Below are positions 1-64,000 of a stretch of 64,000 bases of DNA, piece after piece. The DNA lies in NCBI GenBank assembly GCA_013076295.1, contig RQOL01000374.1:4454743-4518742 (forward strand). The letters run 5' to 3'. The notes under the pieces were generated by a model, which saw only the letters and a program-made list of their open reading frames with translations, was not told where the DNA came from and made no database searches. The DNA comes from Sanderia malayensis (lineage: Eukaryota > Cnidaria > Scyphozoa > Semaeostomeae > Pelagiidae). Within the stretch, counting starts at the first letter, position 1. Every line of letters starts with the position of its first letter. A program made the position numbers and the translations under genes.

Positions 1-745
1 TTGTTTGTTAAAACTTTGGGCTTGTTTACATTAGGCCTAAGCGTCGCAAGCGTGCCGAAGCAACAATGGCGGTCGTCTACTACCTAAACTACAACTATCT
101 CACTCAAAAAACAAAACAAAGCTATCACCTGTGTTCTCAATTGTTTCCTGTAATTTTCCAGAGGTCTCTCAAACAATTAGCAAGTCTTTACAAAGATAAT
201 TCAGATCGTAAAACACTTTGAAAGGCGCCTAGTTATCCTTTGTGTTGAAAACAAAAACACGCGTCTTCTCCAAAAGTACCTGCTGTTCAACCCGAGGGCA
301 AATTTGCATGATAACGAAATACGCGTGACTGTTCACGTGAAGTCGCGAAAGAGCCAATCAAATTACAGCAAAAGACGAAACGGGTCACATGAACAGCGAA
401 TACTCTGTTCGAAAATGGAGTTTGCGACCCGAATTTGGAATTTTCGCCACCGTAAACCGTAGTTTTTTCGTGATAGCACAATTAGCAGAATAATTAATGG
501 AATAATTCAATAATTAGGAAGAAAATCGAAAAACAAAATCCATTACCCTGGTTAAAATAATAAACTAAACATTCAGTGTGAATTTCATTGCCATATACCC
601 ACGTACAAAAAAGCCTTTGTGATTACACGGTTCGCCGTTTCGGCCCATTGTTTTGGGGCGTTCGACCTATTGTTTCGGGTCGAATCTATTGTTTTTGGCA
701 GGGAAAGTGCGTCATCACATGACTCCGTAGAATATATATATTAGA
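1..745 (-). mobile_element. Helitron-like unit, cut by window start
   Basis: Reverse-strand copy of the family that forms the large array at 26125-63358. Its 5' TC end lies at 744-745, directly abutting the CTAG end of the next unit (746-749). Internal sequence (about 300-700) matches the 5' core of later units: the run of CTATTGTTT-type repeats, the stretch containing TTTACG, and the CACGTGA motifs. No Rep-helicase gene is present, so it would be non-autonomous. The left part is outside the window. Confidence 0.55.
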
Positions 746-1554
746 CTAGCCGGGGGCGCTCGCTTTCACTCTCTTCCCGGAGGGGGGCAAGTGAAAAAAA
801 CTTAATGTGATTGGCGCACTTCGTGCGCTGCATTCGCTTACGCTCATGCCTCTTTCGACCCCACGTACAATGGGTTAGCTCGCTACGCTCGCCTGTGGTT
901 GGCGCACTCCGTGCGCTGCATTCGCCTACGCTCATGCCCCTTTCAACCCCACCTACCATGGCTTAGCTCGCTACGCTCGCTTGTGGTTGGCACACTTCGT
1001 GCGCTGCATTCGCTTACGCTCATGCCTCTTCGCCTCTGCCTACTCCTTTTACAACAGCTTGGCTCGCTCCGCTCGCCTGATAATCCCTTTGTCGATTAAA
1101 ACTTTGGGCTTGTTTATATTAGGCCTAAGCATCGCAACTGTTCTCGTGAAGTCGCAAAAGAGCCAACCAACTTGCAGCAAAGGGCGAAACGGGTCACGTG
1201 AACAGCGAATACGTGGTTCGAAAATGGAGTTCGCAACGCGAATTTGGAATTTTCGCGACCGTAAACTGTAGTTTTTTCGTGATAGCACAATTAGCAGAAT
1301 AATTAATGGAATAATTCAAAAGAACTTTAAAAAAATGAAACCAAAAATAGATAACCTTGGTGTAATTAATAATTGACACTTTCCATTTGAAATTTAGCGC
1401 AATAAATGTACAAACAAAAAAGCCTTTTTGATTACACGGTTCGCCGTTTCGGCCCATTGTTTTGAGGCGTTCGACCTATTGTTTCGGGTCGAATCTATTG
1501 TTTTTGGCAGGGAAAGTGCGTCATCACGTGACTCCGTAGAATATATATATTAGA
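746..1554 (-). mobile_element. Helitron-like unit, complete short copy
   Basis: On the minus strand this 809-bp copy starts A|TCTAATATA (TC at 1553-1554) and ends with CCCCCGGCTAG (CTAG at 746-749). It contains several 89-bp tandem repeats (about 800-1080) and the family 5' core (about 1130-1550). It lies head-to-tail with the unit at 1-745. Terminal motifs fit Helitrons (5'-TC, CTAG-3', insertion between A and T). The assignment is by termini and arrangement only. Confidence 0.55.
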
Positions 1555-1731
1555 TGTTTGTATACTAGGCATAGTACGTTGGTATAGTATTTAGGTATAG
1601 TATGTAGGTATGTATGTATGTATGTATGGGCATGAGCGGGAGCGAATGCAGCACCCAAAGCATGCCAACCAGATTAAGCTTTCTTACTTGACGGGCTGGG
1701 GCGAATGAGCGAAGCGAGTGATGACCCCTAG
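1555..1731 (+). mobile_element. Helitron-like 3' end fragment
   Basis: A short plus-strand fragment with a degenerate TAGGTATAGTA stretch, a TATG microsatellite (about 1600-1629), one partial 89-bp repeat, and a 3' end reading GATGACCCCTAG followed by T (CTAG at 1728-1731). The same alternative 3' end occurs at 41160-41199, where it is directly followed by the next unit's TC. Confidence 0.5.
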
Positions 1732-1751
1732 TTATAAATTAAGCTGCATTA

Positions 1752-1785
1752 AATTAAGCCGCATTCTTTGCTGCGCGGCTTAATT
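1752..1785. repeat. Short perfect hairpin
   Basis: Stems AATTAAGCCGC (1752-1762) and GCGGCTTAATT (1775-1785) with a 12-base spacer, just beyond the Helitron-like 3' end. The rest of 1732-1949 shows no gene. Confidence 0.6.
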
Positions 1786-1957
1786 AAGTACGCAGCTTAA
1801 CTTGGCGTAGTAAGGTATGACTTTCAAGCTTCCATTACTAATTTCCTCTCCTTGGTCACACCGGTGAATCGTTTATAATTTTTTTAAGCAGCAAGTTCTT
1901 CATAGATATGATAAGGAAAAGATAACAAGTGTGTTACCGAAGGAGTTTAACGGGTAG

Positions 1958-2315
1958 CAGAGGCGGCACCACGGGGAGGACTGGGGAGAACATGTCCTGC
2001 CCAATATGTTCCGGGGCCGATTTTTCAATTTGTTGAAATCCAAGGAGAAATATTTAGGGGAGGGGGTACGATGGGAAACTGTTGGCAAATTGTAACAAAC
2101 TAAAGACGGTTTGTTTGACAACATAACGTAATGTCAGTGATTTTGTGTTAAAAATATAATAATTTTACCCAGGTTTACAGTAAATGCTTTTTGCATGATA
2201 TATCTATAAAAACCTTACAAAAACTCGATTTTTTCTAATGTCGCTTCCAAAACTGGGCGTGGTCCTAAAAAATTTCCCTGTCCTCCCCACTCTTTCAGGG
2301 CTGGTGCCGCCTCTG
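1958..2315. mobile_element. hAT-type MITE, 358 bp
   Basis: Terminal inverted repeats CAGAGGCGGCACC (from 1958) and GGTGCCGCCTCTG (ending 2315) are perfect over 13 bp and continue imperfectly inward (GGGGAGGACTGGGGAG against CTGTCCTCCCCACTC). An identical 8-bp direct repeat, ACGGGTAG, flanks it at 1950-1957 and 2316-2323. The CAG...CTG ends and 8-bp TSD are typical of hAT elements. There is no coding capacity. Confidence 0.85.
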
Positions 2316-2323
2316 ACGGGTAG

Positions 2324-2949
2324 CACCATCAAGTTTGGGCTTTTGAGATCAGAACATTTTCAGTTTCACTTTTGCGTTGGCAAATGACACCCACAATCCC
2401 TTAAAATACGGGGGTCTGGAATAAACAGTGTGGTTATAATGTAACTTGCCAAAATCCAAATGAAAAACTTAATGAGAGTGACAGATGATAAGAAATAAAG
2501 ATATATTCCAGAGATCACCGGCATTAAGCTTGCAATCATATGGAATATACGGGAGTGACAGATGATAAGAAATAAAGATATATTCCAGAGGGTATATAAG
2601 AAAGAGATATATCCCCAAAATTACATAAACCGAGCAGTTTTTCACTATTTTTTTGCAAGTAAAAGAATTTTTCATAGAAAAACAAAATGTTCTCGTTTGT
2701 AACAACTATGTTTTTACTTATCTAATTAAAACTACAAATAATCATACTAATTTCTTTGCTACTAATTTGAAAATATTACGGTAAAGTCTGTTTAGCCGGA
2801 AATAAAATACATTTACAAGGACTGAAATCAAACTATTTACAAACCTTTTATATACTTAATTCTACTACCTTACCAGCGTGTAAGAAACTATCATTTTGAA
2901 ACTGCATGGCTGATAATAGATAGTTCAACGGAACACCGGTTTCTTATCT
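2324..2949. other. Non-coding stretch with a 38-bp direct repeat
   Basis: No gene is recognisable. A 38-bp segment beginning GAGTGACAGATGATAAG occurs twice, at 2476-2513 and 2553-2590, 77 bp apart, as an exact or near-exact direct repeat. The remainder is AT-rich with no clear structure. Confidence 0.5.
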
Positions 2950-2957
2950 GCTGAAGA

Positions 2958-5900
2958 CAGGGGCGGCGGGCACAAATTTTCAAGTGCTATGACATTTCAG
3001 GAAACTGGGTGGGGCATTTTAAGCCACACCCAATTTGTGAGGTGTGAAAGACGAGAGCCATAAATAAACAAAACAGACAACCTTTAAATTTGTTAAAAAC
3101 ACAACACAATTCATTTTCTAGAAAATCGCTCAAGGCGTTTTTGGTTATGCTCTTTAAGTCTAGTTACAATATTATTTTTAAACCCGGGCTGTTTGCACAC
3201 AAATCGCAACAAGCTGTGTTCTACTTGCAGACACACGAGCTGCTGGTTTCTTGTCTGAAGCATAAAGAAATAACTCGCTTCATCCGAGTAAAAACTCGCT
3301 CGCAATGGACGCTTGTTAGTGGTGTTACTGATGCAATTTCTGCAAGTATCATGGCATGGGGCAGTGCATCGGCCAGCCCTGTATTCTTTATAACCGTCAA
3401 GAGATCTTGCATATTTGGCACTCCTTCCTTTATAGTTTCGTTTTCTGTTATTCTGCGTCAAAGCTCAAATTGGTCAAGATTTTCTGTGTCAATGCCTGAT
3501 TCTTATCCCTCATTTTCTACAAGGACTTTCTGTTCATCTGTCCTTTTCCGCTTTGCATTCTTTCTTGTTTTCTTTCTTTTCACAGCATCATCGCTCTCCT
3601 TTACCAGCTTTTGAAGTAAAAGAGATATCTCTTGATTCCTGTAAAGGACATCCAGATTATGCTCCAATGATGTAGCATCGCTAACAGCAAATGGAAAGAA
3701 TCTCTGACATTCTTCTAATTTCAGATGACGAACTTCTATTATCTTGTAAAAACTTGCTTGGGTGGATTACGTTCATCCAGCTGAACTTGTCAAGATTTTC
3801 GAATCGCCAAGCCAGCTGTTTTGAGAATTCGATTCAGACTTCCATGGCTACTGTTGTCATTGACTGTTTCCAGTCATTTGAGGCTCCACTTGTTGTCTTT
3901 TCTGCACCTCTCCAACCTCCTCTGGCACGTCTGGCCGGGAAATTAGGATCTGCTTTTAGCGTATCTGCCCACGCTTCCTCAAAATCTAACTCCGCCAGGA
4001 ACCGAAGAAAATCATCAAGCATCAACCTAACCTGGTTTGGATCCAATGTTAGCTTCTGCATGACAGTAATTATGGGCGTACAATGCTCGAAAATCTTTCT
4101 ATAAAGTTTCAACAAACAAACAAAATCAACATTTTGAATACCAGCAATGAGGCCTCGTGCAGTATCTTGAGTGTCAGTTTTCTCCGTGCCATCGTTCGAA
4201 ATCTCGTACAACACTGTGCCAATTGTTTCGTAGAACAAATCTATTGCAACTATGGCAGTGTCAAGGGAAAGCCATCTGGTATCTCCTGGCATTGGAAGGT
4301 TGTGACCAAGACGACATGCTTTGGACTACTCCTGAAGAAAGAAGCCACTTGGTCACCTATTCCAAAAAGACGAGCCACTTCCCTGATTTTCTTTGAAGCA
4401 TGAGATGCACAGAGAGACATCCCATGAGCAACACAATGGTTACAGTATGCAAATGGCAAACTGTCGAGAATACGTTTTTGTACGCCATTCAGCTGCCCAC
4501 TCATTGTTGGAGCACCGTCATATGATTGTCCAATGAGCTTTTCTATGCAGGTACTAGGAACAATCTTATAACTCACAAGAGTATCCAATAAAACTTTAGT
4601 CAACCCTTCAGCTGACTGATCACTTGAAGAATCAACGAGACCCAATAGATGTTCCTCAATGTTTCCATCATAGATTAATCTTATTGATATTGCTGATTGT
4701 TCTCTGTTACTGATATCACTGGTGTCATCCATCATAATTGAAACAAATTTGGAGCTCTCGATGCGGTTCTGAACTTCACTTCTAACTTCTTAAAAGATGC
4801 ATTCAATTAGCTGGTTTTGGGGATCATGCAATGCATAAGTTATTTTTTCATGGTCGAGGAATACACAAAGTTCGTGACTATAATCTCCTAACATATCCAT
4901 AAGTTCAAGGAAATTCCCCTATTGGATGATTCATCTGACTCATCATGCCCCCGAAAGGCAAGTCCTTGAGCTGACAGAAAAATGGCAACGTCGATATGAT
5001 GCTTCATCATACTTGCATAGCGTGATACATTTTTGTTGTGTTTTTGAATTTCTCTTTCCCTTGCTTCATCAAGTGCAGAAGCAATATCAATGTTACCAAG
5101 TAACTGATAGGATGTATGATTGCCTATGTGATTTTTGGACGACTGATGTCGAGTGGCAATACTCCAAAGATTTCTACCAGATGATACATAACCAGATGGT
5201 TGTACGAAGGAAACTCTTTTCATCTGAAATAGAATTCAAATATGGATGACCACAACTTTATATACGGATATCTGTGATAATATCAATGCAATTTAAGCCT
5301 TTGCGTGCGTTTGTTTTTGTTTCGACATGTGACGAATGTGAAATATTCACTTTAATAACAGACGGCTGTGGTGTCATGTTTGCGGCTGCGGCCTTTCAAT
5401 GACAGGCCTAATAATGCACTAAGCAGCAGTTGGCCTCTATCATAGTCGCGAATGCTATGAAGTTCTCTGATGTCATAGCATCTTAACATGGCCACTGTTC
5501 ACGAAAAGGCATAAACTTTTCATTTTGAATAATATATTATGACTTACCTTTGAATGATCTCCTACTACTAGGCATGGCCAACAAAAGAATGTGTTCCTTT
5601 CCTCATCTCCGCAAATCCAAGAAAAATGCTGATAAACTGCTTCACTAGAACAGTCTTTTAAACTAACACGAGGACATGGGAGCCGTCTTTTTTAAAACGA
5701 AGACACTGGTCATGATTCAATTTTCTTTGAGTTTGTATCAGACTAAAAGGTTTCGAGATACCCCAATGAACACTACCCGATGCAATATGATTCATGTTTA
5801 AACCTTTGAGATCGTTATTCTAGCATACACTCTGACTGACTGACTGACGCGAAAAGCAGATTTGACCAGTGCTCTGAATTCTTGAGAATTCATAGCATGC

Positions 5901-6324
5901 TACGTCATTACTATACGATCGACAAGGGACATGCGTCATATATGAGTGTCCTCATCAATTGTTTTCTCTTTCCTATGCTATGAGATTGAAAAAAGTCATA
6001 GCGTGCCAGGGTAAACAAGGCTTGGCTGTGATAACTGGCGCTAGCATTGTTAAGTATCCTGACGATGATATAGTGGCGAAATGCTTTGCGAAATGCTTTG
6101 GGTTATCAATGGAAACAAATAATTATCACTTAATGGGATTAGTGTATAATGACAGGGGTATCTTTAAATAGAAAAGCGAAAAGCCGGAATCATGGAAACT
6201 GGAAGGGAGGTCTTTTCGCTTGTTAAGAACTACTAAAATTTTCATTTTCTTGAAATAAAAAGATTTTAGCTCTGCAAAAAATTACTATGACACTCAGCAG
6301 TCATAGCGGTGTCCGCCGCCCCTG
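2958..6324 (-). mobile_element. hAT DNA transposon with decayed transposase
   Basis: Terminal inverted repeats CAGGGGCGGCGGGCAC (from 2958) and GTGTCCGCCGCCCCTG (ending 6324) differ at one position. Flanking 8-mers GCTGAAGA (2950-2957) and GCGGAAGA (6325-6332) form a one-mismatch TSD. Internal sequence next to the termini is also inverted (GTGCTATGACA against TCATAGCGG). The element carries one transposase gene on the minus strand. The 5'-side sequence (about 5240-6324) has no protein I can recognise. Confidence 0.85.
3160..5225 (-). pseudogene. Decayed hAT transposase (ZMYM1-like)
   Basis: This encodes a hAT-superfamily transposase resembling the zinc finger MYM-type 1-like proteins common in animals. 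Segments in order on the minus strand: an N-terminal part (5223-4888) with a helical stretch and YASMMKHHIDVAIFLSAQ; a catalytic part (4735-4250) starting MMDDTSDISNREQ, then GQSYDGAPTMSG and NHCVAHGMSLC, the hAT C/H-type motif; a middle segment (4292-3834) with GDTRWLS; and a C-terminal dimerisation motif SVHCERVFTRMKRV (about 3270-3330). These blocks lie in different frames, with stops near 4790 and 3650-3800, so the gene is not functional as it stands. The DD pair at the start of the catalytic block is retained. It is the sole gene of the surrounding hAT element. Confidence 0.8.
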
Positions 6325-6332
6325 GCGGAAGA

Positions 6333-6613
6333 TATATATAACAAATTCAGCAGGCCGTTTCTTAAGCCTGGTTTCTATATCGTCGTAAACGACGGGGGCG
6401 TGTCCCCGTCATGAAGCTGTATTAGGTTAGTCAAACTATATTGCTGGTTAAGTGTTGGTACTCTAACATCAAAACTCGTGGATATAAAACAAGTTATCAA
6501 AAGTGTAAACCGGAAATACTTACATAATGCAAAAGCAGAAAGTAATTTGGTAATGAGAAAACTTAAACGATTATCCTATCCCTGCCACGCCTGTTCTACG
6601 CCTATGTAAATAA
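6333..6613. other. Non-coding, downstream of KDZ-like gene
   Basis: This lies between the right TSD of the hAT element and the stop codon of the minus-strand KDZ-like gene. A small GC-rich inverted motif (GACGGGGGCGTGTCCCCGTC, about 6388-6408) stands out. No gene is seen. Confidence 0.4.
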
Positions 6614-7284
6614 TTAATCACTATCCTCAGAGAGATGCAATGAGAAATCAAGACCTTCATTGAAATCATCGCTATCTGTACAGCTCAAATAATTTGTCTC
6701 ACTTAGCGGAATTTCGTCATCTAAAATTTCATCCATGTCAATCAAGTTCTGGATGACACTATCACCATTATCATCCTCTTCATGTGACGACTCAATGATA
6801 TAATCTGTATCTTTTAAAACTCCTGCTGCAACGAAGGAATCACGAAAGTGAAGTAGAAGTTTTTTAGCATTGAGGATTTTTCAGTTAATATGCTGACTGC
6901 GCCGATTTCAAATTTTGATGTAGCACGGCATTCATGTATCTTGATTGAGGATAATATATTTTCTCTCTCATTCAAAATGTACTCAATAACATTTCTCATG
7001 TCTTGTTGACAAAGATCAACTTCTTCTTCTGCGCGCTTATTTTGCAGTATGGAGCTCAACAACCTTTCTCTTCAGGTCAGTAGGAATATCATTTCCTTCC
7101 AAATTTGGTAAATCTCAATACAACAGATCTTGAAGGTTGATTGCTTTGGCGTATCGAATCTGTTCAAAATTTGTCAGCCTGAGTTTAAGTGCAATTCTTG
7201 AATTGTAGCTTGAAGTGACTTTGCGAATATTCGCCACCTTGCTGTCGAGGTCCCTTGACAGCACCTTGGCTATCTTCTGTCCGG
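6614..7284 (-). pseudogene. C-terminal exon of KDZ-like gene
   Basis: Begins after TTTTGTAG (acceptor at 7285-7286). It reads QKIAKVLSRDLDSKVANI, a run of lysine/arginine-rich helices, NLEGNDIPTDLKRKVVEL, then after a frame change near 7060 EEEVDLCQQDMRNVIEYI, and finishes with an acid-rich tail (IDMDEILDDEIPLSE) ending in DSD-stop at 6614-6616. An in-frame TGA near 7115 and the later frame shift show decay. A helical domain followed by an acidic tail is usual at the end of KDZ transposases. Confidence 0.5.
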
Positions 7285-9384
7285 CTACAAAACAAAACAA
7301 TTTCAGATTAGCTTACTCCATTCTTATTTAGTCACTAGGTCAGAGAAAATATTGAAAAAGCTCTTCTTTGATCGTTAACGGTTTTGATGAAAATGGAAAC
7401 ATTCCTGAAAGCATTCAAGGAATAAGGGAATATGGCAAGCATTCTGTGGAAAGAAAAGAAACATAGTTTCACGAATCGTTAGTCGTTACGAAGGCATATT
7501 CTCAGATTGATGATCTGCACAATTGTTGACTTAACGTAAAAAACAAGAAAATGCTCTTACTTGTATATTACTTACTTGACCAGTGGTCTCAACTTCAGGA
7601 TCACATCATCTCTTATCTGTTTTTCTACAACACCAACACTATGCCTTGCACATGGGTCCGTAAGCTTCCATCGACGATTAATTCCATTCACATTTTCTAT
7701 TGCCTTTTGCTGGTCCTCAACCCTACGAAATTAGACACTCATTAAGGATGCAAATATTTTAAGCTAAATATGTGATAATGGCAACAGCATTTTGAAGAAA
7801 ATATTAGTCTATTCAAAGCGTGGTGCCTCCTAGAAAAAACTGCTGTTGAGTATAGAAGAGAGTAAATGTACAACGATAATCAGGAAATTTTTCAAAAGGG
7901 TCCCGCTAAACAAGGTCCCGCTAAAAAAGGAAAAATACTGTGTAGAAAACATCACAGTCACAGTCACAATCTTATTCAAAATCGTCTGCATGGTGACAAA
8001 TTTATGCTTTGTTATCCATACTGACTAGCAGCAAATAAAATCGATTTAGATCTAACTTTTTGGTGCAGTGTTAAAAGACGAGAGATTTTGTGAGTAATAT
8101 ATTTTATCGGATAAAGAAAATTAGCTAAAACAAAATTCACATAAAAAATCCAGAGAACGAAGGTGGCTATATCCTTAGTCGCAGAAGAAATTAAGAATAA
8201 ATAGAAAATGGAAAGAGTTAGTGAAATATCTGCTCATTAGTTTCCAATTAAAATATGGATAATTAGTCCTTTTTTCTAACGGGCACCCTTTTTTGGCATG
8301 CGGCGATAAGTAGAAGGTGGCGTTTAATGATCGGTAATTTCATTATACATTAAAAAAGTCATATCAAAACAACTATGCACATTTTACCTCGCTTTTCTGT
8401 TAACAAGGCCAGAAGTTGTTCCGTCATTTTCTTCATTTGCAGATCGAATAATATCAAAGCTATAAAACGAAAGCAAAATAATTTGAATATTTCATTACCG
8501 TCATGGAACAAAATGGAGAAAGACATATTCTAAATAACACAAAAGTTGGTAAGGTAAATTAAGCAATTTAGCAAAATATAATACCAAGACAATGTGCAAG
8601 TTGAAATTTACAATAACGATATTATAATTGATAACAACGTACCAAACATTCTCTAATGAGGTATTTGGCTCTTACTATTCTAATTTGAGTTGAGGATATT
8701 GAATGGTGATACTAGAATGTTTAGTGCAAAGATAAAATTGATACCAACGTTGCTTGTGAACAAGTAGTAAACTGACGTATTTGCATTTCCAGTTAGACAG
8801 TAGAATGCTACCAGCATCTGTAAACAAAATGGTATTTGATAATCTTCAAATTTGAGATTCAAATATATTTACTTGGACAGAAAATACAGGAAAGTACATG
8901 AAAATTGGACCCAATATCAGTTTCAAAAATTGGTAATAATTACATAAGTCAGCCTTAAGAGGCGTTAGTATTTTTCAAAAGATACCCTGGTTAAAACTAA
9001 CCTATCCTAAATCCTGTTTCAAATATATTCACCTTTTACAAGGCAGGTTGATGGAATACCAGCGATAAATGCATAATGTTAAACCTGTTAACACTTTTAC
9101 AAGGGTTAGCTGCCTAACATTCTTGGAAAATCAAAGCCTTTAAGTCTTATATGCAATTGCTTCGTTGTGAATAACGTAGGAAAACACCATCGTAAGTAAA
9201 TGATACCCATAAAAATGGTATGCACAATGGTTCATTCCTTATATTCCTTCATATTCAGGGAAGGACTCCTATCCTTGTTAAGGAAGTTAAATGATCACAA
9301 ATTTGAGACAAAGTAAGTACGTTGATCGACCGCAGTCGGAGAGAACCCAAATGCTCCTCTTTCGTTCGCTACTATAATTTCAGA

Positions 9385-9565
9385 TAGGGGGGGGAGCCAG
9401 AACTATCAGCAGCAATAATACATGTTATGCTGAGTGCTAAGCAGAGAGGCCAAAAGTACCATTCTAAAATCTTTAGCCTAAATTTGTCAGAGTTAAAGCC
9501 CACGACCTCTCGACACGGGGCGAGCACTCTACCACTAAGCCATTGCTCAGAGTAACACGAAGCTT
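9385..9565 (-). mobile_element. tRNA-derived SINE fragment
   Basis: On the minus strand, about 9555-9490 reads as a tRNA-like head with an A-box-like TGGCTTAGTGGTAGAGTGC, a Gly-like GCTCGCCCCGTG anticodon region, and a degenerate B box (GGTCGTGGGC). A non-tRNA body follows (about 9480-9385) with CTTTTGGCCTCTCTGCTTAG. The poor B box and attached body argue for a SINE rather than a working tRNA. Confidence 0.5.
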
Positions 9566-10712
9566 AACATGTTCATTAGAGGCTGAACTGCTTTTCACTA
9601 ACGTTTGAAGTTTTTAGAAATTAATTTTGGAAGTTCTTAAGCCCACTCTATTGCCTCATCGATACCAACTGAAATGAAAGTTAAAATGTTACATTAATGG
9701 TGTAAATGTTCGTAACTTTTAAATGTAAAAATTATCTCATGACTTGATTTTGAAATTCTAATGTCATATATTTTTAAACAAATCTCTCATTTTTTACCAC
9801 AAGCAGCTCGACGAAACTCAAGATAACGCGATATTACCCTCTGTCCTTCTAAATAAATTCATGATGTCTCACATGATAGGACACTTATTTACATTGAAAT
9901 AGTTATAAAGAAGAAATAGAAAGCAGGACTATGTCTTTCAAGTACTATAAGTGTAAAATAACGCTTTCTGAACAAACAACAATGACAAAACGTCAGCACC
10001 TACAAATTTCAAAGGGATATCATTTCCTTGAACTCATAGTAACATATAAAAATTGGTGCATGGACTACATTGTCAAACCGATTCGGACCACATTGAAAAA
10101 CAGTGTGTAGAGTTGAAATTACACAAAAATAAGTAAAAGTGAAAAATAGCAAAAAAATTATGCCCCAACATTCACTCTCAACTTTCCAAATCATATATGG
10201 TCTGATTAAGTAGTAGTCCATACGCTGAGGTCGAATCCGTAGGAATTTTTTGCCCCCGAAATCACCTTGCACCATCGTCAACTACTCCATTTGACGATCC
10301 AAAAACTCGAGGGTGGACATCTGGGGGTGTGGTAGGTCTTTCACAAATGACCTTCAAAGTTGACCCCTTTGACCGTATTTGGTCATAGTTTTACTGGACG
10401 TTTTGGGGTGTTTGACTTAGTCTTAATAGCGCTCCTGCGTTAAATAAAGATCTTGCTATTATTACTTACCTATTAATCGAGCCAAAACCAGCGTAAAAAC
10501 GAAATATTCCACAAAAATTATTGCGCCTGCGCGAACACTTGTCAACAAAAATTGATCGTTAAGTCCTGAAATATTGCTATTTTATAATGGATTTCCATTA
10601 GAAGTACACCCAGCTACAGACACAATAGTTCCCTATGGAAAAGTTCATGCACAACTTCAATTAAAACGTACATTTAAACTAAACTCTCTGTCTTCCAAAC
10701 TTGAATAAAAAG
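9566..10712. other. Non-coding stretch, probably intronic
   Basis: No exon of the surrounding KDZ-like gene could be placed here. The segment 10009-10440 is less AT-rich than its surroundings and may be an unidentified repeat, but I found no inverted ends. Confidence 0.35.
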
Positions 10713-12371
10713 TCAAACTGAAACAGTGTTACAAAGGGTTAGCTCAATGGATGCAACCAGGTGGGTTCTTGCAGCTTGAGCCATCATCTGCAGAAGTGAT
10801 TTGACAATTGCAAAACGCACGTCAAGGTAGGCCATTCTTTCGACAGGTACATTGTACAATGAGCACTTTCCACACGTGCTAAATAGAGAATACTCCTCTG
10901 GAATTTGGTGTAATCCAAGATCAGGGGCCAGTAGATCATCCTTTACTACAAATCCATGAACACTAAGGTAGAGAAATGAGGGCTGGTTATTTATTTCCAA
11001 CTTTTTATCGTCATATACACAGGGGAATCCCTTATGTACAAAATAAAACAAAATCAAGGCAATCAACACTTTAGTTCAGGGGGCAATTAGCTGTCAGGTA
11101 TGTCTTATGTTTGAAGTAAAACGGCTGCCAAAACTGTGTACAACAAACCTATAAGAACATAACAAAGTAACCTTTGGACATGCAGGACAGACAGTTGCAT
11201 CACTAACAACAGGGCACAGTGTCCGAAGATTCTGAAGTCTATACTTAAAGTACCTAAAAGTAAAAATGATATCAAAGGCAAAGGGAGATGATTTAATATA
11301 ACGTTGGTGGTCATTTTTGGTGAAAAAACATACTGAACAATGGGATATATAGGTCTCCCTCCATCATGGATAATCGCATACAACAGAAAAGAATCTTCAA
11401 TAAAACCATAGAAGTGCAAATGGTGGTCTATTACAATTATTAAGACTTAATTAAACTTCAGATGCCAGGTATCTCAACTGTATTTCACTTCCAATAGGAC
11501 CTATTTTGCCAATTATGGAAAAAATATTTCAAAACCTATTCTCATAATTCTCCATTGAAAACCTAAAAAACTGCATAAAACTTTATGTACTTGGTACTTA
11601 CCGATACTTGTCAAATGTATCGTTTGATGATAAACTGTTATACATATGTTTCACCTGTGAAAAGAGAATGCACTTTACAGACTCTTTGCTGGGCCAAACA
11701 GAATAGCATCAACATTAATAGAAATAGAAACATAAAAAAACGTGAACAGGAAAAAACCAAATTGCTTATAAAATGTTATTATTTTGCATACTACTGTATG
11801 CATTTCATATTGAATTGTATAAAACATCGTACTCATAGCAGATGAAAATCATAATTAAATATCTGTGGATAAGTAGACCTATTACAAAAGCCAATCTAGA
11901 GCTTTCCGTTACCCCTTCTGTTAAGAGGGAGGAATGCGATCATGGAATGTATCGCCAGCATAAATACAATATCAGAGTTAATTGATTGCATAGAGAATTG
12001 GGGTGCTTGCCTTTCACGGCTTTTATGTCCGATCAAGTCTTGATATAAATATTTTAATTTGGGCTCTAAAAATATCAAATGTATAATATCGTACACTGAT
12101 CAAGCAATTATTCTTAGAAATTAATATTTCAATGAAATGACTTAATTGACGGCAAAGTATCATATTACAATGTTAAGTAAACACTTCAAAAGCTTACTGT
12201 ACCGATTAATATACAGTATACAGATATACTGTATTACAGTAATTTGATTTTTATCATTTTGGTAAAAAAACTTGCTTAATGTTTAGTTAAAGCGCTATTA
12301 TTTCAATTCAAAGCTTTAGAGGCAAACTGAAGGATGCAATGTATTTGGGGCTTGGAAAGGAAATAATTTAC

Positions 12372-12595
12372 CAAGATTGGTTTTTGAGATAAAATATTCT
12401 TCCATCTCAAACCGCTGCAGAAGCTGTTGAGAGAAACCTGCGACTCCAAGAAAAAACACTCCAGAAAATCCTTCAGCTGTACTTCGATGGCAAAAACTGG
12501 TTTACTTGGAGACACTGGCCACAATCCGTGTGATAAAAGGATTCTTGGGTCTGAAATGCAGTCACAAAAACAAACATCATATTCCTTTTCGTCTC
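12372..12595 (-). pseudogene. KDZ-like exon with LWPxSP motif
   Basis: Acceptor TTATTGCAG|GAGACG and donor ATCTTG|GTAAAT bound a fully open exon reading through FCDCISDPRILL, GLWPVSPSKP and LESQVSLNSFCSGLRWK. I recognise this signature (a CxC pair, then LWPxSP, then a LExQVSLxxF helix) from KDZ-type transposases of corals. It is the best preserved exon of this gene. Confidence 0.6.
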
Positions 12596-12954
12596 CTGCA
12601 ATAAATAACATAGCATTGCAAACCTGAAGCAGAATTTAGAGATAGTAGTATTCTTTTATTGCCAATGAGAAGATAGTGTGTATGGCTACAAAAGGACAAT
12701 TGCTATCAAACTCTTATGAGGGCTTAGCATGGTTTCCTTGTTTACAAATTCGTAAGCAATCCAATACAAAGATGGTAGCAATGAGCACATCACTATCTGA
12801 CCTCACAGATGTGTCTCTACTAACAATTGTAATTGATAAGCTTAACCTGCATGCAACTATGAATATATATTTACGCATTTGAAAAATTGGCAAACATTCC
12901 AATTAAAGAAGATTGACTAAAGAACAGTATATAAATTGACGACCGAAATTAAAC

Positions 12955-13125
12955 TTCTTTAAATTAGCTTAGAAATCTAGAATAAAAGGCCAGAATAAAG
13001 CTTAACTAAACTGAATTAGACTTAACTATAAATAAAACTAAAATAAGCTAAACTAGAATTACCTAGCCTAAACTAAACTGAATTAAGGAAAACGTAACTA
13101 AGCTGAACTAAACTATAAAAAAGTT
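12955..13125. repeat. Degenerate AACTAAACTGA short-period repeat
   Basis: The stretch is built of variants of TTAACTAAACTGAATTAG and AAGCTGAACTAAACTA, giving a ragged 5-bp/15-bp periodicity. It looks like a decaying simple repeat within an intron of the KDZ-like gene. Confidence 0.6.
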
Positions 13126-14272
13126 ACTTCTTATTCTGTTACCTGTTTTGGTTAATATTGATATCCTCCGCCAATTCTCAAAGCAGTTTTGGAGATGTCT
13201 AACATTCTTTGGTAGGTTTAGCTTTGGGATGTGCATGTATGGTACAAATGTTTTGTGCTATAAGAAAAACGTTTTTTAAATACAAATGTGTTGGAATATC
13301 TGATTCAATTTCTTCTCTCGCACATACTCATTAAGCATACAAACTATCGAGCTGGTTAATGTTCTTGATGAAATAGAAGGTCAAATCATATGAGTAGGCT
13401 ACTAGACTGTGGGAAGGAAAAAAGACAGAGCTGAGAATGCAGGCATCTCGAAGTCATTAAGGGCAGATGCCTCTAGCATCCCAGCTTTCCAATCGGTCTG
13501 TGGGAATGAAGCAATAATAAATAAATGACACTTTGATGCACAAGTGAAAACTATACTGTCAAAGGTTTTTAAGGCAATCTACAATAAATACAAAAGTTAT
13601 CGATGAAGTATTTGGAGGTGTAGTACTTTAAATATCTTAGGGGTATTCAATAAAACGATGAAGCCATAGAAAAAGAAGTAAAAAGGAAAAGGAAGGAAAA
13701 GCCTCCTCAGTTTTCAAATGATTACAAACAGTATGGAATTCAAATGTATTCACAAAGAATCAAGCCCCGCCACTTCTTGATTGCTTTCTCTACAGTTGTA
13801 GAAGCATGTTAAACATAGAAGGAAACAGCAAAGATATGAAATATGCTTCTTTCATGTGTCTTGTCTCGAACAAATCTTGAAAATCTCTTGCAGGGACAGA
13901 GTATCGAATGAAAAGGTTAAAAGTATACCTCTTAGTACAGACATGAAAAAAGAAGATAACAATTCATTTTTCATGTTATAAAATTATTGAATTCACGTCC
14001 AGCAAAAGCTGTTCTTGTCACCACCAAATAGAAAGATAGCTGAGCAAGAGGAAGATACAAGAGAACATTGAGGTCTACAGTTATTGATGACCTCAGATAA
14101 GGAGGTAAAAATTGGTGCCAAACTAATCTGGATCTCTAAATAAAAGAGTCGGAAAGGGCCACTGCTGCAATGCAGCTGGAGGGACAAGTGAAATAGCCAA
14201 GCCAGGTAAGGCAGGTAGAGTGGCATGCCACCCCTACCACAAGGAAAATCAATCCCTTCAGACTATGCATAC

Positions 14273-14516
14273 CTTCCAGTATTCCATTGAATGAAACAGA
14301 TTACGTCTTTCGTGCAGCTCTTCAGCACAGCAATCACAAAAAATTGTTCTTTGCCACAGTCACTGCACCTTATTATCGCAAGACTTCTATGGCAAATTAT
14401 GCAATACTGATCCGTTGCAATATCAATGCAATATCAATCGTTGTTCTTATCAAACTATCTTGAACTTCGTCCCATTTCTCTAATAGCTTTTCTTTCTTCC
14501 GAAAATACCCAGAATT
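14273..14516 (-). pseudogene. Cysteine-cluster exon of KDZ-like gene
   Basis: Encodes a charged helix (RKKEKLLEKWDEVQDSLIR), then YCIICHRS...RCSDCG, then FCDCCAEELHERRNLFHSME, ending at a GTATGC donor (14267-14272). The Cys/His spacing is that of the CxC zinc clusters found in front of KDZ transposases. Two frame changes interrupt it. One coincides with a short tandem duplication of GATATTGCATT (about 14405-14430). The other is at a T6 run just before FCDCC. Confidence 0.6.
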
Positions 14517-15484
14517 CTCCTTCTCTTGTGTGAAAGATAAAAAATATTAATTCATATCAAAAATTTTAAAAATTGAATTTAGAAATTAGAAACCCCATAT
14601 CTTCACAACATGAATTGAAGTATATATACAACCCTGGTCAATATATGATGTCTTAAGCATGCTTCATATTATATTTAATTTGATAAAAGACAAATTTCTG
14701 GTACAATTAGTTAGGTTTTTTTACAATAACCCAGTTCATTCAAATTAACAATGATTGACCATATGTGTTCACTTTCAGAGAGAGGGGGATGCCAATTTTG
14801 TACCAAAATATTAGCAAAGGCAATGACCAGGGCAACAAAAAGAGGGGGTAATAGGACACGTTAGATTACCTAGGTCTCATCAGGATTCTGGCCTACAAAA
14901 TTGTAAAACTGGGCCTAAAAATTGAATTCTCACAGCAAAGTTTTGCGCCTCTTTGATTATATTTCATTTTGTACTCTTCCAATGCATTCTGGTGAAAAAA
15001 TTATAACGGAACATTCAGTTCAAAATATCTTATCCAAAAATTGGGCTGATTTCGTATGTTTTCAGGTCCAACTTGAAATGAAACAGGCAGTCTGCGAATA
15101 GGAGGTCTCTCAGGCCCACCTACCCATGGTCAGACCAAAGTACTGTAAAAGGCTAAATTCTGTAGGCCTAGTCTAAACTATATATATAGAGCCTGTAGAC
15201 TAATGTGCAACATTACATTTGTAAATAAATTATCATTAGGATTGCATTCTACACAAAACATACCCTTCACCTTGCTCAATGTCGATTACGTGGACGCCAA
15301 GGCCTAGGCCTACTGCTTCTGTTTGTTTTTCCCCTTCTTCATCTGCCCGAGATAATAAGCCTTGACCAGAAACTCGAGTTGCAGCAGCAGCCCGTCGTGG
15401 AATTTTCAACAGTTTCTTGGTCCGAAAAGAGTACAAATTGATATCATCATTAATTTGACACACTTTTCTCCGCTTGGCCGCCAT

Positions 15485-16129
15485 ATGACTTTTTGCCTTT
15501 GAGATGGAAACCAGGCCTGTCTCTTTCTGACTTTCCCCGTGCATAACATCACAAATCACATCACCTCTCATTTCCAAACAATGGTTAATCGTATTTGAAA
15601 ATGCTTCCTACATATAACAACTTTGAATACCCTGAGTATTGTACTTCCTATGATCCAGTCATTGATTAATCAAAGGATTAACCTTGTTATGATAGAATGA
15701 TGGGAGGCAGAACGGGTGTTATTTGGTAAGTTTATGATGTGTCCTGTGTACCCATAAGAACCTCCTGCTTTAGTATAAACTGGAAAATAACTTACGTCAA
15801 AAATTGCGTGCAGGTACCTGACGCAACATTTTGGGTCAATTTCTCCCCAAAAAAATCGGAAATGGGTTGTGAAAATAGCTGAAAATACCTCAAATTTTTC
15901 AAAACGTTTGAACAGGAAGAATAATTTTCATGATTTTTTCCATTTAATATTTCCATTTCCAGTTGCACTGGACAGACAACCATAAAAAGGTGTATTTTAA
16001 AGATACATACAACAAGAGAACAACTTTGTCAGTATGCAAAATAATATAACATACCAGTGAAACAAAACTAAACCGTTGGTAAATAGTCCCATTAAACACT
16101 TCTCTAAAAATAATACAATATACATTCCA
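15485..16129. other. Non-coding, upstream of KDZ-like gene
   Basis: Lies between the first recognisable exon of the minus-strand KDZ-like gene and the Helitron-like block. It should hold that gene's promoter and element end, but no terminal repeat or promoter motif could be picked out. Confidence 0.35.
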
Positions 16130-16614
16130 CTAGCCGGGGGTGCTCGAGTACGCTCGCATCCCGGAGGGGGGCAAGTGAAAATATCTTAATATGGTTGGCG
16201 CACCTCGTGCACTGCATTTGCTTACGCTCATGCCCCTCTCAACCCCAACTACAATGGGTTAGCTTGCTGCGCTCGCCTGTGGTTGGCGCACTTCGTGCGT
16301 TGCATTCGCTTGCGCTCATGCCTCTTTCAACCCCACGTACAGTGGGTTAGCTCGCTTGTTAATTAGTGGAATAATTCAAAATTTCACGAGAAAATCGAAA
16401 AACAAAATCCATTACCCTGGTTAAATTAATAAAGTAAACATTCAGTGTGAAATACATCGCCATATACCCTCAAACAAAAAAGCCTTTTTGATTGCACGGT
16501 TCGCCGTTTTGGCCCATTGTTTTCGGGCGTTCGACCTATTGTTTCGAGTCGAATCTATTGTTTTTGGCAAGGAAAATGCGTCATCACGTGACTCCGTAGA
16601 ATATATATATTAGA
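16130..16614 (-). mobile_element. Helitron-like unit, internally deleted
   Basis: Minus-strand copy of 485 bp. The CTAG end is at 16130-16133 with T outside it, and the 5' TC is at 16613-16614, abutting the CTAG of the next unit (16615-16618). 89-bp repeats (about 16190-16355) break off at CTCGCTTG and join straight to the 5' core, so the middle is deleted. Confidence 0.55.
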
Positions 16615-16977
16615 CTAGCCGGGGCGTTCGCGCTCGCTCGCTTCCCGGCGGGAAGCAAGTAAATGGAATGCAAGTAAAAGGAATTCCTTTACGCTCATGC
16701 CCCTTTCAACCCCCAGTACAATGGGTTAGTTTGCTACGCTTGCCTGTGGTTGGCGTACTTCGCGCGCTCTATCCGCTTACGCTCATGCCCCTTGCAACCC
16801 TATGTACAATGGGTTAGTTTGCTACGCTGACCTGTGATTGGTGCACTTTGTGTGCTGCATTCACTTACGCTCATGCCTTTGCCTACTCCTCTTACAACAG
16901 CTTGGCTCGCTCCGCTCGCCTGGTAATCCCTTATCTTAATTTGTTGGTTAAAACTTTGGGCTTGTTTACATTAGGTT
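16615..16977 (-). mobile_element. Helitron-like unit, 5'-truncated
   Basis: Head-to-tail with the previous unit. It holds the 3' end with a CTTCCCG/CGGGAAG inverted pair (about 16651-16665) and three to four degenerate 89-bp repeats, then the segment ending GGGCTTGTTTACATTAGG. It stops abruptly near 16977 without reaching the 5' core. Confidence 0.5.
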
Positions 16978-17409
16978 AAACCGTGTCTTCATTTGGTGAA
17001 ATTGTTCCTTAGTTTTCCACTTCTTTCTTTACGCTATTTCCTTTTATATGTTTATGGCAACTGCGAACAACCCAGAAATCAAGGGCCAAGATATTCAAAC
17101 TCCCCTGATGACCTTAGAAAGTCCTATGTCGGAGGTTCAGGCCTGAAGGTCGACAATTTTGGGAATGTTTTCGCGAGGGTTTTATTTGTTCCCCTGGCCC
17201 GGCCTTCACTCAGCCCCACAAACTTTTCATGCAATTCGCTGATGTCCTGCAATCGAGCCTCGAGCAAGGTGGCCAACACACCATACTTTGGCTCACCCTA
17301 AGACGACGTCGTGATTGTTTGCCACCGACAAACTGGCAAACAATGTCTAAAACAGAAGAAGAATTTAAGAATAAGATGATGGCACAGAAGAGCTTTAGCA
17401 GTTTCCATA

Positions 17410-17994
17410 TAGCTGGGCAGCGGTTGATGGTTGCCATATACCAATAAAATGCCCCCCAGGAGGTGGAGCTGCCAGAAAAGAATATCACAACTTTTTATTC
17501 ATTTATTATAATGGTACTTGTGATGCAAAGTATTGCTTTGTTTGGGGGAGTTGTGACTTCCCTGGCAATTCTCATGATTCAATTGTGCTTCAGTCAACAT
17601 CTCCTTGGTCAGACATCAAGAATGGTAAGCTACTACCAAATTTTATTCAAAAAGAAAAAAATATCAAATATCAAAAAATATTAGTACCACCACTGATACT
17701 GGGAGACTCAGCATTTACCTTTGAGTCCTTTTTGCTAAAGCCATATACCAATGCTGTTTGACAAAACAGCAAAGGTATTTCAATTACAAATTAAGTTGTG
17801 CCCGGATGGTAATTGAAGGGGCTTATGGCCAACTGAAAGGACTATGGTGGCTCCTGTTTCGTAAATGTGAAGGAAATTTGCAGGAAATCAAAATTGCAGC
17901 TCTGTCTTGCATAGTATTGCATAATATATGCCTGTACGCGGGAGATACCTTGCCACAGAAGTTGGATGTCAGCATTGACCAACAAACTAATTAG
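17410..17994 (+). pseudogene. PIF/Harbinger transposase, decayed
   Basis: Encodes the DDE domain of a HARBI1-like (DDE_Tnp_4) transposase. In order: YSWAAVDGCHIPIKCPPGGG with the first catalytic Asp (about 17412-17470); FPGNSHDSIVLQ with the second (about 17570); LILGDSAFTFESFLLKPYT with the third acidic position (about 17695-17750); and FNYKLSCARMVIEGAYGQLKG with ALSCIVLHNICLY (17780-17935), the conserved C-terminal helix. Frame changes at about 17505 and 17758 split the domain, so it is broken. The sequence upstream (16978-17409) carries no clear N-terminal domain. It pairs with the opposite-strand Myb-like gene downstream, as in two-gene Harbinger elements. Confidence 0.75.
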
Positions 17995-18172
17995 AAGAGA
18001 GACCGCCAAGTGATTCGTGATTTGTTGTTGATGAGAACAAAACAGAAAGATTTTTGACCCTACAAACCATGAAGCTAATACGAAGCCATTAATAAGAAAC
18101 TCTGGAAAGAGTTGCAAAACTCAAAAAACACATTTGATTTTCAATAATGAACCGTTTTTTACTTAAAAAGTT

Positions 18173-18790
18173 TTAAAGTTTGGTAAATTGTTTCCCTTCT
18201 GAGTTTATGTACTTCTCATTGTTTTGGTCTTGTTGTAAATAGTTATAGACATTTTGATATACTATTTGTCTTTGTTGAGTTTGACTGTCATCCACCATGA
18301 GCTTGACAAACTGAAGTTCATGCTTCCTTGCCTTATCTACTTCTTCTCTTGCGAATTGCAAAAATTCTTTCATTGGATCTTGGTCAACAACTTTCTTGAG
18401 CATTCTGACAACTTCCTGCAGCATGCCTTCATTTGTAGCCTTTTTACACCGCTTTTACGGGCACACAGAAATCTGGAGCATTTTGCGAGGATCTAGGCAG
18501 AGCTGAATCAGCAGGAGATGATGGCTTTGTAGTTTGCCAAAAGAGTGATCCATCCGGGGCAAAATTTGAAAGTGGAATCACACTGTATTCAAACTTTCCA
18601 ATCATCTCTTTCAATTGGCGATCTCTGGCCTTAGAAATTATGATGAGTCTTGCCATGAGATTTCTTTCTTGTGGAAGAGATGCCTTTCTTGCTTCTCACC
18701 AATTTACGGGCTCTTGAAGAACTGGAAATTTTGTCTTTTTAGATTGGACCAAAATGGAACAGTACCCTGTATTTATGGAGTTACGCCGTG
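18173..18790 (-). pseudogene. Harbinger Myb/SANT-like partner protein, decayed
   Basis: Tail-to-tail with the Harbinger transposase. The minus strand reads CSILVQSKKTKFPVLQEPVNW (about 18770-18700), then RLIIISKARDRQLKEMIGKFE (18656-18590), a proline/serine linker with SSPADSALPRS, and a helical C-terminus rich in Glu/Lys (EEVDKARKHELQFVKLMVDD, 18350-18290) ending at 18173. This is the layout of the trihelix/Myb-like DNA-binding proteins that accompany PIF/Harbinger transposases. Stops near 18695 and a frame change near 18430 break it. The assignment depends largely on the neighbour. Confidence 0.5.
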
Positions 18791-19167
18791 GACAATATTC
18801 AGGATGACATTTGTCCTTGCATCTTTCAATTCGTTTTGTTATTTTGCTTTGTCTTTTTGCCTTTTATCCATATCTCATTTCGCCATGCCGTCTTAATTTT
18901 AGCAATTTGTAATGCTGTGTCTTCTTGTTGTCAAGTCTTTATGTTGTTGTGTTTTTGTCGTGTCGCCAATATCTGATCCACTGGTTAGCAGCAATGCTTT
19001 CCCGCCTTTCTAAAGTTTCTAGTTGGCAAAAAATAAAATTTCTGCCTATTCCGTGTGTACAAGAGAAGTACCACTGACAAATGTAAGACAAGTTGTTGTT
19101 AGTAGCTTACGTGATCTTGACAGACATCTGCAGTCCGTTTTGCTAAATTACGATGAAAATGAAGTAG

Positions 19168-19277
19168 CGTAAATCCTCGAATAAGCCGCCACGTTCGAAT
19201 AAGCCCCCCCTCGATTAAGCCCCACCTAAAAATCATTTTTGCAAATAAGCCTCCGGGGGCTTATTCGAGGATTTACG
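19168..19277. mobile_element. Foldback MITE, 110 bp
   Basis: Inverted ends CGTAAATCCTCGAATAAGCC (from 19168) and GGCTTATTCGAGGATTTACG (ending 19277) are perfect over 20 bp. GTAG flanks it on both sides (19164-19167 and 19278-19281), giving a 4-bp TSD. Removing the element and one GTAG restores an open frame (ENEVDHIFYKLEQ) in the host integrase-like gene. Confidence 0.8.
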
Positions 19278-19576
19278 GTAGATCATATTTTTTACAAATT
19301 GGAGCAAGTTGTTCATGTTGTAATCAACAGTCATAACATATGGAATTTAGACGATCAATTCACATTCACGTTAATCGAGGCTTACACCCTATTGAAAGAG
19401 AATCTTGAAAAACATGCAGAAGAAACAGTCTATGAACGAGAACTCGAACGCAGTGGACAGGCTGGGCGCCCTGCATTTGTAGCCCAGGTATTTTGTTTTT
19501 GTATGTATTTTGTATTGCACACATAGAGACCTCCATTCGAAAAATCACATAGTAGTTCCCCATTACCGGTTGTGGC

Positions 19577-20149
19577 CTACTGGTCTCGATTTGGGCCAAT
19601 GAACTTTGTCTGGGCTGATTGGGGTCCTATTATGGCATTGAAATCACCGGCGAGCAGATTTCGGTATCCAAGTCGATCTCGGTGTTCCGCTGTGAGTGCA
19701 CGTTTTAGTGCTACAGAGAAACGGTCTTTTGATGCTGCACCTTTGCTGATTGTGTCTTGAGGAGCGTATACTGAGAAGACTGCAAATTTGATACCAAATA
19801 ATTTAAGCCGAACTTTGAGAATGCATTCATACTTCAACAACTCAGCCTCAGGACTCATGATAAGCCCAACACCCGCAGCCACCTTAGTCTCAAGCCCACT
19901 GTAAACAAAACTCCACCCAAGGCAGTCTCCGTTGAAATCATCCAGCAGTTCAGCCTCTCTCACTGAGCACATACGGGTCTCTGAAACAAAGCACAGATGT
20001 TGTTTGTATGTATATGTGGCCTGTAAGATCTGCTCAAGTTTGGTGCGGTCCCTACAAGTCCGGGCGTTGATAATCCCAAGTCTTGCAGAATGATGGTTTG
20101 AACTTTTGTTGGAAAAGCTACGCTTTAATGTTTGTCTCTTTGCTTCCAT
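19577..20149 (-). pseudogene. LINE endonuclease domain fragment
   Basis: The minus strand encodes an apurinic-endonuclease-like domain of a non-LTR retrotransposon: GIINARTCRDRTKLEQIL (first catalytic Asn), LCFVSETRM (catalytic Glu), AAGVGLIMSP, FAVFSVYAPQD and LLAGDFNAIIGP. It stops at about 19577, before the SDH motif and the reverse transcriptase. The upstream part (about 20150-20280) looks like its leader. It lies in the gap between the N-terminal exon and the core of the integrase-like gene, in the opposite orientation. It differs in sequence from the full-length LINE at 46541-49864. Confidence 0.7.
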
Positions 20150-21845
20150 TTCCTTTTGTTGGTTTTCTTAAGAGGTGGAGGCTACCACACTGCTCTTGCC
20201 AGTCATTTTTTTCGTTGGTTTGGTGGTAGACTAGGCCTTTCCAATCCAGTAATGCATTTTTCGACTCTAGCCTGGTTGAACACTAGAGGACGCGCCCCTT
20301 GGTAATCCGTGTGACGGGCGATGCGGTTTGTTTGTTTTAAAATCTTCATAGTTTGTTTTGGTTGTGTTTTATAGTTTCCACCAACTAGTATTTTTTATGA
20401 GACACCATCTCAAGTACTTTCATCATAGTACCAGCTCTAGCTTTTGGTCAGCCGAAACCTAATTGCAAGGCAGCAAGTAATCACTGTGACCCAGGTGAGG
20501 GGAGCATGCAGGTACTACGCTGGATATTCCAGAAAAATTATGTTTCTTTCTGCCAGCACAAATAACAAAGCAGAAACTGTTTTGAATCTATTTCTGAATG
20601 CAGTGCATGTTTTTGGTCTTCCATTAAGGGTCAGAGAACACCAAGGTGTTGAAAATGTTGATGTTGCTTGGGATATGTTTTCACACCCTGCAAGAGGGCC
20701 AGGTCGTGACAGCTTCGTAGCAGGAAAAAGCTGCCACAACCAGAGGATAGAAAGATTTTGGAGAGACCTGTTTCATGGTTGCACATTTTTGTTTTGTTAC
20801 ATCTTCACATTTCTTGAAGAGAAAATGGCCACTTGAGTTTAGACGATTCCGTACATATATTCTGCCTTCATTATGTGTTTCTGCCAAGAATTAACCAGCA
20901 AATAGAGCTTTTTACACGGAGATACAACAATCACCCAATAAGAAAAGAATTCAATATGACTCCTAATCAACTTTGGTTGTATGGGCAAACCCGTTTTCAC
21001 CCTGATGCTGAAACAGATCATGTTGAGGATGTTGATGCTTAAGGGATTGATTATGATGGGTCCCTCCCATCCGAAAGATATAGTGAATTTGCATGGCAGG
21101 ATATTGCAGTAACAGTTCCACAAATAGAATGCCCTCTGCAAGAAAATCAGTTACAACATTCAGAGAGGAATGCCAATTCCTTATCACTTTCAACATGTCA
21201 TGGAATTGACATTTATCTTGAAACAGTCGAAACAGTAACAGGACTTCTTAGCTCTTAAAGTTTTCATCAAAAAATGTTATGTTTGAATGCCTTCATACAC
21301 AACTTCAACACAACATACCAAGTGTGGCAAAAACGCACAAGCTTTTACAAGCCAGCAGCTATAAAATGCAGGTCTGCAGGTCCGGTAAAATGCAGGTCCC
21401 ACTGCAAATTTGACAGCTTATCGCCAAATTTGGAGCAGTCAATGGGTTTTGCAAGGCATGTTCCCACTTTCTGTTTCATCTTCCATCAAAAGTTTCTTTG
21501 AATAGTGCTGCGAGGAGCGTATCACTTATAAGAAAAACCGTACATGATTTTTAGAAAAATGAGACTTTTTAAGGGATTTTTCTCTTTTGATTTTTGAAAA
21601 TCTGTACGAGATTTTTGAGGATTGATATTTTTGGTGCCACATATAAAATAGTATGCATTTTTGGTACACCCAGTATATAACATAACAAAGTAATATCATA
21701 GCATTTTATATAGATAGCATAACATATATAAATTCAAAAGAACAAAGTTGAATTTTCACCAATTTCAAAATGAATCAAGTAAAATTTTATGATTTGCTTT
21801 TACTGTTGTGGTGTTATGGATTTGGAAGACCTTCACACGCACATT

Positions 21846-23480
21846 TTAGTCCAACATCCATTGCCTGGAAAAAACACCTTTTCTTCTGTGACATATTGAA
21901 ATTCTTATGATTGACATACAGGCAGATGCTGCTGGCAAGTTGTTATCATCATCATCTGGCAGAAACACGACTTTGATTTTCGAAGTGAGGCCACCAAAGG
22001 GAATTGCTGCCCTAATGATGTCAAACGACTGTCTCATGGAAATTCCATATCCCCTTCTTGTTCAAGGTGTAGCTGAAACCACTCTTTTGCTTGCCTTCCA
22101 GGGAAGTTTGACGGCTTAATTTCGAGAATAATGCCATTAAATCTTTGTGCTGTGATAAGCATGTCATTTATTTTGCAAAACAGAACCTTGAATTTATCTT
22201 TGTTGCGTTGAACAGATTTCAAGAAACCAAGTGTTTCCAAGCCTTTCTTGAATTCATCAAGCTCATTTTTTCTTGACGACAGAAATTCACTGCAGATGAG
22301 GTGTTGAATAAGAAATTCCTTAACATCAACATTAATGACTCTCTTATTTGGCCAACGTGAACAATTAATTAACTGTCAAAATGCCTGACTTTTCTCATGT
22401 TTCTCTAAAACATTTTCAATGTCTGTGCTACTCTGACAATTTTCCAATAGTTCCAAAAAGTCACACAACAAAGCCGTTGAAGCATTCAGGGGAATGCAAT
22501 CTTTTCTCATGGTTGAAGTGATTTCATCCATGTCATCCGCAACTATGTACCCATAGATGTGAGGTGCTAAAACAGGAAAACCAACTGAACTCCTTTGGAG
22601 AACACCATGACTGATTATCATGCCAGCAATTTGAAAGAGAATACCTTTTGATGCATCCTTTACTGGAACCATATTGGGTTCTTCTTCTTCAAACAGACGA
22701 TTCTTTATCTCTCTTTAGGCAATCAAAAACATCTCTACCTTCATTGCACCCCAATCTAAGCTATCTTCGTTAACAAAGGATACAGATAATTCTTTCTGCA
22801 GTTTTTCTAGATTGTTCAGGCATTTTTTATAAAATTTAAGCAAATCAACCCAAATCGAATATTGAAGATATTTCCTTGATAAAGTCCTGAAGCAAAACTT
22901 CAAAATGTAGATCCTTTCTATTTTCTTCACTTTCCTTGGCTTTGTCAGCAAGGCATACAGCAGGTTCATCTATAGTCAATGCAGAATTTTTTACTGCATC
23001 CAAGTCATCTTTGCTCATATCTGGAAATGTAGATATCAGTTCTTGTGTCCAATCATCATCTTGTCTTGAAGAGCCAGGTACAGGTAGCTCTGGCATTTTT
23101 TATTCAATTTGGCCATCATCATCAACCAGATCAATGTTAATAGCATTAGTACACATTTCTTCGTGGCTCCTCAGATTAAAAAGGGGAATTTCTTTCTGAC
23201 ATGATTGGCATGTTGTTGTTGGTGAGTCAGCTGCTAAGTTTACATCCTCACATTTATCCACGGACAAGCTACTCTTCACTGGACAGATTTAGATACGAGT
23301 GCTACTTGGAATTAACTCTTTCAGACAGGGAATAGAGTATCCATTTGCAGGCATGGGAATTAAACTAATAGGCCTGGACTGTCCACCACCATGGGCCCTC
23401 AACAGCTCAAATGCACCATCCTGAGATGCAAGCTTTGGACATTCTTTTTCCAGCACTTCCTTTAATTTATGTACTTACTA
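21846..23480 (-). pseudogene. HECT-type E3 ubiquitin ligase-like gene, decayed
   Basis: Resembles the short HECT proteins (G2E3-like) expanded in cnidarians and fish. In order on the minus strand: LKEVLEKECPKLASQDGAFE and a segment with RPISLIPMPANGYSIPCLKE (about 23475-23290); a C2HC zinc knuckle CQSCQKEIPLFNLRSHEEMC (about 23205-23150); an acidic linker (23096-22870); the HECT N-lobe beginning LSVSFVNEDSLDWGAMKVE (about 22790-22730); NMVPVKDASKGILFQIAGMI (22672-22600); a C-lobe part (22240-22034); and AIPFGGLTSKIKVVFLP...NLPAASACMSII, which keeps the expected catalytic Cys (about 21920). Stops or frame changes at about 23280, 23100, 22860, 22700, 22375 and 22035 make it a pseudogene. It is tail-to-tail with the integrase-like gene, 0.6 kb away. 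Confidence 0.7.
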
Positions 23481-24085
23481 AGACGCGGAACAACCCAAAA
23501 TCACCCAAACCCACCCACAACCACCTCATAGCCACCCAAAACGACCCAAAACGATCCAAAAATTTTCAACTTGAACGTTCCCGAATTACAATTACTTCAA
23601 CAAAACGAAACCGAGGCTACATGTTTACATTCGGCCTAAATAAACTAAAGATGGTTATCGATTCTAAGAGATTACAAAGTTACTAGAATGTTCTGGAATG
23701 TTCTACTATTAAAAGCTATGTATAATGTTTTATTAATAATTCTGACACAATCAAAACTGAATTCACATCAAGTAAATAATTACAGTGATTCAAGGGGAAA
23801 TCAATTGCACGAAAACAACACAGATAGGTGCATGGACTTGTAATCAATCAGATTAAAGAGAACAAGAGCTTGGCTGAGCTCTTTGCCGTCATTCATGTAA
23901 TGACATCAACAGAACAAACACGCTAATAATGATAAAAGCAAAAAGCAATTGTGATAAAAGTTTAAAAACTAGTTTACAATACTTTTTGTCACTGACGACT
24001 GCTCGGTAAGTTATAAAATGCAAAGCTGTATTGTTAGTGATCAGTAGTAACTGTTATTTCAAATATACGCACAATGCCCATCTAG
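23481..24085. other. Non-coding stretch with ACCCAAA-rich repeat
   Basis: 23490-23560 is a run of CCACCCAAAACGACCCAAAA-like 10-bp variants, a simple repeat with strand bias for C. The rest is AT-rich and featureless apart from a segment with TTTACATTCGGCCTAAATAA, which echoes part of the Helitron-like units. Confidence 0.45.
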
Positions 24086-27000
24086 TTACACCAGAGTCAA
24101 ACCCTTTGCCCTGAGACTTTCAACAGCATGTGCAGGCAGCAGTTCCTGTGTTCCCTTTGGAAAGTTGACTTTTACGAAGTCAAATTTTTGGTCGTATAAC
24201 ATCAGGCATTTTGTTAGAAAATGCAGGTAGATGTTGCCCGTATACCTCTTCTGCTTCCCATCCTTGTTTGTTATCTCGCGCACACCGGTTGGTTTGATAA
24301 GGACAAAATCCAATGACTGAAATGCAATACGACATTGTTGGCATCTTGACACGCTTTTGGGGCATGATTTCGTGTCATCCCTGTCCACAAGCTGATATTC
24401 TCCACTTTGCTGCCTGTCTGGATTAAGGAATGAAGGTATTTCCTGGCGCTTCTTGCTAATCTGCAAAACAGTATTTAGAACGCTTTAATTCAGGATTTGA
24501 GCATTGATTAGTCCAAGAAGTAAGTAAAAATCACCCTGAGTACCAGATTTATTTCAAGCCAAAATATTTGAGTAGAAAATATGACAGCGGAAAGGAGAAT
24601 GTCATACCCAGGGATGTGCCGATGGGGGGCGGGCTAGCGGGGCGTAACACCCCTCCAATCAAGATGAAATGCCTAAAAGTCGCTGTGATTTTTTTGAAAT
24701 TGGAAAGTTGGACATGAAAGATAATATTAACAATGACACATTCACAGCATCACAGGTTGCAATGAAGGAAATGAAAGAAAGCGGACTTATTGTATCCCTC
24801 GCTAAGATTTACCACCTAGTCCTAACAATCCCACCATCAGTGTGCAAAAGCGAGCGATCCTTCAGCCTTCTTAGGCTCCTTAAAAACTATTTGAGAAATC
24901 ATCTTGCGCAGTCATAGCTAGACCAGTTGATGCTTTTGGCATGCGAGAAAGATCACACTGACAAAATTGATTTTTCGAATGTTGCCAGCAGATGGAAATC
25001 CGCAAGATGCAGACGAATAAACTTTTCAGAATCTTAGAACTAATGTACATTCTGTTACTTTTAATATTTTCTGATTTTGTTCTTGAGTGAATGTTATGAC
25101 AGTATTAAAAATTGTTTGACTCAATCTGTTAGGGCTACCCTCTCTTGCAGTTATTTCTAGTCTTCAAAAGTGGGACAAGGTAATTTTTGCAACAAAATTA
25201 TGATTTTTCAAGAAAGTTCAAAGGCAACAATCAATAAAAGAAATTTATCAGTCATTTCCAGTTAGTTAACTTATCTCCAACCCTCAGTCAGAAAATTCAT
25301 TACCCCCTCCCCCATTTAAAAATAGTCGGTCATTATTTCGAAACGCCCCCAAACAAAACAGTCTGGGCACATCACTGGTCACACCTGCCATGTATCTTCT
25401 GATTTGTCAGACTTTTATCTTTGTTATTTTTAAGGGGGTCACCACTTGACTTTGGGGGACATCATCACCATCATTTTCATGGAGGACTGGTACTCTATCA
25501 TGCAACAGTTCCGGCTTTGGGAGCCTAGCTCGCCTTTTCTGAGCTCCTGTTGCAAAAGCCTTCAGACCAGCGCTTTCAGGCTTCGGGTATTGATTATATG
25601 ACCTTGGCACGAAGCACAAATTCATAGAATGCACTGAGGTGCTGCTCTTGTCAATTGACTGACCATCGGTTCCATTGAACAAGATCAACATAGAACTGGC
25701 GGTAATCTGGTGCAAGTCTGTATTTGCCAAGACCACGTATTGCTCGAATACATTCAGCAAAAAAGTGCTCTTCTGCCCACTCCTTCAGACTTCGTTCGTT
25801 CTCTAGCAACACTTCGTTTTGCGTGCCATAAATGTCTCAATAAATGTCTTATCCTTGAGATCACCCTTTGATTGCATCCCAATGCTCGCAACTTCTCGAC
25901 GTCCCTTTTCTCAAGGTGCTGTGTACACCACAGATTTCTGGCACTCCTAAAGATATCTTTGAAACCTGAGAAAGTACAACACACGCATGTTACTTTCCCA
26001 AAATAGGATAAGTTGTTATGATATTAACCCTAAGCCGACCGAGGTTGGGGGGGGGTTGTGGTGCAGATAAATGGCAAGTTTCATTTGTTATTTCGCTCAA
26101 TTAGACTTTCGCTCTAAACAACCATCTAATATATATATTCTACGGAGTCACATGATAACGCATTTTCCCTGCCAAAAACAATAGATTCGACCCGAAACAA
26201 TAGGTCGAACGCCCGAAAACAATGGGCCGAAACGGCGAACCGTGTAATCAACAAGGCTTTTTCGAATGGAGGAGGACAAGGTTGGCACTTGCATGGAAAG
26301 CCTCCGTTTCTAGAGTAGACAAAAGTTATCTATTTTTGGAAGCCTATTTTAAAAGAATTTTTGAGTTATTCCATTAATTATTCCACTAATTGTGCTATCA
26401 CGAAAAAACGACGGTTTACGCTGGCGAAACTTCCAATTTAGCGTCCCTGACTCCTTTTTCGAAAAGAATATTCGCTCTTCACGTAACCCGTTTCGCCTTT
26501 GCCTGCAATTTGATTGGCTCTTTGGCAACTTCACGTGAACAGTGACGCGTTTTTCGTTATCATGCAAATTTGCCGTCGGCAGGCAGCAGGTACTTTTGGA
26601 GAAGACGCGTGTTTTGTTTTGGTACACAAAAAGTGAGGGGGGCGCCTTTCAAAGTGTTTTACCAGCTGAATTATCTTTGTAAAGAGCTCTTAATTGTTTG
26701 AAAGACCCCTGGAGAGTTGCAGGAAACAATAGAGAACACAGGTGATAGCTTTGTTTTGTTTTTTGAATGAAATAGTTGTAGGTTTAGGTTAGGTTTTGTA
26801 ACAGGCGACTGCCATTGTTGCTTCGGCATGCTAACAACGCTTAGGCCATGGTCAAAGTTTTGAATTTTTCCGGCCCTATTTGCACGATTTTCCCCATTTA
26901 AATTTTTGCCAAGTGTTGTCTGATAACACAACTAAAATAATGTGTTGTTTTTTTTTGTTTTGTTGTTATTTTTTTACGATTTCCAACAAAGTTGCTTTTC

Positions 27001-30000
27001 ACGCGGGAGGGAGCAATTTTTCACGCAACACGCGTTGCTTTTGCATTTGCGAAAAATCAATTTTTGCCTGCCACAATTGATTATTTTTTACCCAAACACT
27101 TTCGATAATTGTTCCCCAACATATCACCTTCATGTTGGTTTTTTTTAGTTCAACTGGGTCACTATTTGCCACGGTAAATACTATTTTTACTTGCTAAAGT
27201 GTAATCAGAGGTTTTGCTTTTTGCACAGCTCCGAAATTTCATTCAAACCACGTCCACTAAATGGTCTCTAAGAATTCAGTATTATTTAGTTAAGAGGTGA
27301 GACTATTTGCAACGCGTTTGCTGTTTCCTTACCTACAGTTTAATATATTTTTTATTACAGATTGAGTTTAAATTTTCCAGGATGGATTAGGTTTTTGAAA
27401 GTAACTATTTTTTTTCAAACTTCACACTGAAATTATGAACTTTCAGAAACGGCTTTCAGGGAGCAGCGTAGGTGCGAGGCGGTCGCTTGCTAGGGGGGAA
27501 GATTCGACCTGTCACCTTTACTTTCTTTAGAAATGTTACGTCGTAGTATGTATAGTAAGGTATGTATAGTAGGGTATTTATAGTAGGGTATTTATTGTAG
27601 GGTATGTATTGTAGGGTATGTATTGTAGGGTATGTATTGTAGGGTATGTATTGTAGGGTATGTATTGTAGGGTATGTATTGTGGGGTATGTATTGTAGGG
27701 TATGTGTTGTATTGTATGTATTGTAGGGTATGTATTGTAGGGTATGTATTGTTGGATATGTATTGTAGGGTATGTATTGTAGGGTAGGTATTGTAGGGTA
27801 TGTATTGTAGGGTATGTATAGTAGGGTATGTATTGTAGGGTATGTATTGTAGGGTATGTATTGTAGGGTGTGTATTGTAGGGTATGTATTGTAGGGTAGG
27901 TATTGTAGGGTATCTATTGTAGGGTATGTATTGTAGGGTATGTATTGTAGGGTATGTATTGTAGGGTAGGTATTGTAGGGTATGTATTGTGGGGTATGTA
28001 TTGTAGGGTAGGTATTGTAGGGTATGTATTGTGGGGTATGTATTGTAGGGTATGTATTGTAGGGTATGTATTGTAGGGTATGTATTGTAGGGTGTGTATT
28101 GTGGGGTATGTATTGTAGGGTATGTATTGTAGGGTATGTATTGTAGGGTAGGTATTGTAGGGTAGGTATTGTAGGGTATGTATTGTAGGGTATGTATTGT
28201 AGGGTATGTATTGTAGGGTATGTATTGTAGGGTGTGTATTGTAGGGTATGTATTGTAGGGTAGGTATTGTAGGGTATGTATTGTAGGGTATGTATTGTGG
28301 GGTATGTATTGTAGGGTATGTGTTGTATTGTATGTATTGTAGGGTATGTATTGTAGGGTATGTATTGTAGGGTATGTATTGTAGGGTATGTATTGTAGGG
28401 TATGTATTGTGGGGTATGTATTGTAGGGTATGTGTTGTATTGTCTGTATTGTAGGGTATGTATTGTAGGATATGCATTGTAGGGTATGTATGTATGTATG
28501 TATGAATGGACATGAGCGATAGCGAATGCAGCATGCGTAGCGCGCCAACCAGATTAAGCATTCTTTACTTGACGGGCTCCGGGGAGGGAGCGAAGCGACG
28601 GAACCCGGCTCATGTATGTATGTATGTATGTATATATGTGTGTATGTAGGTATGTAGGTATGTATATATGTATGGGAAATGCAATGCAGCGCACAAAGTG
28701 CGCCAGCCACAGGCGAGCGCAGCGAGCTAACCCATTGTAGGTTGGGTTGAAAGGGACATGAGCGGAAGCGAATGCAGCGCACGAAGTGCACCCTATCTGT
28801 CAATGTTTCTTCATAATAAATAGACAGGTGAGCGCAGCGAGCTAATCCATTTTAGGTGGCGTTCAAAGGGGCATGAGCGGGAGCGAATGCAGTGCACGAA
28901 GTGTGCCAACCACAGGCGAGCGCAGCGAGTTAACCCATTGTACGTGGGGTTGAAAGAGGCATGAACGTTAGCGAATGCAGCGCACGAAGTGCGCCAACCA
29001 CAGGCGAGTGCAGCGAGCTAACTCATTGTACGTGGGGTTGAGAGAGGCATGAGCGTAAGCAAATGCAGCGCACAAAGTGCGCCAACCACGGGCGAGCGCA
29101 GCGAGCTTACCCATTGTCTGTGGGGTTGAAAGGGGCATGAGCGGTAGCCAATGCATCGCACGAAGTGCGCCAACCACATTAAGTCTTTCTCACTTGCCCC
29201 TCTCCGGGAAACGAGCGTACGCGAGCGCCCCCCGGCTAGTCTAATATTACTATTCTGTGATGTCACGTGACGGTGGTGAAACTCTGCCAAAAACAACAGA
29301 TTCGACCCGAAACAATAGGTCGAATGCCCAAAAACAATGTGCCGAAACAGCGAATCGGTGAGCAATAAGGCTTTTTTGAATGGGGTCGCAAAAGGTTGAG
29401 ACTTGCATGGAAAGGCTCCATTTCTAGAGTAGGTAAAAGTTATCTATTTTTGGAAGCATATTTTAAAAGGATTCATGATTTATTCCATTAATTGTTCCAC
29501 TAATTGTGCTATCACGAAAAAACGACGGTTTACGCTGGCGAAACTTCCAAATTAGCGTCCCCAACTCCATTTTCGAAAAGAGTACACGCTCTACACATGA
29601 TCCGTTTCGCCTTTTCTTGCAATTTGATTGGCTCTTTCGTGACTTCACGTGAAAAGTCACGCGTTTTTCGTTATCATGCAAATTAGCCCTCGGGTTGAAC
29701 AGCAGGTACTTTTGGAGAAGACACGTGTTTTTGTTTTGTACACAAAAAGTGAGGTGGGCGCCTTTTAAAGTGTTTTACCAGCTGAACTATCTTTGCAAAG
29801 AGCTCTTAATTGTTTGAAACACCCCTGGAGAGTTGCAGGAAACAATGGAGAACACAGGTGATAGCTTTGTTTTTTTTTAATGGAATAGTTGTAGGTTTTT
29901 TTGCAGTAGGCGACCGCCATTGTTCCTTCGGCATGCTAACAACGTTTAGGCAATGGTCAAAATTTTGAATTTTTCGGCCGTATTTGCACGATTTTCCCCA

Positions 30001-33000
30001 TTTAAATTTTTGACAAGTGCTGTCTGATAACACAACTAAAATAAAGTGTTGTTTTTTTTGTTTTTTTGTTGTTTTTTTACGAGTTCCAACAAAGTTGCTT
30101 TTCACTCGGGAAGGAACAATTTTTCACGGCAACACGCGTTGTTTTTGCATTTGCGAAAATTCAATTTTAGCCTGCCACAATTAATTATTTTTTACCCAAA
30201 CATTTTCGATAATTGTTCCCCAACATATTACCTTCATGTTGGTTTTTTTTTAGTTCAACTGGTTCACTATTTGCTACGGTAAATACTATTTTTACTTGCT
30301 AAAGTGTGTTCACAGGTTTTACTTTTTGCAGGGCTCCGAAATTTCATTCAAACCACTTCCACTAAATGGTCTCTAAGAATTCAGTATTATTTGGTTAAGA
30401 GATCAGACTATTTGCAACGTGTTCGCTGTTTCCTTAGCTACAGTTTGATATATTTTTTATTACAGATTGAGTCTAAAATTTCCAGGATGGGTTAGGTTCT
30501 TGAAAGTAACTATTTTTTTCAAACTTCACACTGAAATTATCAACTTTCAGAAACGGCTTTCAGGGAGCAGCGCGGGCGCGGGGCTGTAGCTTGCTAGGAG
30601 GGAAGATTTGACCTCCCACCTTTACTTTCTTTAGAAATGTTACGTCGTAGTATGTATAGTAAGGTATGTATAGTAGGGTATGTATTGTAGGGTAGGTATT
30701 GTAGGGTATGTATTGTAGGGTATGTATTGTAGGGTATGTATTGTAGGGTATGTATTGTAGGGTATGTTATGTGGGTATGATGTAGGGTATGTATTGTGGG
30801 TATGTATTGTAGGGTATGTATTGTAGGGTATGTATTGTAGGGTATGTATTGTAGGGTATGTATTGTGGGGTTGTATTGTAGGGTATGTATTGTAGGGTAT
30901 GTATTGTGGGGTATGTATTGTAGGGTATGTTTGTATTGTATGTATTGTAGGGTATGTATTGTAGGATATGTATTGTAGGGTATGTATTGTAGGGTAGTAT
31001 TGTAGGGTATGTATTGTAGGTATGTATTGTAGGGTATGTATTGTAGGGTATGTATTGTAGGGTATGTATTGTAGGGTATGTATTGTGGGGTATGTATGTA
31101 GGGTATGTGTTGTATTGTATGTATTGTAGGGTATGTATTGTAGGATATGCATTGTAGGTATGTATGTATGTATGTATGAATGGACATGAGCCGGTAGCGA
31201 GTTGCAGCACGCGTTAGCGCCGGCAACCAGATTAGCATTCTTTACTTGACAGGCTACAGGGAGGGAGCGAAGCAACCGAACCCGGCTCATGTTTGTATGT
31301 ATGTATGTATGTATGTATGTATGTATGTATGTAGGTATGTATGTATGTATGTATGTATGTATGGGCATGAGCGGGAGCGAATGTAGCGTGCGAAGCCCGC
31401 CAACCAGATTAAGCATTGATTACTTGACGGGCTCCGGAGAGGGAGCGAAGCGATCGAACCCGGCTCATGTATGTATGTATGTATGTATGTATGTATGTAT
31501 GTGTGTATGTAGGTATGTAGGTATGTATGTATGGGAAATGCAATGCAGCGCACAAAGTGCGCCAGCCACAGGCGAGCGTAGCGACCTAACCCATTGTAGG
31601 TGGGGTTGAAAGGGGATGAGCGTAAGCGAAAGCAGCGCACGGAGTGCGCCAACCACAGGCGAGCGCAGCGAGCTAACCCATTGTAGGTTGGGTTCAAAGG
31701 GGCATGAGCGGAAGCGAATGCAGCGCATGAAGTGCGCCAACCACAGGCGAGTGCAGCTAGCTAACTCATTGTACGTGGGGTTGAAAGAGGCATGAGTGTA
31801 AGGGAATGCAGCGCACGAAGTGCAACATATCTGTCAATGTTTCTTGATAATAGATAGACAGGAGAGCGCAGCGAGCTAACCCATTGTACGTGGGTTTGAA
31901 AGAGGCATGAGTGTAAGCGAATGCAGCGCATGAAGCGCGCCAACCACAGGCGAGCGCAGCGGGGGAGTTGGTTTTTTTTAGTTCAACTGGGTCACTATTT
32001 GCCACGGTAAATACTATTTTTACTTGCTAAAGTGTGTTCAGAGGTTTTGCTTTTTGCACGGCTCCGAAATTCCATTCAAACCACTTCCACTAAAATGTCT
32101 CTAAGAATTCAGTATTATTTAGTTAAGAGATGAGACTATTTGCAACGTGTTCGCTGTTTCCTTAGCTACAGATATATTTTTTATTACAGATTGAGTTTAT
32201 AATTTCCAGGATGGGTGAAGTTTTTGAAAGTAACTATTTTTTTTCAAACTTCACACTGAAATTATCAACTTTCAGAAACGGATTAGAGGGAGCAGCGTTG
32301 GTGCGGGGCTGTAGCTTGCTAGGGGAGAAGATTTGACGTTCCACCTTTACTTTCTTTAGAATTGTTACGTCGTAGTATGTATAGTAAGATATGTATAGTA
32401 GGGTATTTATAGTAGGGTATGCATAGTAGGGTATGTATAGTAGGGTATGTATTGCAGGGTATGTATAGTAGGGTATGTATAGTAGGGTATGTATAATAGG
32501 GTATGTATTGTAGGGTATGTATTGTAGGGTATGTATTGTGGGGTATGTCTTGTAGGGTATGTGTTGTATTGTATGTATTGTAGGGTATGTATTGTAGGAT
32601 ATGTATTGTAGGGTATGTATTGTAGGATATGTATTGTAGGGTATGTATTGTAGGGTAGGTATTGTAGGGTATGTATTGTAGGGTAGGTATTGTAGGGTAT
32701 GTATTGTAGGGTATGTATTGTGGGGTATGTATTGTAGGGTATGTATTGTAGGGTATGTTATGTAGAGTATGTATTGTAGGGTATGTATTGTAGGGTATGT
32801 ATTGTAGGGTATGTATTGTAGGGTATTTATTGAAGGATATGTATTGTAGGGTATGTATTGTGGGGTATGTATTGTAGGGTATGTATTGTAGGGCATATGT
32901 TGTAGGGTATGTATTGTAGGGTATGTATTGTAGGATATGTATTGTAGGGTATGTATTATAGGGTATGTATTGTAGGGTATGTATTGTAGGGTGTGTATGT

Positions 33001-36000
33001 AGTATGTATGTATGTATGTATGTATGTATGTATGTATGTATGTATGTATGTATGTATGTATGTATGTATGTATCTATGTATGTATGGGCATGAGCGGTAG
33101 CGAATGCAGCGCACGAAATGTGCCAACCACAGGCGAGCACAGCGAGTTAACCATTGCACGTGGGGTTGAAAGAGGCATGAGCGTTAGCGAATGCAGCGCA
33201 CGAAGTGCGCCAACCACATTAAGTCTTTCTCACTTGCCCCCTCCGGGAAACGAGCGTACATGAGCGCCCCTCGGCAAGTCTATATACTATTCTACGATCA
33301 CACGTGACCCGCCGACTGTGAACAATGCCCATTGTCTTTTGAACAATCGACGTTCGACCGAACAATGGGATCAAAGGAATTTCGTTGTGATCAAAAAGGC
33401 TTTTTTCCTGGGGTCAATAAGGGTGCAAATTGGTATCAAAATGATCGCCGCATTGCGCTGATCACAGTAAAGCTTTCCGCTAATTTCTACTCCAAACGGT
33501 TCGGGAGTTATGGCCCATTTTGTGTTCCGACTTTCTAGAAAGTTCCGAGGACGGAGTTAATGAGATGCAAAACGAGCAAGGAGAAGCACGTGTCTTTTTA
33601 GTTGAACGGGCGGCAACTTGCTCGGGTTTAACCACGAATACGTGCCGGAAATGAATTGTAAAGACGTGTCAATTGTTGTCAGGACCTGTGGAGACAATTG
33701 GTGAACAATTATTTCAAGGTATTTCCTTTATTCAATTGTTTTTGGCTTTAAATAGCACGAGTTTTGTTTTGTTTCACCTCACGTTTTTCTTTCGGCTCGA
33801 GGGTCTAACCAAAAGACGAACACAATTTTGATTTTCTCGGGTCGTTCTGGGCCGATTTTCTCCATTTAAACTTTCGACAACTGTTTATTGACACAATAAC
33901 TAAAGTTATATGGCATTGTTTTTTTTGTTTTGTTGATTTTCCTCTGTTTTTGGACAGTTTTAGCCGAGTTTGGATTTTGCTGAAAAACACGAAGTTCTCA
34001 AGCAACACGCGTGTGTTTTGCATTTGCGAAAATTAATTTTTAACCTGCCAAAACTTTGTTTTTTTCACCCAAATACTTTCGATAAATGTTCGCCAAGCTA
34101 TTAGCTTCATGTTGATATTTTCGTGGGGTGTGTAGGACAAAAATTGGCCACGTTAATTTAATTTGAAAGTTGGTGAATCGTGTTTTAAATGCAATTTTTT
34201 TCACGGGTTTGATTTCAGGGCTGTTTTTGATCAACAAAATCATGTCTTGGACATCAAAAATGTACAACTAAAATTGCGAAAAGCATTTCAAATGCACCCA
34301 AGTACTTTCGATACTTTTCGCCAAGGTATCAGTTCCCTGTTGGTGTAATTTGAGTTAAAATGGACAAATTTTGACCAAGTTAGGGGAAATTTTGTGTTTT
34401 TAAAGTTGGCTGATGAATAAATTTTTTCACCACTTTTGTGTTGGGCTGCACTAAATACTCTCTTAAAATTCATAACGACACTGTTAAGAAATGTGAATAT
34501 ATTTATCGGATTCGCTGTTTCCTTAGCTACAGTTTGATATATTTTTATTAGAGATTGAGTTTAAATTTTCCAAGATTGATTAAATTTTTGAAGACAACTT
34601 TTTTTTTCAATCTTCACACTGAAGCTATCAACCTTCGGCTTTCAGGGGGGTGCCAGGGTGGGCGCTGGGCGGTCGATTGCCAGGGGGGAGGATCCGACCT
34701 CCCACCTTTACTTTCTTTAGAAATGTTGCGTCGTAGTATTTATTGTAGGTTATTTATTGTAGGGTATGTATTGTAGGGTATGTGTTGTAAGGTATGTATT
34801 GTAGGGTATTATTGTAAGGTATGTATTGTAGGGTATGTAATGTAGGGTATGTATTGTAGGGTTTGTATTGTAGGGTATGTATTGTAGGGTTTGTATTGTA
34901 GGGTATGTTATGTAGGGTATGTATTGTAGGGTATGTATTGTAGGGTATGCATAGTGGGGTATGTATTGTAAGGTATGTATTGTAGGGTATGTATTGTAGG
35001 GTATCTATTGTAGGGTATGTATTGTAGGGTATGTATTGCAGGGTATGTTATGTAGGGTATGTATTGTAGGGTATGTATTGTGGGTATGTTTTGTAGGGTA
35101 TGTGTTGTATTGTATGTATTGTAGGTATGTATTGTAGGGTATGTATTGTAGGGTATGTATTGTAGGGTATGTATTGTAGGGTATGTATTGTAGGGTATGT
35201 ATTGTGGGTATGTATTGTAGGGTATGTGTTGTATTGTATGTATTGTAGGGTATGTATTGTAGGATATGCATTGTAGGGTATGTATGTATGTATGTATGAA
35301 TGGACATGAGCGGTAGCGAATGCAGCATGCGTAGCGCGCCAACCAGATTAAGCATTCTTTACTTAACGGGCTCCGGGGAGGGAGCGAAGCGACGGAACCC
35401 GGCTCATGTATGTATGTATGTATGTATGTATGTGTGTATGTAGGTATGTAGGTATGTATGTATGTATGGGAAATGCAATGCAGCGCACAAAGTGCGCCAG
35501 CCACAGGCGAGCGCAGCGAGCTAACCAATTGTAGGTGGGGTTGAAAGGGACATGAGCGGAAGCGAATGCAGCGCCTGAAGTGCACCCTATCTGTCAATGT
35601 TTCTTGATAATAGATAGACAGGTGAGCGCAGCGAGCTAATCCATTTTAGGTGGTGTTCAAAGGGGCATGAGCGGGAGCGAATGCAGTGCACGAAGTGTGC
35701 CAACCACAGGCGAGCGCAGCGAGTTAACCCATTGTACGTGGGGTTGAAAGAGGCATGAACGTTAGCGAATGCAGCGCACGAAGTGCGCCAACACAGGCGA
35801 GTGCAGCTAGCTAACTCATTGTACGTGGGGTTGAAAGAGGCATGAGCGTAAGCAAATGCAGCGCACGAAGTGCCCAACCACAGGCGAGCGCAGCGAGCTT
35901 ACCCATTGTCTGTGGGGTTGAAAGGGGCATGAGCGGTAGCCAATGCATCGCACGAAGTGCGCCAACCACATTAAGTCTTTCTCACTTGCCCCTCTCCGGG

Positions 36001-39000
36001 AAACGAGCGTATGCGAGCGCCCCCGGCTAGTCTAATATTACTATTCTGCGATGTCACGTGACGGTGGCGAAACTCTGCCTAAAATAGATTCGACCCGAAA
36101 CAATAGGCCGAATGCCCAAAAACAATGTGCCGAAAGCGAATCGGTGAGCAATAAGGCTTTTTTGAATGGGGTCGCAAAAGGTTGAGACTTGCATGGAAAG
36201 GCTCCATTTCTAGAGTAGGTAAAAGTTATCTATTTTTGGAAGCATATTTTAAAAGGATTCATGATTTATTCCATTAATTGTTCCACTAATTGTGCTATCA
36301 CGAAAAAACGACGGTTTACGCTGGCGAAACTTCCAAATTAGCGTCCCCAACTCCATTTTCGAAAAGAGTACACGCTCTTCACATGATCCGTTTCGCCTTT
36401 TCTTGCAATTTGATTGGCTCTTTCGTGACTTCACGTGAAAAGTCACGCGTTTTTCGTTATCATGCAAATTAGCCCTCGGGTTGAACAGCAGGTACTTTTG
36501 GAGAAGACACGTGTTTTTGTTTTGTACACAAAAAGTGAGGTGGGCGCCTTTTAAAGTGTTTTACCAGCTGAACTATCTTTGTAAAGAGCTCTTAATTGTT
36601 TGAAACCCCTGGAGAGTTGCAGGAAACAATGGAGAACACAGGTGATAGCTTTGTTTTTTTTTAATGAATAGTTGTAGGTTTTTTTGCAGTAGGCGACCGC
36701 CATTGTTCCTTCGGCATGCTAACAACGTTTAGGCATGGTCAAAATTTTGAATTTTTCGGCCGTATTTGCACGATTTTCCCCATTTAAATTTTTGACAAGT
36801 GCTGTCTGATAACACAACTAAAATAAAGTGTTTTTTTTTTTGTTTTTTTGTTGTTTTTTACGAGTTCCAACAAAGTTGCTTTTCACTCGGGAAGGAACAA
36901 TTTTTCACGCAACACGCGTTGTTTTTGCATTTGCGAAAATTCAATTTTAGCCTGCCACAATTAATTATTTTTTACCCAAACATTTTGATAATTGTTCCCC
37001 AACATATTACCTTCATGTTGGTTTTTTTTTGTTCAACTGGGTCACTATTTGCCACGGTAAATACTATTTTTACTTGCTAAAGTGTGTTCACAGGTTTTAC
37101 TTTTTGCAGGGCTCCGAAATTTCATTCAAACCACTTCCACTAAATGGTCTCTAAGAATTCAGTATTATTTGGTTAAGAGATGAGACTATTTGCAACGTGT
37201 TCGCTGTTTCCTTAGCTACAGTTTGATATATTTTTATTACAGATTGAGTCTAAAATTTCCAGGATGGGTTAGGTTCTTGAAAGTAACTATTTTTTTCAAA
37301 CTTCACACTGAAATTATCAACTTTCAGAAACGGCTTTCAGGGAGCAGCGTGGGCGCGGGGCTGTAGCTTGCTAGGGGGAAGATTTGACCTCCCACCTTTA
37401 CTTTCTTTAGAAATGTTACGTCGTAGTGTGTATAGTAAGGTATGTATAGTAGGGTATGTATTGTAGGGTAGGTATTGTAGGGTATGTATTGTAGGGTATG
37501 TATTGTAGGGTATGTATTGTAGGGTATGTATTGTAGGGTATGTTATGTAGGGTATGTATTGTAGGGTATGTATTGTGGGTATGTATTGTAGGGTATGTAT
37601 TGTAGGGTATGTATTGTAGGGTATGTGTTGTAGGGTATGTATTGTGGGTATGTATTGTAGGGTATGTATTGTAGGGTATGTATTGTGGGTATGTATTGTA
37701 GGGTATGTATTGTAGGGTATGTGTTGTATTGTATGTATTGTAGGGTATGTATTGTAGGATATGTATTGTAGGGTATGTATTGTAGGGTATGTATTGTAGG
37801 GTATGTATGTAGGGTATGTATTGTAGGGTATGTATTGTAGGGTATGTATTGTAGGGTATGTATTGTAGGGTATGTATTGTAGGGTATGTATTGTAGGGTA
37901 TGTATGTAGGGTATGTATTGTGGGTATGTATTGTAGGTATGTATTAGGGTATGTATTGTAGGGTATGTATTGTAGGGTATGTATTGTAGGGTATGTATTG
38001 TAGGGTATGTATTGTAGGGTATGTATTATAGGGTATGTAATGTAGGGTATGTATTGTGGGGTATGTTTTGTAGGGTATGTGTTGTATTGTATGCATTGTA
38101 GGGTATGTATTGTAGGATATGCATTGTAAGGTATGTATGTGTGTATGTATGAATGGACATGAGCGGTAGCGAGTGCAGCAGCGTAGCGCGCCAACCAGAT
38201 TAAGCATTCTTTACTTGACGGGCTCCAGGGAGGGAGCAAAGCGACCGAACCCGGCTCATGTTTGTATGTATGTATGTATGTATGTATGTATGTATGTATG
38301 TATGTAGGTATGTATGTATGTATGTATGTATGTATGGGCATGAGCGGGAGCGAATGTAGCGTGCGAAGCGCGCCAACCAGATTAAGCATTGTTTACTTGA
38401 CGGGCTCCGGAGAGGGAGCGAAGTGACCGAACCCGGCTCATGTATGTATGTATGTATGTATGTATGTGTGTATGTAGGTATCTATGTATGTATGTATGGG
38501 AAATGCAATGCAGCGCACAAAGTGCGTCAGCCACAGGCGAGCGTAGCGACCTAACCGAAGTGTGCCCTATCTGTCAATGTTTCTTGATAATGGATAGACA
38601 GGCGAGCGCAGCGAGCTAAGCCATTGTACGTGGGGTTGAAAGAGGCATGAGCGTAAGCGAATGCAGCGCAAGAAGTGCGCCAACCACAGGCGAGCGCGGC
38701 GAGCTTACCCATTGTACGTGGGGTTGAAAGGGGCATGAGCGGTAGCCAATGCAGCGCACGAAGTGGGCCAGCCACATTAAGTTTTTCTCATTGCCCCCCG
38801 GGAAAAGCGTACGCGAGTGCCCCCGGCTAGTCTAATATTACTATTCTGTGATGTCATGACGGTGGCGAAACTCTGCCAAACAATAAATTCGACCCGAAAC
38901 AATAGGTCGAACGCCAAAAACAATGGGCCGAACGGCGAATCGTGATCAATAAGGCTTTTTTGAATGGGGTCGCAAAAGGTTGAGACTTGCATGGAAGGCC

Positions 39001-42000
39001 CCATTTCTGAGTAAGGCAAAAGTTATCTATTTTTGGAAGCCTATTTTAAAAGGATTTATGATTTATTCCATTAATTGTTCCCACTAATTGTGCTATCACG
39101 AAAAAACGACGGTTTACGCTGGTGAAACTTCCAAATTAGCGTCCCCAACTCCATTTTCGAAAAGAGTAGTCGCTCTTCACGTGATCCGTTTCACCTTTTC
39201 CTGCAATTTGATTGGCTCTTTCGTGACTTCACGTGAAAAGTCACGCGTTTTTTTGTTATCATGCAAATTAGCCCTCGGGTTGAACAGCAGGTACTTTTGG
39301 AAAACAACGTGTGTTTTTGTTTTATACACAAAAAGTGGGGTGGGCGCGTTTCAAAGTGTTTTACCAGCTGAACTATCTTTGTAAAGAGCTCTTAATTGTT
39401 TGAAAGACCCCTGGAGAGTTGCAGGAAACAATGGAGAACACAGGTGATAGCTTTGTTTTTTTTTTAATGGAATAGTTGTAGGTTTTGTTGCAGTAGGCGA
39501 CCGCCATTGTTCCTTCGGCATGCTAACAAAGTTTAGGCCAATGTTCAAAATTTTGAATTTTTCCGGCCCTATTGCACGATTTTCCCCATTTAAATTTTGA
39601 CAAGTGCTGTCCGATAACACAACTAAAATAAAGTGTTGTTTTTTTTGTTTTTTTGTTGTTTTTTACGAGTTCCAACAAAGTTGCTTTTCACTTGGGAAGC
39701 AACAATTTTTCACGCAACACGCGTTGTTTTTGCTTTTGCGAAAATTCAATTTTAGCCTGCCACAATTGATTATTTTTTTACCCAAACATTTTCGATAATT
39801 GTTTCCCAACATATTACCTTCATGTTGGTTTTTTTTTAGTTCAACTGGGTCACTATTTGCCATGGTAAATACTATTTTTACTTGCTTAAGTGTGTTCACA
39901 GGTTTTGCTTTTTGCAGGGCTCCGAAATTTCATTCAAACCACTTCCACAAAATGGTCTCTAAGAATTCAGTATTATTTGGTTAAGAGATGAGACTATTTG
40001 CAACGTGTTTGCTGCTTCCTTAGCTACAGTTTGATATATTTTTTATTACAGATTGAGTCTAAAATTTCCAGATGGGTTAGGTTCTTGAAAGTAACTATTT
40101 TTTTCAAACTTCACAGTGAAATTATGAACTTTCAGAAACGGCTTTCAGGGAGCAGTGTGGGCGCGGGGCTGTAGCTTGCTAGGGGGGAAGATTTGACCTC
40201 CCACCTTTACTTTCTTTAGAAATATTACGTCGTAGTATGTATAGTAAGGTATGTATAGTAGGGTTATTTATAGTAGGTTATTTATAGTAGGGTATGTATT
40301 GTAGGGTATGTATTGTAGGGTGTGTATTGTAGGGTATGTATTGTGGGGTATGTATTGTAGGGTATGTGTTGTATTGTATGTATTGTAGGGTATGTATTGT
40401 AGGGTATGTATGTAGGGTATGTATTGTAGGGTATGTTATGTAGGGTACGTATTGTAGGGTATGTATTGTGGGGTATGTATTGTGGGGTATGTATTGTAGG
40501 GTTTGTATTGTAGGGTATGTATTGTAGGGTATGTATTGTAGGGTATGTGTTGTATTGTATGTATTGTAGGGTATGTTTTGTAGGGTAGGTATTGTAGGGT
40601 AGGTAGTGTAGGGTATGTATTGTAGGGTATGTATTGTAGGGTATGTATTGTAGGTTATGTATTGTAGGGTATGTATTGTAGGTATGTATTGTGGGGTATG
40701 TATTGTAGGGTATGTATTGTAGGGTATGTATTGTAGGGTATGTATTGTAGGCTATCTATTGTAGGGTATGTATTGTAGGTTATGTATTGTAGGGTATGTA
40801 TTGTAGGATATGTATTGTAGGGTATGTATTGTTGGGTATGTATTGTAGGGTATGTATTGTAGGGTATGTATTGTAGGATATGTATTGTAGGGTATGTATT
40901 GTAGGGTATGTATTGCAGGCTATTTATTGTAGGGTATGTATTGTAGGGTATGTATTGTTGGGTATGTATTGTAGGGTATGTATTGTAGGGTATGTATTGT
41001 AGGATATGTATTGTAGGGTATGTATTGTAGGGTATCTATGTAGTATCTTTGTATGTATGTATGTATGTATGTATGTATGTATGTATGTATGTATGGGCAT
41101 GAGCGGCAGTGACTGCAGCGCGCGAAGCGCGCCAGCCAGATTAAGCATTGTTTACTTGACGGGCTGGGGCGAACGAGCGAAGCGAGTGATGACCCCTAGT
41201 CTAATATTACTATTCTGAGGAGGTCACGTGATGACGCACTTTCTTGCCAAAAACAATAGATTCAACCCGAAACAATAGGTCGAACGCCTCAAAACAATGG
41301 GCCAAGACGGCGAACCGTGTAATCACAAAGGCTTTTTTGTATGTGGATATATGGCAATGAAATTCACACTGAATGCTTAGTTTATTAAATTAACAAGGGT
41401 AATGGATTTTGTTTTTCGATTTTCTCCCAAATTATTGAATTATTCCACTAATTATTCTGCTAATTGTGCTGTCAGGAAAAAACGACGATTTACGCTGGCG
41501 AAAATTCCAAATTCGCGTCCTGAACTCCATTTTCGAACACACTGTTCGCTCTTCGCGTGACCCGACTTGCCTTTTGCTGTAATTTGATTGGCTCATTCGC
41601 GACTTCACGTGAACAGTCACGCATATTTCATTATCATGCAAATTTGCCCTCGGCTTCAACAGCAGGTACTTTTGGAGAAGACGCATGTTTTTGTTTTGAA
41701 CACAAAGGATAACTCGGGGCCTTTCAAAGTGTTTTACGACCTGAATTATCTTTGTAAAGACTTGCTAATTGTTTGAGAGACCTCTGGAATATTACAGGAA
41801 ACAATTGAGAACACAGGTGTTAGCTTTGTTTTGTTTTTGAGTAGGATAGTTGTAGTTTAGGTAATAAGTGACCGCCATTGTTGCTTCGGCATGCTTGCGA
41901 CGCTTAGGCCTAATGTAAACAAGCCCAAAGTTTTAATAAACAAATTATGATAAGGAGTTATCAGGCGAGCGAAGCGAGCCAAACTGTTGCAAGAGGAGTA

Positions 42001-45000
42001 GGCAGAGGCATGAGCGAAGTGAATGCAGCGCACGAAGTGCGCCCTATCAGCTAATGTTTCTTGGTAATAGATAGAGAGGCGAGCGCAGCGAGCTAACCCA
42101 TTGTACGTGGGGTTGAAAGAGGCATGAGCGAAGCGAATGCAGCGCAAGAAGTGCGCCAACCACAGAGGCGAGCGCAGCGAGCTAACTCATTGTATGTGGG
42201 GTTGAAAGGGGCATGAGCATAGGCGAATGCAGCGCATGAAGTGCACCAACCACATTAAGTTTTTTTCACTTGCCCCCCTCCGGGAAGCGAGGGAACCGAG
42301 CACCCCCGGCTAGTCTAATATTACTATTATGCGGAGGTCACGTGATGACGCACTTTCTTGCCAAAAACAATAGATTCGACCCGAAACAATAGGTTGAACG
42401 CCCCAAAACAATGGGCCAAAACGGCGAACCGTGTAATCACAAAGGCTTTTTTGTATGTGGGTTTTTGACAATGAAATTCGCACTGAATGTTTAGTTTATT
42501 AATTTAACCAGGCTAATGGATTTTGTTTTTCGATTTTCTCCCAAAGAATTGAATTATTCCATTAATTATTCTGCTAATTGTGCTATCACGAAAAAACGAA
42601 GGTTTACGCTGGCGAAACTTCCAAATTCGCATCCCGAACTCCATTTTCGAACAGAGTGTTCGCTCTTCACGTGACCCGTTTCGCCTTTTCCTGTAATTTG
42701 ATTGGCTCTTTGGCGACTTCACGTGAACAGTCACACGTTTTTCATTATCATGCAAATTTGCCCCCGGGTTGAACAGCAGGTAGTCTTGGGGAAGACGAAT
42801 GTTTTTGTTTTGCACACAAAGGATAACTGGATGCCTTTCAAAGTGTTTTACGACCTGAATTATGTTTGTAAAGACTTGTTAATTGTTTGAGAGACCTCTG
42901 GCAAAATACAGGAAGCAATAGAGAACACAGGTGATAGCTTTTTTTTGCTTTTCTTTTAGTGAGATAGTTGTAGTTTTCGTAGTATGCGACCGCCATTGTT
43001 GCTTCGGCATACTTGCGACGTTTAGGACTAATGTAAACAAGCCCAACGTTTTAATAAACAAGTTATGATAAGGGATTATCAGGCAAGCGGAGCGAGCCAA
43101 ACTGTTGTATGAGGAGTAGGCAGAGGCATGAGCGGAAGCGAACGCAGCGCACGAAGTGCGCCAACAACAGGTGAGCAGAGCGAGTTTACCGATTGTAGGT
43201 GGGTTTTAAAGGGGCATGAGCGTGAGCGAATGCGGCGCACGAAGTGTGGCAACCACAGAGGTGCGCGTAGCGAGCTAACCCATTGCACCTGAGGTTGCAA
43301 GGGGCATGAGCGGGAGCGATTTCAGCCCACGAAGTGTGCCAACGACAGAGGCGAGCGTAGCGAGCTAACCCATTGCACATGAGGTTGCAAAGGGCATGAG
43401 AGGGAGCGAATGCTGCGCACGAAGTGCACCAACCACAGAGGCGAGCACAGCGAGCTTACCCATTGTAGGTGGGATTTAAAGGGGCATGAGCGTGAGCGAA
43501 TGCAGGAGGTATAATGTAGGTGAAAATCTCGTCCTGGACCATGGCTTTTCCTCATTGGTTTTATCAATGCCGGACCATGCATGATTGCGATTATGTTTTT
43601 AGGCAGTTTCTGCGAAGGAGCACGGTTGAAAAGTTAGTTAGTGGCGGACGCAGCTGTTCATATAGATTCTTCTTTTCGCTTATTGTTCCAGTACCGTTAT
43701 TATATACGGCAACATAAATTAGTAAGTTGTGGTCTAATATTAGTTGTTCAATAATTGGTAGGATAGTTAGTATAGTTGGTAGCTCATATTGGTAGATTCA
43801 GATAAATTATGGATGAGCTGGAAATTCGTATTGACTCGTCGTTGATGGGGGAAGAACAAGATTTTGGTAGTTCCATGGATAGAGAAATTCGGCATGAAAG
43901 TGACGAAGAAGGTGCTTCTGAGGTTGAAAATCATTCTACGAATATTGCAACGCCCATAGAACCACTAGTATCCACTGCATCGTTCTCTCGATCAAAGCAA
44001 ATGCCAACTGGCTCAAAGTATTGTCCTAAACACCCCCGAAGAACATGGAAAAAATCTGTATGTATTTTTATGGATGTTTTAAGTATTTACTTACCTTAAG
44101 TAAAGTAATTTACCTAAAGTACGGTCATTAGGTGCTCGATTACAGTAATTAGACTCGTATCATCTTTGGAGTCTTCTTCTGGAAGATGCTCTGCTATCTA
44201 GTGTTGCCCAATTAATTAAATAAATCGATAATAAATTGAGATGGCCATTTAGTCACTTTACAAAAATACCTATAGAAAACATTTATTAGCTATCTATCTA
44301 TCTATTGGATACTGTACAAAGACCCAATAATGGGTATTATGCACAATTTGGTTAGTTGTTAGTTGTTAGCAATTGACAACTAACAACTAACCCAAGATAA
44401 TAGGTGGGTGCTTATGTGTGACCAAAAGAAATTAATATCTTAGTATGATTACTTAGTATCATCAATAAAAGTAAATAAGCAAGGGTAACTGGCTTGAAAG
44501 CCTTCGGTTATTTTTTAGTATTTCAAGCAACAAAATTGTTAGACTTTATCATTAAAAGCTTTAAAAGTGGAATTACTTGAATTGAAAGGGACATGAAATG
44601 ATTGTTTTTTCTATGTTTGCCAATTCTATGGATGTTTTCAGGTAAGGTTTGTGACAAATCAAAGAAAGAGACAGAGATATGATCGAGATAATATTCACCA
44701 GTTAAGAGTGAAAGTAAATTTCATTTTATTGCTTGTATTTTATATTATGATATGCCATACCAGCCTGTTGCTTTATTTGCCACTGGCTTAGTTATGTTTG
44801 CACATCATCTATCAGAGTGAATTTTGTTAATACTTCTTCTGAATCCAATTGTTTAGGTTGCTGAATGGCATGAAAAAACTAAAGCACCCATAGCTTGTTT
44901 TGTATATGCAAGTGGTCGAATAAACTTCATAAGTATGCTTATTAGAAAGTGTTATTGAATTACTGTCCTTGTGCTTGGGGTTGTGAAAGGTAAAACAAGC

Positions 45001-48000
45001 TATTTTTTGTAGAAAATAACTTTTATTTGTTGATGTTTTTGTAGCTTCTCCTGGATTACGTCCATTGGCCAAAAATGTTGCATTTCAACAACTTATATCC
45101 AAGTATATTCAAAGTAGTAAAGGAGATGGTTAGAATATAGCTTTTATATTATTCAGTTGAAAATGCATTTTTATACTATCTTGAGGATTAAATGTATCAG
45201 TCACGGGTGTAGGTAATGTAGGTCCATTTATGAAATGGAACAAACTCCAATATCCTTCTTGTCTGGTGTTCAACATTATTTTCTTTGAACTTTAAATAAC
45301 ATTCAACAGATATTTTATGTTGTTATATCACACATCCCAAAGGATATTCACTTACAAGATCAGAGTACTTTGAGAGAAATATGTTGCTAATAAATTGTGG
45401 CTACTGTTCTTTTAGATTTGGCAAATGATTTGATTGAAATCCCAATGGACTGGGAAAGTCAGAATGTTCCATTTAAGCGCAATCTTCTAGTAGAAATAAT
45501 TACTCAAAAAGGTAACGAACTGTTTGCTTGTGTGAAAACAGTCTCCAGAGAGAATGCAGGTACTTGTTCAATATTTATTTATTCTTTTCAGGCAAGATAA
45601 AGGCATGTTGGGGAGATGATTCCAAAAAACCATTGTGGCGGCCTTGTGATGTTTCGTTTGTTTCCCCAAAGAACAACCGTAGTGTAAACCGTCCAAAACT
45701 TGCGGCATTGAATATGATTATAGAGTCATATATTGATGGTCATTGCTCAGTAGAAGACATTGTAAGTATGGAGACTGCAGCAAGTGATATTGAACACGAG
45801 GATGAGATGCCAGAGGCAATTGAAGAATCATCAGAACTGGAAGGAATTTGTGACTAAATAAAACCTGTAAGCAACTGCATGCTAAGGCAGATATAACATT
45901 TTTATGATCACTTTGATCATCATCTTTGTTTAACGCTTTTTCATGCTTGGATTGGTTTTATGGGTTTCATGTGGTGGCTTTTTGAATGCCTTCTGATCTT
46001 CTGCAATTTCAGATTGCAATCTTGACATTTTAAGGTCATCTGATTAACTGGTTCCATGTCTTACACGGTTTACCCCTCGCCTCCCTTCAGTATGTTAGCG
46101 ATTGTTTATGTATTTCTTGCCTATTTGAATTTCACTATTATAAGTTGCTTTTTTATAACAGGTAATTGCAGTAAATGATATGAGTATCCTGTTGCCCAAC
46201 ATGTCAAAAATGGAATGGTGTCTCATTGAGCGAGTTGCACAATTATTGCTGCCTTGTGTTGAGAATGCACTTCAAGCTGCATTACCTCGTTTCAAATGCC
46301 TAATAACGATAAAGCATATACAATTATGGTAAGGTGTGATTTTTCAATACATTTTAGCATTTGAAGGTACCCATTATTTATCTTCCATCGACAAAGATTG
46401 TTGTAGATTCACATCGACTTGCGTCTACAAACTAAAGCAGCACATGAAATGGTGCTCAAAAAGAATGTCACTGGTGCATTCTGCGTGCACTTTCTTTTTT
46501 TTTTTTTTCCAATGAGAACGCTCTGGAAGTCAGGTGTGAGATGGCGTTGTGTGCAGTGGTGTGTTTCTTTGCTCTTGTTCTCTCAACCTTTCAAGTAAGA
46601 AAGTTTGCCTTCTGCAGTTCTGATTCATTCTACATATATCTAAACAACGCTGTAGACAGCCTTGTCATTAAAGAAAGTTACATCTGTTCCTCAATTTGGA
46701 TAAACAGGCAAGATAAGCTTTTTCAGGCTAGGCCCACTCGCAACAAATCGACCTTAATGGTACAGATTTTGATCTTGTTGTGTGGCGATATTGAAACATG
46801 CACTGGCCCTGCCATGAAATGTGGTTATCGCATGAAAGCAGTGCGAAAAAATCAAAGCAGAATAAGCTGTACTAGTTGTAAATTGCTCCACCATATAAAG
46901 TGCATGGATAATGAGACAGAAGCTCTCTGCCGCTCGTGTTTATCAAAATCTGTCGAAGTTCATACAGGGGAAATCGTAACGGTGAATCAAGATCAGTATG
47001 AGTTACCTGAGCTTACTGACCTACTTGCAAGGAAAGGCCTTAAAATTCTGCATCAGAATATTCGGGGACTTCTAACACACAAACAAAATCTTTGTCATAT
47101 CCTTGGTGATTTCAAAGGAATTCATATTCTCTCGCTTAGCGAAACACACCTGGCCGCTGACGAGGAAGCTGAAGCTCAAATTATTGGCTATGATTTTCTG
47201 GGAAAACCAAGGATTTCTGGTCAAGGAGGTGGAGTTGGGATTTATATTTCACAATCAGTGCCCTTTCAAAGGCGTTTAGATCTTGAGGATGATAATATCG
47301 AATGTATTTGGATTGAAATTTTATTTCCCAAATCAAAAGGATTTCTTATTGGGGTTATCTATCGCCCGCCTGACTCGTCAAAACATCTACCTGAAACTTT
47401 CAATGAAACTTTTGAATCAATGCTATCAAAGGTTATTTCCGAAGACAAAGAGTGTATTTTGACTGGGGACATAAATTGCAACTACCTAGAAAGATCAGAT
47501 CACAAAGAACTAAAAGCAATATTTTCGTCTTTTAACTTGAAACAACTGATCAGTAGCCCTACGAGAATAACTAAAGAATCAAAAACATTGATTGATGTTA
47601 TTTGCTGCAATGAAACACAAAACATTAGTTTAGTGAAAGTAATCCCGGCAGGTTTGAGTGATCATGAGTTAATTGGTTGTTCACGCAAAATGCACAATGT
47701 AAAATTACAATCAAAAACAATAACATGCCACAATTACTCAAATTACAGCCCAAATCTTCTTTGTGATGACCTAAAAACTGCAAACTTTGAGGATGTCTTT
47801 AGAGCAACCAGCGCAAATCATGCATGGCTTTATCTCAAACAGATACTGGTTTTCTATTTTAACAAACATGCACCCTTGACAACAAAGAGAGTGAAAGGAA
47901 AACTAAGTCCATGGCTAACAACCGAAGAGAAAATACATATGAATATCAGAGATAACCTATTACGTAAGGCTCGTCGGTCAAACCAAGAAATTGACTGGTC

Positions 48001-51000
48001 TTCCTATAAAAATCAACATAATCTTGTTACTGGCCTCGTGAAAAAATGCAAGAATAGATTTCACAAAGACCTTCTAAAAGAAAATGCAAAGTCGCCAAGT
48101 AAATTTTGGGCCACCATCAAGAAACTCTACCCTACTAAGAAAACAGCTCCATCTGCTGGCTCGGCTTTTGAAATAAATGGATCGAAAACAACTGACAACG
48201 GAACCACAGCGAACACCCTATGCAGTTACTTTTCAAATGTAGCAAATTCACTCAAGTCAAAATCTTTCCCTTTGCGGGTTTTTACTTGGATGAAACCCAC
48301 TGAAAACATTCTTGCTCCTCTATGTTCAGAGAAGTTCTCTCTCAAAGAAGTTAGTGAGGCTGATGTGTACAAAGAATTAAAAAACCTCGAACGCAAAAAA
48401 GCAACTGGACTTGACAACCTCCCTCCTGGACTACTGAAGGATATAGCCCCTATTTTAACGAAGCCTCTCACACACGTGATAAATCTATCTTTTAAAATGG
48501 GAATAGTACCTGCAGACTGGAAGGAAGCAAAAGTAGTTCCAGTATATAAGTCTGGCCCCCGTTCACAAGTGGATAACTATAGGCCCATATCGATTCTCCC
48601 AACTTTATCGAAGATTTTAGAAAAACTGTTTCACAAGCAGCTTATGAACCATCTTGAAAGAAATGCGCTTTTATTTAATTATCAGTTTGGATTCAGAACA
48701 AAAAGATCAACAGAGCAAGCAGTCATATATTTCTTAGATCATATCAGGAGGGGAGCGGACAAAGGGCAGCTGACAGGTGCATTATTCATTGATCTATCTA
48801 AAGCCTTTGACACTATTAGTCACTCTGTTCTTCTCTCTAAGCTCCAAGCCTACGGAGTGAGAGATAATGAACTAGATTGGCTAACAGACTACTTATTCAA
48901 TCGCAAGCAAACTGTTCCGTACAAGGAAACATTTTCCAATTCATGCCCTGTGTATACAGGTGTTCCACAAGGATCCATCATCTGTCCTCTTCTGTTTCTA
49001 ATTCAATTTAACGATGCACATAGATCATTGAAGCATACAAATATTGTGACATATGCAGATGACACGGTTATTTTTACATCGAGTAGTGATATTAAAATCA
49101 TTGAAAGCCATCTTAATCAAGATGTTAACAACCTAGCCACCTGGTTTTCTAAGAACGAGTTAATCATGAATCTGAAGAAAGGGAAAACAGAAACTATGCT
49201 TTTCGGCACAGTAAAGAGATTGAATAAATTCAAAGAGAGACGGCTTAACATCATAAGTGGAGAGACACCCATAAATTGTACGACAGAATATAAATATCTT
49301 GGAGTAACATTAGACCCCTCGCTAACGATGGATGCTCATATCGATATAACCTGCAAAAAGGCAGCAGGAAGGGTTAATCTTCTCATGCGCATTCGAAATT
49401 CCATTGATACACCAACAGCCATTGTAATCTACAACGCTATGATCATGCCCCTATTCACATACTGTGGATCAGTTGGGCTGGGATGGTCAGAATCAAAATT
49501 AAAGTGTTTGCGTAGTATTGAGAAACAAAGCATGAACATTATCAAATCAAAATGTCCACCTAAAACTGATTTGAGAGTTCCGCATATAGAAAATCAAATG
49601 AAGAAAAGTGTTTGTAAATTTGTTTTTGACTGCCTACAGAAGAATGTATGTGAGCCATTTAAGGATTACTTCGAAAGAGCAAAACATGAAAAATGCACAA
49701 GAAACAACAACTATACCGCTAAACTGCCACGAATGGAAACAAAAATTGGGCAAAAGTGTATAACATATGCTGGTGGAAGAATTTTCAATGATTTACCCCT
49801 TGAGGCTAGAAAGATTCAGTCCAGGATTGTTTTTACTTCTTTTTTAAATGAACATTTTAGATGAAGAAACTTTACATTTTATATTTATAAACATTACATT
49901 ATTTATTTATATATTAATAAGTATTATATATTTTTAAGCTTAATGTAGTTATTATGTGTATATATATTTTTTTTTTAACTCTTATTTTCTCTTACTTATT
50001 ATATATATTTCTTAACTCTTACTATAAGCATTACATTATATATTTATATATTGATAAATATTATATATTTTTAAACTTAATGTAGTTATTATATATATTT
50101 TTTAACTCTTACTTTCAAGACAGGACCCTTAAGATAACAGCATTTGACTATGCTGATAGGCTATCCTGTATAAATATTCGTGTTATTATTATTATTATTA
50201 TTATTATTTCTTACTTCTTAGTTTCAGAACATATATTTTTTAGAACATAAGAGTTCGAGTTTCTGTTTTACAAAGGTGCAATATAATGCAATATAATACA
50301 GATAATAGCTACACACATGTTTAATGCATTGCTGGCTTGGCTCATAAATCAATTTGTAACTTTATTATTAATACAGGTCTAGACATTGCATACCTAATTC
50401 AATCACGAGTCTCGAACCAGTGTTTGTGGAAGATGGTCCAGAAGACGAAAAATATTTTGCACTCTTGAAAATTGGATCTCTTGTCAATGCAAGAACTGCG
50501 CCGTCTATTTATGAACCAGCAGAGGTATGTTGAAGACTGAAACTGAAAATTATAAAGGTCAAGACAGTTACATGACAAATCTTTACATTTTTCAAAATTT
50601 CAAAACATTCTCTTTTAAATGAGAGAGAATTTGCGTGGCTTTGAGTGAAAGAAATTATAATTATTGGCGTTTTAATTACTCCATTTCGATAAATTTTCGC
50701 AAACATTTTTTAAGGGACCTCTTCGGAGTTTTCTTTAAATATTATTGCAAAAGAATATGATATGGTTTAAATTATGTTTTCACTTGAAAATTTATGAAAT
50801 TCTGAGTATATTTCTGCTAAAGAGATTCGCTATTGAAACCCGTTTGGTATTTATATATTGTTATGTAAATTTTATTGCTTGGGCCCTGGGCCACTTCTAG
50901 ACGCCATTTTTTATCAGGCGTTGCAATACTTTTGGAACCCCAGTGTATGTGTTGAAGTTTAACTTCTTTCTTGTTAAGGGATGGATTACAATTGGGTTTT

Positions 51001-54000
51001 CTTGCAGAATGAAACTAGAAGTGCTTTGGAGGTTTTTTACTTATGCTAAATGATGCTATAACTTTGTTTCTTATATAGGCAATGATGTATCTTATAATGA
51101 AAGCAACTGGCCTGAATCGACTTTCTGCAGAGCGGGCTGCAAGAAGATTCCTTGCACCCAACTTCCCTGATCATGATGTTTGGCTCCATAATCCGGCATA
51201 TAAATAATATGTCATTTGTTTTGTTGTGGACAAGCTCATGCAACACCAAAATTGCTTATTCCTAATCACAATATTGCAATCTAATACTAGTAAATTATAT
51301 TTTGTACTCAGTTTTTATAAGTATTTCTTAACTATTGGATGGTTTTGTAATGCTTTCTCTTTCTTTACATTTAATTGATATTATTTTATTGTAAGCGGCT
51401 TATATCAACCGACGTTATGCAACAGGCACCACATAATATCTTGTATAAAAATCTGCTTTTGTAATTGTGTCTGTATGAATTGTTTTAATTTGCACTTATC
51501 CATAAACATAGAGCTGTTCTGGGGGATATCCGTTGCTTGTATTAGTTGTCTATTCTTTGAAGCACAAGCTCTTGCAACTTTTTCAATGCTAGTAAAAATT
51601 CCAGCGCACAATTGCAGGAACACGTTTGTTCTTTTGTTTACTATTGATAGCATTGAAAAATGTCCCCTAAGCTTTTTTACATATAAATGCAATTCAACTT
51701 CTATTCCTCTCAGCAATTTATCAAATGAGTTGGCATTACAGTTTTGTGGCTTTCGATATGTTAGCAGGTGGTGGAAATTAGCGATGGAACAGCCTTTTTA
51801 AAGCAGATGTTGTAATATTCTTGTAACATGTCGTTTTTGCAAGTTAGGTAGCATACTATTTCATTGTCGTGATTTCACTTTTTAATAAAAAACTATTCTT
51901 GTTTCTCGCCCCAAAACATTAGGACATAAACATAACAATTCAGAAAACATTCGCAGGGTTAATTCGGTATTTTGTCATCGGTTCACTCATGCATTTCAGA
52001 TTATGTTCCTTGTGCCTTTGTTTTTGCCATTGTACTTTTCACGGTTTCTGACTTCTTTTGTTATTGGTTTATTTGTAATTAACTCTATTTAATTTGTTCA
52101 TTAGTGTTCTTTTCATAAATTTAATGAAGAACAACAATTATGTAAGCCAAATGAACAAGAAATGGAAATTAGAATGTAAAGAAATAAAGTTAGCCGGAGA
52201 ATATAGATTAGAATTTGTCGAAAACATACCATAAACCCTCAGGAGTTATTACAAATTACAAAATCAAAAGCTTACCTGGATTTCAAATTTGAATTAATTT
52301 ATCTATATATAAATGTCATAGTATACAGTGCACTTAATTAATAAAATACTCTCACTACAGATCTTTGGGAGTGTATTTACACTTTCGTCATTGAGAGAAC
52401 GGGGGGTGTCGAAAAGTTTCCCGACAATTTAATGAATCCTATTTTCAATGAAAAACATAGAACAGTAAATAATTGTATTCTTCTCAGATTAAAGTTAAAT
52501 TTTTATAATACATAGCAGTTTCTGTGTGATTTTTCCCGAACAGTTATCCGAGTTTTGCCCGATTTTTCTCACTTTTGGCACAGTGTTGCGAACCTCACAC
52601 CAGTAAATATGATGCCCTTGCCCAACCTCGATGTATTAATACAGTGTTTTAGTTGGACATCTTCGAAAAGCCTCTTCCCGAGATAAAGGCAATCATTTGC
52701 AATAAGCGCCCTCTGCTTGAATAAACGCCCCCTAAGCATACTGGGCTGGTCGTTTAATTTGTTGGCCTCCGCAAATGCCAACTCGAAGGGAGAATATTTC
52801 TTTTTATTCTTCGAAAATTCTGCAGATAGAACAGCGGGAGCCCTCAAATCGTCCGTAAAGTCCAGCTTCGGGAAAGCAATCACAGCTGAAACAAATTTTT
52901 CTTCTTTGTTTTTCATACAATAATCTCTGAGACGAGAGACTTCAATAGCAATATGACCAACCAGGGACCCCTATCAGAACTGGAACAAACTGGAAATACG
53001 TTTTCTCCCTAACATGTTGTGAGCAAAATTGAACGAGCGCCCCTTGCTGAATTACCGCCCCTTTTATAATGTTATTCTTTAAATGAGCGCCGGGACGATA
53101 ATTTTGTCATTTACGGTAATATCTATGTTTATACTAGCTTTGCAGAAATCATTTACATTGAAAATATTTGAAAGAATAGTTGTCCAGTTGTCTGCTATTT
53201 AGTTGTTTGTCCATTAGTGGGTCCCACTGAAAAAAAATTTTCAACTTTCTATGCACATACCGTAAGCCCTAGAATACACTCCCTTGGGGGTTTATTTGCA
53301 AACATCAATTTTAAGCGATATCTATTCCCCGTGGTGAAGAGAAAATTTCTTTTTTACTTCGGAAAACCTCTGTTTCAGAATACAATGACATATAATGAAT
53401 GAAATGAGTTTTTTAACCGGTTTCAAGTGGTCAAATAAGTCAATCAGTAATCAAGGTTCAAATTTTAAGATATTATGAAACGCAAATAACTAAAATGCAA
53501 AATAATTGGCCTGGCATGGCAGCAGATTTCGGACATGTATCGATGTCCAAAATGAGGTAATGGTATGTAAATGAGGTTATAAGTTAGGAAAGGTTAATCG
53601 ATTGCAACATTGCAAATACAATAACCAATGTCAAAAAACATTATTCAATTAAGAATAAAAAAGAGGTTATGCAAACAAAACCAAAGAACATAAATAAAAG
53701 ATTATTTGTCCATTGCTTTTTCTTTTTCCAACGCCTTCCTTTTCAGCATATCCACATTTCTAAACCATAAAAAAAATTTACAGTGCATCATGAACTTTTC
53801 TGGTCCCATATACGATAGTTGTGACCTTAACCTTTTTAGTGTCGAATTTTGTTGCTCGTTCACTTGACTGTTCAACTTCTCATATAAAGGGTAATTTGAC
53901 ATGTTGTAGGCAGGACAACAACTTGCAAAAAACCGAGAACAATTGTCACCGGCAAAATAGATCAAACTGTTAGACAATCAAACAAACTGATCAAAATAAC

Positions 54001-57000
54001 TCTTAGAAAACAAGGTCAGCAAAACTTCATATAGGTTCAAAACAAATAAACTGCCATCCTATACACCAATACCATTGGCAGAATTGTGAAACTAAGCGAT
54101 TATGATAATGTAGCCTAAAATGTTATTACCAGTGTGATTCTTCCAATGAAAACGATCAACAAGGAATTTTCTGTTCTTGAAAAAATTTGGATCTCTATTT
54201 AAACAGTATGCATGTAGATTGCAACCATTATCATATATGATCGTGGAGGAAGCTGCAAAAGCATAAAAGTAATGAGATAACAAGCAACACTTTCAGTTAC
54301 GCTTAGTGCTTCCAAATAAAAATAGGCATATAATAATACACAGATTCTTAACAATTCCACTGCAGATTCCTTTAATACTTTTGAGACGTCAAAAGATATG
54401 CTAGACAATAACACTTTCGTAAACATATCCTTACCCTGTTTGAATCTTGTTCTAAAAGTTGTAAATGGAACATTTGATGACTCGGACGTTTCCATAACTC
54501 TAAAGCCGTAATTTATACCTGAAATGATACAATTCATATCATTATAATTGTGTTAGCTATGTATGAAATTAAGAAATCACCACCACAATTACCTAACCTT
54601 ATGTTATATAAACAATGCACAGTTCTTATGAAGCGGTGTCACTCACATACACCATGAGGACAATAAATAGTAAAAATCCCAGAAGTTAATGAAGGATGAC
54701 CATGACTCTTCTTTACACAGGGATCTTATTCATTGCAATTTCAAGTGCTCTGATCCATTGCAAAACCACCACGTTCACGTTGTTTCGGAAAAGTTGGGAA
54801 AAAAGCAAGTGGATCTGCATGAATTCGAACTGGCGGTCCATTGATTGTGCTTTTATCTTTAAATGGCAAGCAAGCAATTTCATAAAGCCATTCGAATAGT
54901 TTCACCAGGGCCTCCGGAATTTGACTTTCGGGTATTATGCTTATGACTCCATAAACCAATGGAACATGCTGTTGAAGATTAAACAGTGCTACTGCAGATG
55001 ACTTAAATGAATCTTCTGAGAGCTGCCCAATGAGTTCTTTACAGACTTCAGTGACTGGGTTATAAGCGCATACTGGACTGCCACTACTTATTGATTCGGC
55101 TAAATCAGTCAAGGCAAGGGAGTAACAATTCATCTTTATCCATATAAATGAAGCAAATACTTTTGGACAATGTTCTTCCAAAAGCCTCATCAGCCTCTCC
55201 TCATCAGAAAATTCTACAATCGGTTTCCTTTTTTGAACATGAACTGCCGATTTGCGAAATAATTTCCAAGTATCGGAGTGCTGAATAGCTAGCCGACTGT
55301 TGTAATCACTACAAGAAGTTAGGAAACAACAATTAAATAAAATTATACATGGCACAATTTAAAAAACTGGGCAACAGGCAGCGTTCAATTCTAGATCTAA
55401 CAAAACATGACAAATAAATAATGACTTTTAAGCCTTAAAGATGATAAACGATTAAGACACTTACGATTTCCGAGGAATAATCTGATCTTTTTCGTTAGAT
55501 TCTGAAATTTCAGACAGTAGTTGCTTTCTAAATCCGAGGCTTGTTCCGTCGCAAACAAGAATGTCTGGAGTCAAACCACACTCAGGACAAGAAACAGACA
55601 AATTATATTGTATATCGAAAAGGTCAAGAAACGCGTACCAGCTGGCTCTCCAGTCATGGTAGCTGCAAAGGCTATTGAATTTTTTGTTACCATAATCTTG
55701 TTGCTGGTGCTTCCAAGAAGAATAGTAACTGATTAGGGTCGAGCTGTAAGAGAAAACAGTGTCACTAATAATTTGCGTTACATTCAAAAATAGACAAACA
55801 AATCGATGCACTAACATAGGAAAAACAAGAACGCTTACCTGCTTCCATACAAAAAGTGATACATGTAATCTCTCAATACATCATATCCAATCAAAAACTT
55901 TCCCATGTTTAAAATACCATCACTGCTACCATCATACGATTTCCACGTACCATACTTTGCACATCTTTTTCCGAAAACTGTCAATTCAAGTAAAAATGAT
56001 ATTAACAAAAGTTTATGAAAAAATGATATTCACAAAAAATGCATGTTCTTAATTGAAGTATATATTGGAAGAAAGCAAGAAATGTAACCTTCACAGTTAT
56101 ATTGGGTTGTCGTCGTCAGTAAAACAAGAACAGTGCCTACTTCATCAGTTGATGAAAGTAACATTTCACATTCACTGCAGTTTATATCTCCATCCTTTAA
56201 AATGTAAAACCCACCCAAATTTTGTTGGAAACAAGAGTAACCCATGGCAATCTTCTTTGCGACACCTTCTGGTAGCTCGAATGGTATTGGAAGAAACGAA
56301 ATTGGCTTCAATAGAGAAAATGACCTTGCCTGCCAAGGTTCTTCACTTGCTAAGACTAAATCATAAGCAATATTTCGAATGTCAGGTGATCCAGATTGTG
56401 TTGCATGCCTCAGATGAATTACATGGCAACGCATTGATGCCCCATATTTACAAGTCGTGCACTTTAATTTTCCCATATCCATTCCCACAAAACCAACACT
56501 TCCTTCAGTATATACAATAACTTTTGAATCATCATGGGGAATAGCAAAGACACTTTTTCTATCCTGAAACAAATAACAAACAATATATTACTTTATTTTA
56601 TGAGAAAAAAATTTCAATTGGAAAATGTTTGTATCACTACTCATCGTCACTAAAAAGCAGACAAGAACAATCCAAGAACAAGCACAATAACTATGAATAA
56701 ATAACAATGCTCCCAAGATGCAAAATACCAATGAATCATCACAGCATCCAATTTTTGCCAAATCTAGATGAAAAAGATATATGACTTAAATGTAGAAATT
56801 ATACAGAGTGATGAAATAAATACATTTCATATATTTGATATAGATACCTGAAGATGGGAATATCTTATGTTCTTCATCAAAATCTTTCATAACTTTTTTA
56901 AGAACTTTACAATGTTGACATTGTTTTTGGATGCTTTCGAGCTCTATGATAAAAGTTGATTATTTAAAGTATTTATAGTTTTCGAAATATCAAAAGGATT

Positions 57001-60000
57001 ATGATTATGGAGTTACTTCAGGTAGTATTCAAATTGAGCAACAGACCGCATTGCTCTTCATATCATAATAGAAACCTGTTGTTGATTACTGTTGTGTAAT
57101 ACTTCAAAATAGTTTACCATTTAAAGAACTTGAAAGGTCATTTGGGAGATTCTTGATGAATGTCATCTGACTTGAATAGCAGTTGCAATAATAAAGCCAC
57201 ATAAAATCTTTAGTATTCTCTGACATAAACATGTGGACAGATCTTCTTTGAACAACAAAATAATTTGAAGTCTAAAAAAGTTAGCCTTTAGATTAGATGA
57301 AAATGTAGTAAACAACTTTCAAAAAACATGTAGCAAGGTGAAATAAGGTGAAATTCCATTTGCATGACAAATCTAGCATAGAAAAGTGCATAAAAATTTT
57401 GAATTTAGAGCCACTTACTGATAAAGTGTGAAGGTCTCTCTGAAAGCCTGGAACAACCACCATAGTATAAAACTTGTTAATTGGTACTACTGCTCCAAGT
57501 CGACAAAGCTCCATGCAATACAAATTAATATTACGTTCCTCTGGAGATTCATCATTTGTAGAAGTAATCTAGAAAATAGGAATTGCATAACCCCATACAG
57601 GTAAACTACCTACAACTTTCTACGTGTAATTGCAATGTTTAATTCTTTAGAGCGTTTTATTTTTCTGGCATTAATTCTTAGCAAAAAAACCTTGATCCAA
57701 AAATGGCTTGTGCACTAGTTGCACATAACTGTACATCAATTTTTCCCCACCAGATACAAGGATTAGATACTTAAACTGAACATAGTATACATAGAAGAAC
57801 AAGGCAATTGTCACTTGTACAAGTTACGTTACTAACTAAATATGGAGAAAAATTGAAAAAAAAGAACTATTTCATACCACATCAAACCAATGGCTATCAC
57901 CACTGTCATCACTGCCACAGGCATCTTCCAATTGTTGATCATCGTCAGAGATCCCTGGAGTAGCTAGATTTGATGGACCTGGTAATGGCTCAGATGACTG
58001 TTTTAAGGCAATACTTTTAGACTTATTTAGCTTCATGGCATCATCATCACAGGAGCCCATAGGTAACTGCCTAACCTTTTCAACAACCTTGGGCCAACAG
58101 GACTTTGAAGGTGCTACATAACAATTAAGGGAGCTGCTCAACTCACCAACAAACTTAATAGCATTTTCAGCTGCAACTAATGGGGGTCCTACAGCACAAC
58201 GGAATTTCATTTTCGGACCCATTTTAGAGGTTGAGGGCTTCAAAGCTGAATGTTTCCTGTTTGCTTTAGATTTTGCTTTCAATCATCCTTTACCAACTTC
58301 ATAAAATTCAATCTTCGTTTCTTTTTTTTGTTCCATGCTGTTGGACAACAGTAGTCGTCTAGTAGGTAGTATATATGAACAATATAAATAACCCAATATT
58401 AATCAAAATATGTCAATAGCATTCTCCTCAAAGAAGATTAGTCTTAATGCTTTCGAATTAAATTATATGAAAACAGTTAACAAGTCAAAACTATTAACAT
58501 TAAATAATAGACATTATAAATTAGATAATATATGCATTAATTAACTATTGTAAAAAATGAAACTTATAATATACAAAACAAAAAAGAACGAAACGCATAA
58601 AGACAGAAATGTATAAAACTAAGAAGTTTTTCAGCTCTACCTACATTAAACAAATGCAAAGCAGCTCAAATATAACTATATATCAACATCATAACTACAA
58701 CTGATTAAAAGTGGCCTAATCCCACTATCCACTATAAAACTATTTAGACCAGGCGGATGGATGGTCACTCGAGGGCGAAATTTATGAGACCAAGTGCATT
58801 TGGTCAATTGGAGGGTGTTGATTTCGAAAATCGATGTTATACGGGGATTTTGGGGGGCCATCAGCCTCGTTTTTGTGTTTAAAGTCTCGTTTTCATGTAC
58901 ATGAACCAAACCAACAAGAAAATAGTTTTAAGCAGAGATAACAAACATCTAAAGGTAGATTAAGCATCTTTGATAGACGTAAATGTTGAAAATTGAATTT
59001 AGAACTGTTAAGGTGGGCAACAGCCTTGTTTTTATGATGACGAAATTTCGTAATTGTACAATTTCTGTCTTTCGAGAGGCATCCAAAGAGGTCAAAGCGC
59101 TTAAAAACCTACAGTTGTTACGGTTGTCCTCTATAGGGGTTATGCAGCGCTATTAACTGATTAATACGAATAATACTAATACTACTAATACTAATACTAA
59201 TACTAATATTAATACTAATACTAATACACTTGATTAATACTGATTAATACTGATTATTGCTAACTGCTCAATAACACTAACAGAAATGACCGGATCATCC
59301 AAACTGAGTCAGAACGTTCCACAGTTCTTCAAAATCGTTTTCACTGTCACTGCACTCGACACTCAGCTTCCAGCTCTTCGGTGACTTCAACTTGGTTCAG
59401 CAAAAGCTCCGAGATATCTTCTGGGTAGCAAGTATCACTCCAACGAACCGATCCTGCTTCATTCCAATCATGATCTACTGGGGCGTCCAACTGAAGCATC
59501 AAACCATTAGCTTGCCTGAAAATCATAGCGACATAGTTTGCACGCAGAATGTGAAGCCTGAGGTTTCCTTTACATGGCGGCAGGAGACTGAGATCTATGA
59601 TCTTCTTTTCTCTTTCGAATTTCTGCACAAATAGCTTGTGTCGCAGCAGATTCACGGACGATATTCTCTTGTTTCCATATAGCACACAGACAAACTTCTC
59701 TAAACCGTTGGCGAGATTGTCTGACACCTGAGAGGAGCTTTCCAACACAGTTAAGAGGGGTGTAAGTGAGAGGTACGTATTGACGAGTCCAAACATGAAA
59801 GTGCCTTATGATTTCAACAACTTTCTCTGCAACGGGGAAAACAAAGAAATGCTGTTTAATCTTCTTCAGGTTGCAATAATTGATGATCGTAGCAAACTAT
59901 TTAGCCGGACTGTTATAATTTCAAACAAATCTCAGTGTACAAAGGTTACAGCGGGTCATGTGGAAGTGCTCGAAAACTGGGCAAGTGACCACGAAGAAGC

Positions 60001-63000
60001 AGACACAAAGTTAGTGGCGTTGGTTGAAGCTGCAAACCTTTCCCCCGATTATTCTGTCATGGTTCGATCTCCCTCTGGCGACGTTGACATTCTACCATTG
60101 TTCTTATCACATAAATTTGATGGAACGAGGATTCTCGTGGATAATGGTGTTGGAAAACAAAGAAAAATAATCGACATGATATCGTCAACCCTTGAGACCG
60201 AAAAAAAGCACTACTTGGCCTTCAGGCTTTTTCTGGCAATGACTATGTATCCAGCTTTTTCAAGAAGGGGGAGCAAGCATTTACCAACAAGAAAAGAGTT
60301 TTAAGCAGAGATAACAAACATCTAAAGGTAGATTAAGCATCTTTGATAGACGTAAATGTTGAAAATTGAATTTAGAACTGTTAAGGTGGGCAACAGCCTT
60401 GTTTTTATGATGACGAAATTTCGTAATTGTACAATTTCTGTCTTTCGAGAGGCATCCAAAGAGGTCAAAGCGCTTAAAAACCTACAGTTGTTACGGTTGT
60501 CCTCTATAGGGGTTATGCAGCGCTATTAACTGATTAATACGAATAATACTAATACTACTAATACTAATACTAATACTAATATTAATACTAATACTAATAC
60601 TAATACTAATACACTTGATTAATAATGATTAATACTGATTATTGCTAACTGCTCAATAACACTAACAGAAATGACCGGATCATCCAAACTGAGTCAGAGC
60701 GTTCCACAGTTCTTCAAAATCGTTTTCACTGTCACTGCACTCGACACTCAGCTTCCAGCTCTTCGGTGACTTCAACTTGGTTCAGCAAAAGCTCCGAGAT
60801 ATCTTCTGGGTAGCAAGTATCACTCCAACGAACCGATCCTGCTTCATTCCAATCATGATCTACTGGGGCGTCCAACTGAAGCATCAAACCATTAGCTTGC
60901 CTGAAAATCATAGCGACATAGTTTGCACGCAGAATGTGAAGCCTGAGGTTTTCTTTACATGGCGGCAGGAGACTGAGATCTATGATCTTCTTTTCTCTTT
61001 TGAATTTCTGCACAAATAGCTTGTGTCGCAGCAGATTCACGGACGATATTCTCTTGTTTCCATATAGCACACAGACAAACTTCTCTAAACCGTTGGCGAG
61101 ATTGTCTGACACCTGAGAGGAGCTTTCCAACACAGTTAAGAGGGGTGTAAGTGAGAGGTACGTATTGACGAGTCCAAACATGAAAGTGCCTTATGATTTC
61201 AACAACTTTCTCTGCAACGGGGAAAACAAAGAAATGCTGTTTAATCTTCTTCAGGTTGCAATAATTGATGATCGTAGCAAACTATTTAGCCGGACTGTTA
61301 TAATTTCAAACAAATCTCAGTGTACAAAGGTTACAGCGGGTCATGTGGAAGTGCTCGAAAACTGGGCAAGTGACCACGAAGAAGCAGACACAAAGTTAGT
61401 GGCGTTGGTTGAAGCTGCAAACCTTTCCCCCGATTATTCTGTCATGGTTCGATCTCCCTCTGGCGACGTTGACATTCTACCATTGTTCTTATCACATAAA
61501 TTTGATGGAACGAGGATTCTCGTGGATAATGGTGTTGGAAAACAAAGAAAAATAATCGACATGATATCGTCAACCCTTGAGACCAAAAAAAAGCACTACT
61601 TGGCCTTCAGGCTTTTTCTGGCAATGACTATGTATCCAGCTTTTTCAAGAAGGGGGAGCAAGCATTTTGGAAGGCAATGTCACTAGAAGCAGAGTTCATC
61701 AGGTCTTTTTCTATGTTGGGAAGCTCCTCTCAGGTGTCAGACGATCTCGCCAACGGTTTAGAGAAGTTTGTCTGTGTGCTATATGGAAACAAGAGAATAT
61801 CGTCCGTGAATCTGCTGCGACACAAGCTATTTGTGCAGAAATTCGAAAGAGAAAAGAAGATCACAGATCTCAGTCTCCTGCCGCCATGTAAAGAAAACCT
61901 CAGGCTTCATATTCTGCATGCAAACTATGTCGCTATGATTTTCAGGCAAACTAATGGTTTGATGCTTCAGTTGGACGCCCCAGTAGATCATGGTTGGAAT
62001 GAAGCAGGATCGGTTCGTTGGAGTGATACCTGCTACCCAGAAGATATCTCGGAGCTTTTGCTGAACCAAGTTGAAGTCACCGAAGAGCTGGAAGCTGAGA
62101 GTGTCAAATGCAGTGACAGTGAAGACGATTTTGAAGAACTGTGGAACGTTCTGACTCAGTTTGGATGATCCGGTCATTTCTATTAGTGTTATTGAGCAGT
62201 TAGCAATAATCAGTATTAATCAGTATTAATCAAGAGTATTAGTATTAGTATTAGTATTAGTAGTATTAGTATTATTCGTATTATTCGTATTAATCAGTTA
62301 ATAGCGCTGCATAGCCCCTATAGAGGACAACCGTAACAACTGTAGGTTTTTAAGCGCTTTTGCCTGTTTGGATGCCCCTCGAAAGATAGAAAATGTACCA
62401 TTACGCAATTTTGCCATCATGAAAACGAGGCTGTTGCCCACCTTAACAGTTCTAAATTCAATTTTCAACATTTACGTCCATCAAAGATGCTTAATCTACT
62501 TTTAGATGTTTGTTATCTCCGCTTAAAACTATTTTCTCGTTGGTTTGGTTCATGTACATGAAAACGAGACTTTAAACACGAAAACGAGGCTGATGGCCCC
62601 CCAAAATCCCTGTATAACATCGATTTTCGAAACCAGCACCCTCGAATTGACCAAATGCACTTGGTCTCATAAATTTCGCCCTCGAGTGACCATTCCCCTA
62701 TTCTCCGCCTGGTCTAATTCAGTACAAAAATACCAGCTACCAACTACACTAAATATACATTAAACAACTAATAATGTGATATAAGAAATGCTTGTGAGTG
62801 TATGTGACACAATTACTTGAATAATTAGCCAAAAGAAGAATCTATATGAACAGCTGCGTCCGCGATTAACTAACTTTTCAACCGTGCTCCTTCGCAGAAA
62901 CTGCCTAAAAACATGCTCGCAATCATGCATGGTCCGGTATTGATAAAACCAATGAGGAAAAGCCATGGTCCAAGACGAGATTTCCACCTACATCATACCT

Positions 63001-64000
63001 GAATGCAGCGCACGAAGTGCCCCAACCACAGAGGCGAGCATAGCGAGCTAACCTATTGCACCTGAGGTTGCAAGGGGCATGAGCGGGAGCGAATGCAGCG
63101 TACAAAGTGCGCCAACCACAGAGGTGAGTGTAGCGAGCTAACCTATTGCACATGGGGTTGCATGGGGCTTGAGCATTAGCGAATGCAGCACACGTGGTGG
63201 CCAGCCACAGATGCGAGCATAGTGAGCTAACCCATTCCACGTGAGGTTGCAAGGGGCATGAGCGGTAATGAATGCAGCGCATGAAGTGCGCAACAAGATT
63301 AAGTTTTTCTCACTTGCCCCCCTCTGGGAAGCAGGCGAACGCGAGCGCACCCGGCTAGTGTGACACTGTAATGTTTGTTGCCTTGTGACAAGATTGCATT
63401 GTTGGTTTTTAACTATGTAGCACGAGTTCTGGAATTTGTGAAATTGTACATTGTACATTCAGTTTGATATGAAAAATTGGGTATACTTCTGAAGGAAAGG
63501 TAAAAAATGGCTATACCTTGAGCTAAAGCTCTGTCCAAGTTGTGACCAATTTTTTTTATTTCTGCCAACTCAGGAGCTCGTATAAGAACTTCCCCTGCAA
63601 ATCTCCGATAACAATCTCTACTTTTCTTAAAATGCCAAAAGGATGGACCGGGAAGTTCAGGATTCTTTCCACGGCTGTCTACCAATGCCAGGTTTGAATA
63701 AGTTGTATCCTTCAACCAAGGCCCTTCACAAGTTTCAAATGTTGTGTCTACGGTAAGAATAGAATCTCCTAGGATGCAAAATCGATGCATGTCTTGCAGC
63801 ATTTGCGGGGTGAAATTTGTAGTGGAGTATTGTTGAGGTTCAAACATAACTGATTTTATTAAACTTCCCTCCATTCTTAATGACCTCAAAATGCTTTCTG
63901 CTTCAGAGAACTCTGTCTTTGTTGATGCTGAATTTGTAAATTTTCTGTTAGCAATTTCTTTGCGGCACTTTACTGTCTCACTGACTGTGGAAGTCGCTCG
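24086..64000 (-). CDS. MULE-like transposase gene split by a 37-kb intron insert
   Basis: A minus-strand spliced gene. The first visible exon runs from the window edge to 63517 and has [20 protein letters not shown], the first catalytic Asp region of a MULE-type domain, then [20 protein letters not shown]. It ends at GCTCAAG|GTATAG. The next exon starts at 25965 after TTTCTCAG and reads [20 protein letters not shown], in matching phase (1). The exon continues to about 25407 through [17 protein letters not shown], after a frame change near 25760. A last exon (24460-24086) has a Cys pair ([20 protein letters not shown]) and ends at TAA. The intron at 63516-25966 is 37.5 kb. Subtracting the Helitron array leaves 317 bp. 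A hAT remnant lies between the last two exons. The frame change near 25760 suggests decay. The 5' part is outside the window. Confidence 0.6.
24609..25377 (+). mobile_element. hAT deletion derivative with hAT C-terminal remnant
   Basis: Ends CAGGGATGTGCC (from 24609) and GGCACATCACTG (to 25377) form a near-perfect inverted repeat, one mismatch in 12. Flanking 8-mers GTCATACC (24601-24608) and GTCACACC (25378-25385) are a one-mismatch TSD. Inside, 24750-24917 reads [20 protein letters not shown], the hAT C-terminal dimerisation motif, in plus orientation, followed by a short tail. The catalytic domain is absent, so it is a non-autonomous relic. It sits between two exons of the MULE-like gene. 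Confidence 0.8.
27541..28493 (+). repeat. 14-bp minisatellite, about 68 copies
   Basis: Tandem GGGTATGTATTGTA with scattered variants (GGGTAGG, GGGGTATG, GTGTTGTATTGTATG). Since 3 x 14 = 42, every frame can stay open, which creates long false reading frames with a 14-residue period. Confidence 0.95.
28680..29180 (+). repeat. 89-bp tandem repeat with hairpin
   Basis: The unit has GGCATGAGCG..GAATGCAG, then GCGCACGAAGTGCGC (6-bp stem, GAA loop), then CAACCACAGGCGAGCGCAGC and TAACCCATTG..GGGGTTGAAAG. The spacing of 89 bp is clear at 28959, 29048 and 29136. The same repeat is at 31530-31961, 33086-33220, 35468-35975, 38500-38790, 42000-42260, 43085-43505 and 63001-63300, and reversed at 800-1080 and 16190-16355. 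Confidence 0.9.
30649..31158 (+). repeat. 14-bp minisatellite in unit 2
   Basis: Same GGGTATGTATTGTA unit, about 36 copies. Several copies are shortened by 1 bp, unlike the array in unit 1. Confidence 0.95.
32373..32998 (+). repeat. 14-bp minisatellite, second array of unit 2
   Basis: About 45 copies. The left end has the variant GGGTATGTATAGTA, found at the start of every array, which marks a fixed array beginning. Confidence 0.95.
33001..33085 (+). repeat. TATG microsatellite
   Basis: About 21 copies of TATG, the longest of at least ten such runs in the array (others include 28612-28640, 31290-31360, 31467-31533, 38262-38336 and 41051-41094). They always lie next to the minisatellite or a 3'-end remnant. 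Confidence 0.95.
33279..36030 (+). mobile_element. Helitron-like unit 3, divergent core
   Basis: The core (33279-34730) is clearly related but differs from the other units throughout. It has GAACAATG repeats in place of CTATTGTTT blocks and an extra segment of about 34100-34480. The minisatellite (34733-35282) and 89-bp part (35468-35975) are close to those of the neighbours. It ends CCCCGGCTAG (36021-36030). Confidence 0.55.
34733..35282 (+). repeat. 14-bp minisatellite in unit 3
   Basis: About 39 copies of GGGTATGTATTGTA, with variants GGGTTTG and GGTATTA in the left half. Confidence 0.95.
36031..38830 (+). mobile_element. Helitron-like unit 4
   Basis: A 2,800-bp unit whose core (36031-37420) is nearly identical to that of unit 2 over about 1.3 kb. 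Minisatellite 37426-38130, two TATG-flanked 3'-end remnants (about 38205-38250 and 38390-38440), 89-bp repeats, end CCCCGGCTAG (38821-38830). Confidence 0.6.
37426..38130 (+). repeat. 14-bp minisatellite in unit 4
   Basis: About 50 copies, several 1 bp short. Flanked left by the conserved TACGTCGTAGTGTG and right by a TATG run. Confidence 0.95.
38831..41199 (+). mobile_element. Helitron-like unit 5
   Basis: A core close to units 2 and 4 (38831-40220), minisatellite 40237-41042, TATG run 41051-41094, then one partial 89-bp repeat and the alternative 3' end GATGACCCCTAG (41188-41199), directly followed by the next TC. Confidence 0.6.
40237..41042 (+). repeat. 14-bp minisatellite in unit 5
   Basis: About 57 copies, with GGATATG and GGGTTATT variants. 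A higher-order pattern of about 5-6 units recurs near 40780-41030. Confidence 0.95.
41200..42313 (+). mobile_element. Helitron-like unit 6, short type without minisatellite
   Basis: Shares the first 0.5 kb of the core with the longer units, then follows the shorter form also seen at 1-1554, with GGCCTAATGTAAACAAGCCC (about 41908-41930). Two to three 89-bp repeats follow (about 42000-42260). It ends CCCCCGGCTAG (CTAG 42310-42313). Confidence 0.6.
42314..43505 (+). mobile_element. Helitron-like unit 7, left part
   Basis: Same short type as unit 6, with 89-bp repeats from about 43085. Interrupted after GAATGCAG (43498-43505) by the KDZ transposon. The unit resumes at 63001-63358, where the GAATGCAG is repeated and the sequence continues in register (CGCACGAAGTGC). 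Confidence 0.65.
43506..43690 (+). repeat. Left terminal inverted repeat of KDZ transposon
   Basis: Starts GAGGTATAATGTAGGTG and is about 90% identical to the reverse complement of 62815-63000. Shared stretches include GGACCATGGCTTTTCCTCAT and GGCAGTTTCTGCGAAGGAGC. Small reading frames at the two ends look alike only because of this repeat. Confidence 0.9.
43809..51207 (+). CDS. Nine-exon gene of unknown function inside KDZ transposon
   Basis: Exons 43809-44057, 44642-44713, 44857-44932, 45045-45128, 45416-45559, 45592-45761, 46162-46328, 50377-50524 and 51079-51207 all have GT donors and AG acceptors, and their phases join without a stop, giving about 412 residues. The start is the first ATG after the left terminal repeat. 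Visible features are an acidic, Ser/Glu-rich N-terminus ([19 protein letters not shown]), a basic patch ([17 protein letters not shown]), a compact central region with [20 protein letters not shown] and [15 protein letters not shown], a helical stretch ([19 protein letters not shown]), and a C-terminus with [20 protein letters not shown] ending LHNPAYK. I recognise no known domain. Reading through the sixth donor would give an alternative stop at 45855. It looks intact while the transposase is broken. A LINE lies in intron 7. A DNA-binding or accessory role in transposition is a guess. Confidence 0.65.
44350..44392. repeat. Perfect 17-bp inverted repeat in intron 1
   Basis: GGTTAGTTGTTAGTTGT (44350-44366) and its exact complement (44376-44392) are separated by 9 bp. 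Each arm contains a repeated TTAGTTG motif. It lies in the first intron of the plus-strand gene. Confidence 0.8.
46480..50210 (+). mobile_element. LINE (CR1/L2-like non-LTR retrotransposon)
   Basis: Runs from about the T-rich stretch at 46495-46510 to an ATT microsatellite tail (about 50184-50210). One long reading frame is followed by an AT-rich 3' UTR with a partial internal duplication (TTAATGTAGTTATTAT at about 49940 and 50078). The 5' edge is uncertain. A microsatellite tail instead of poly(A) is usual for CR1/L2. It sits in the sense direction inside intron 7 of the nine-exon gene. Without it that intron would be about 0.3 kb. Confidence 0.8.
46541..49864 (+). CDS. LINE polyprotein: zinc motif, endonuclease, reverse transcriptase
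   Basis: 1107 residues, uninterrupted. A LINE-type leader [14 protein letters not shown] (about residues 77-90) is followed by a PHD-like Cys/His cluster ([12 protein letters not shown]...CRSC, about 110-140). The apurinic-type endonuclease has HQNIRGL (about 170), LSLSETHL (catalytic Glu about 201), [26 protein letters not shown] (about 309) and LSDHELIG (catalytic Asp-His about 374). The reverse transcriptase has [42 protein letters not shown] (first catalytic Asp about 750), [22 protein letters not shown] (catalytic Asp pair about 840) and YKYLGVTLD. All expected catalytic residues are present, so the copy may be recent or still able to move. The true start may be a later Met such as the one just before [10 protein letters not shown]. 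The clade (CR1/L2) is judged from layout. Confidence 0.9.
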   Translation: MALCAVVCFFALVLSTFQVRKFAFCSSDSFYIYLNNAVDSLVIKESYICSSIWINRQDKLFQARPTRNKSTLMVQILILLCGDIETCTGPAMKCGYRMKAVRKNQSRISCTSCKLLHHIKCMDNETEALCRSCLSKSVEVHTGEIVTVNQDQYELPELTDLLARKGLKILHQNIRGLLTHKQNLCHILGDFKGIHILSLSETHLAADEEAEAQIIGYDFLGKPRISGQGGGVGIYISQSVPFQRRLDLEDDNIECIWIEILFPKSKGFLIGVIYRPPDSSKHLPETFNETFESMLSKVISEDKECILTGDINCNYLERSDHKELKAIFSSFNLKQLISSPTRITKESKTLIDVICCNETQNISLVKVIPAGLSDHELIGCSRKMHNVKLQSKTITCHNYSNYSPNLLCDDLKTANFEDVFRATSANHAWLYLKQILVFYFNKHAPLTTKRVKGKLSPWLTTEEKIHMNIRDNLLRKARRSNQEIDWSSYKNQHNLVTGLVKKCKNRFHKDLLKENAKSPSKFWATIKKLYPTKKTAPSAGSAFEINGSKTTDNGTTANTLCSYFSNVANSLKSKSFPLRVFTWMKPTENILAPLCSEKFSLKEVSEADVYKELKNLERKKATGLDNLPPGLLKDIAPILTKPLTHVINLSFKMGIVPADWKEAKVVPVYKSGPRSQVDNYRPISILPTLSKILEKLFHKQLMNHLERNALLFNYQFGFRTKRSTEQAVIYFLDHIRRGADKGQLTGALFIDLSKAFDTISHSVLLSKLQAYGVRDNELDWLTDYLFNRKQTVPYKETFSNSCPVYTGVPQGSIICPLLFLIQFNDAHRSLKHTNIVTYADDTVIFTSSSDIKIIESHLNQDVNNLATWFSKNELIMNLKKGKTETMLFGTVKRLNKFKERRLNIISGETPINCTTEYKYLGVTLDPSLTMDAHIDITCKKAAGRVNLLMRIRNSIDTPTAIVIYNAMIMPLFTYCGSVGLGWSESKLKCLRSIEKQSMNIIKSKCPPKTDLRVPHIENQMKKSVCKFVFDCLQKNVCEPFKDYFERAKHEKCTRNNNYTAKLPRMETKIGQKCITYAGGRIFNDLPLEARKIQSRIVFTSFLNEHFR
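51208..53701. other. Intergenic space between the two KDZ-transposon genes
   Basis: AT-rich and without a supportable gene. About 52675-53115 contains several GAGCGCCCC/AAACGCCCCC motifs and ends CATTTACGG, resembling a degraded relative of the foldback MITE family seen at 19168. About 53250-53290 has TACCGTAAGCCC in the opposite sense. Transcripts of both genes should end here, and AATAAA occurs at about 51888. Confidence 0.4.
53702..58279 (-). pseudogene. KDZ transposase (HMGXB3/Dileera-like), spliced, two stops
   Basis: Exons on the minus strand: 58279-57878, 57568-57419, about 57217-57118, 56943-56848, 56763-56729, 56563-56089, 55977-55839, 55743-55465, 55308-54647, 54518-54435, 54252-54130 and a last exon ending at 53702. 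Phases agree across almost all junctions. Diagnostic segments are [20 protein letters not shown] (SWIM-like zinc cluster, about 56450), [35 protein letters not shown] (about 55590), [34 protein letters not shown] (catalytic Asp expected) and [20 protein letters not shown] (catalytic Glu expected). Two in-frame stops at 54743-54741 and 54728-54726 and a last junction that does not fit in phase make it non-functional as read. The true 5' exon is unclear because TGA precedes 58279. Conservation of splice sites suggests loss was recent. Confidence 0.7.
58911..61668. repeat. 1.38-kb direct tandem duplication
   Basis: Copy 1 (about 58911-60283) and copy 2 (about 60284-61668) match almost base for base. 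Predicted proteins in the two copies differ at only two or three positions. The main length difference is two extra TAATAC hexamers in copy 2 (offset rises from 1373 to 1385). The breakpoint carries ACCAACAAGAAAA at both copy starts. Confidence 0.85.
59162..59240. repeat. TAATAC hexamer array
   Basis: A run of CTAATA/TAATAC. The same array is at about 60537-60615, and in reverse complement at about 62218-62290, one per arm or copy of the foldback element. Confidence 0.85.
61165..62168 (+). pseudogene. HEEADTK-family transposon protein, 5'-truncated, one frameshift
   Basis: The reading frame has [57 protein letters not shown] and [15 protein letters not shown]. After a frame change at an A8 run (about 61584-61591) it continues as [19 protein letters not shown], a VCVLYGNKR segment, [20 protein letters not shown], and an acidic end at TGA (62166-62168). 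This order is familiar from an animal transposon-derived family that has SxHEEADT and LHAxTGxD motifs and a late YGxxxxxVNxxR block. Its biochemical role is not established. Here the N-terminal half is missing. Copies of the same parts occur at 59780-60304 (plus, core) and at 59796-59347 and 61181-60732 (minus, C-terminal part), created by the inverted and tandem duplications. Confidence 0.6.
62815..63000 (-). repeat. Right terminal inverted repeat of KDZ transposon
   Basis: Ends CACCTACATCATACCT at 63000, the inverse of the left end apart from the extra outermost G on the left. See the left-repeat entry for the pairing. Confidence 0.9.
63001..63358 (+). mobile_element. Helitron-like unit 7, right part and array end
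   Basis: Starts with the second GAATGCAG TSD copy and continues the 89-bp repeat, with about three degenerate copies. It ends GAGCGCACCCGGCTAG|T at 63358, the right end of the whole array. Confidence 0.65.
63359..63510. other. Right remnant of the MULE-like gene's intron
   Basis: Native intron sequence between the array end (63358) and the donor at 63511-63516. It pairs with 25966-26124 on the other side of the array. Together they make about 317 bp, an ordinary intron length. Confidence 0.55.
63517..64000 (-). CDS. MULE-like exon with VDTTF motif, cut by window end
   Basis: Open from the window edge to a GTATAG donor at 63511-63516. Key residues are VDTTFE (catalytic Asp expected), [30 protein letters not shown] and DRALAQ at the splice. 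It belongs with the exons at 25965-24086 (see the whole-gene entry). Confidence 0.6.

Follow-up and report, generated by a model that had tools for sequence, protein, structure and literature searches.

What is the 19.5-kb element with inverted ends that occupies part of a 64-kb window (the whole stretch of Sanderia malayensis DNA analyzed here, 64,000 nucleotides), and how much of its length and gene content is its own? It is likely a defective cut-and-paste transposon of the KDZ (Kyakuja-Dileera-Zisupton) transposase class, from a lineage with three genes between its inverted ends; the element as such and its anatomy are almost certain. G1, on the plus strand, encodes a predicted NRF1-type DNA-binding region and an acidic tail. 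G2, also on the plus strand, encodes a PHD-like zinc finger and is broken in the window copy, and G3, on the minus strand, encodes a DDE transposase whose relatives include proteins bearing a CxC4 cysteine cluster. The features are collected in Table 1, in which, as in the text, labels such as C829, C758, and C591 denote places on other contigs of the same genome.

Table 1. Features of the transposon and of the insertions nested in it (window coordinates).
Feature	Position	Strand	Remarks
Left target site duplication	43499..43505		AATGCAG (7 bp); length by comparison with C829 and C758
Left TIR	43506..43693	+	begins GAGGTATAATG; 94% to right arm
GGACCATG motif 1, left end	43536..43543	+	
GGACCATG motif 2, left end	43572..43579	+	
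G1, NRF1-like DNA-binding protein	43809..45857	+	280 aa; open frame
G1 exons (own model)	43809-44057, 44642-44713, 44857-44932, 45045-45128, 45416-45511, 45592-45857	+	
Nested LINE (endonuclease and reverse transcriptase)	46497..50206	+	outside the KDZ element proper; TTTCTT either side
G2 remnant exon	50377..50524	+	internally deleted compared with C591; limits set by eye
G2 remnant last exon	51079..51207	+	boundaries by eye
Probable small inserted repeat	52396..53205		missing from C591
G3, putative KDZ-type DDE transposase	53702..58336	-	12 exons (own model)
Nested unrelated inverted-repeat element	58745..62716		TAGACCAGGCGG ends, ATT either side; foreign to the KDZ element
GGACCATG motif 2, right end	62928..62935	-	
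GGACCATG motif 1, right end	62964..62971	-	
Right TIR	62814..63001	-	ends CATACCTG
Right target site duplication	63002..63008		AATGCAG (7 bp)

The inverted arms (43507-43693 and 62814-63000) are 187 nt long and 94% complementary. GAATGCAG is present on both flanks of the element, within 88-90-bp tandem repeats, and joining the left flank to the right restores, by eye, a tandem-repeat unit. The initial annotation had based its insertion site on inverted ends, identical flanking sequence, and a repeat that is intact without the element, and all three are confirmed. The flanking tandem repeat is frequent in the genome (at least 71 matches, with 40 of 2190 candidates scored); the element ends are rare, with 8 matches in a genome search with the end sequence. 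A search for an empty allele found none: C509 shares both the insertion and its flank with the window, and the unique flank parts of C447 and C424 matched only themselves (40 candidates scored for each, out of 584 and 391, respectively). Most other contigs show only one end, as would be expected of a chance composite in which the arms derive from unrelated elements on each side. However, the two arms are alike and border identical target duplications, C829 and C758 likewise have paired ends of this signature, and the end pattern, AGGTATRAT plus two GGACCATG motifs, occurs 16 times against 0 in a backward control, so that a composite origin can practically be dismissed.

The target site duplication is 7 bp long, a length that rests on the three elements with both tips readable, namely the window element, C829, and C758. 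In the window, eight bases match, and the initial annotation had assumed an 8-bp duplication; the eighth lies left of AATGCAG, and its right partner, G63001, is counted as the last base of the element. The duplication of C829 is TATAAGT (7 bp), with an extra matching G on the side opposite to that in the window and only there, while that of C758 is GTCATGG (7 bp), with mismatches on either side. A 7-bp duplication fits all three elements together, and no single 8-bp reading does; with G63001 assigned to the element, its limits are therefore 43506-63001. The duplication of C478 is unreadable because its right tip is replaced by other sequence. PMC12730594 (available text) gives 8-bp duplications for Zisupton and a Dileera family, from which the window element differs, and 7-bp duplications, CA..TG ends, and no TIRs for two Kyakuja families. 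The elements compared here match the latter in duplication length but differ from them in their GAGG..CCTG termini and long TIRs (88- to 187-bp).

The length of 19.5 kb is inflated by the nested LINE, the unrelated inverted-repeat element, and the small repeat, and the original length of the window element is estimated at 12.2 kb. Related elements measure 11.24 kb. The LINE, whose stop-to-stop frame spans 46448-49864, has an empty insertion site in C591, C894, and C892, and part of the small repeat (52677-53119) matches many other places. A 3-kb block common to C424 and C591, considered as extra cargo, resembles by eye a reverse-transcriptase (LINE) copy. The first reading of this locus, a KDZ family that is uncharacterized, unusually large at 19.5 kb, and furnished with two genes and 8-bp duplications, captured both ends, the matching flanks, a transposase, and a second gene, together with the eight matching bases. 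It is nonetheless very improbable as a whole, given that nested insertions explain the length, the genes number three, and the duplication is shorter in the elements compared.

G3 harbors an RNase H-fold DDE catalytic triad, with aspartates encoded at 55550-55548 and 54232-54230 and a glutamate at 53857-53855. The window copy has three in-frame stops in our exon model (58285-58283, 54743-54741, and 54728-54726), and its last splice acceptor is degenerate relative to C591. The window transposase does not match the Pfam KDZ domain PF18758 at E <= 1, and a genome-wide KDZ search returned no match inside the window, but 6 of 17 G3 homologues match this domain and the window transposase aligns with the homologue profile over 746 columns. 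The CxC4 cysteine cluster is likewise found in 6 of the 17 homologues, the window protein having no direct match. G3 is thus probably a KDZ member by descent, assigned through its homologues without a direct domain match. A Foldseek search with a transposase homologue gave 0 matches at E <= 0.001, and a second look with VIA-align returned DDE enzymes. The KDZ-type transposase of the initial annotation is present, and a KDZ-related DNA transposon with both ends is supported; the description as a full element holds for the ends and fails for G2 and the transposase, both of which are broken.

G2 was overlooked at first because the LINE and deletions had broken it. The exons between its two remnants are present in C591 and deleted in the window. 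A Pfam search of the G2 pieces gave no match, and the C591 protein gave a sub-threshold match to a PHD finger (E 0.013). The start of G2 may be OTU-like.

The ends, the 7-bp duplication, and the gene order are established, and the set of G1, G2, and G3 recurs in two other diverged families. Between families, fourfold sites are near saturation and the proteins can still be aligned; this comparison covers alignable codons only and favors conserved parts, and for G1 of family A versus family C, it involves few sites (5 of 10 fourfold sites and 54 of 148 first and second positions). Together, the end-sequence and pattern searches found 17 ends belonging to families A and C. The spliced plus-strand gene that had been noted inside the element is G1, and it belongs to the element. 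Ends lacking this gene, the outcome that the initial annotation had named as refuting, were sought among the 17: G1 lies within about 2 kb of 13 of them, and the remaining four were assigned to the right side, three because they pair with a left end and one (C447) from its subterminal sequence. Of 35 transposase loci, counted among the 47 of 538 candidates scored, nine have G1 facing G3; the other 26 have no G1 match, and 22 of them are distant. C679 has G1 and G3, with no end found by the pattern. A KDZ match at C784:138727, on the same contig as a family B G1, was rejected, being matched neither by the window transposase nor by four homologues.

G1 and G2 could alternatively be captured host genes, passengers without a role in transposition. 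The distant transposase loci without detectable G1 in the same genome indicate that G1 is dispensable for this type of transposase in general, and capture of TET/JBP genes is described for fungal KDZ elements (PMC12730594, available text), an extra gene being a feature that they share with the window element. Among recent copies, the dN/dS of G1 is near neutral (of 15 pairs, 13 have values of 0.60-1.44, another has 3.12, and for the last the ratio is undefined); with a value of 0.71 for G3 versus C675, there appears to be no clear selection on either gene at that depth. In contrast, the constant order of the three genes across three families despite near-saturated fourfold sites, along with the retention of G1 at 13 of the 17 ends, right ends making up the rest, makes a passenger role unlikely.

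G1 is very likely NRF1-related, as judged by its sequence. A four-row G1 profile matches the NRF1 DNA-binding domain in PDB 8k3d (E 3e-7) and also 8k4l. A window G1 exon matches PF10491 weakly (13.3 bits vs the curated cut-off of 23.5 bits), and the full window protein has no match to it at E <= 1. The family B G1 (31.1 bits) and four family C places (26-27 bits) lie above the cut-off, with the C478 exon, also from family C, slightly below it (22.2 bits). The fungal YDR124W-like family gave a weak match as well. In family B, the local NRF1 match extends over 161 aa and reaches into part of the dimerization region. A search of proteins that used only the window G1 gave no matches, while the four-row alignment retrieved five short proteins, among which P0018, a family B G1, appears to come from the same species; its structure model was poor (mean pLDDT 48) and was not used. 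With NRF1 residues numbered after PMC10810270 (available text), the alignment indicates that R206 and K221 are retained and that, of the base-contacting positions R206, N242, and R244, the latter two are altered. G1 is therefore termed NRF1-like rather than an NRF1 orthologue, and a different DNA site is expected. The host genome also contains an NRF1 gene of its own, at C479.

The candidate site is GGACCATG, which occurs four times in the window, every time in the arms. In families A and C, the first motif begins 29 bp past the A of AGGTATRAT, and outside the shared motifs, the ends of the two families align no better than shuffles (score 12 vs shuffle mean 11.2, maximum 18). It is possible, at somewhat less than even chances, that G1 binds the element ends. 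G1 might instead be a transcription factor that activates the genes of the element or counters their silencing, without recruiting the transposase. NRF1 itself is an activator (PMC10810270, available text), G1 has the acidic tail, and both motif pairs are located upstream of genes, the left one preceding G1 and the right one G3. However, the constant spacing from AGGTATRAT suits end recognition better than a promoter, and a purely transcriptional role is considered improbable.

G3 is predicted to cut and join the element ends. If G1 is an end-binding partner, it would read the paired motifs of each end and bring G3 to them, a role comparable to that of the Myb-like protein in Harbinger elements. 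G2 might conceivably contact chromatin via its zinc finger. Since G2 and G3 are broken in the window copy, its movement would require proteins supplied by other copies.

Harbinger elements likewise have a separate DNA-binding-protein gene adjoining the DDE transposase gene, but their transposase class and DNA-binding fold differ from those of the window element, as does their target duplication. The Myb-like protein of Harbinger binds the TIRs and aids nuclear import (PMC9179366, available text). The window element resembles known KDZ elements in its transposase class (relatives with the KDZ domain and cysteine cluster), DDE triad, and multi-exon transposase gene, and differs from them in carrying NRF1-like and zinc-finger genes. 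G1 resembles NRF1, erect wing, and P3A2 in the sequence of the DNA-binding domain and differs from them in the two changed residues and in being encoded inside a transposon. On determination of its structure, NRF1 was described as having a novel DNA-binding mode (PMC10810270, available text). Among the matches listed, the open-access literature contained no NRF1 domain in a transposon, and a word search inside PMC12062965 did not place one there.

Several copies were needed to read this locus, as the window copy by itself points to a duplication of 8 bp, a length of 19.5 kb, and a two-gene content, none of which is correct. We tentatively suggest a KDZ lineage with an NRF1-fold end-binding subunit and a rewired site (the GGACCATG pairs), in which NRF1 may have arisen from a transposon protein or the transposon protein from NRF1. 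Should G1 be such a partner, KDZ would join the eukaryotic transposons that have a separate DNA-binding protein, the origin of the NRF1 domain would become testable by comparison of transposon and host proteins, and an NRF1-fold subunit would connect a mobile element with a key regulator of mitochondrial genes.

In the Sanderia malayensis genome (184 Mb, 918 contigs, given here as C handles), the window is C303:4454743-4518742. The KDZ element has inverted arms of 187 nt that are 94% alike, and its flanks belong to an 88-90-bp tandem repeat abundant in the genome (at least 71 matches, best 40 of 2190 candidates scored). Elsewhere in the window, arrays of a 14-bp unit, GTATGTATTGTAGG, recur beside 88-bp units (27546-41086), and G strongly exceeds C (skew up to ~0.5) from ~26 to 42 kb. 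In family A, comprising the window element and its close relatives, the left ends in C303, C509, C424, C591, C894, and C892 are GAGGTATAATG, and two right ends (C303, C447) are CAGGTATGATG. In family C, a diverged relative, the elements of C829, C478, and C758 start with GAGGTATRATAG at the left tip, and those of C829 and C758 with CAGGTATRATAG at the right tip, read from the outside inward; C478 has other sequence in place of its right tip. A large near-palindromic tandem array (C829:600001-602881) lies immediately left of the C829 element.

The initial annotation reported GAATGCAG on both flanks of the window element, where it is indeed present, and assumed an 8-bp target duplication, a length that does not hold. 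GTCATGG stands at both flanks of C758 with mismatches beyond on either side, and TATAAGT is duplicated in C829, its left neighbor mismatched and its right neighbor a matching G. The additional matching base lies left of the duplication in the window and right of it in C829, and C758 has none, so that the three elements have no 8-bp reading in common and only 7 bp fits them all. CAATTTA stands both left of the C424 end and right of the C447 end, and the C424 element contains a 100-N gap; the two may thus be halves of one insertion.

The 19.5 kb first taken as the native size is inflated by a LINE, a second inverted-repeat element, and probably a further, small repeat. C591, C894, and C892 continue uninterrupted at the site of window 46510-50206. 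The LINE has a 1138-aa stop-to-stop frame, a start that is zinc-finger-like by eye, and an (ATT)n tail; that this frame is open and the empty sites are clean suggests that it inserted recently. C509 also contains the left part of this LINE. The second element has at least 91 matches elsewhere (best 40 of 118 candidates scored) and carries internal inverted copies of a gene with a HEEADTK stretch. Conversely, ~1.2 kb of C591, between positions matching window 50536 and 50946 and partly shared with C892, is lost from the window. The original length is estimated at ~12.2 kb; the C829 and C758 elements are 11.24 kb each and 96.4% alike.

Coordinates of the KDZ element and its nested insertions in the window
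Feature	Position	Limits and remarks
KDZ element	43506-63001	arms and target duplication
LINE (endonuclease and reverse transcriptase)	46497-50206	limits from TTTCTT repeats
Repeat	52396-53205	not in C591; part matches many other places
Separate inverted-repeat element	58745-62716	TAGACCAGGCGG ends; ATT on both sides (duplication)

The element harbors three genes. G1, on the plus strand, has six exons encoding 280 aa and an open frame in the window; its aligned part is open in C591 and C894 and not open in C509, C424, and C892. G2, a plus-strand PHD-like zinc-finger gene between G1 and G3, was derived by eye from C591 and the open frames of family C and of family B, another diverged relative. 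A zinc-finger segment in which Cys/His are invariant is common to all three G2 versions (alignment rows pieced by hand), and Pfam matches it weakly to a PHD finger, below cut-off (E 0.013). In the window, the LINE and deletions interrupt G2. G3, the minus-strand KDZ-type DDE transposase gene, has 12 exons in our model; in the window it contains three in-frame stops, and its last acceptor is degenerate. The public gene model P0001 terminates at the G3 stop at 54743 and seems to represent this same locus. Named G3 homologues occur in Clytia, oysters, scallop, amphioxus, and brittle star. The Pfam KDZ domain matches 111 places in the genome, none within the window, indicating many other KDZ-like sequences.

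G1 lies inside 13 of the 17 known ends of families A and C: those of six family A contigs (C303, C509, C424, C591, C894, C892) and seven in family C (C437, C478, C483 twice, C757, C758, C829). The other four are right ends, assigned by pairing (C303, C829, C758) or by subterminal sequence (C447). Because flanks common to C303 and C509, and to C591 and C894, mark some ends as alleles, independent insertions are fewer: four in family A (three to four if C424 and C447 are one) and up to seven in family C. G1 faces an opposite-strand G3 at nine loci (window, C591, C758, C478, C829, C679, C483 twice, and the family B locus of C303); C679 and one of the C483 loci have similar scores and are possibly allelic. 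At the family B locus, a direct duplication (C303:419371-422066 and 427805-430500; 2.7 kb seen, 99.9%) seems to belong to a larger unit, as transposase exons repeat at the same 8.4-kb spacing.

In the 47 of 538 candidates scored, 35 transposase loci are counted, of which 26 have no G1 match: C675, C880, C587, C423, and 22 distant loci. C675 is an old copy with G1-intron DNA (92% over 124 bp) ~12 kb away, the C880 locus is at a contig start, and C587 and C423 are fragments. G1 is therefore a mark of one lineage and not of all KDZ-like elements in the genome, allowing that a fast-changing G1 could be missed.

By sequence, G1 is NRF1-like. Against PF10491, the NRF1 DNA-binding family, the last exon of the window G1 scores weakly (13.3 bits, cut-off 23.5), the C478 exon of family C 22.2 bits, and family B, pieced from two copies, 31.1 bits; P0018, a public family B protein, carries PF10491 in its precomputed annotation. 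Genome-wide, four places score 26-27 bits and the host NRF1 gene 377 bits. A four-row G1 profile matches both solved NRF1 structures (8k3d, E 3.1e-7; 8k4l, E 1.3e-6), the sole further match up to E 10 standing at 0.67. In BLASTP without composition correction against a one-sequence database, host NRF1 is matched by G1 of family B (25% identity, 161 aa, E 7e-11) and of the window (28%, 67 aa, E 6e-5). The NRF1 contact residues are R206, N242, R244, and K221, according to the available part of PMC10810270. By position in the profile alignment, families A and B retain R206 and K221, and N242 and R244 are replaced by S and K; G1 is thus expected to bind another DNA site than NRF1.

A candidate for that site is GGACCATG; all four of its occurrences in the 64-kb window fall within the arms, and each arm of C829 and C478 has two. 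Genome-wide, the pattern AGGTATRAT - GGACCATG - GGACCATG has 16 occurrences, against 0 in a backward control, and the first GGACCATG begins 29 bp past the A of AGGTATRAT in families A and C alike. Outside the shared motifs, family A and C ends align no better than shuffles. The family B pieces examined contain no ends of this type.

Among recent copies, 13 of the 15 G1 pairs have a dN/dS of 0.60-1.44, another has 3.12, and for the last it is undefined; G3 gives 0.71 between the window and C675; recent copies thus appear to be under little constraint, as dead copies would be. Between families, fourfold sites differ more than first and second positions over the alignable codons compared, which points to longer-term conservation of the G1 and G3 proteins, with the reservation that such codons favor conserved parts.

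Differing sites between families, alignable codons
Gene	Comparison	Fourfold sites	First and second positions
G1	A-B (C784)	19/22	72/256
G1	A-B (C303)	11/12	53/154
G1	A-C (C478)	5/10	54/148
G1	A-C (C829)	3/5	39/102
G3	A-C (C478)	70/99	590/1508
G3	A-C (C829)	55/81	451/1132
G3	A-B (C303)	32/50	200/598

In the accessible portion of PMC12730594, Zisupton and one Dileera family have 8-bp duplications, and two Kyakuja families have 7-bp duplications and CA..TG ends without TIRs; the ends of the present lineage fit none of the three as described there. Excerpts of other reports describe fish Zisupton with F-box and CxC7 (PMC12062965) and nematode Zisupton whose target duplications are not detectable (PMC9297572). 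In Harbinger elements, a Myb-like partner protein binds the TIRs (PMC9179366, in part). The present element is not a Harbinger, but by analogy it may work in the same manner, with a separate end-binding partner.
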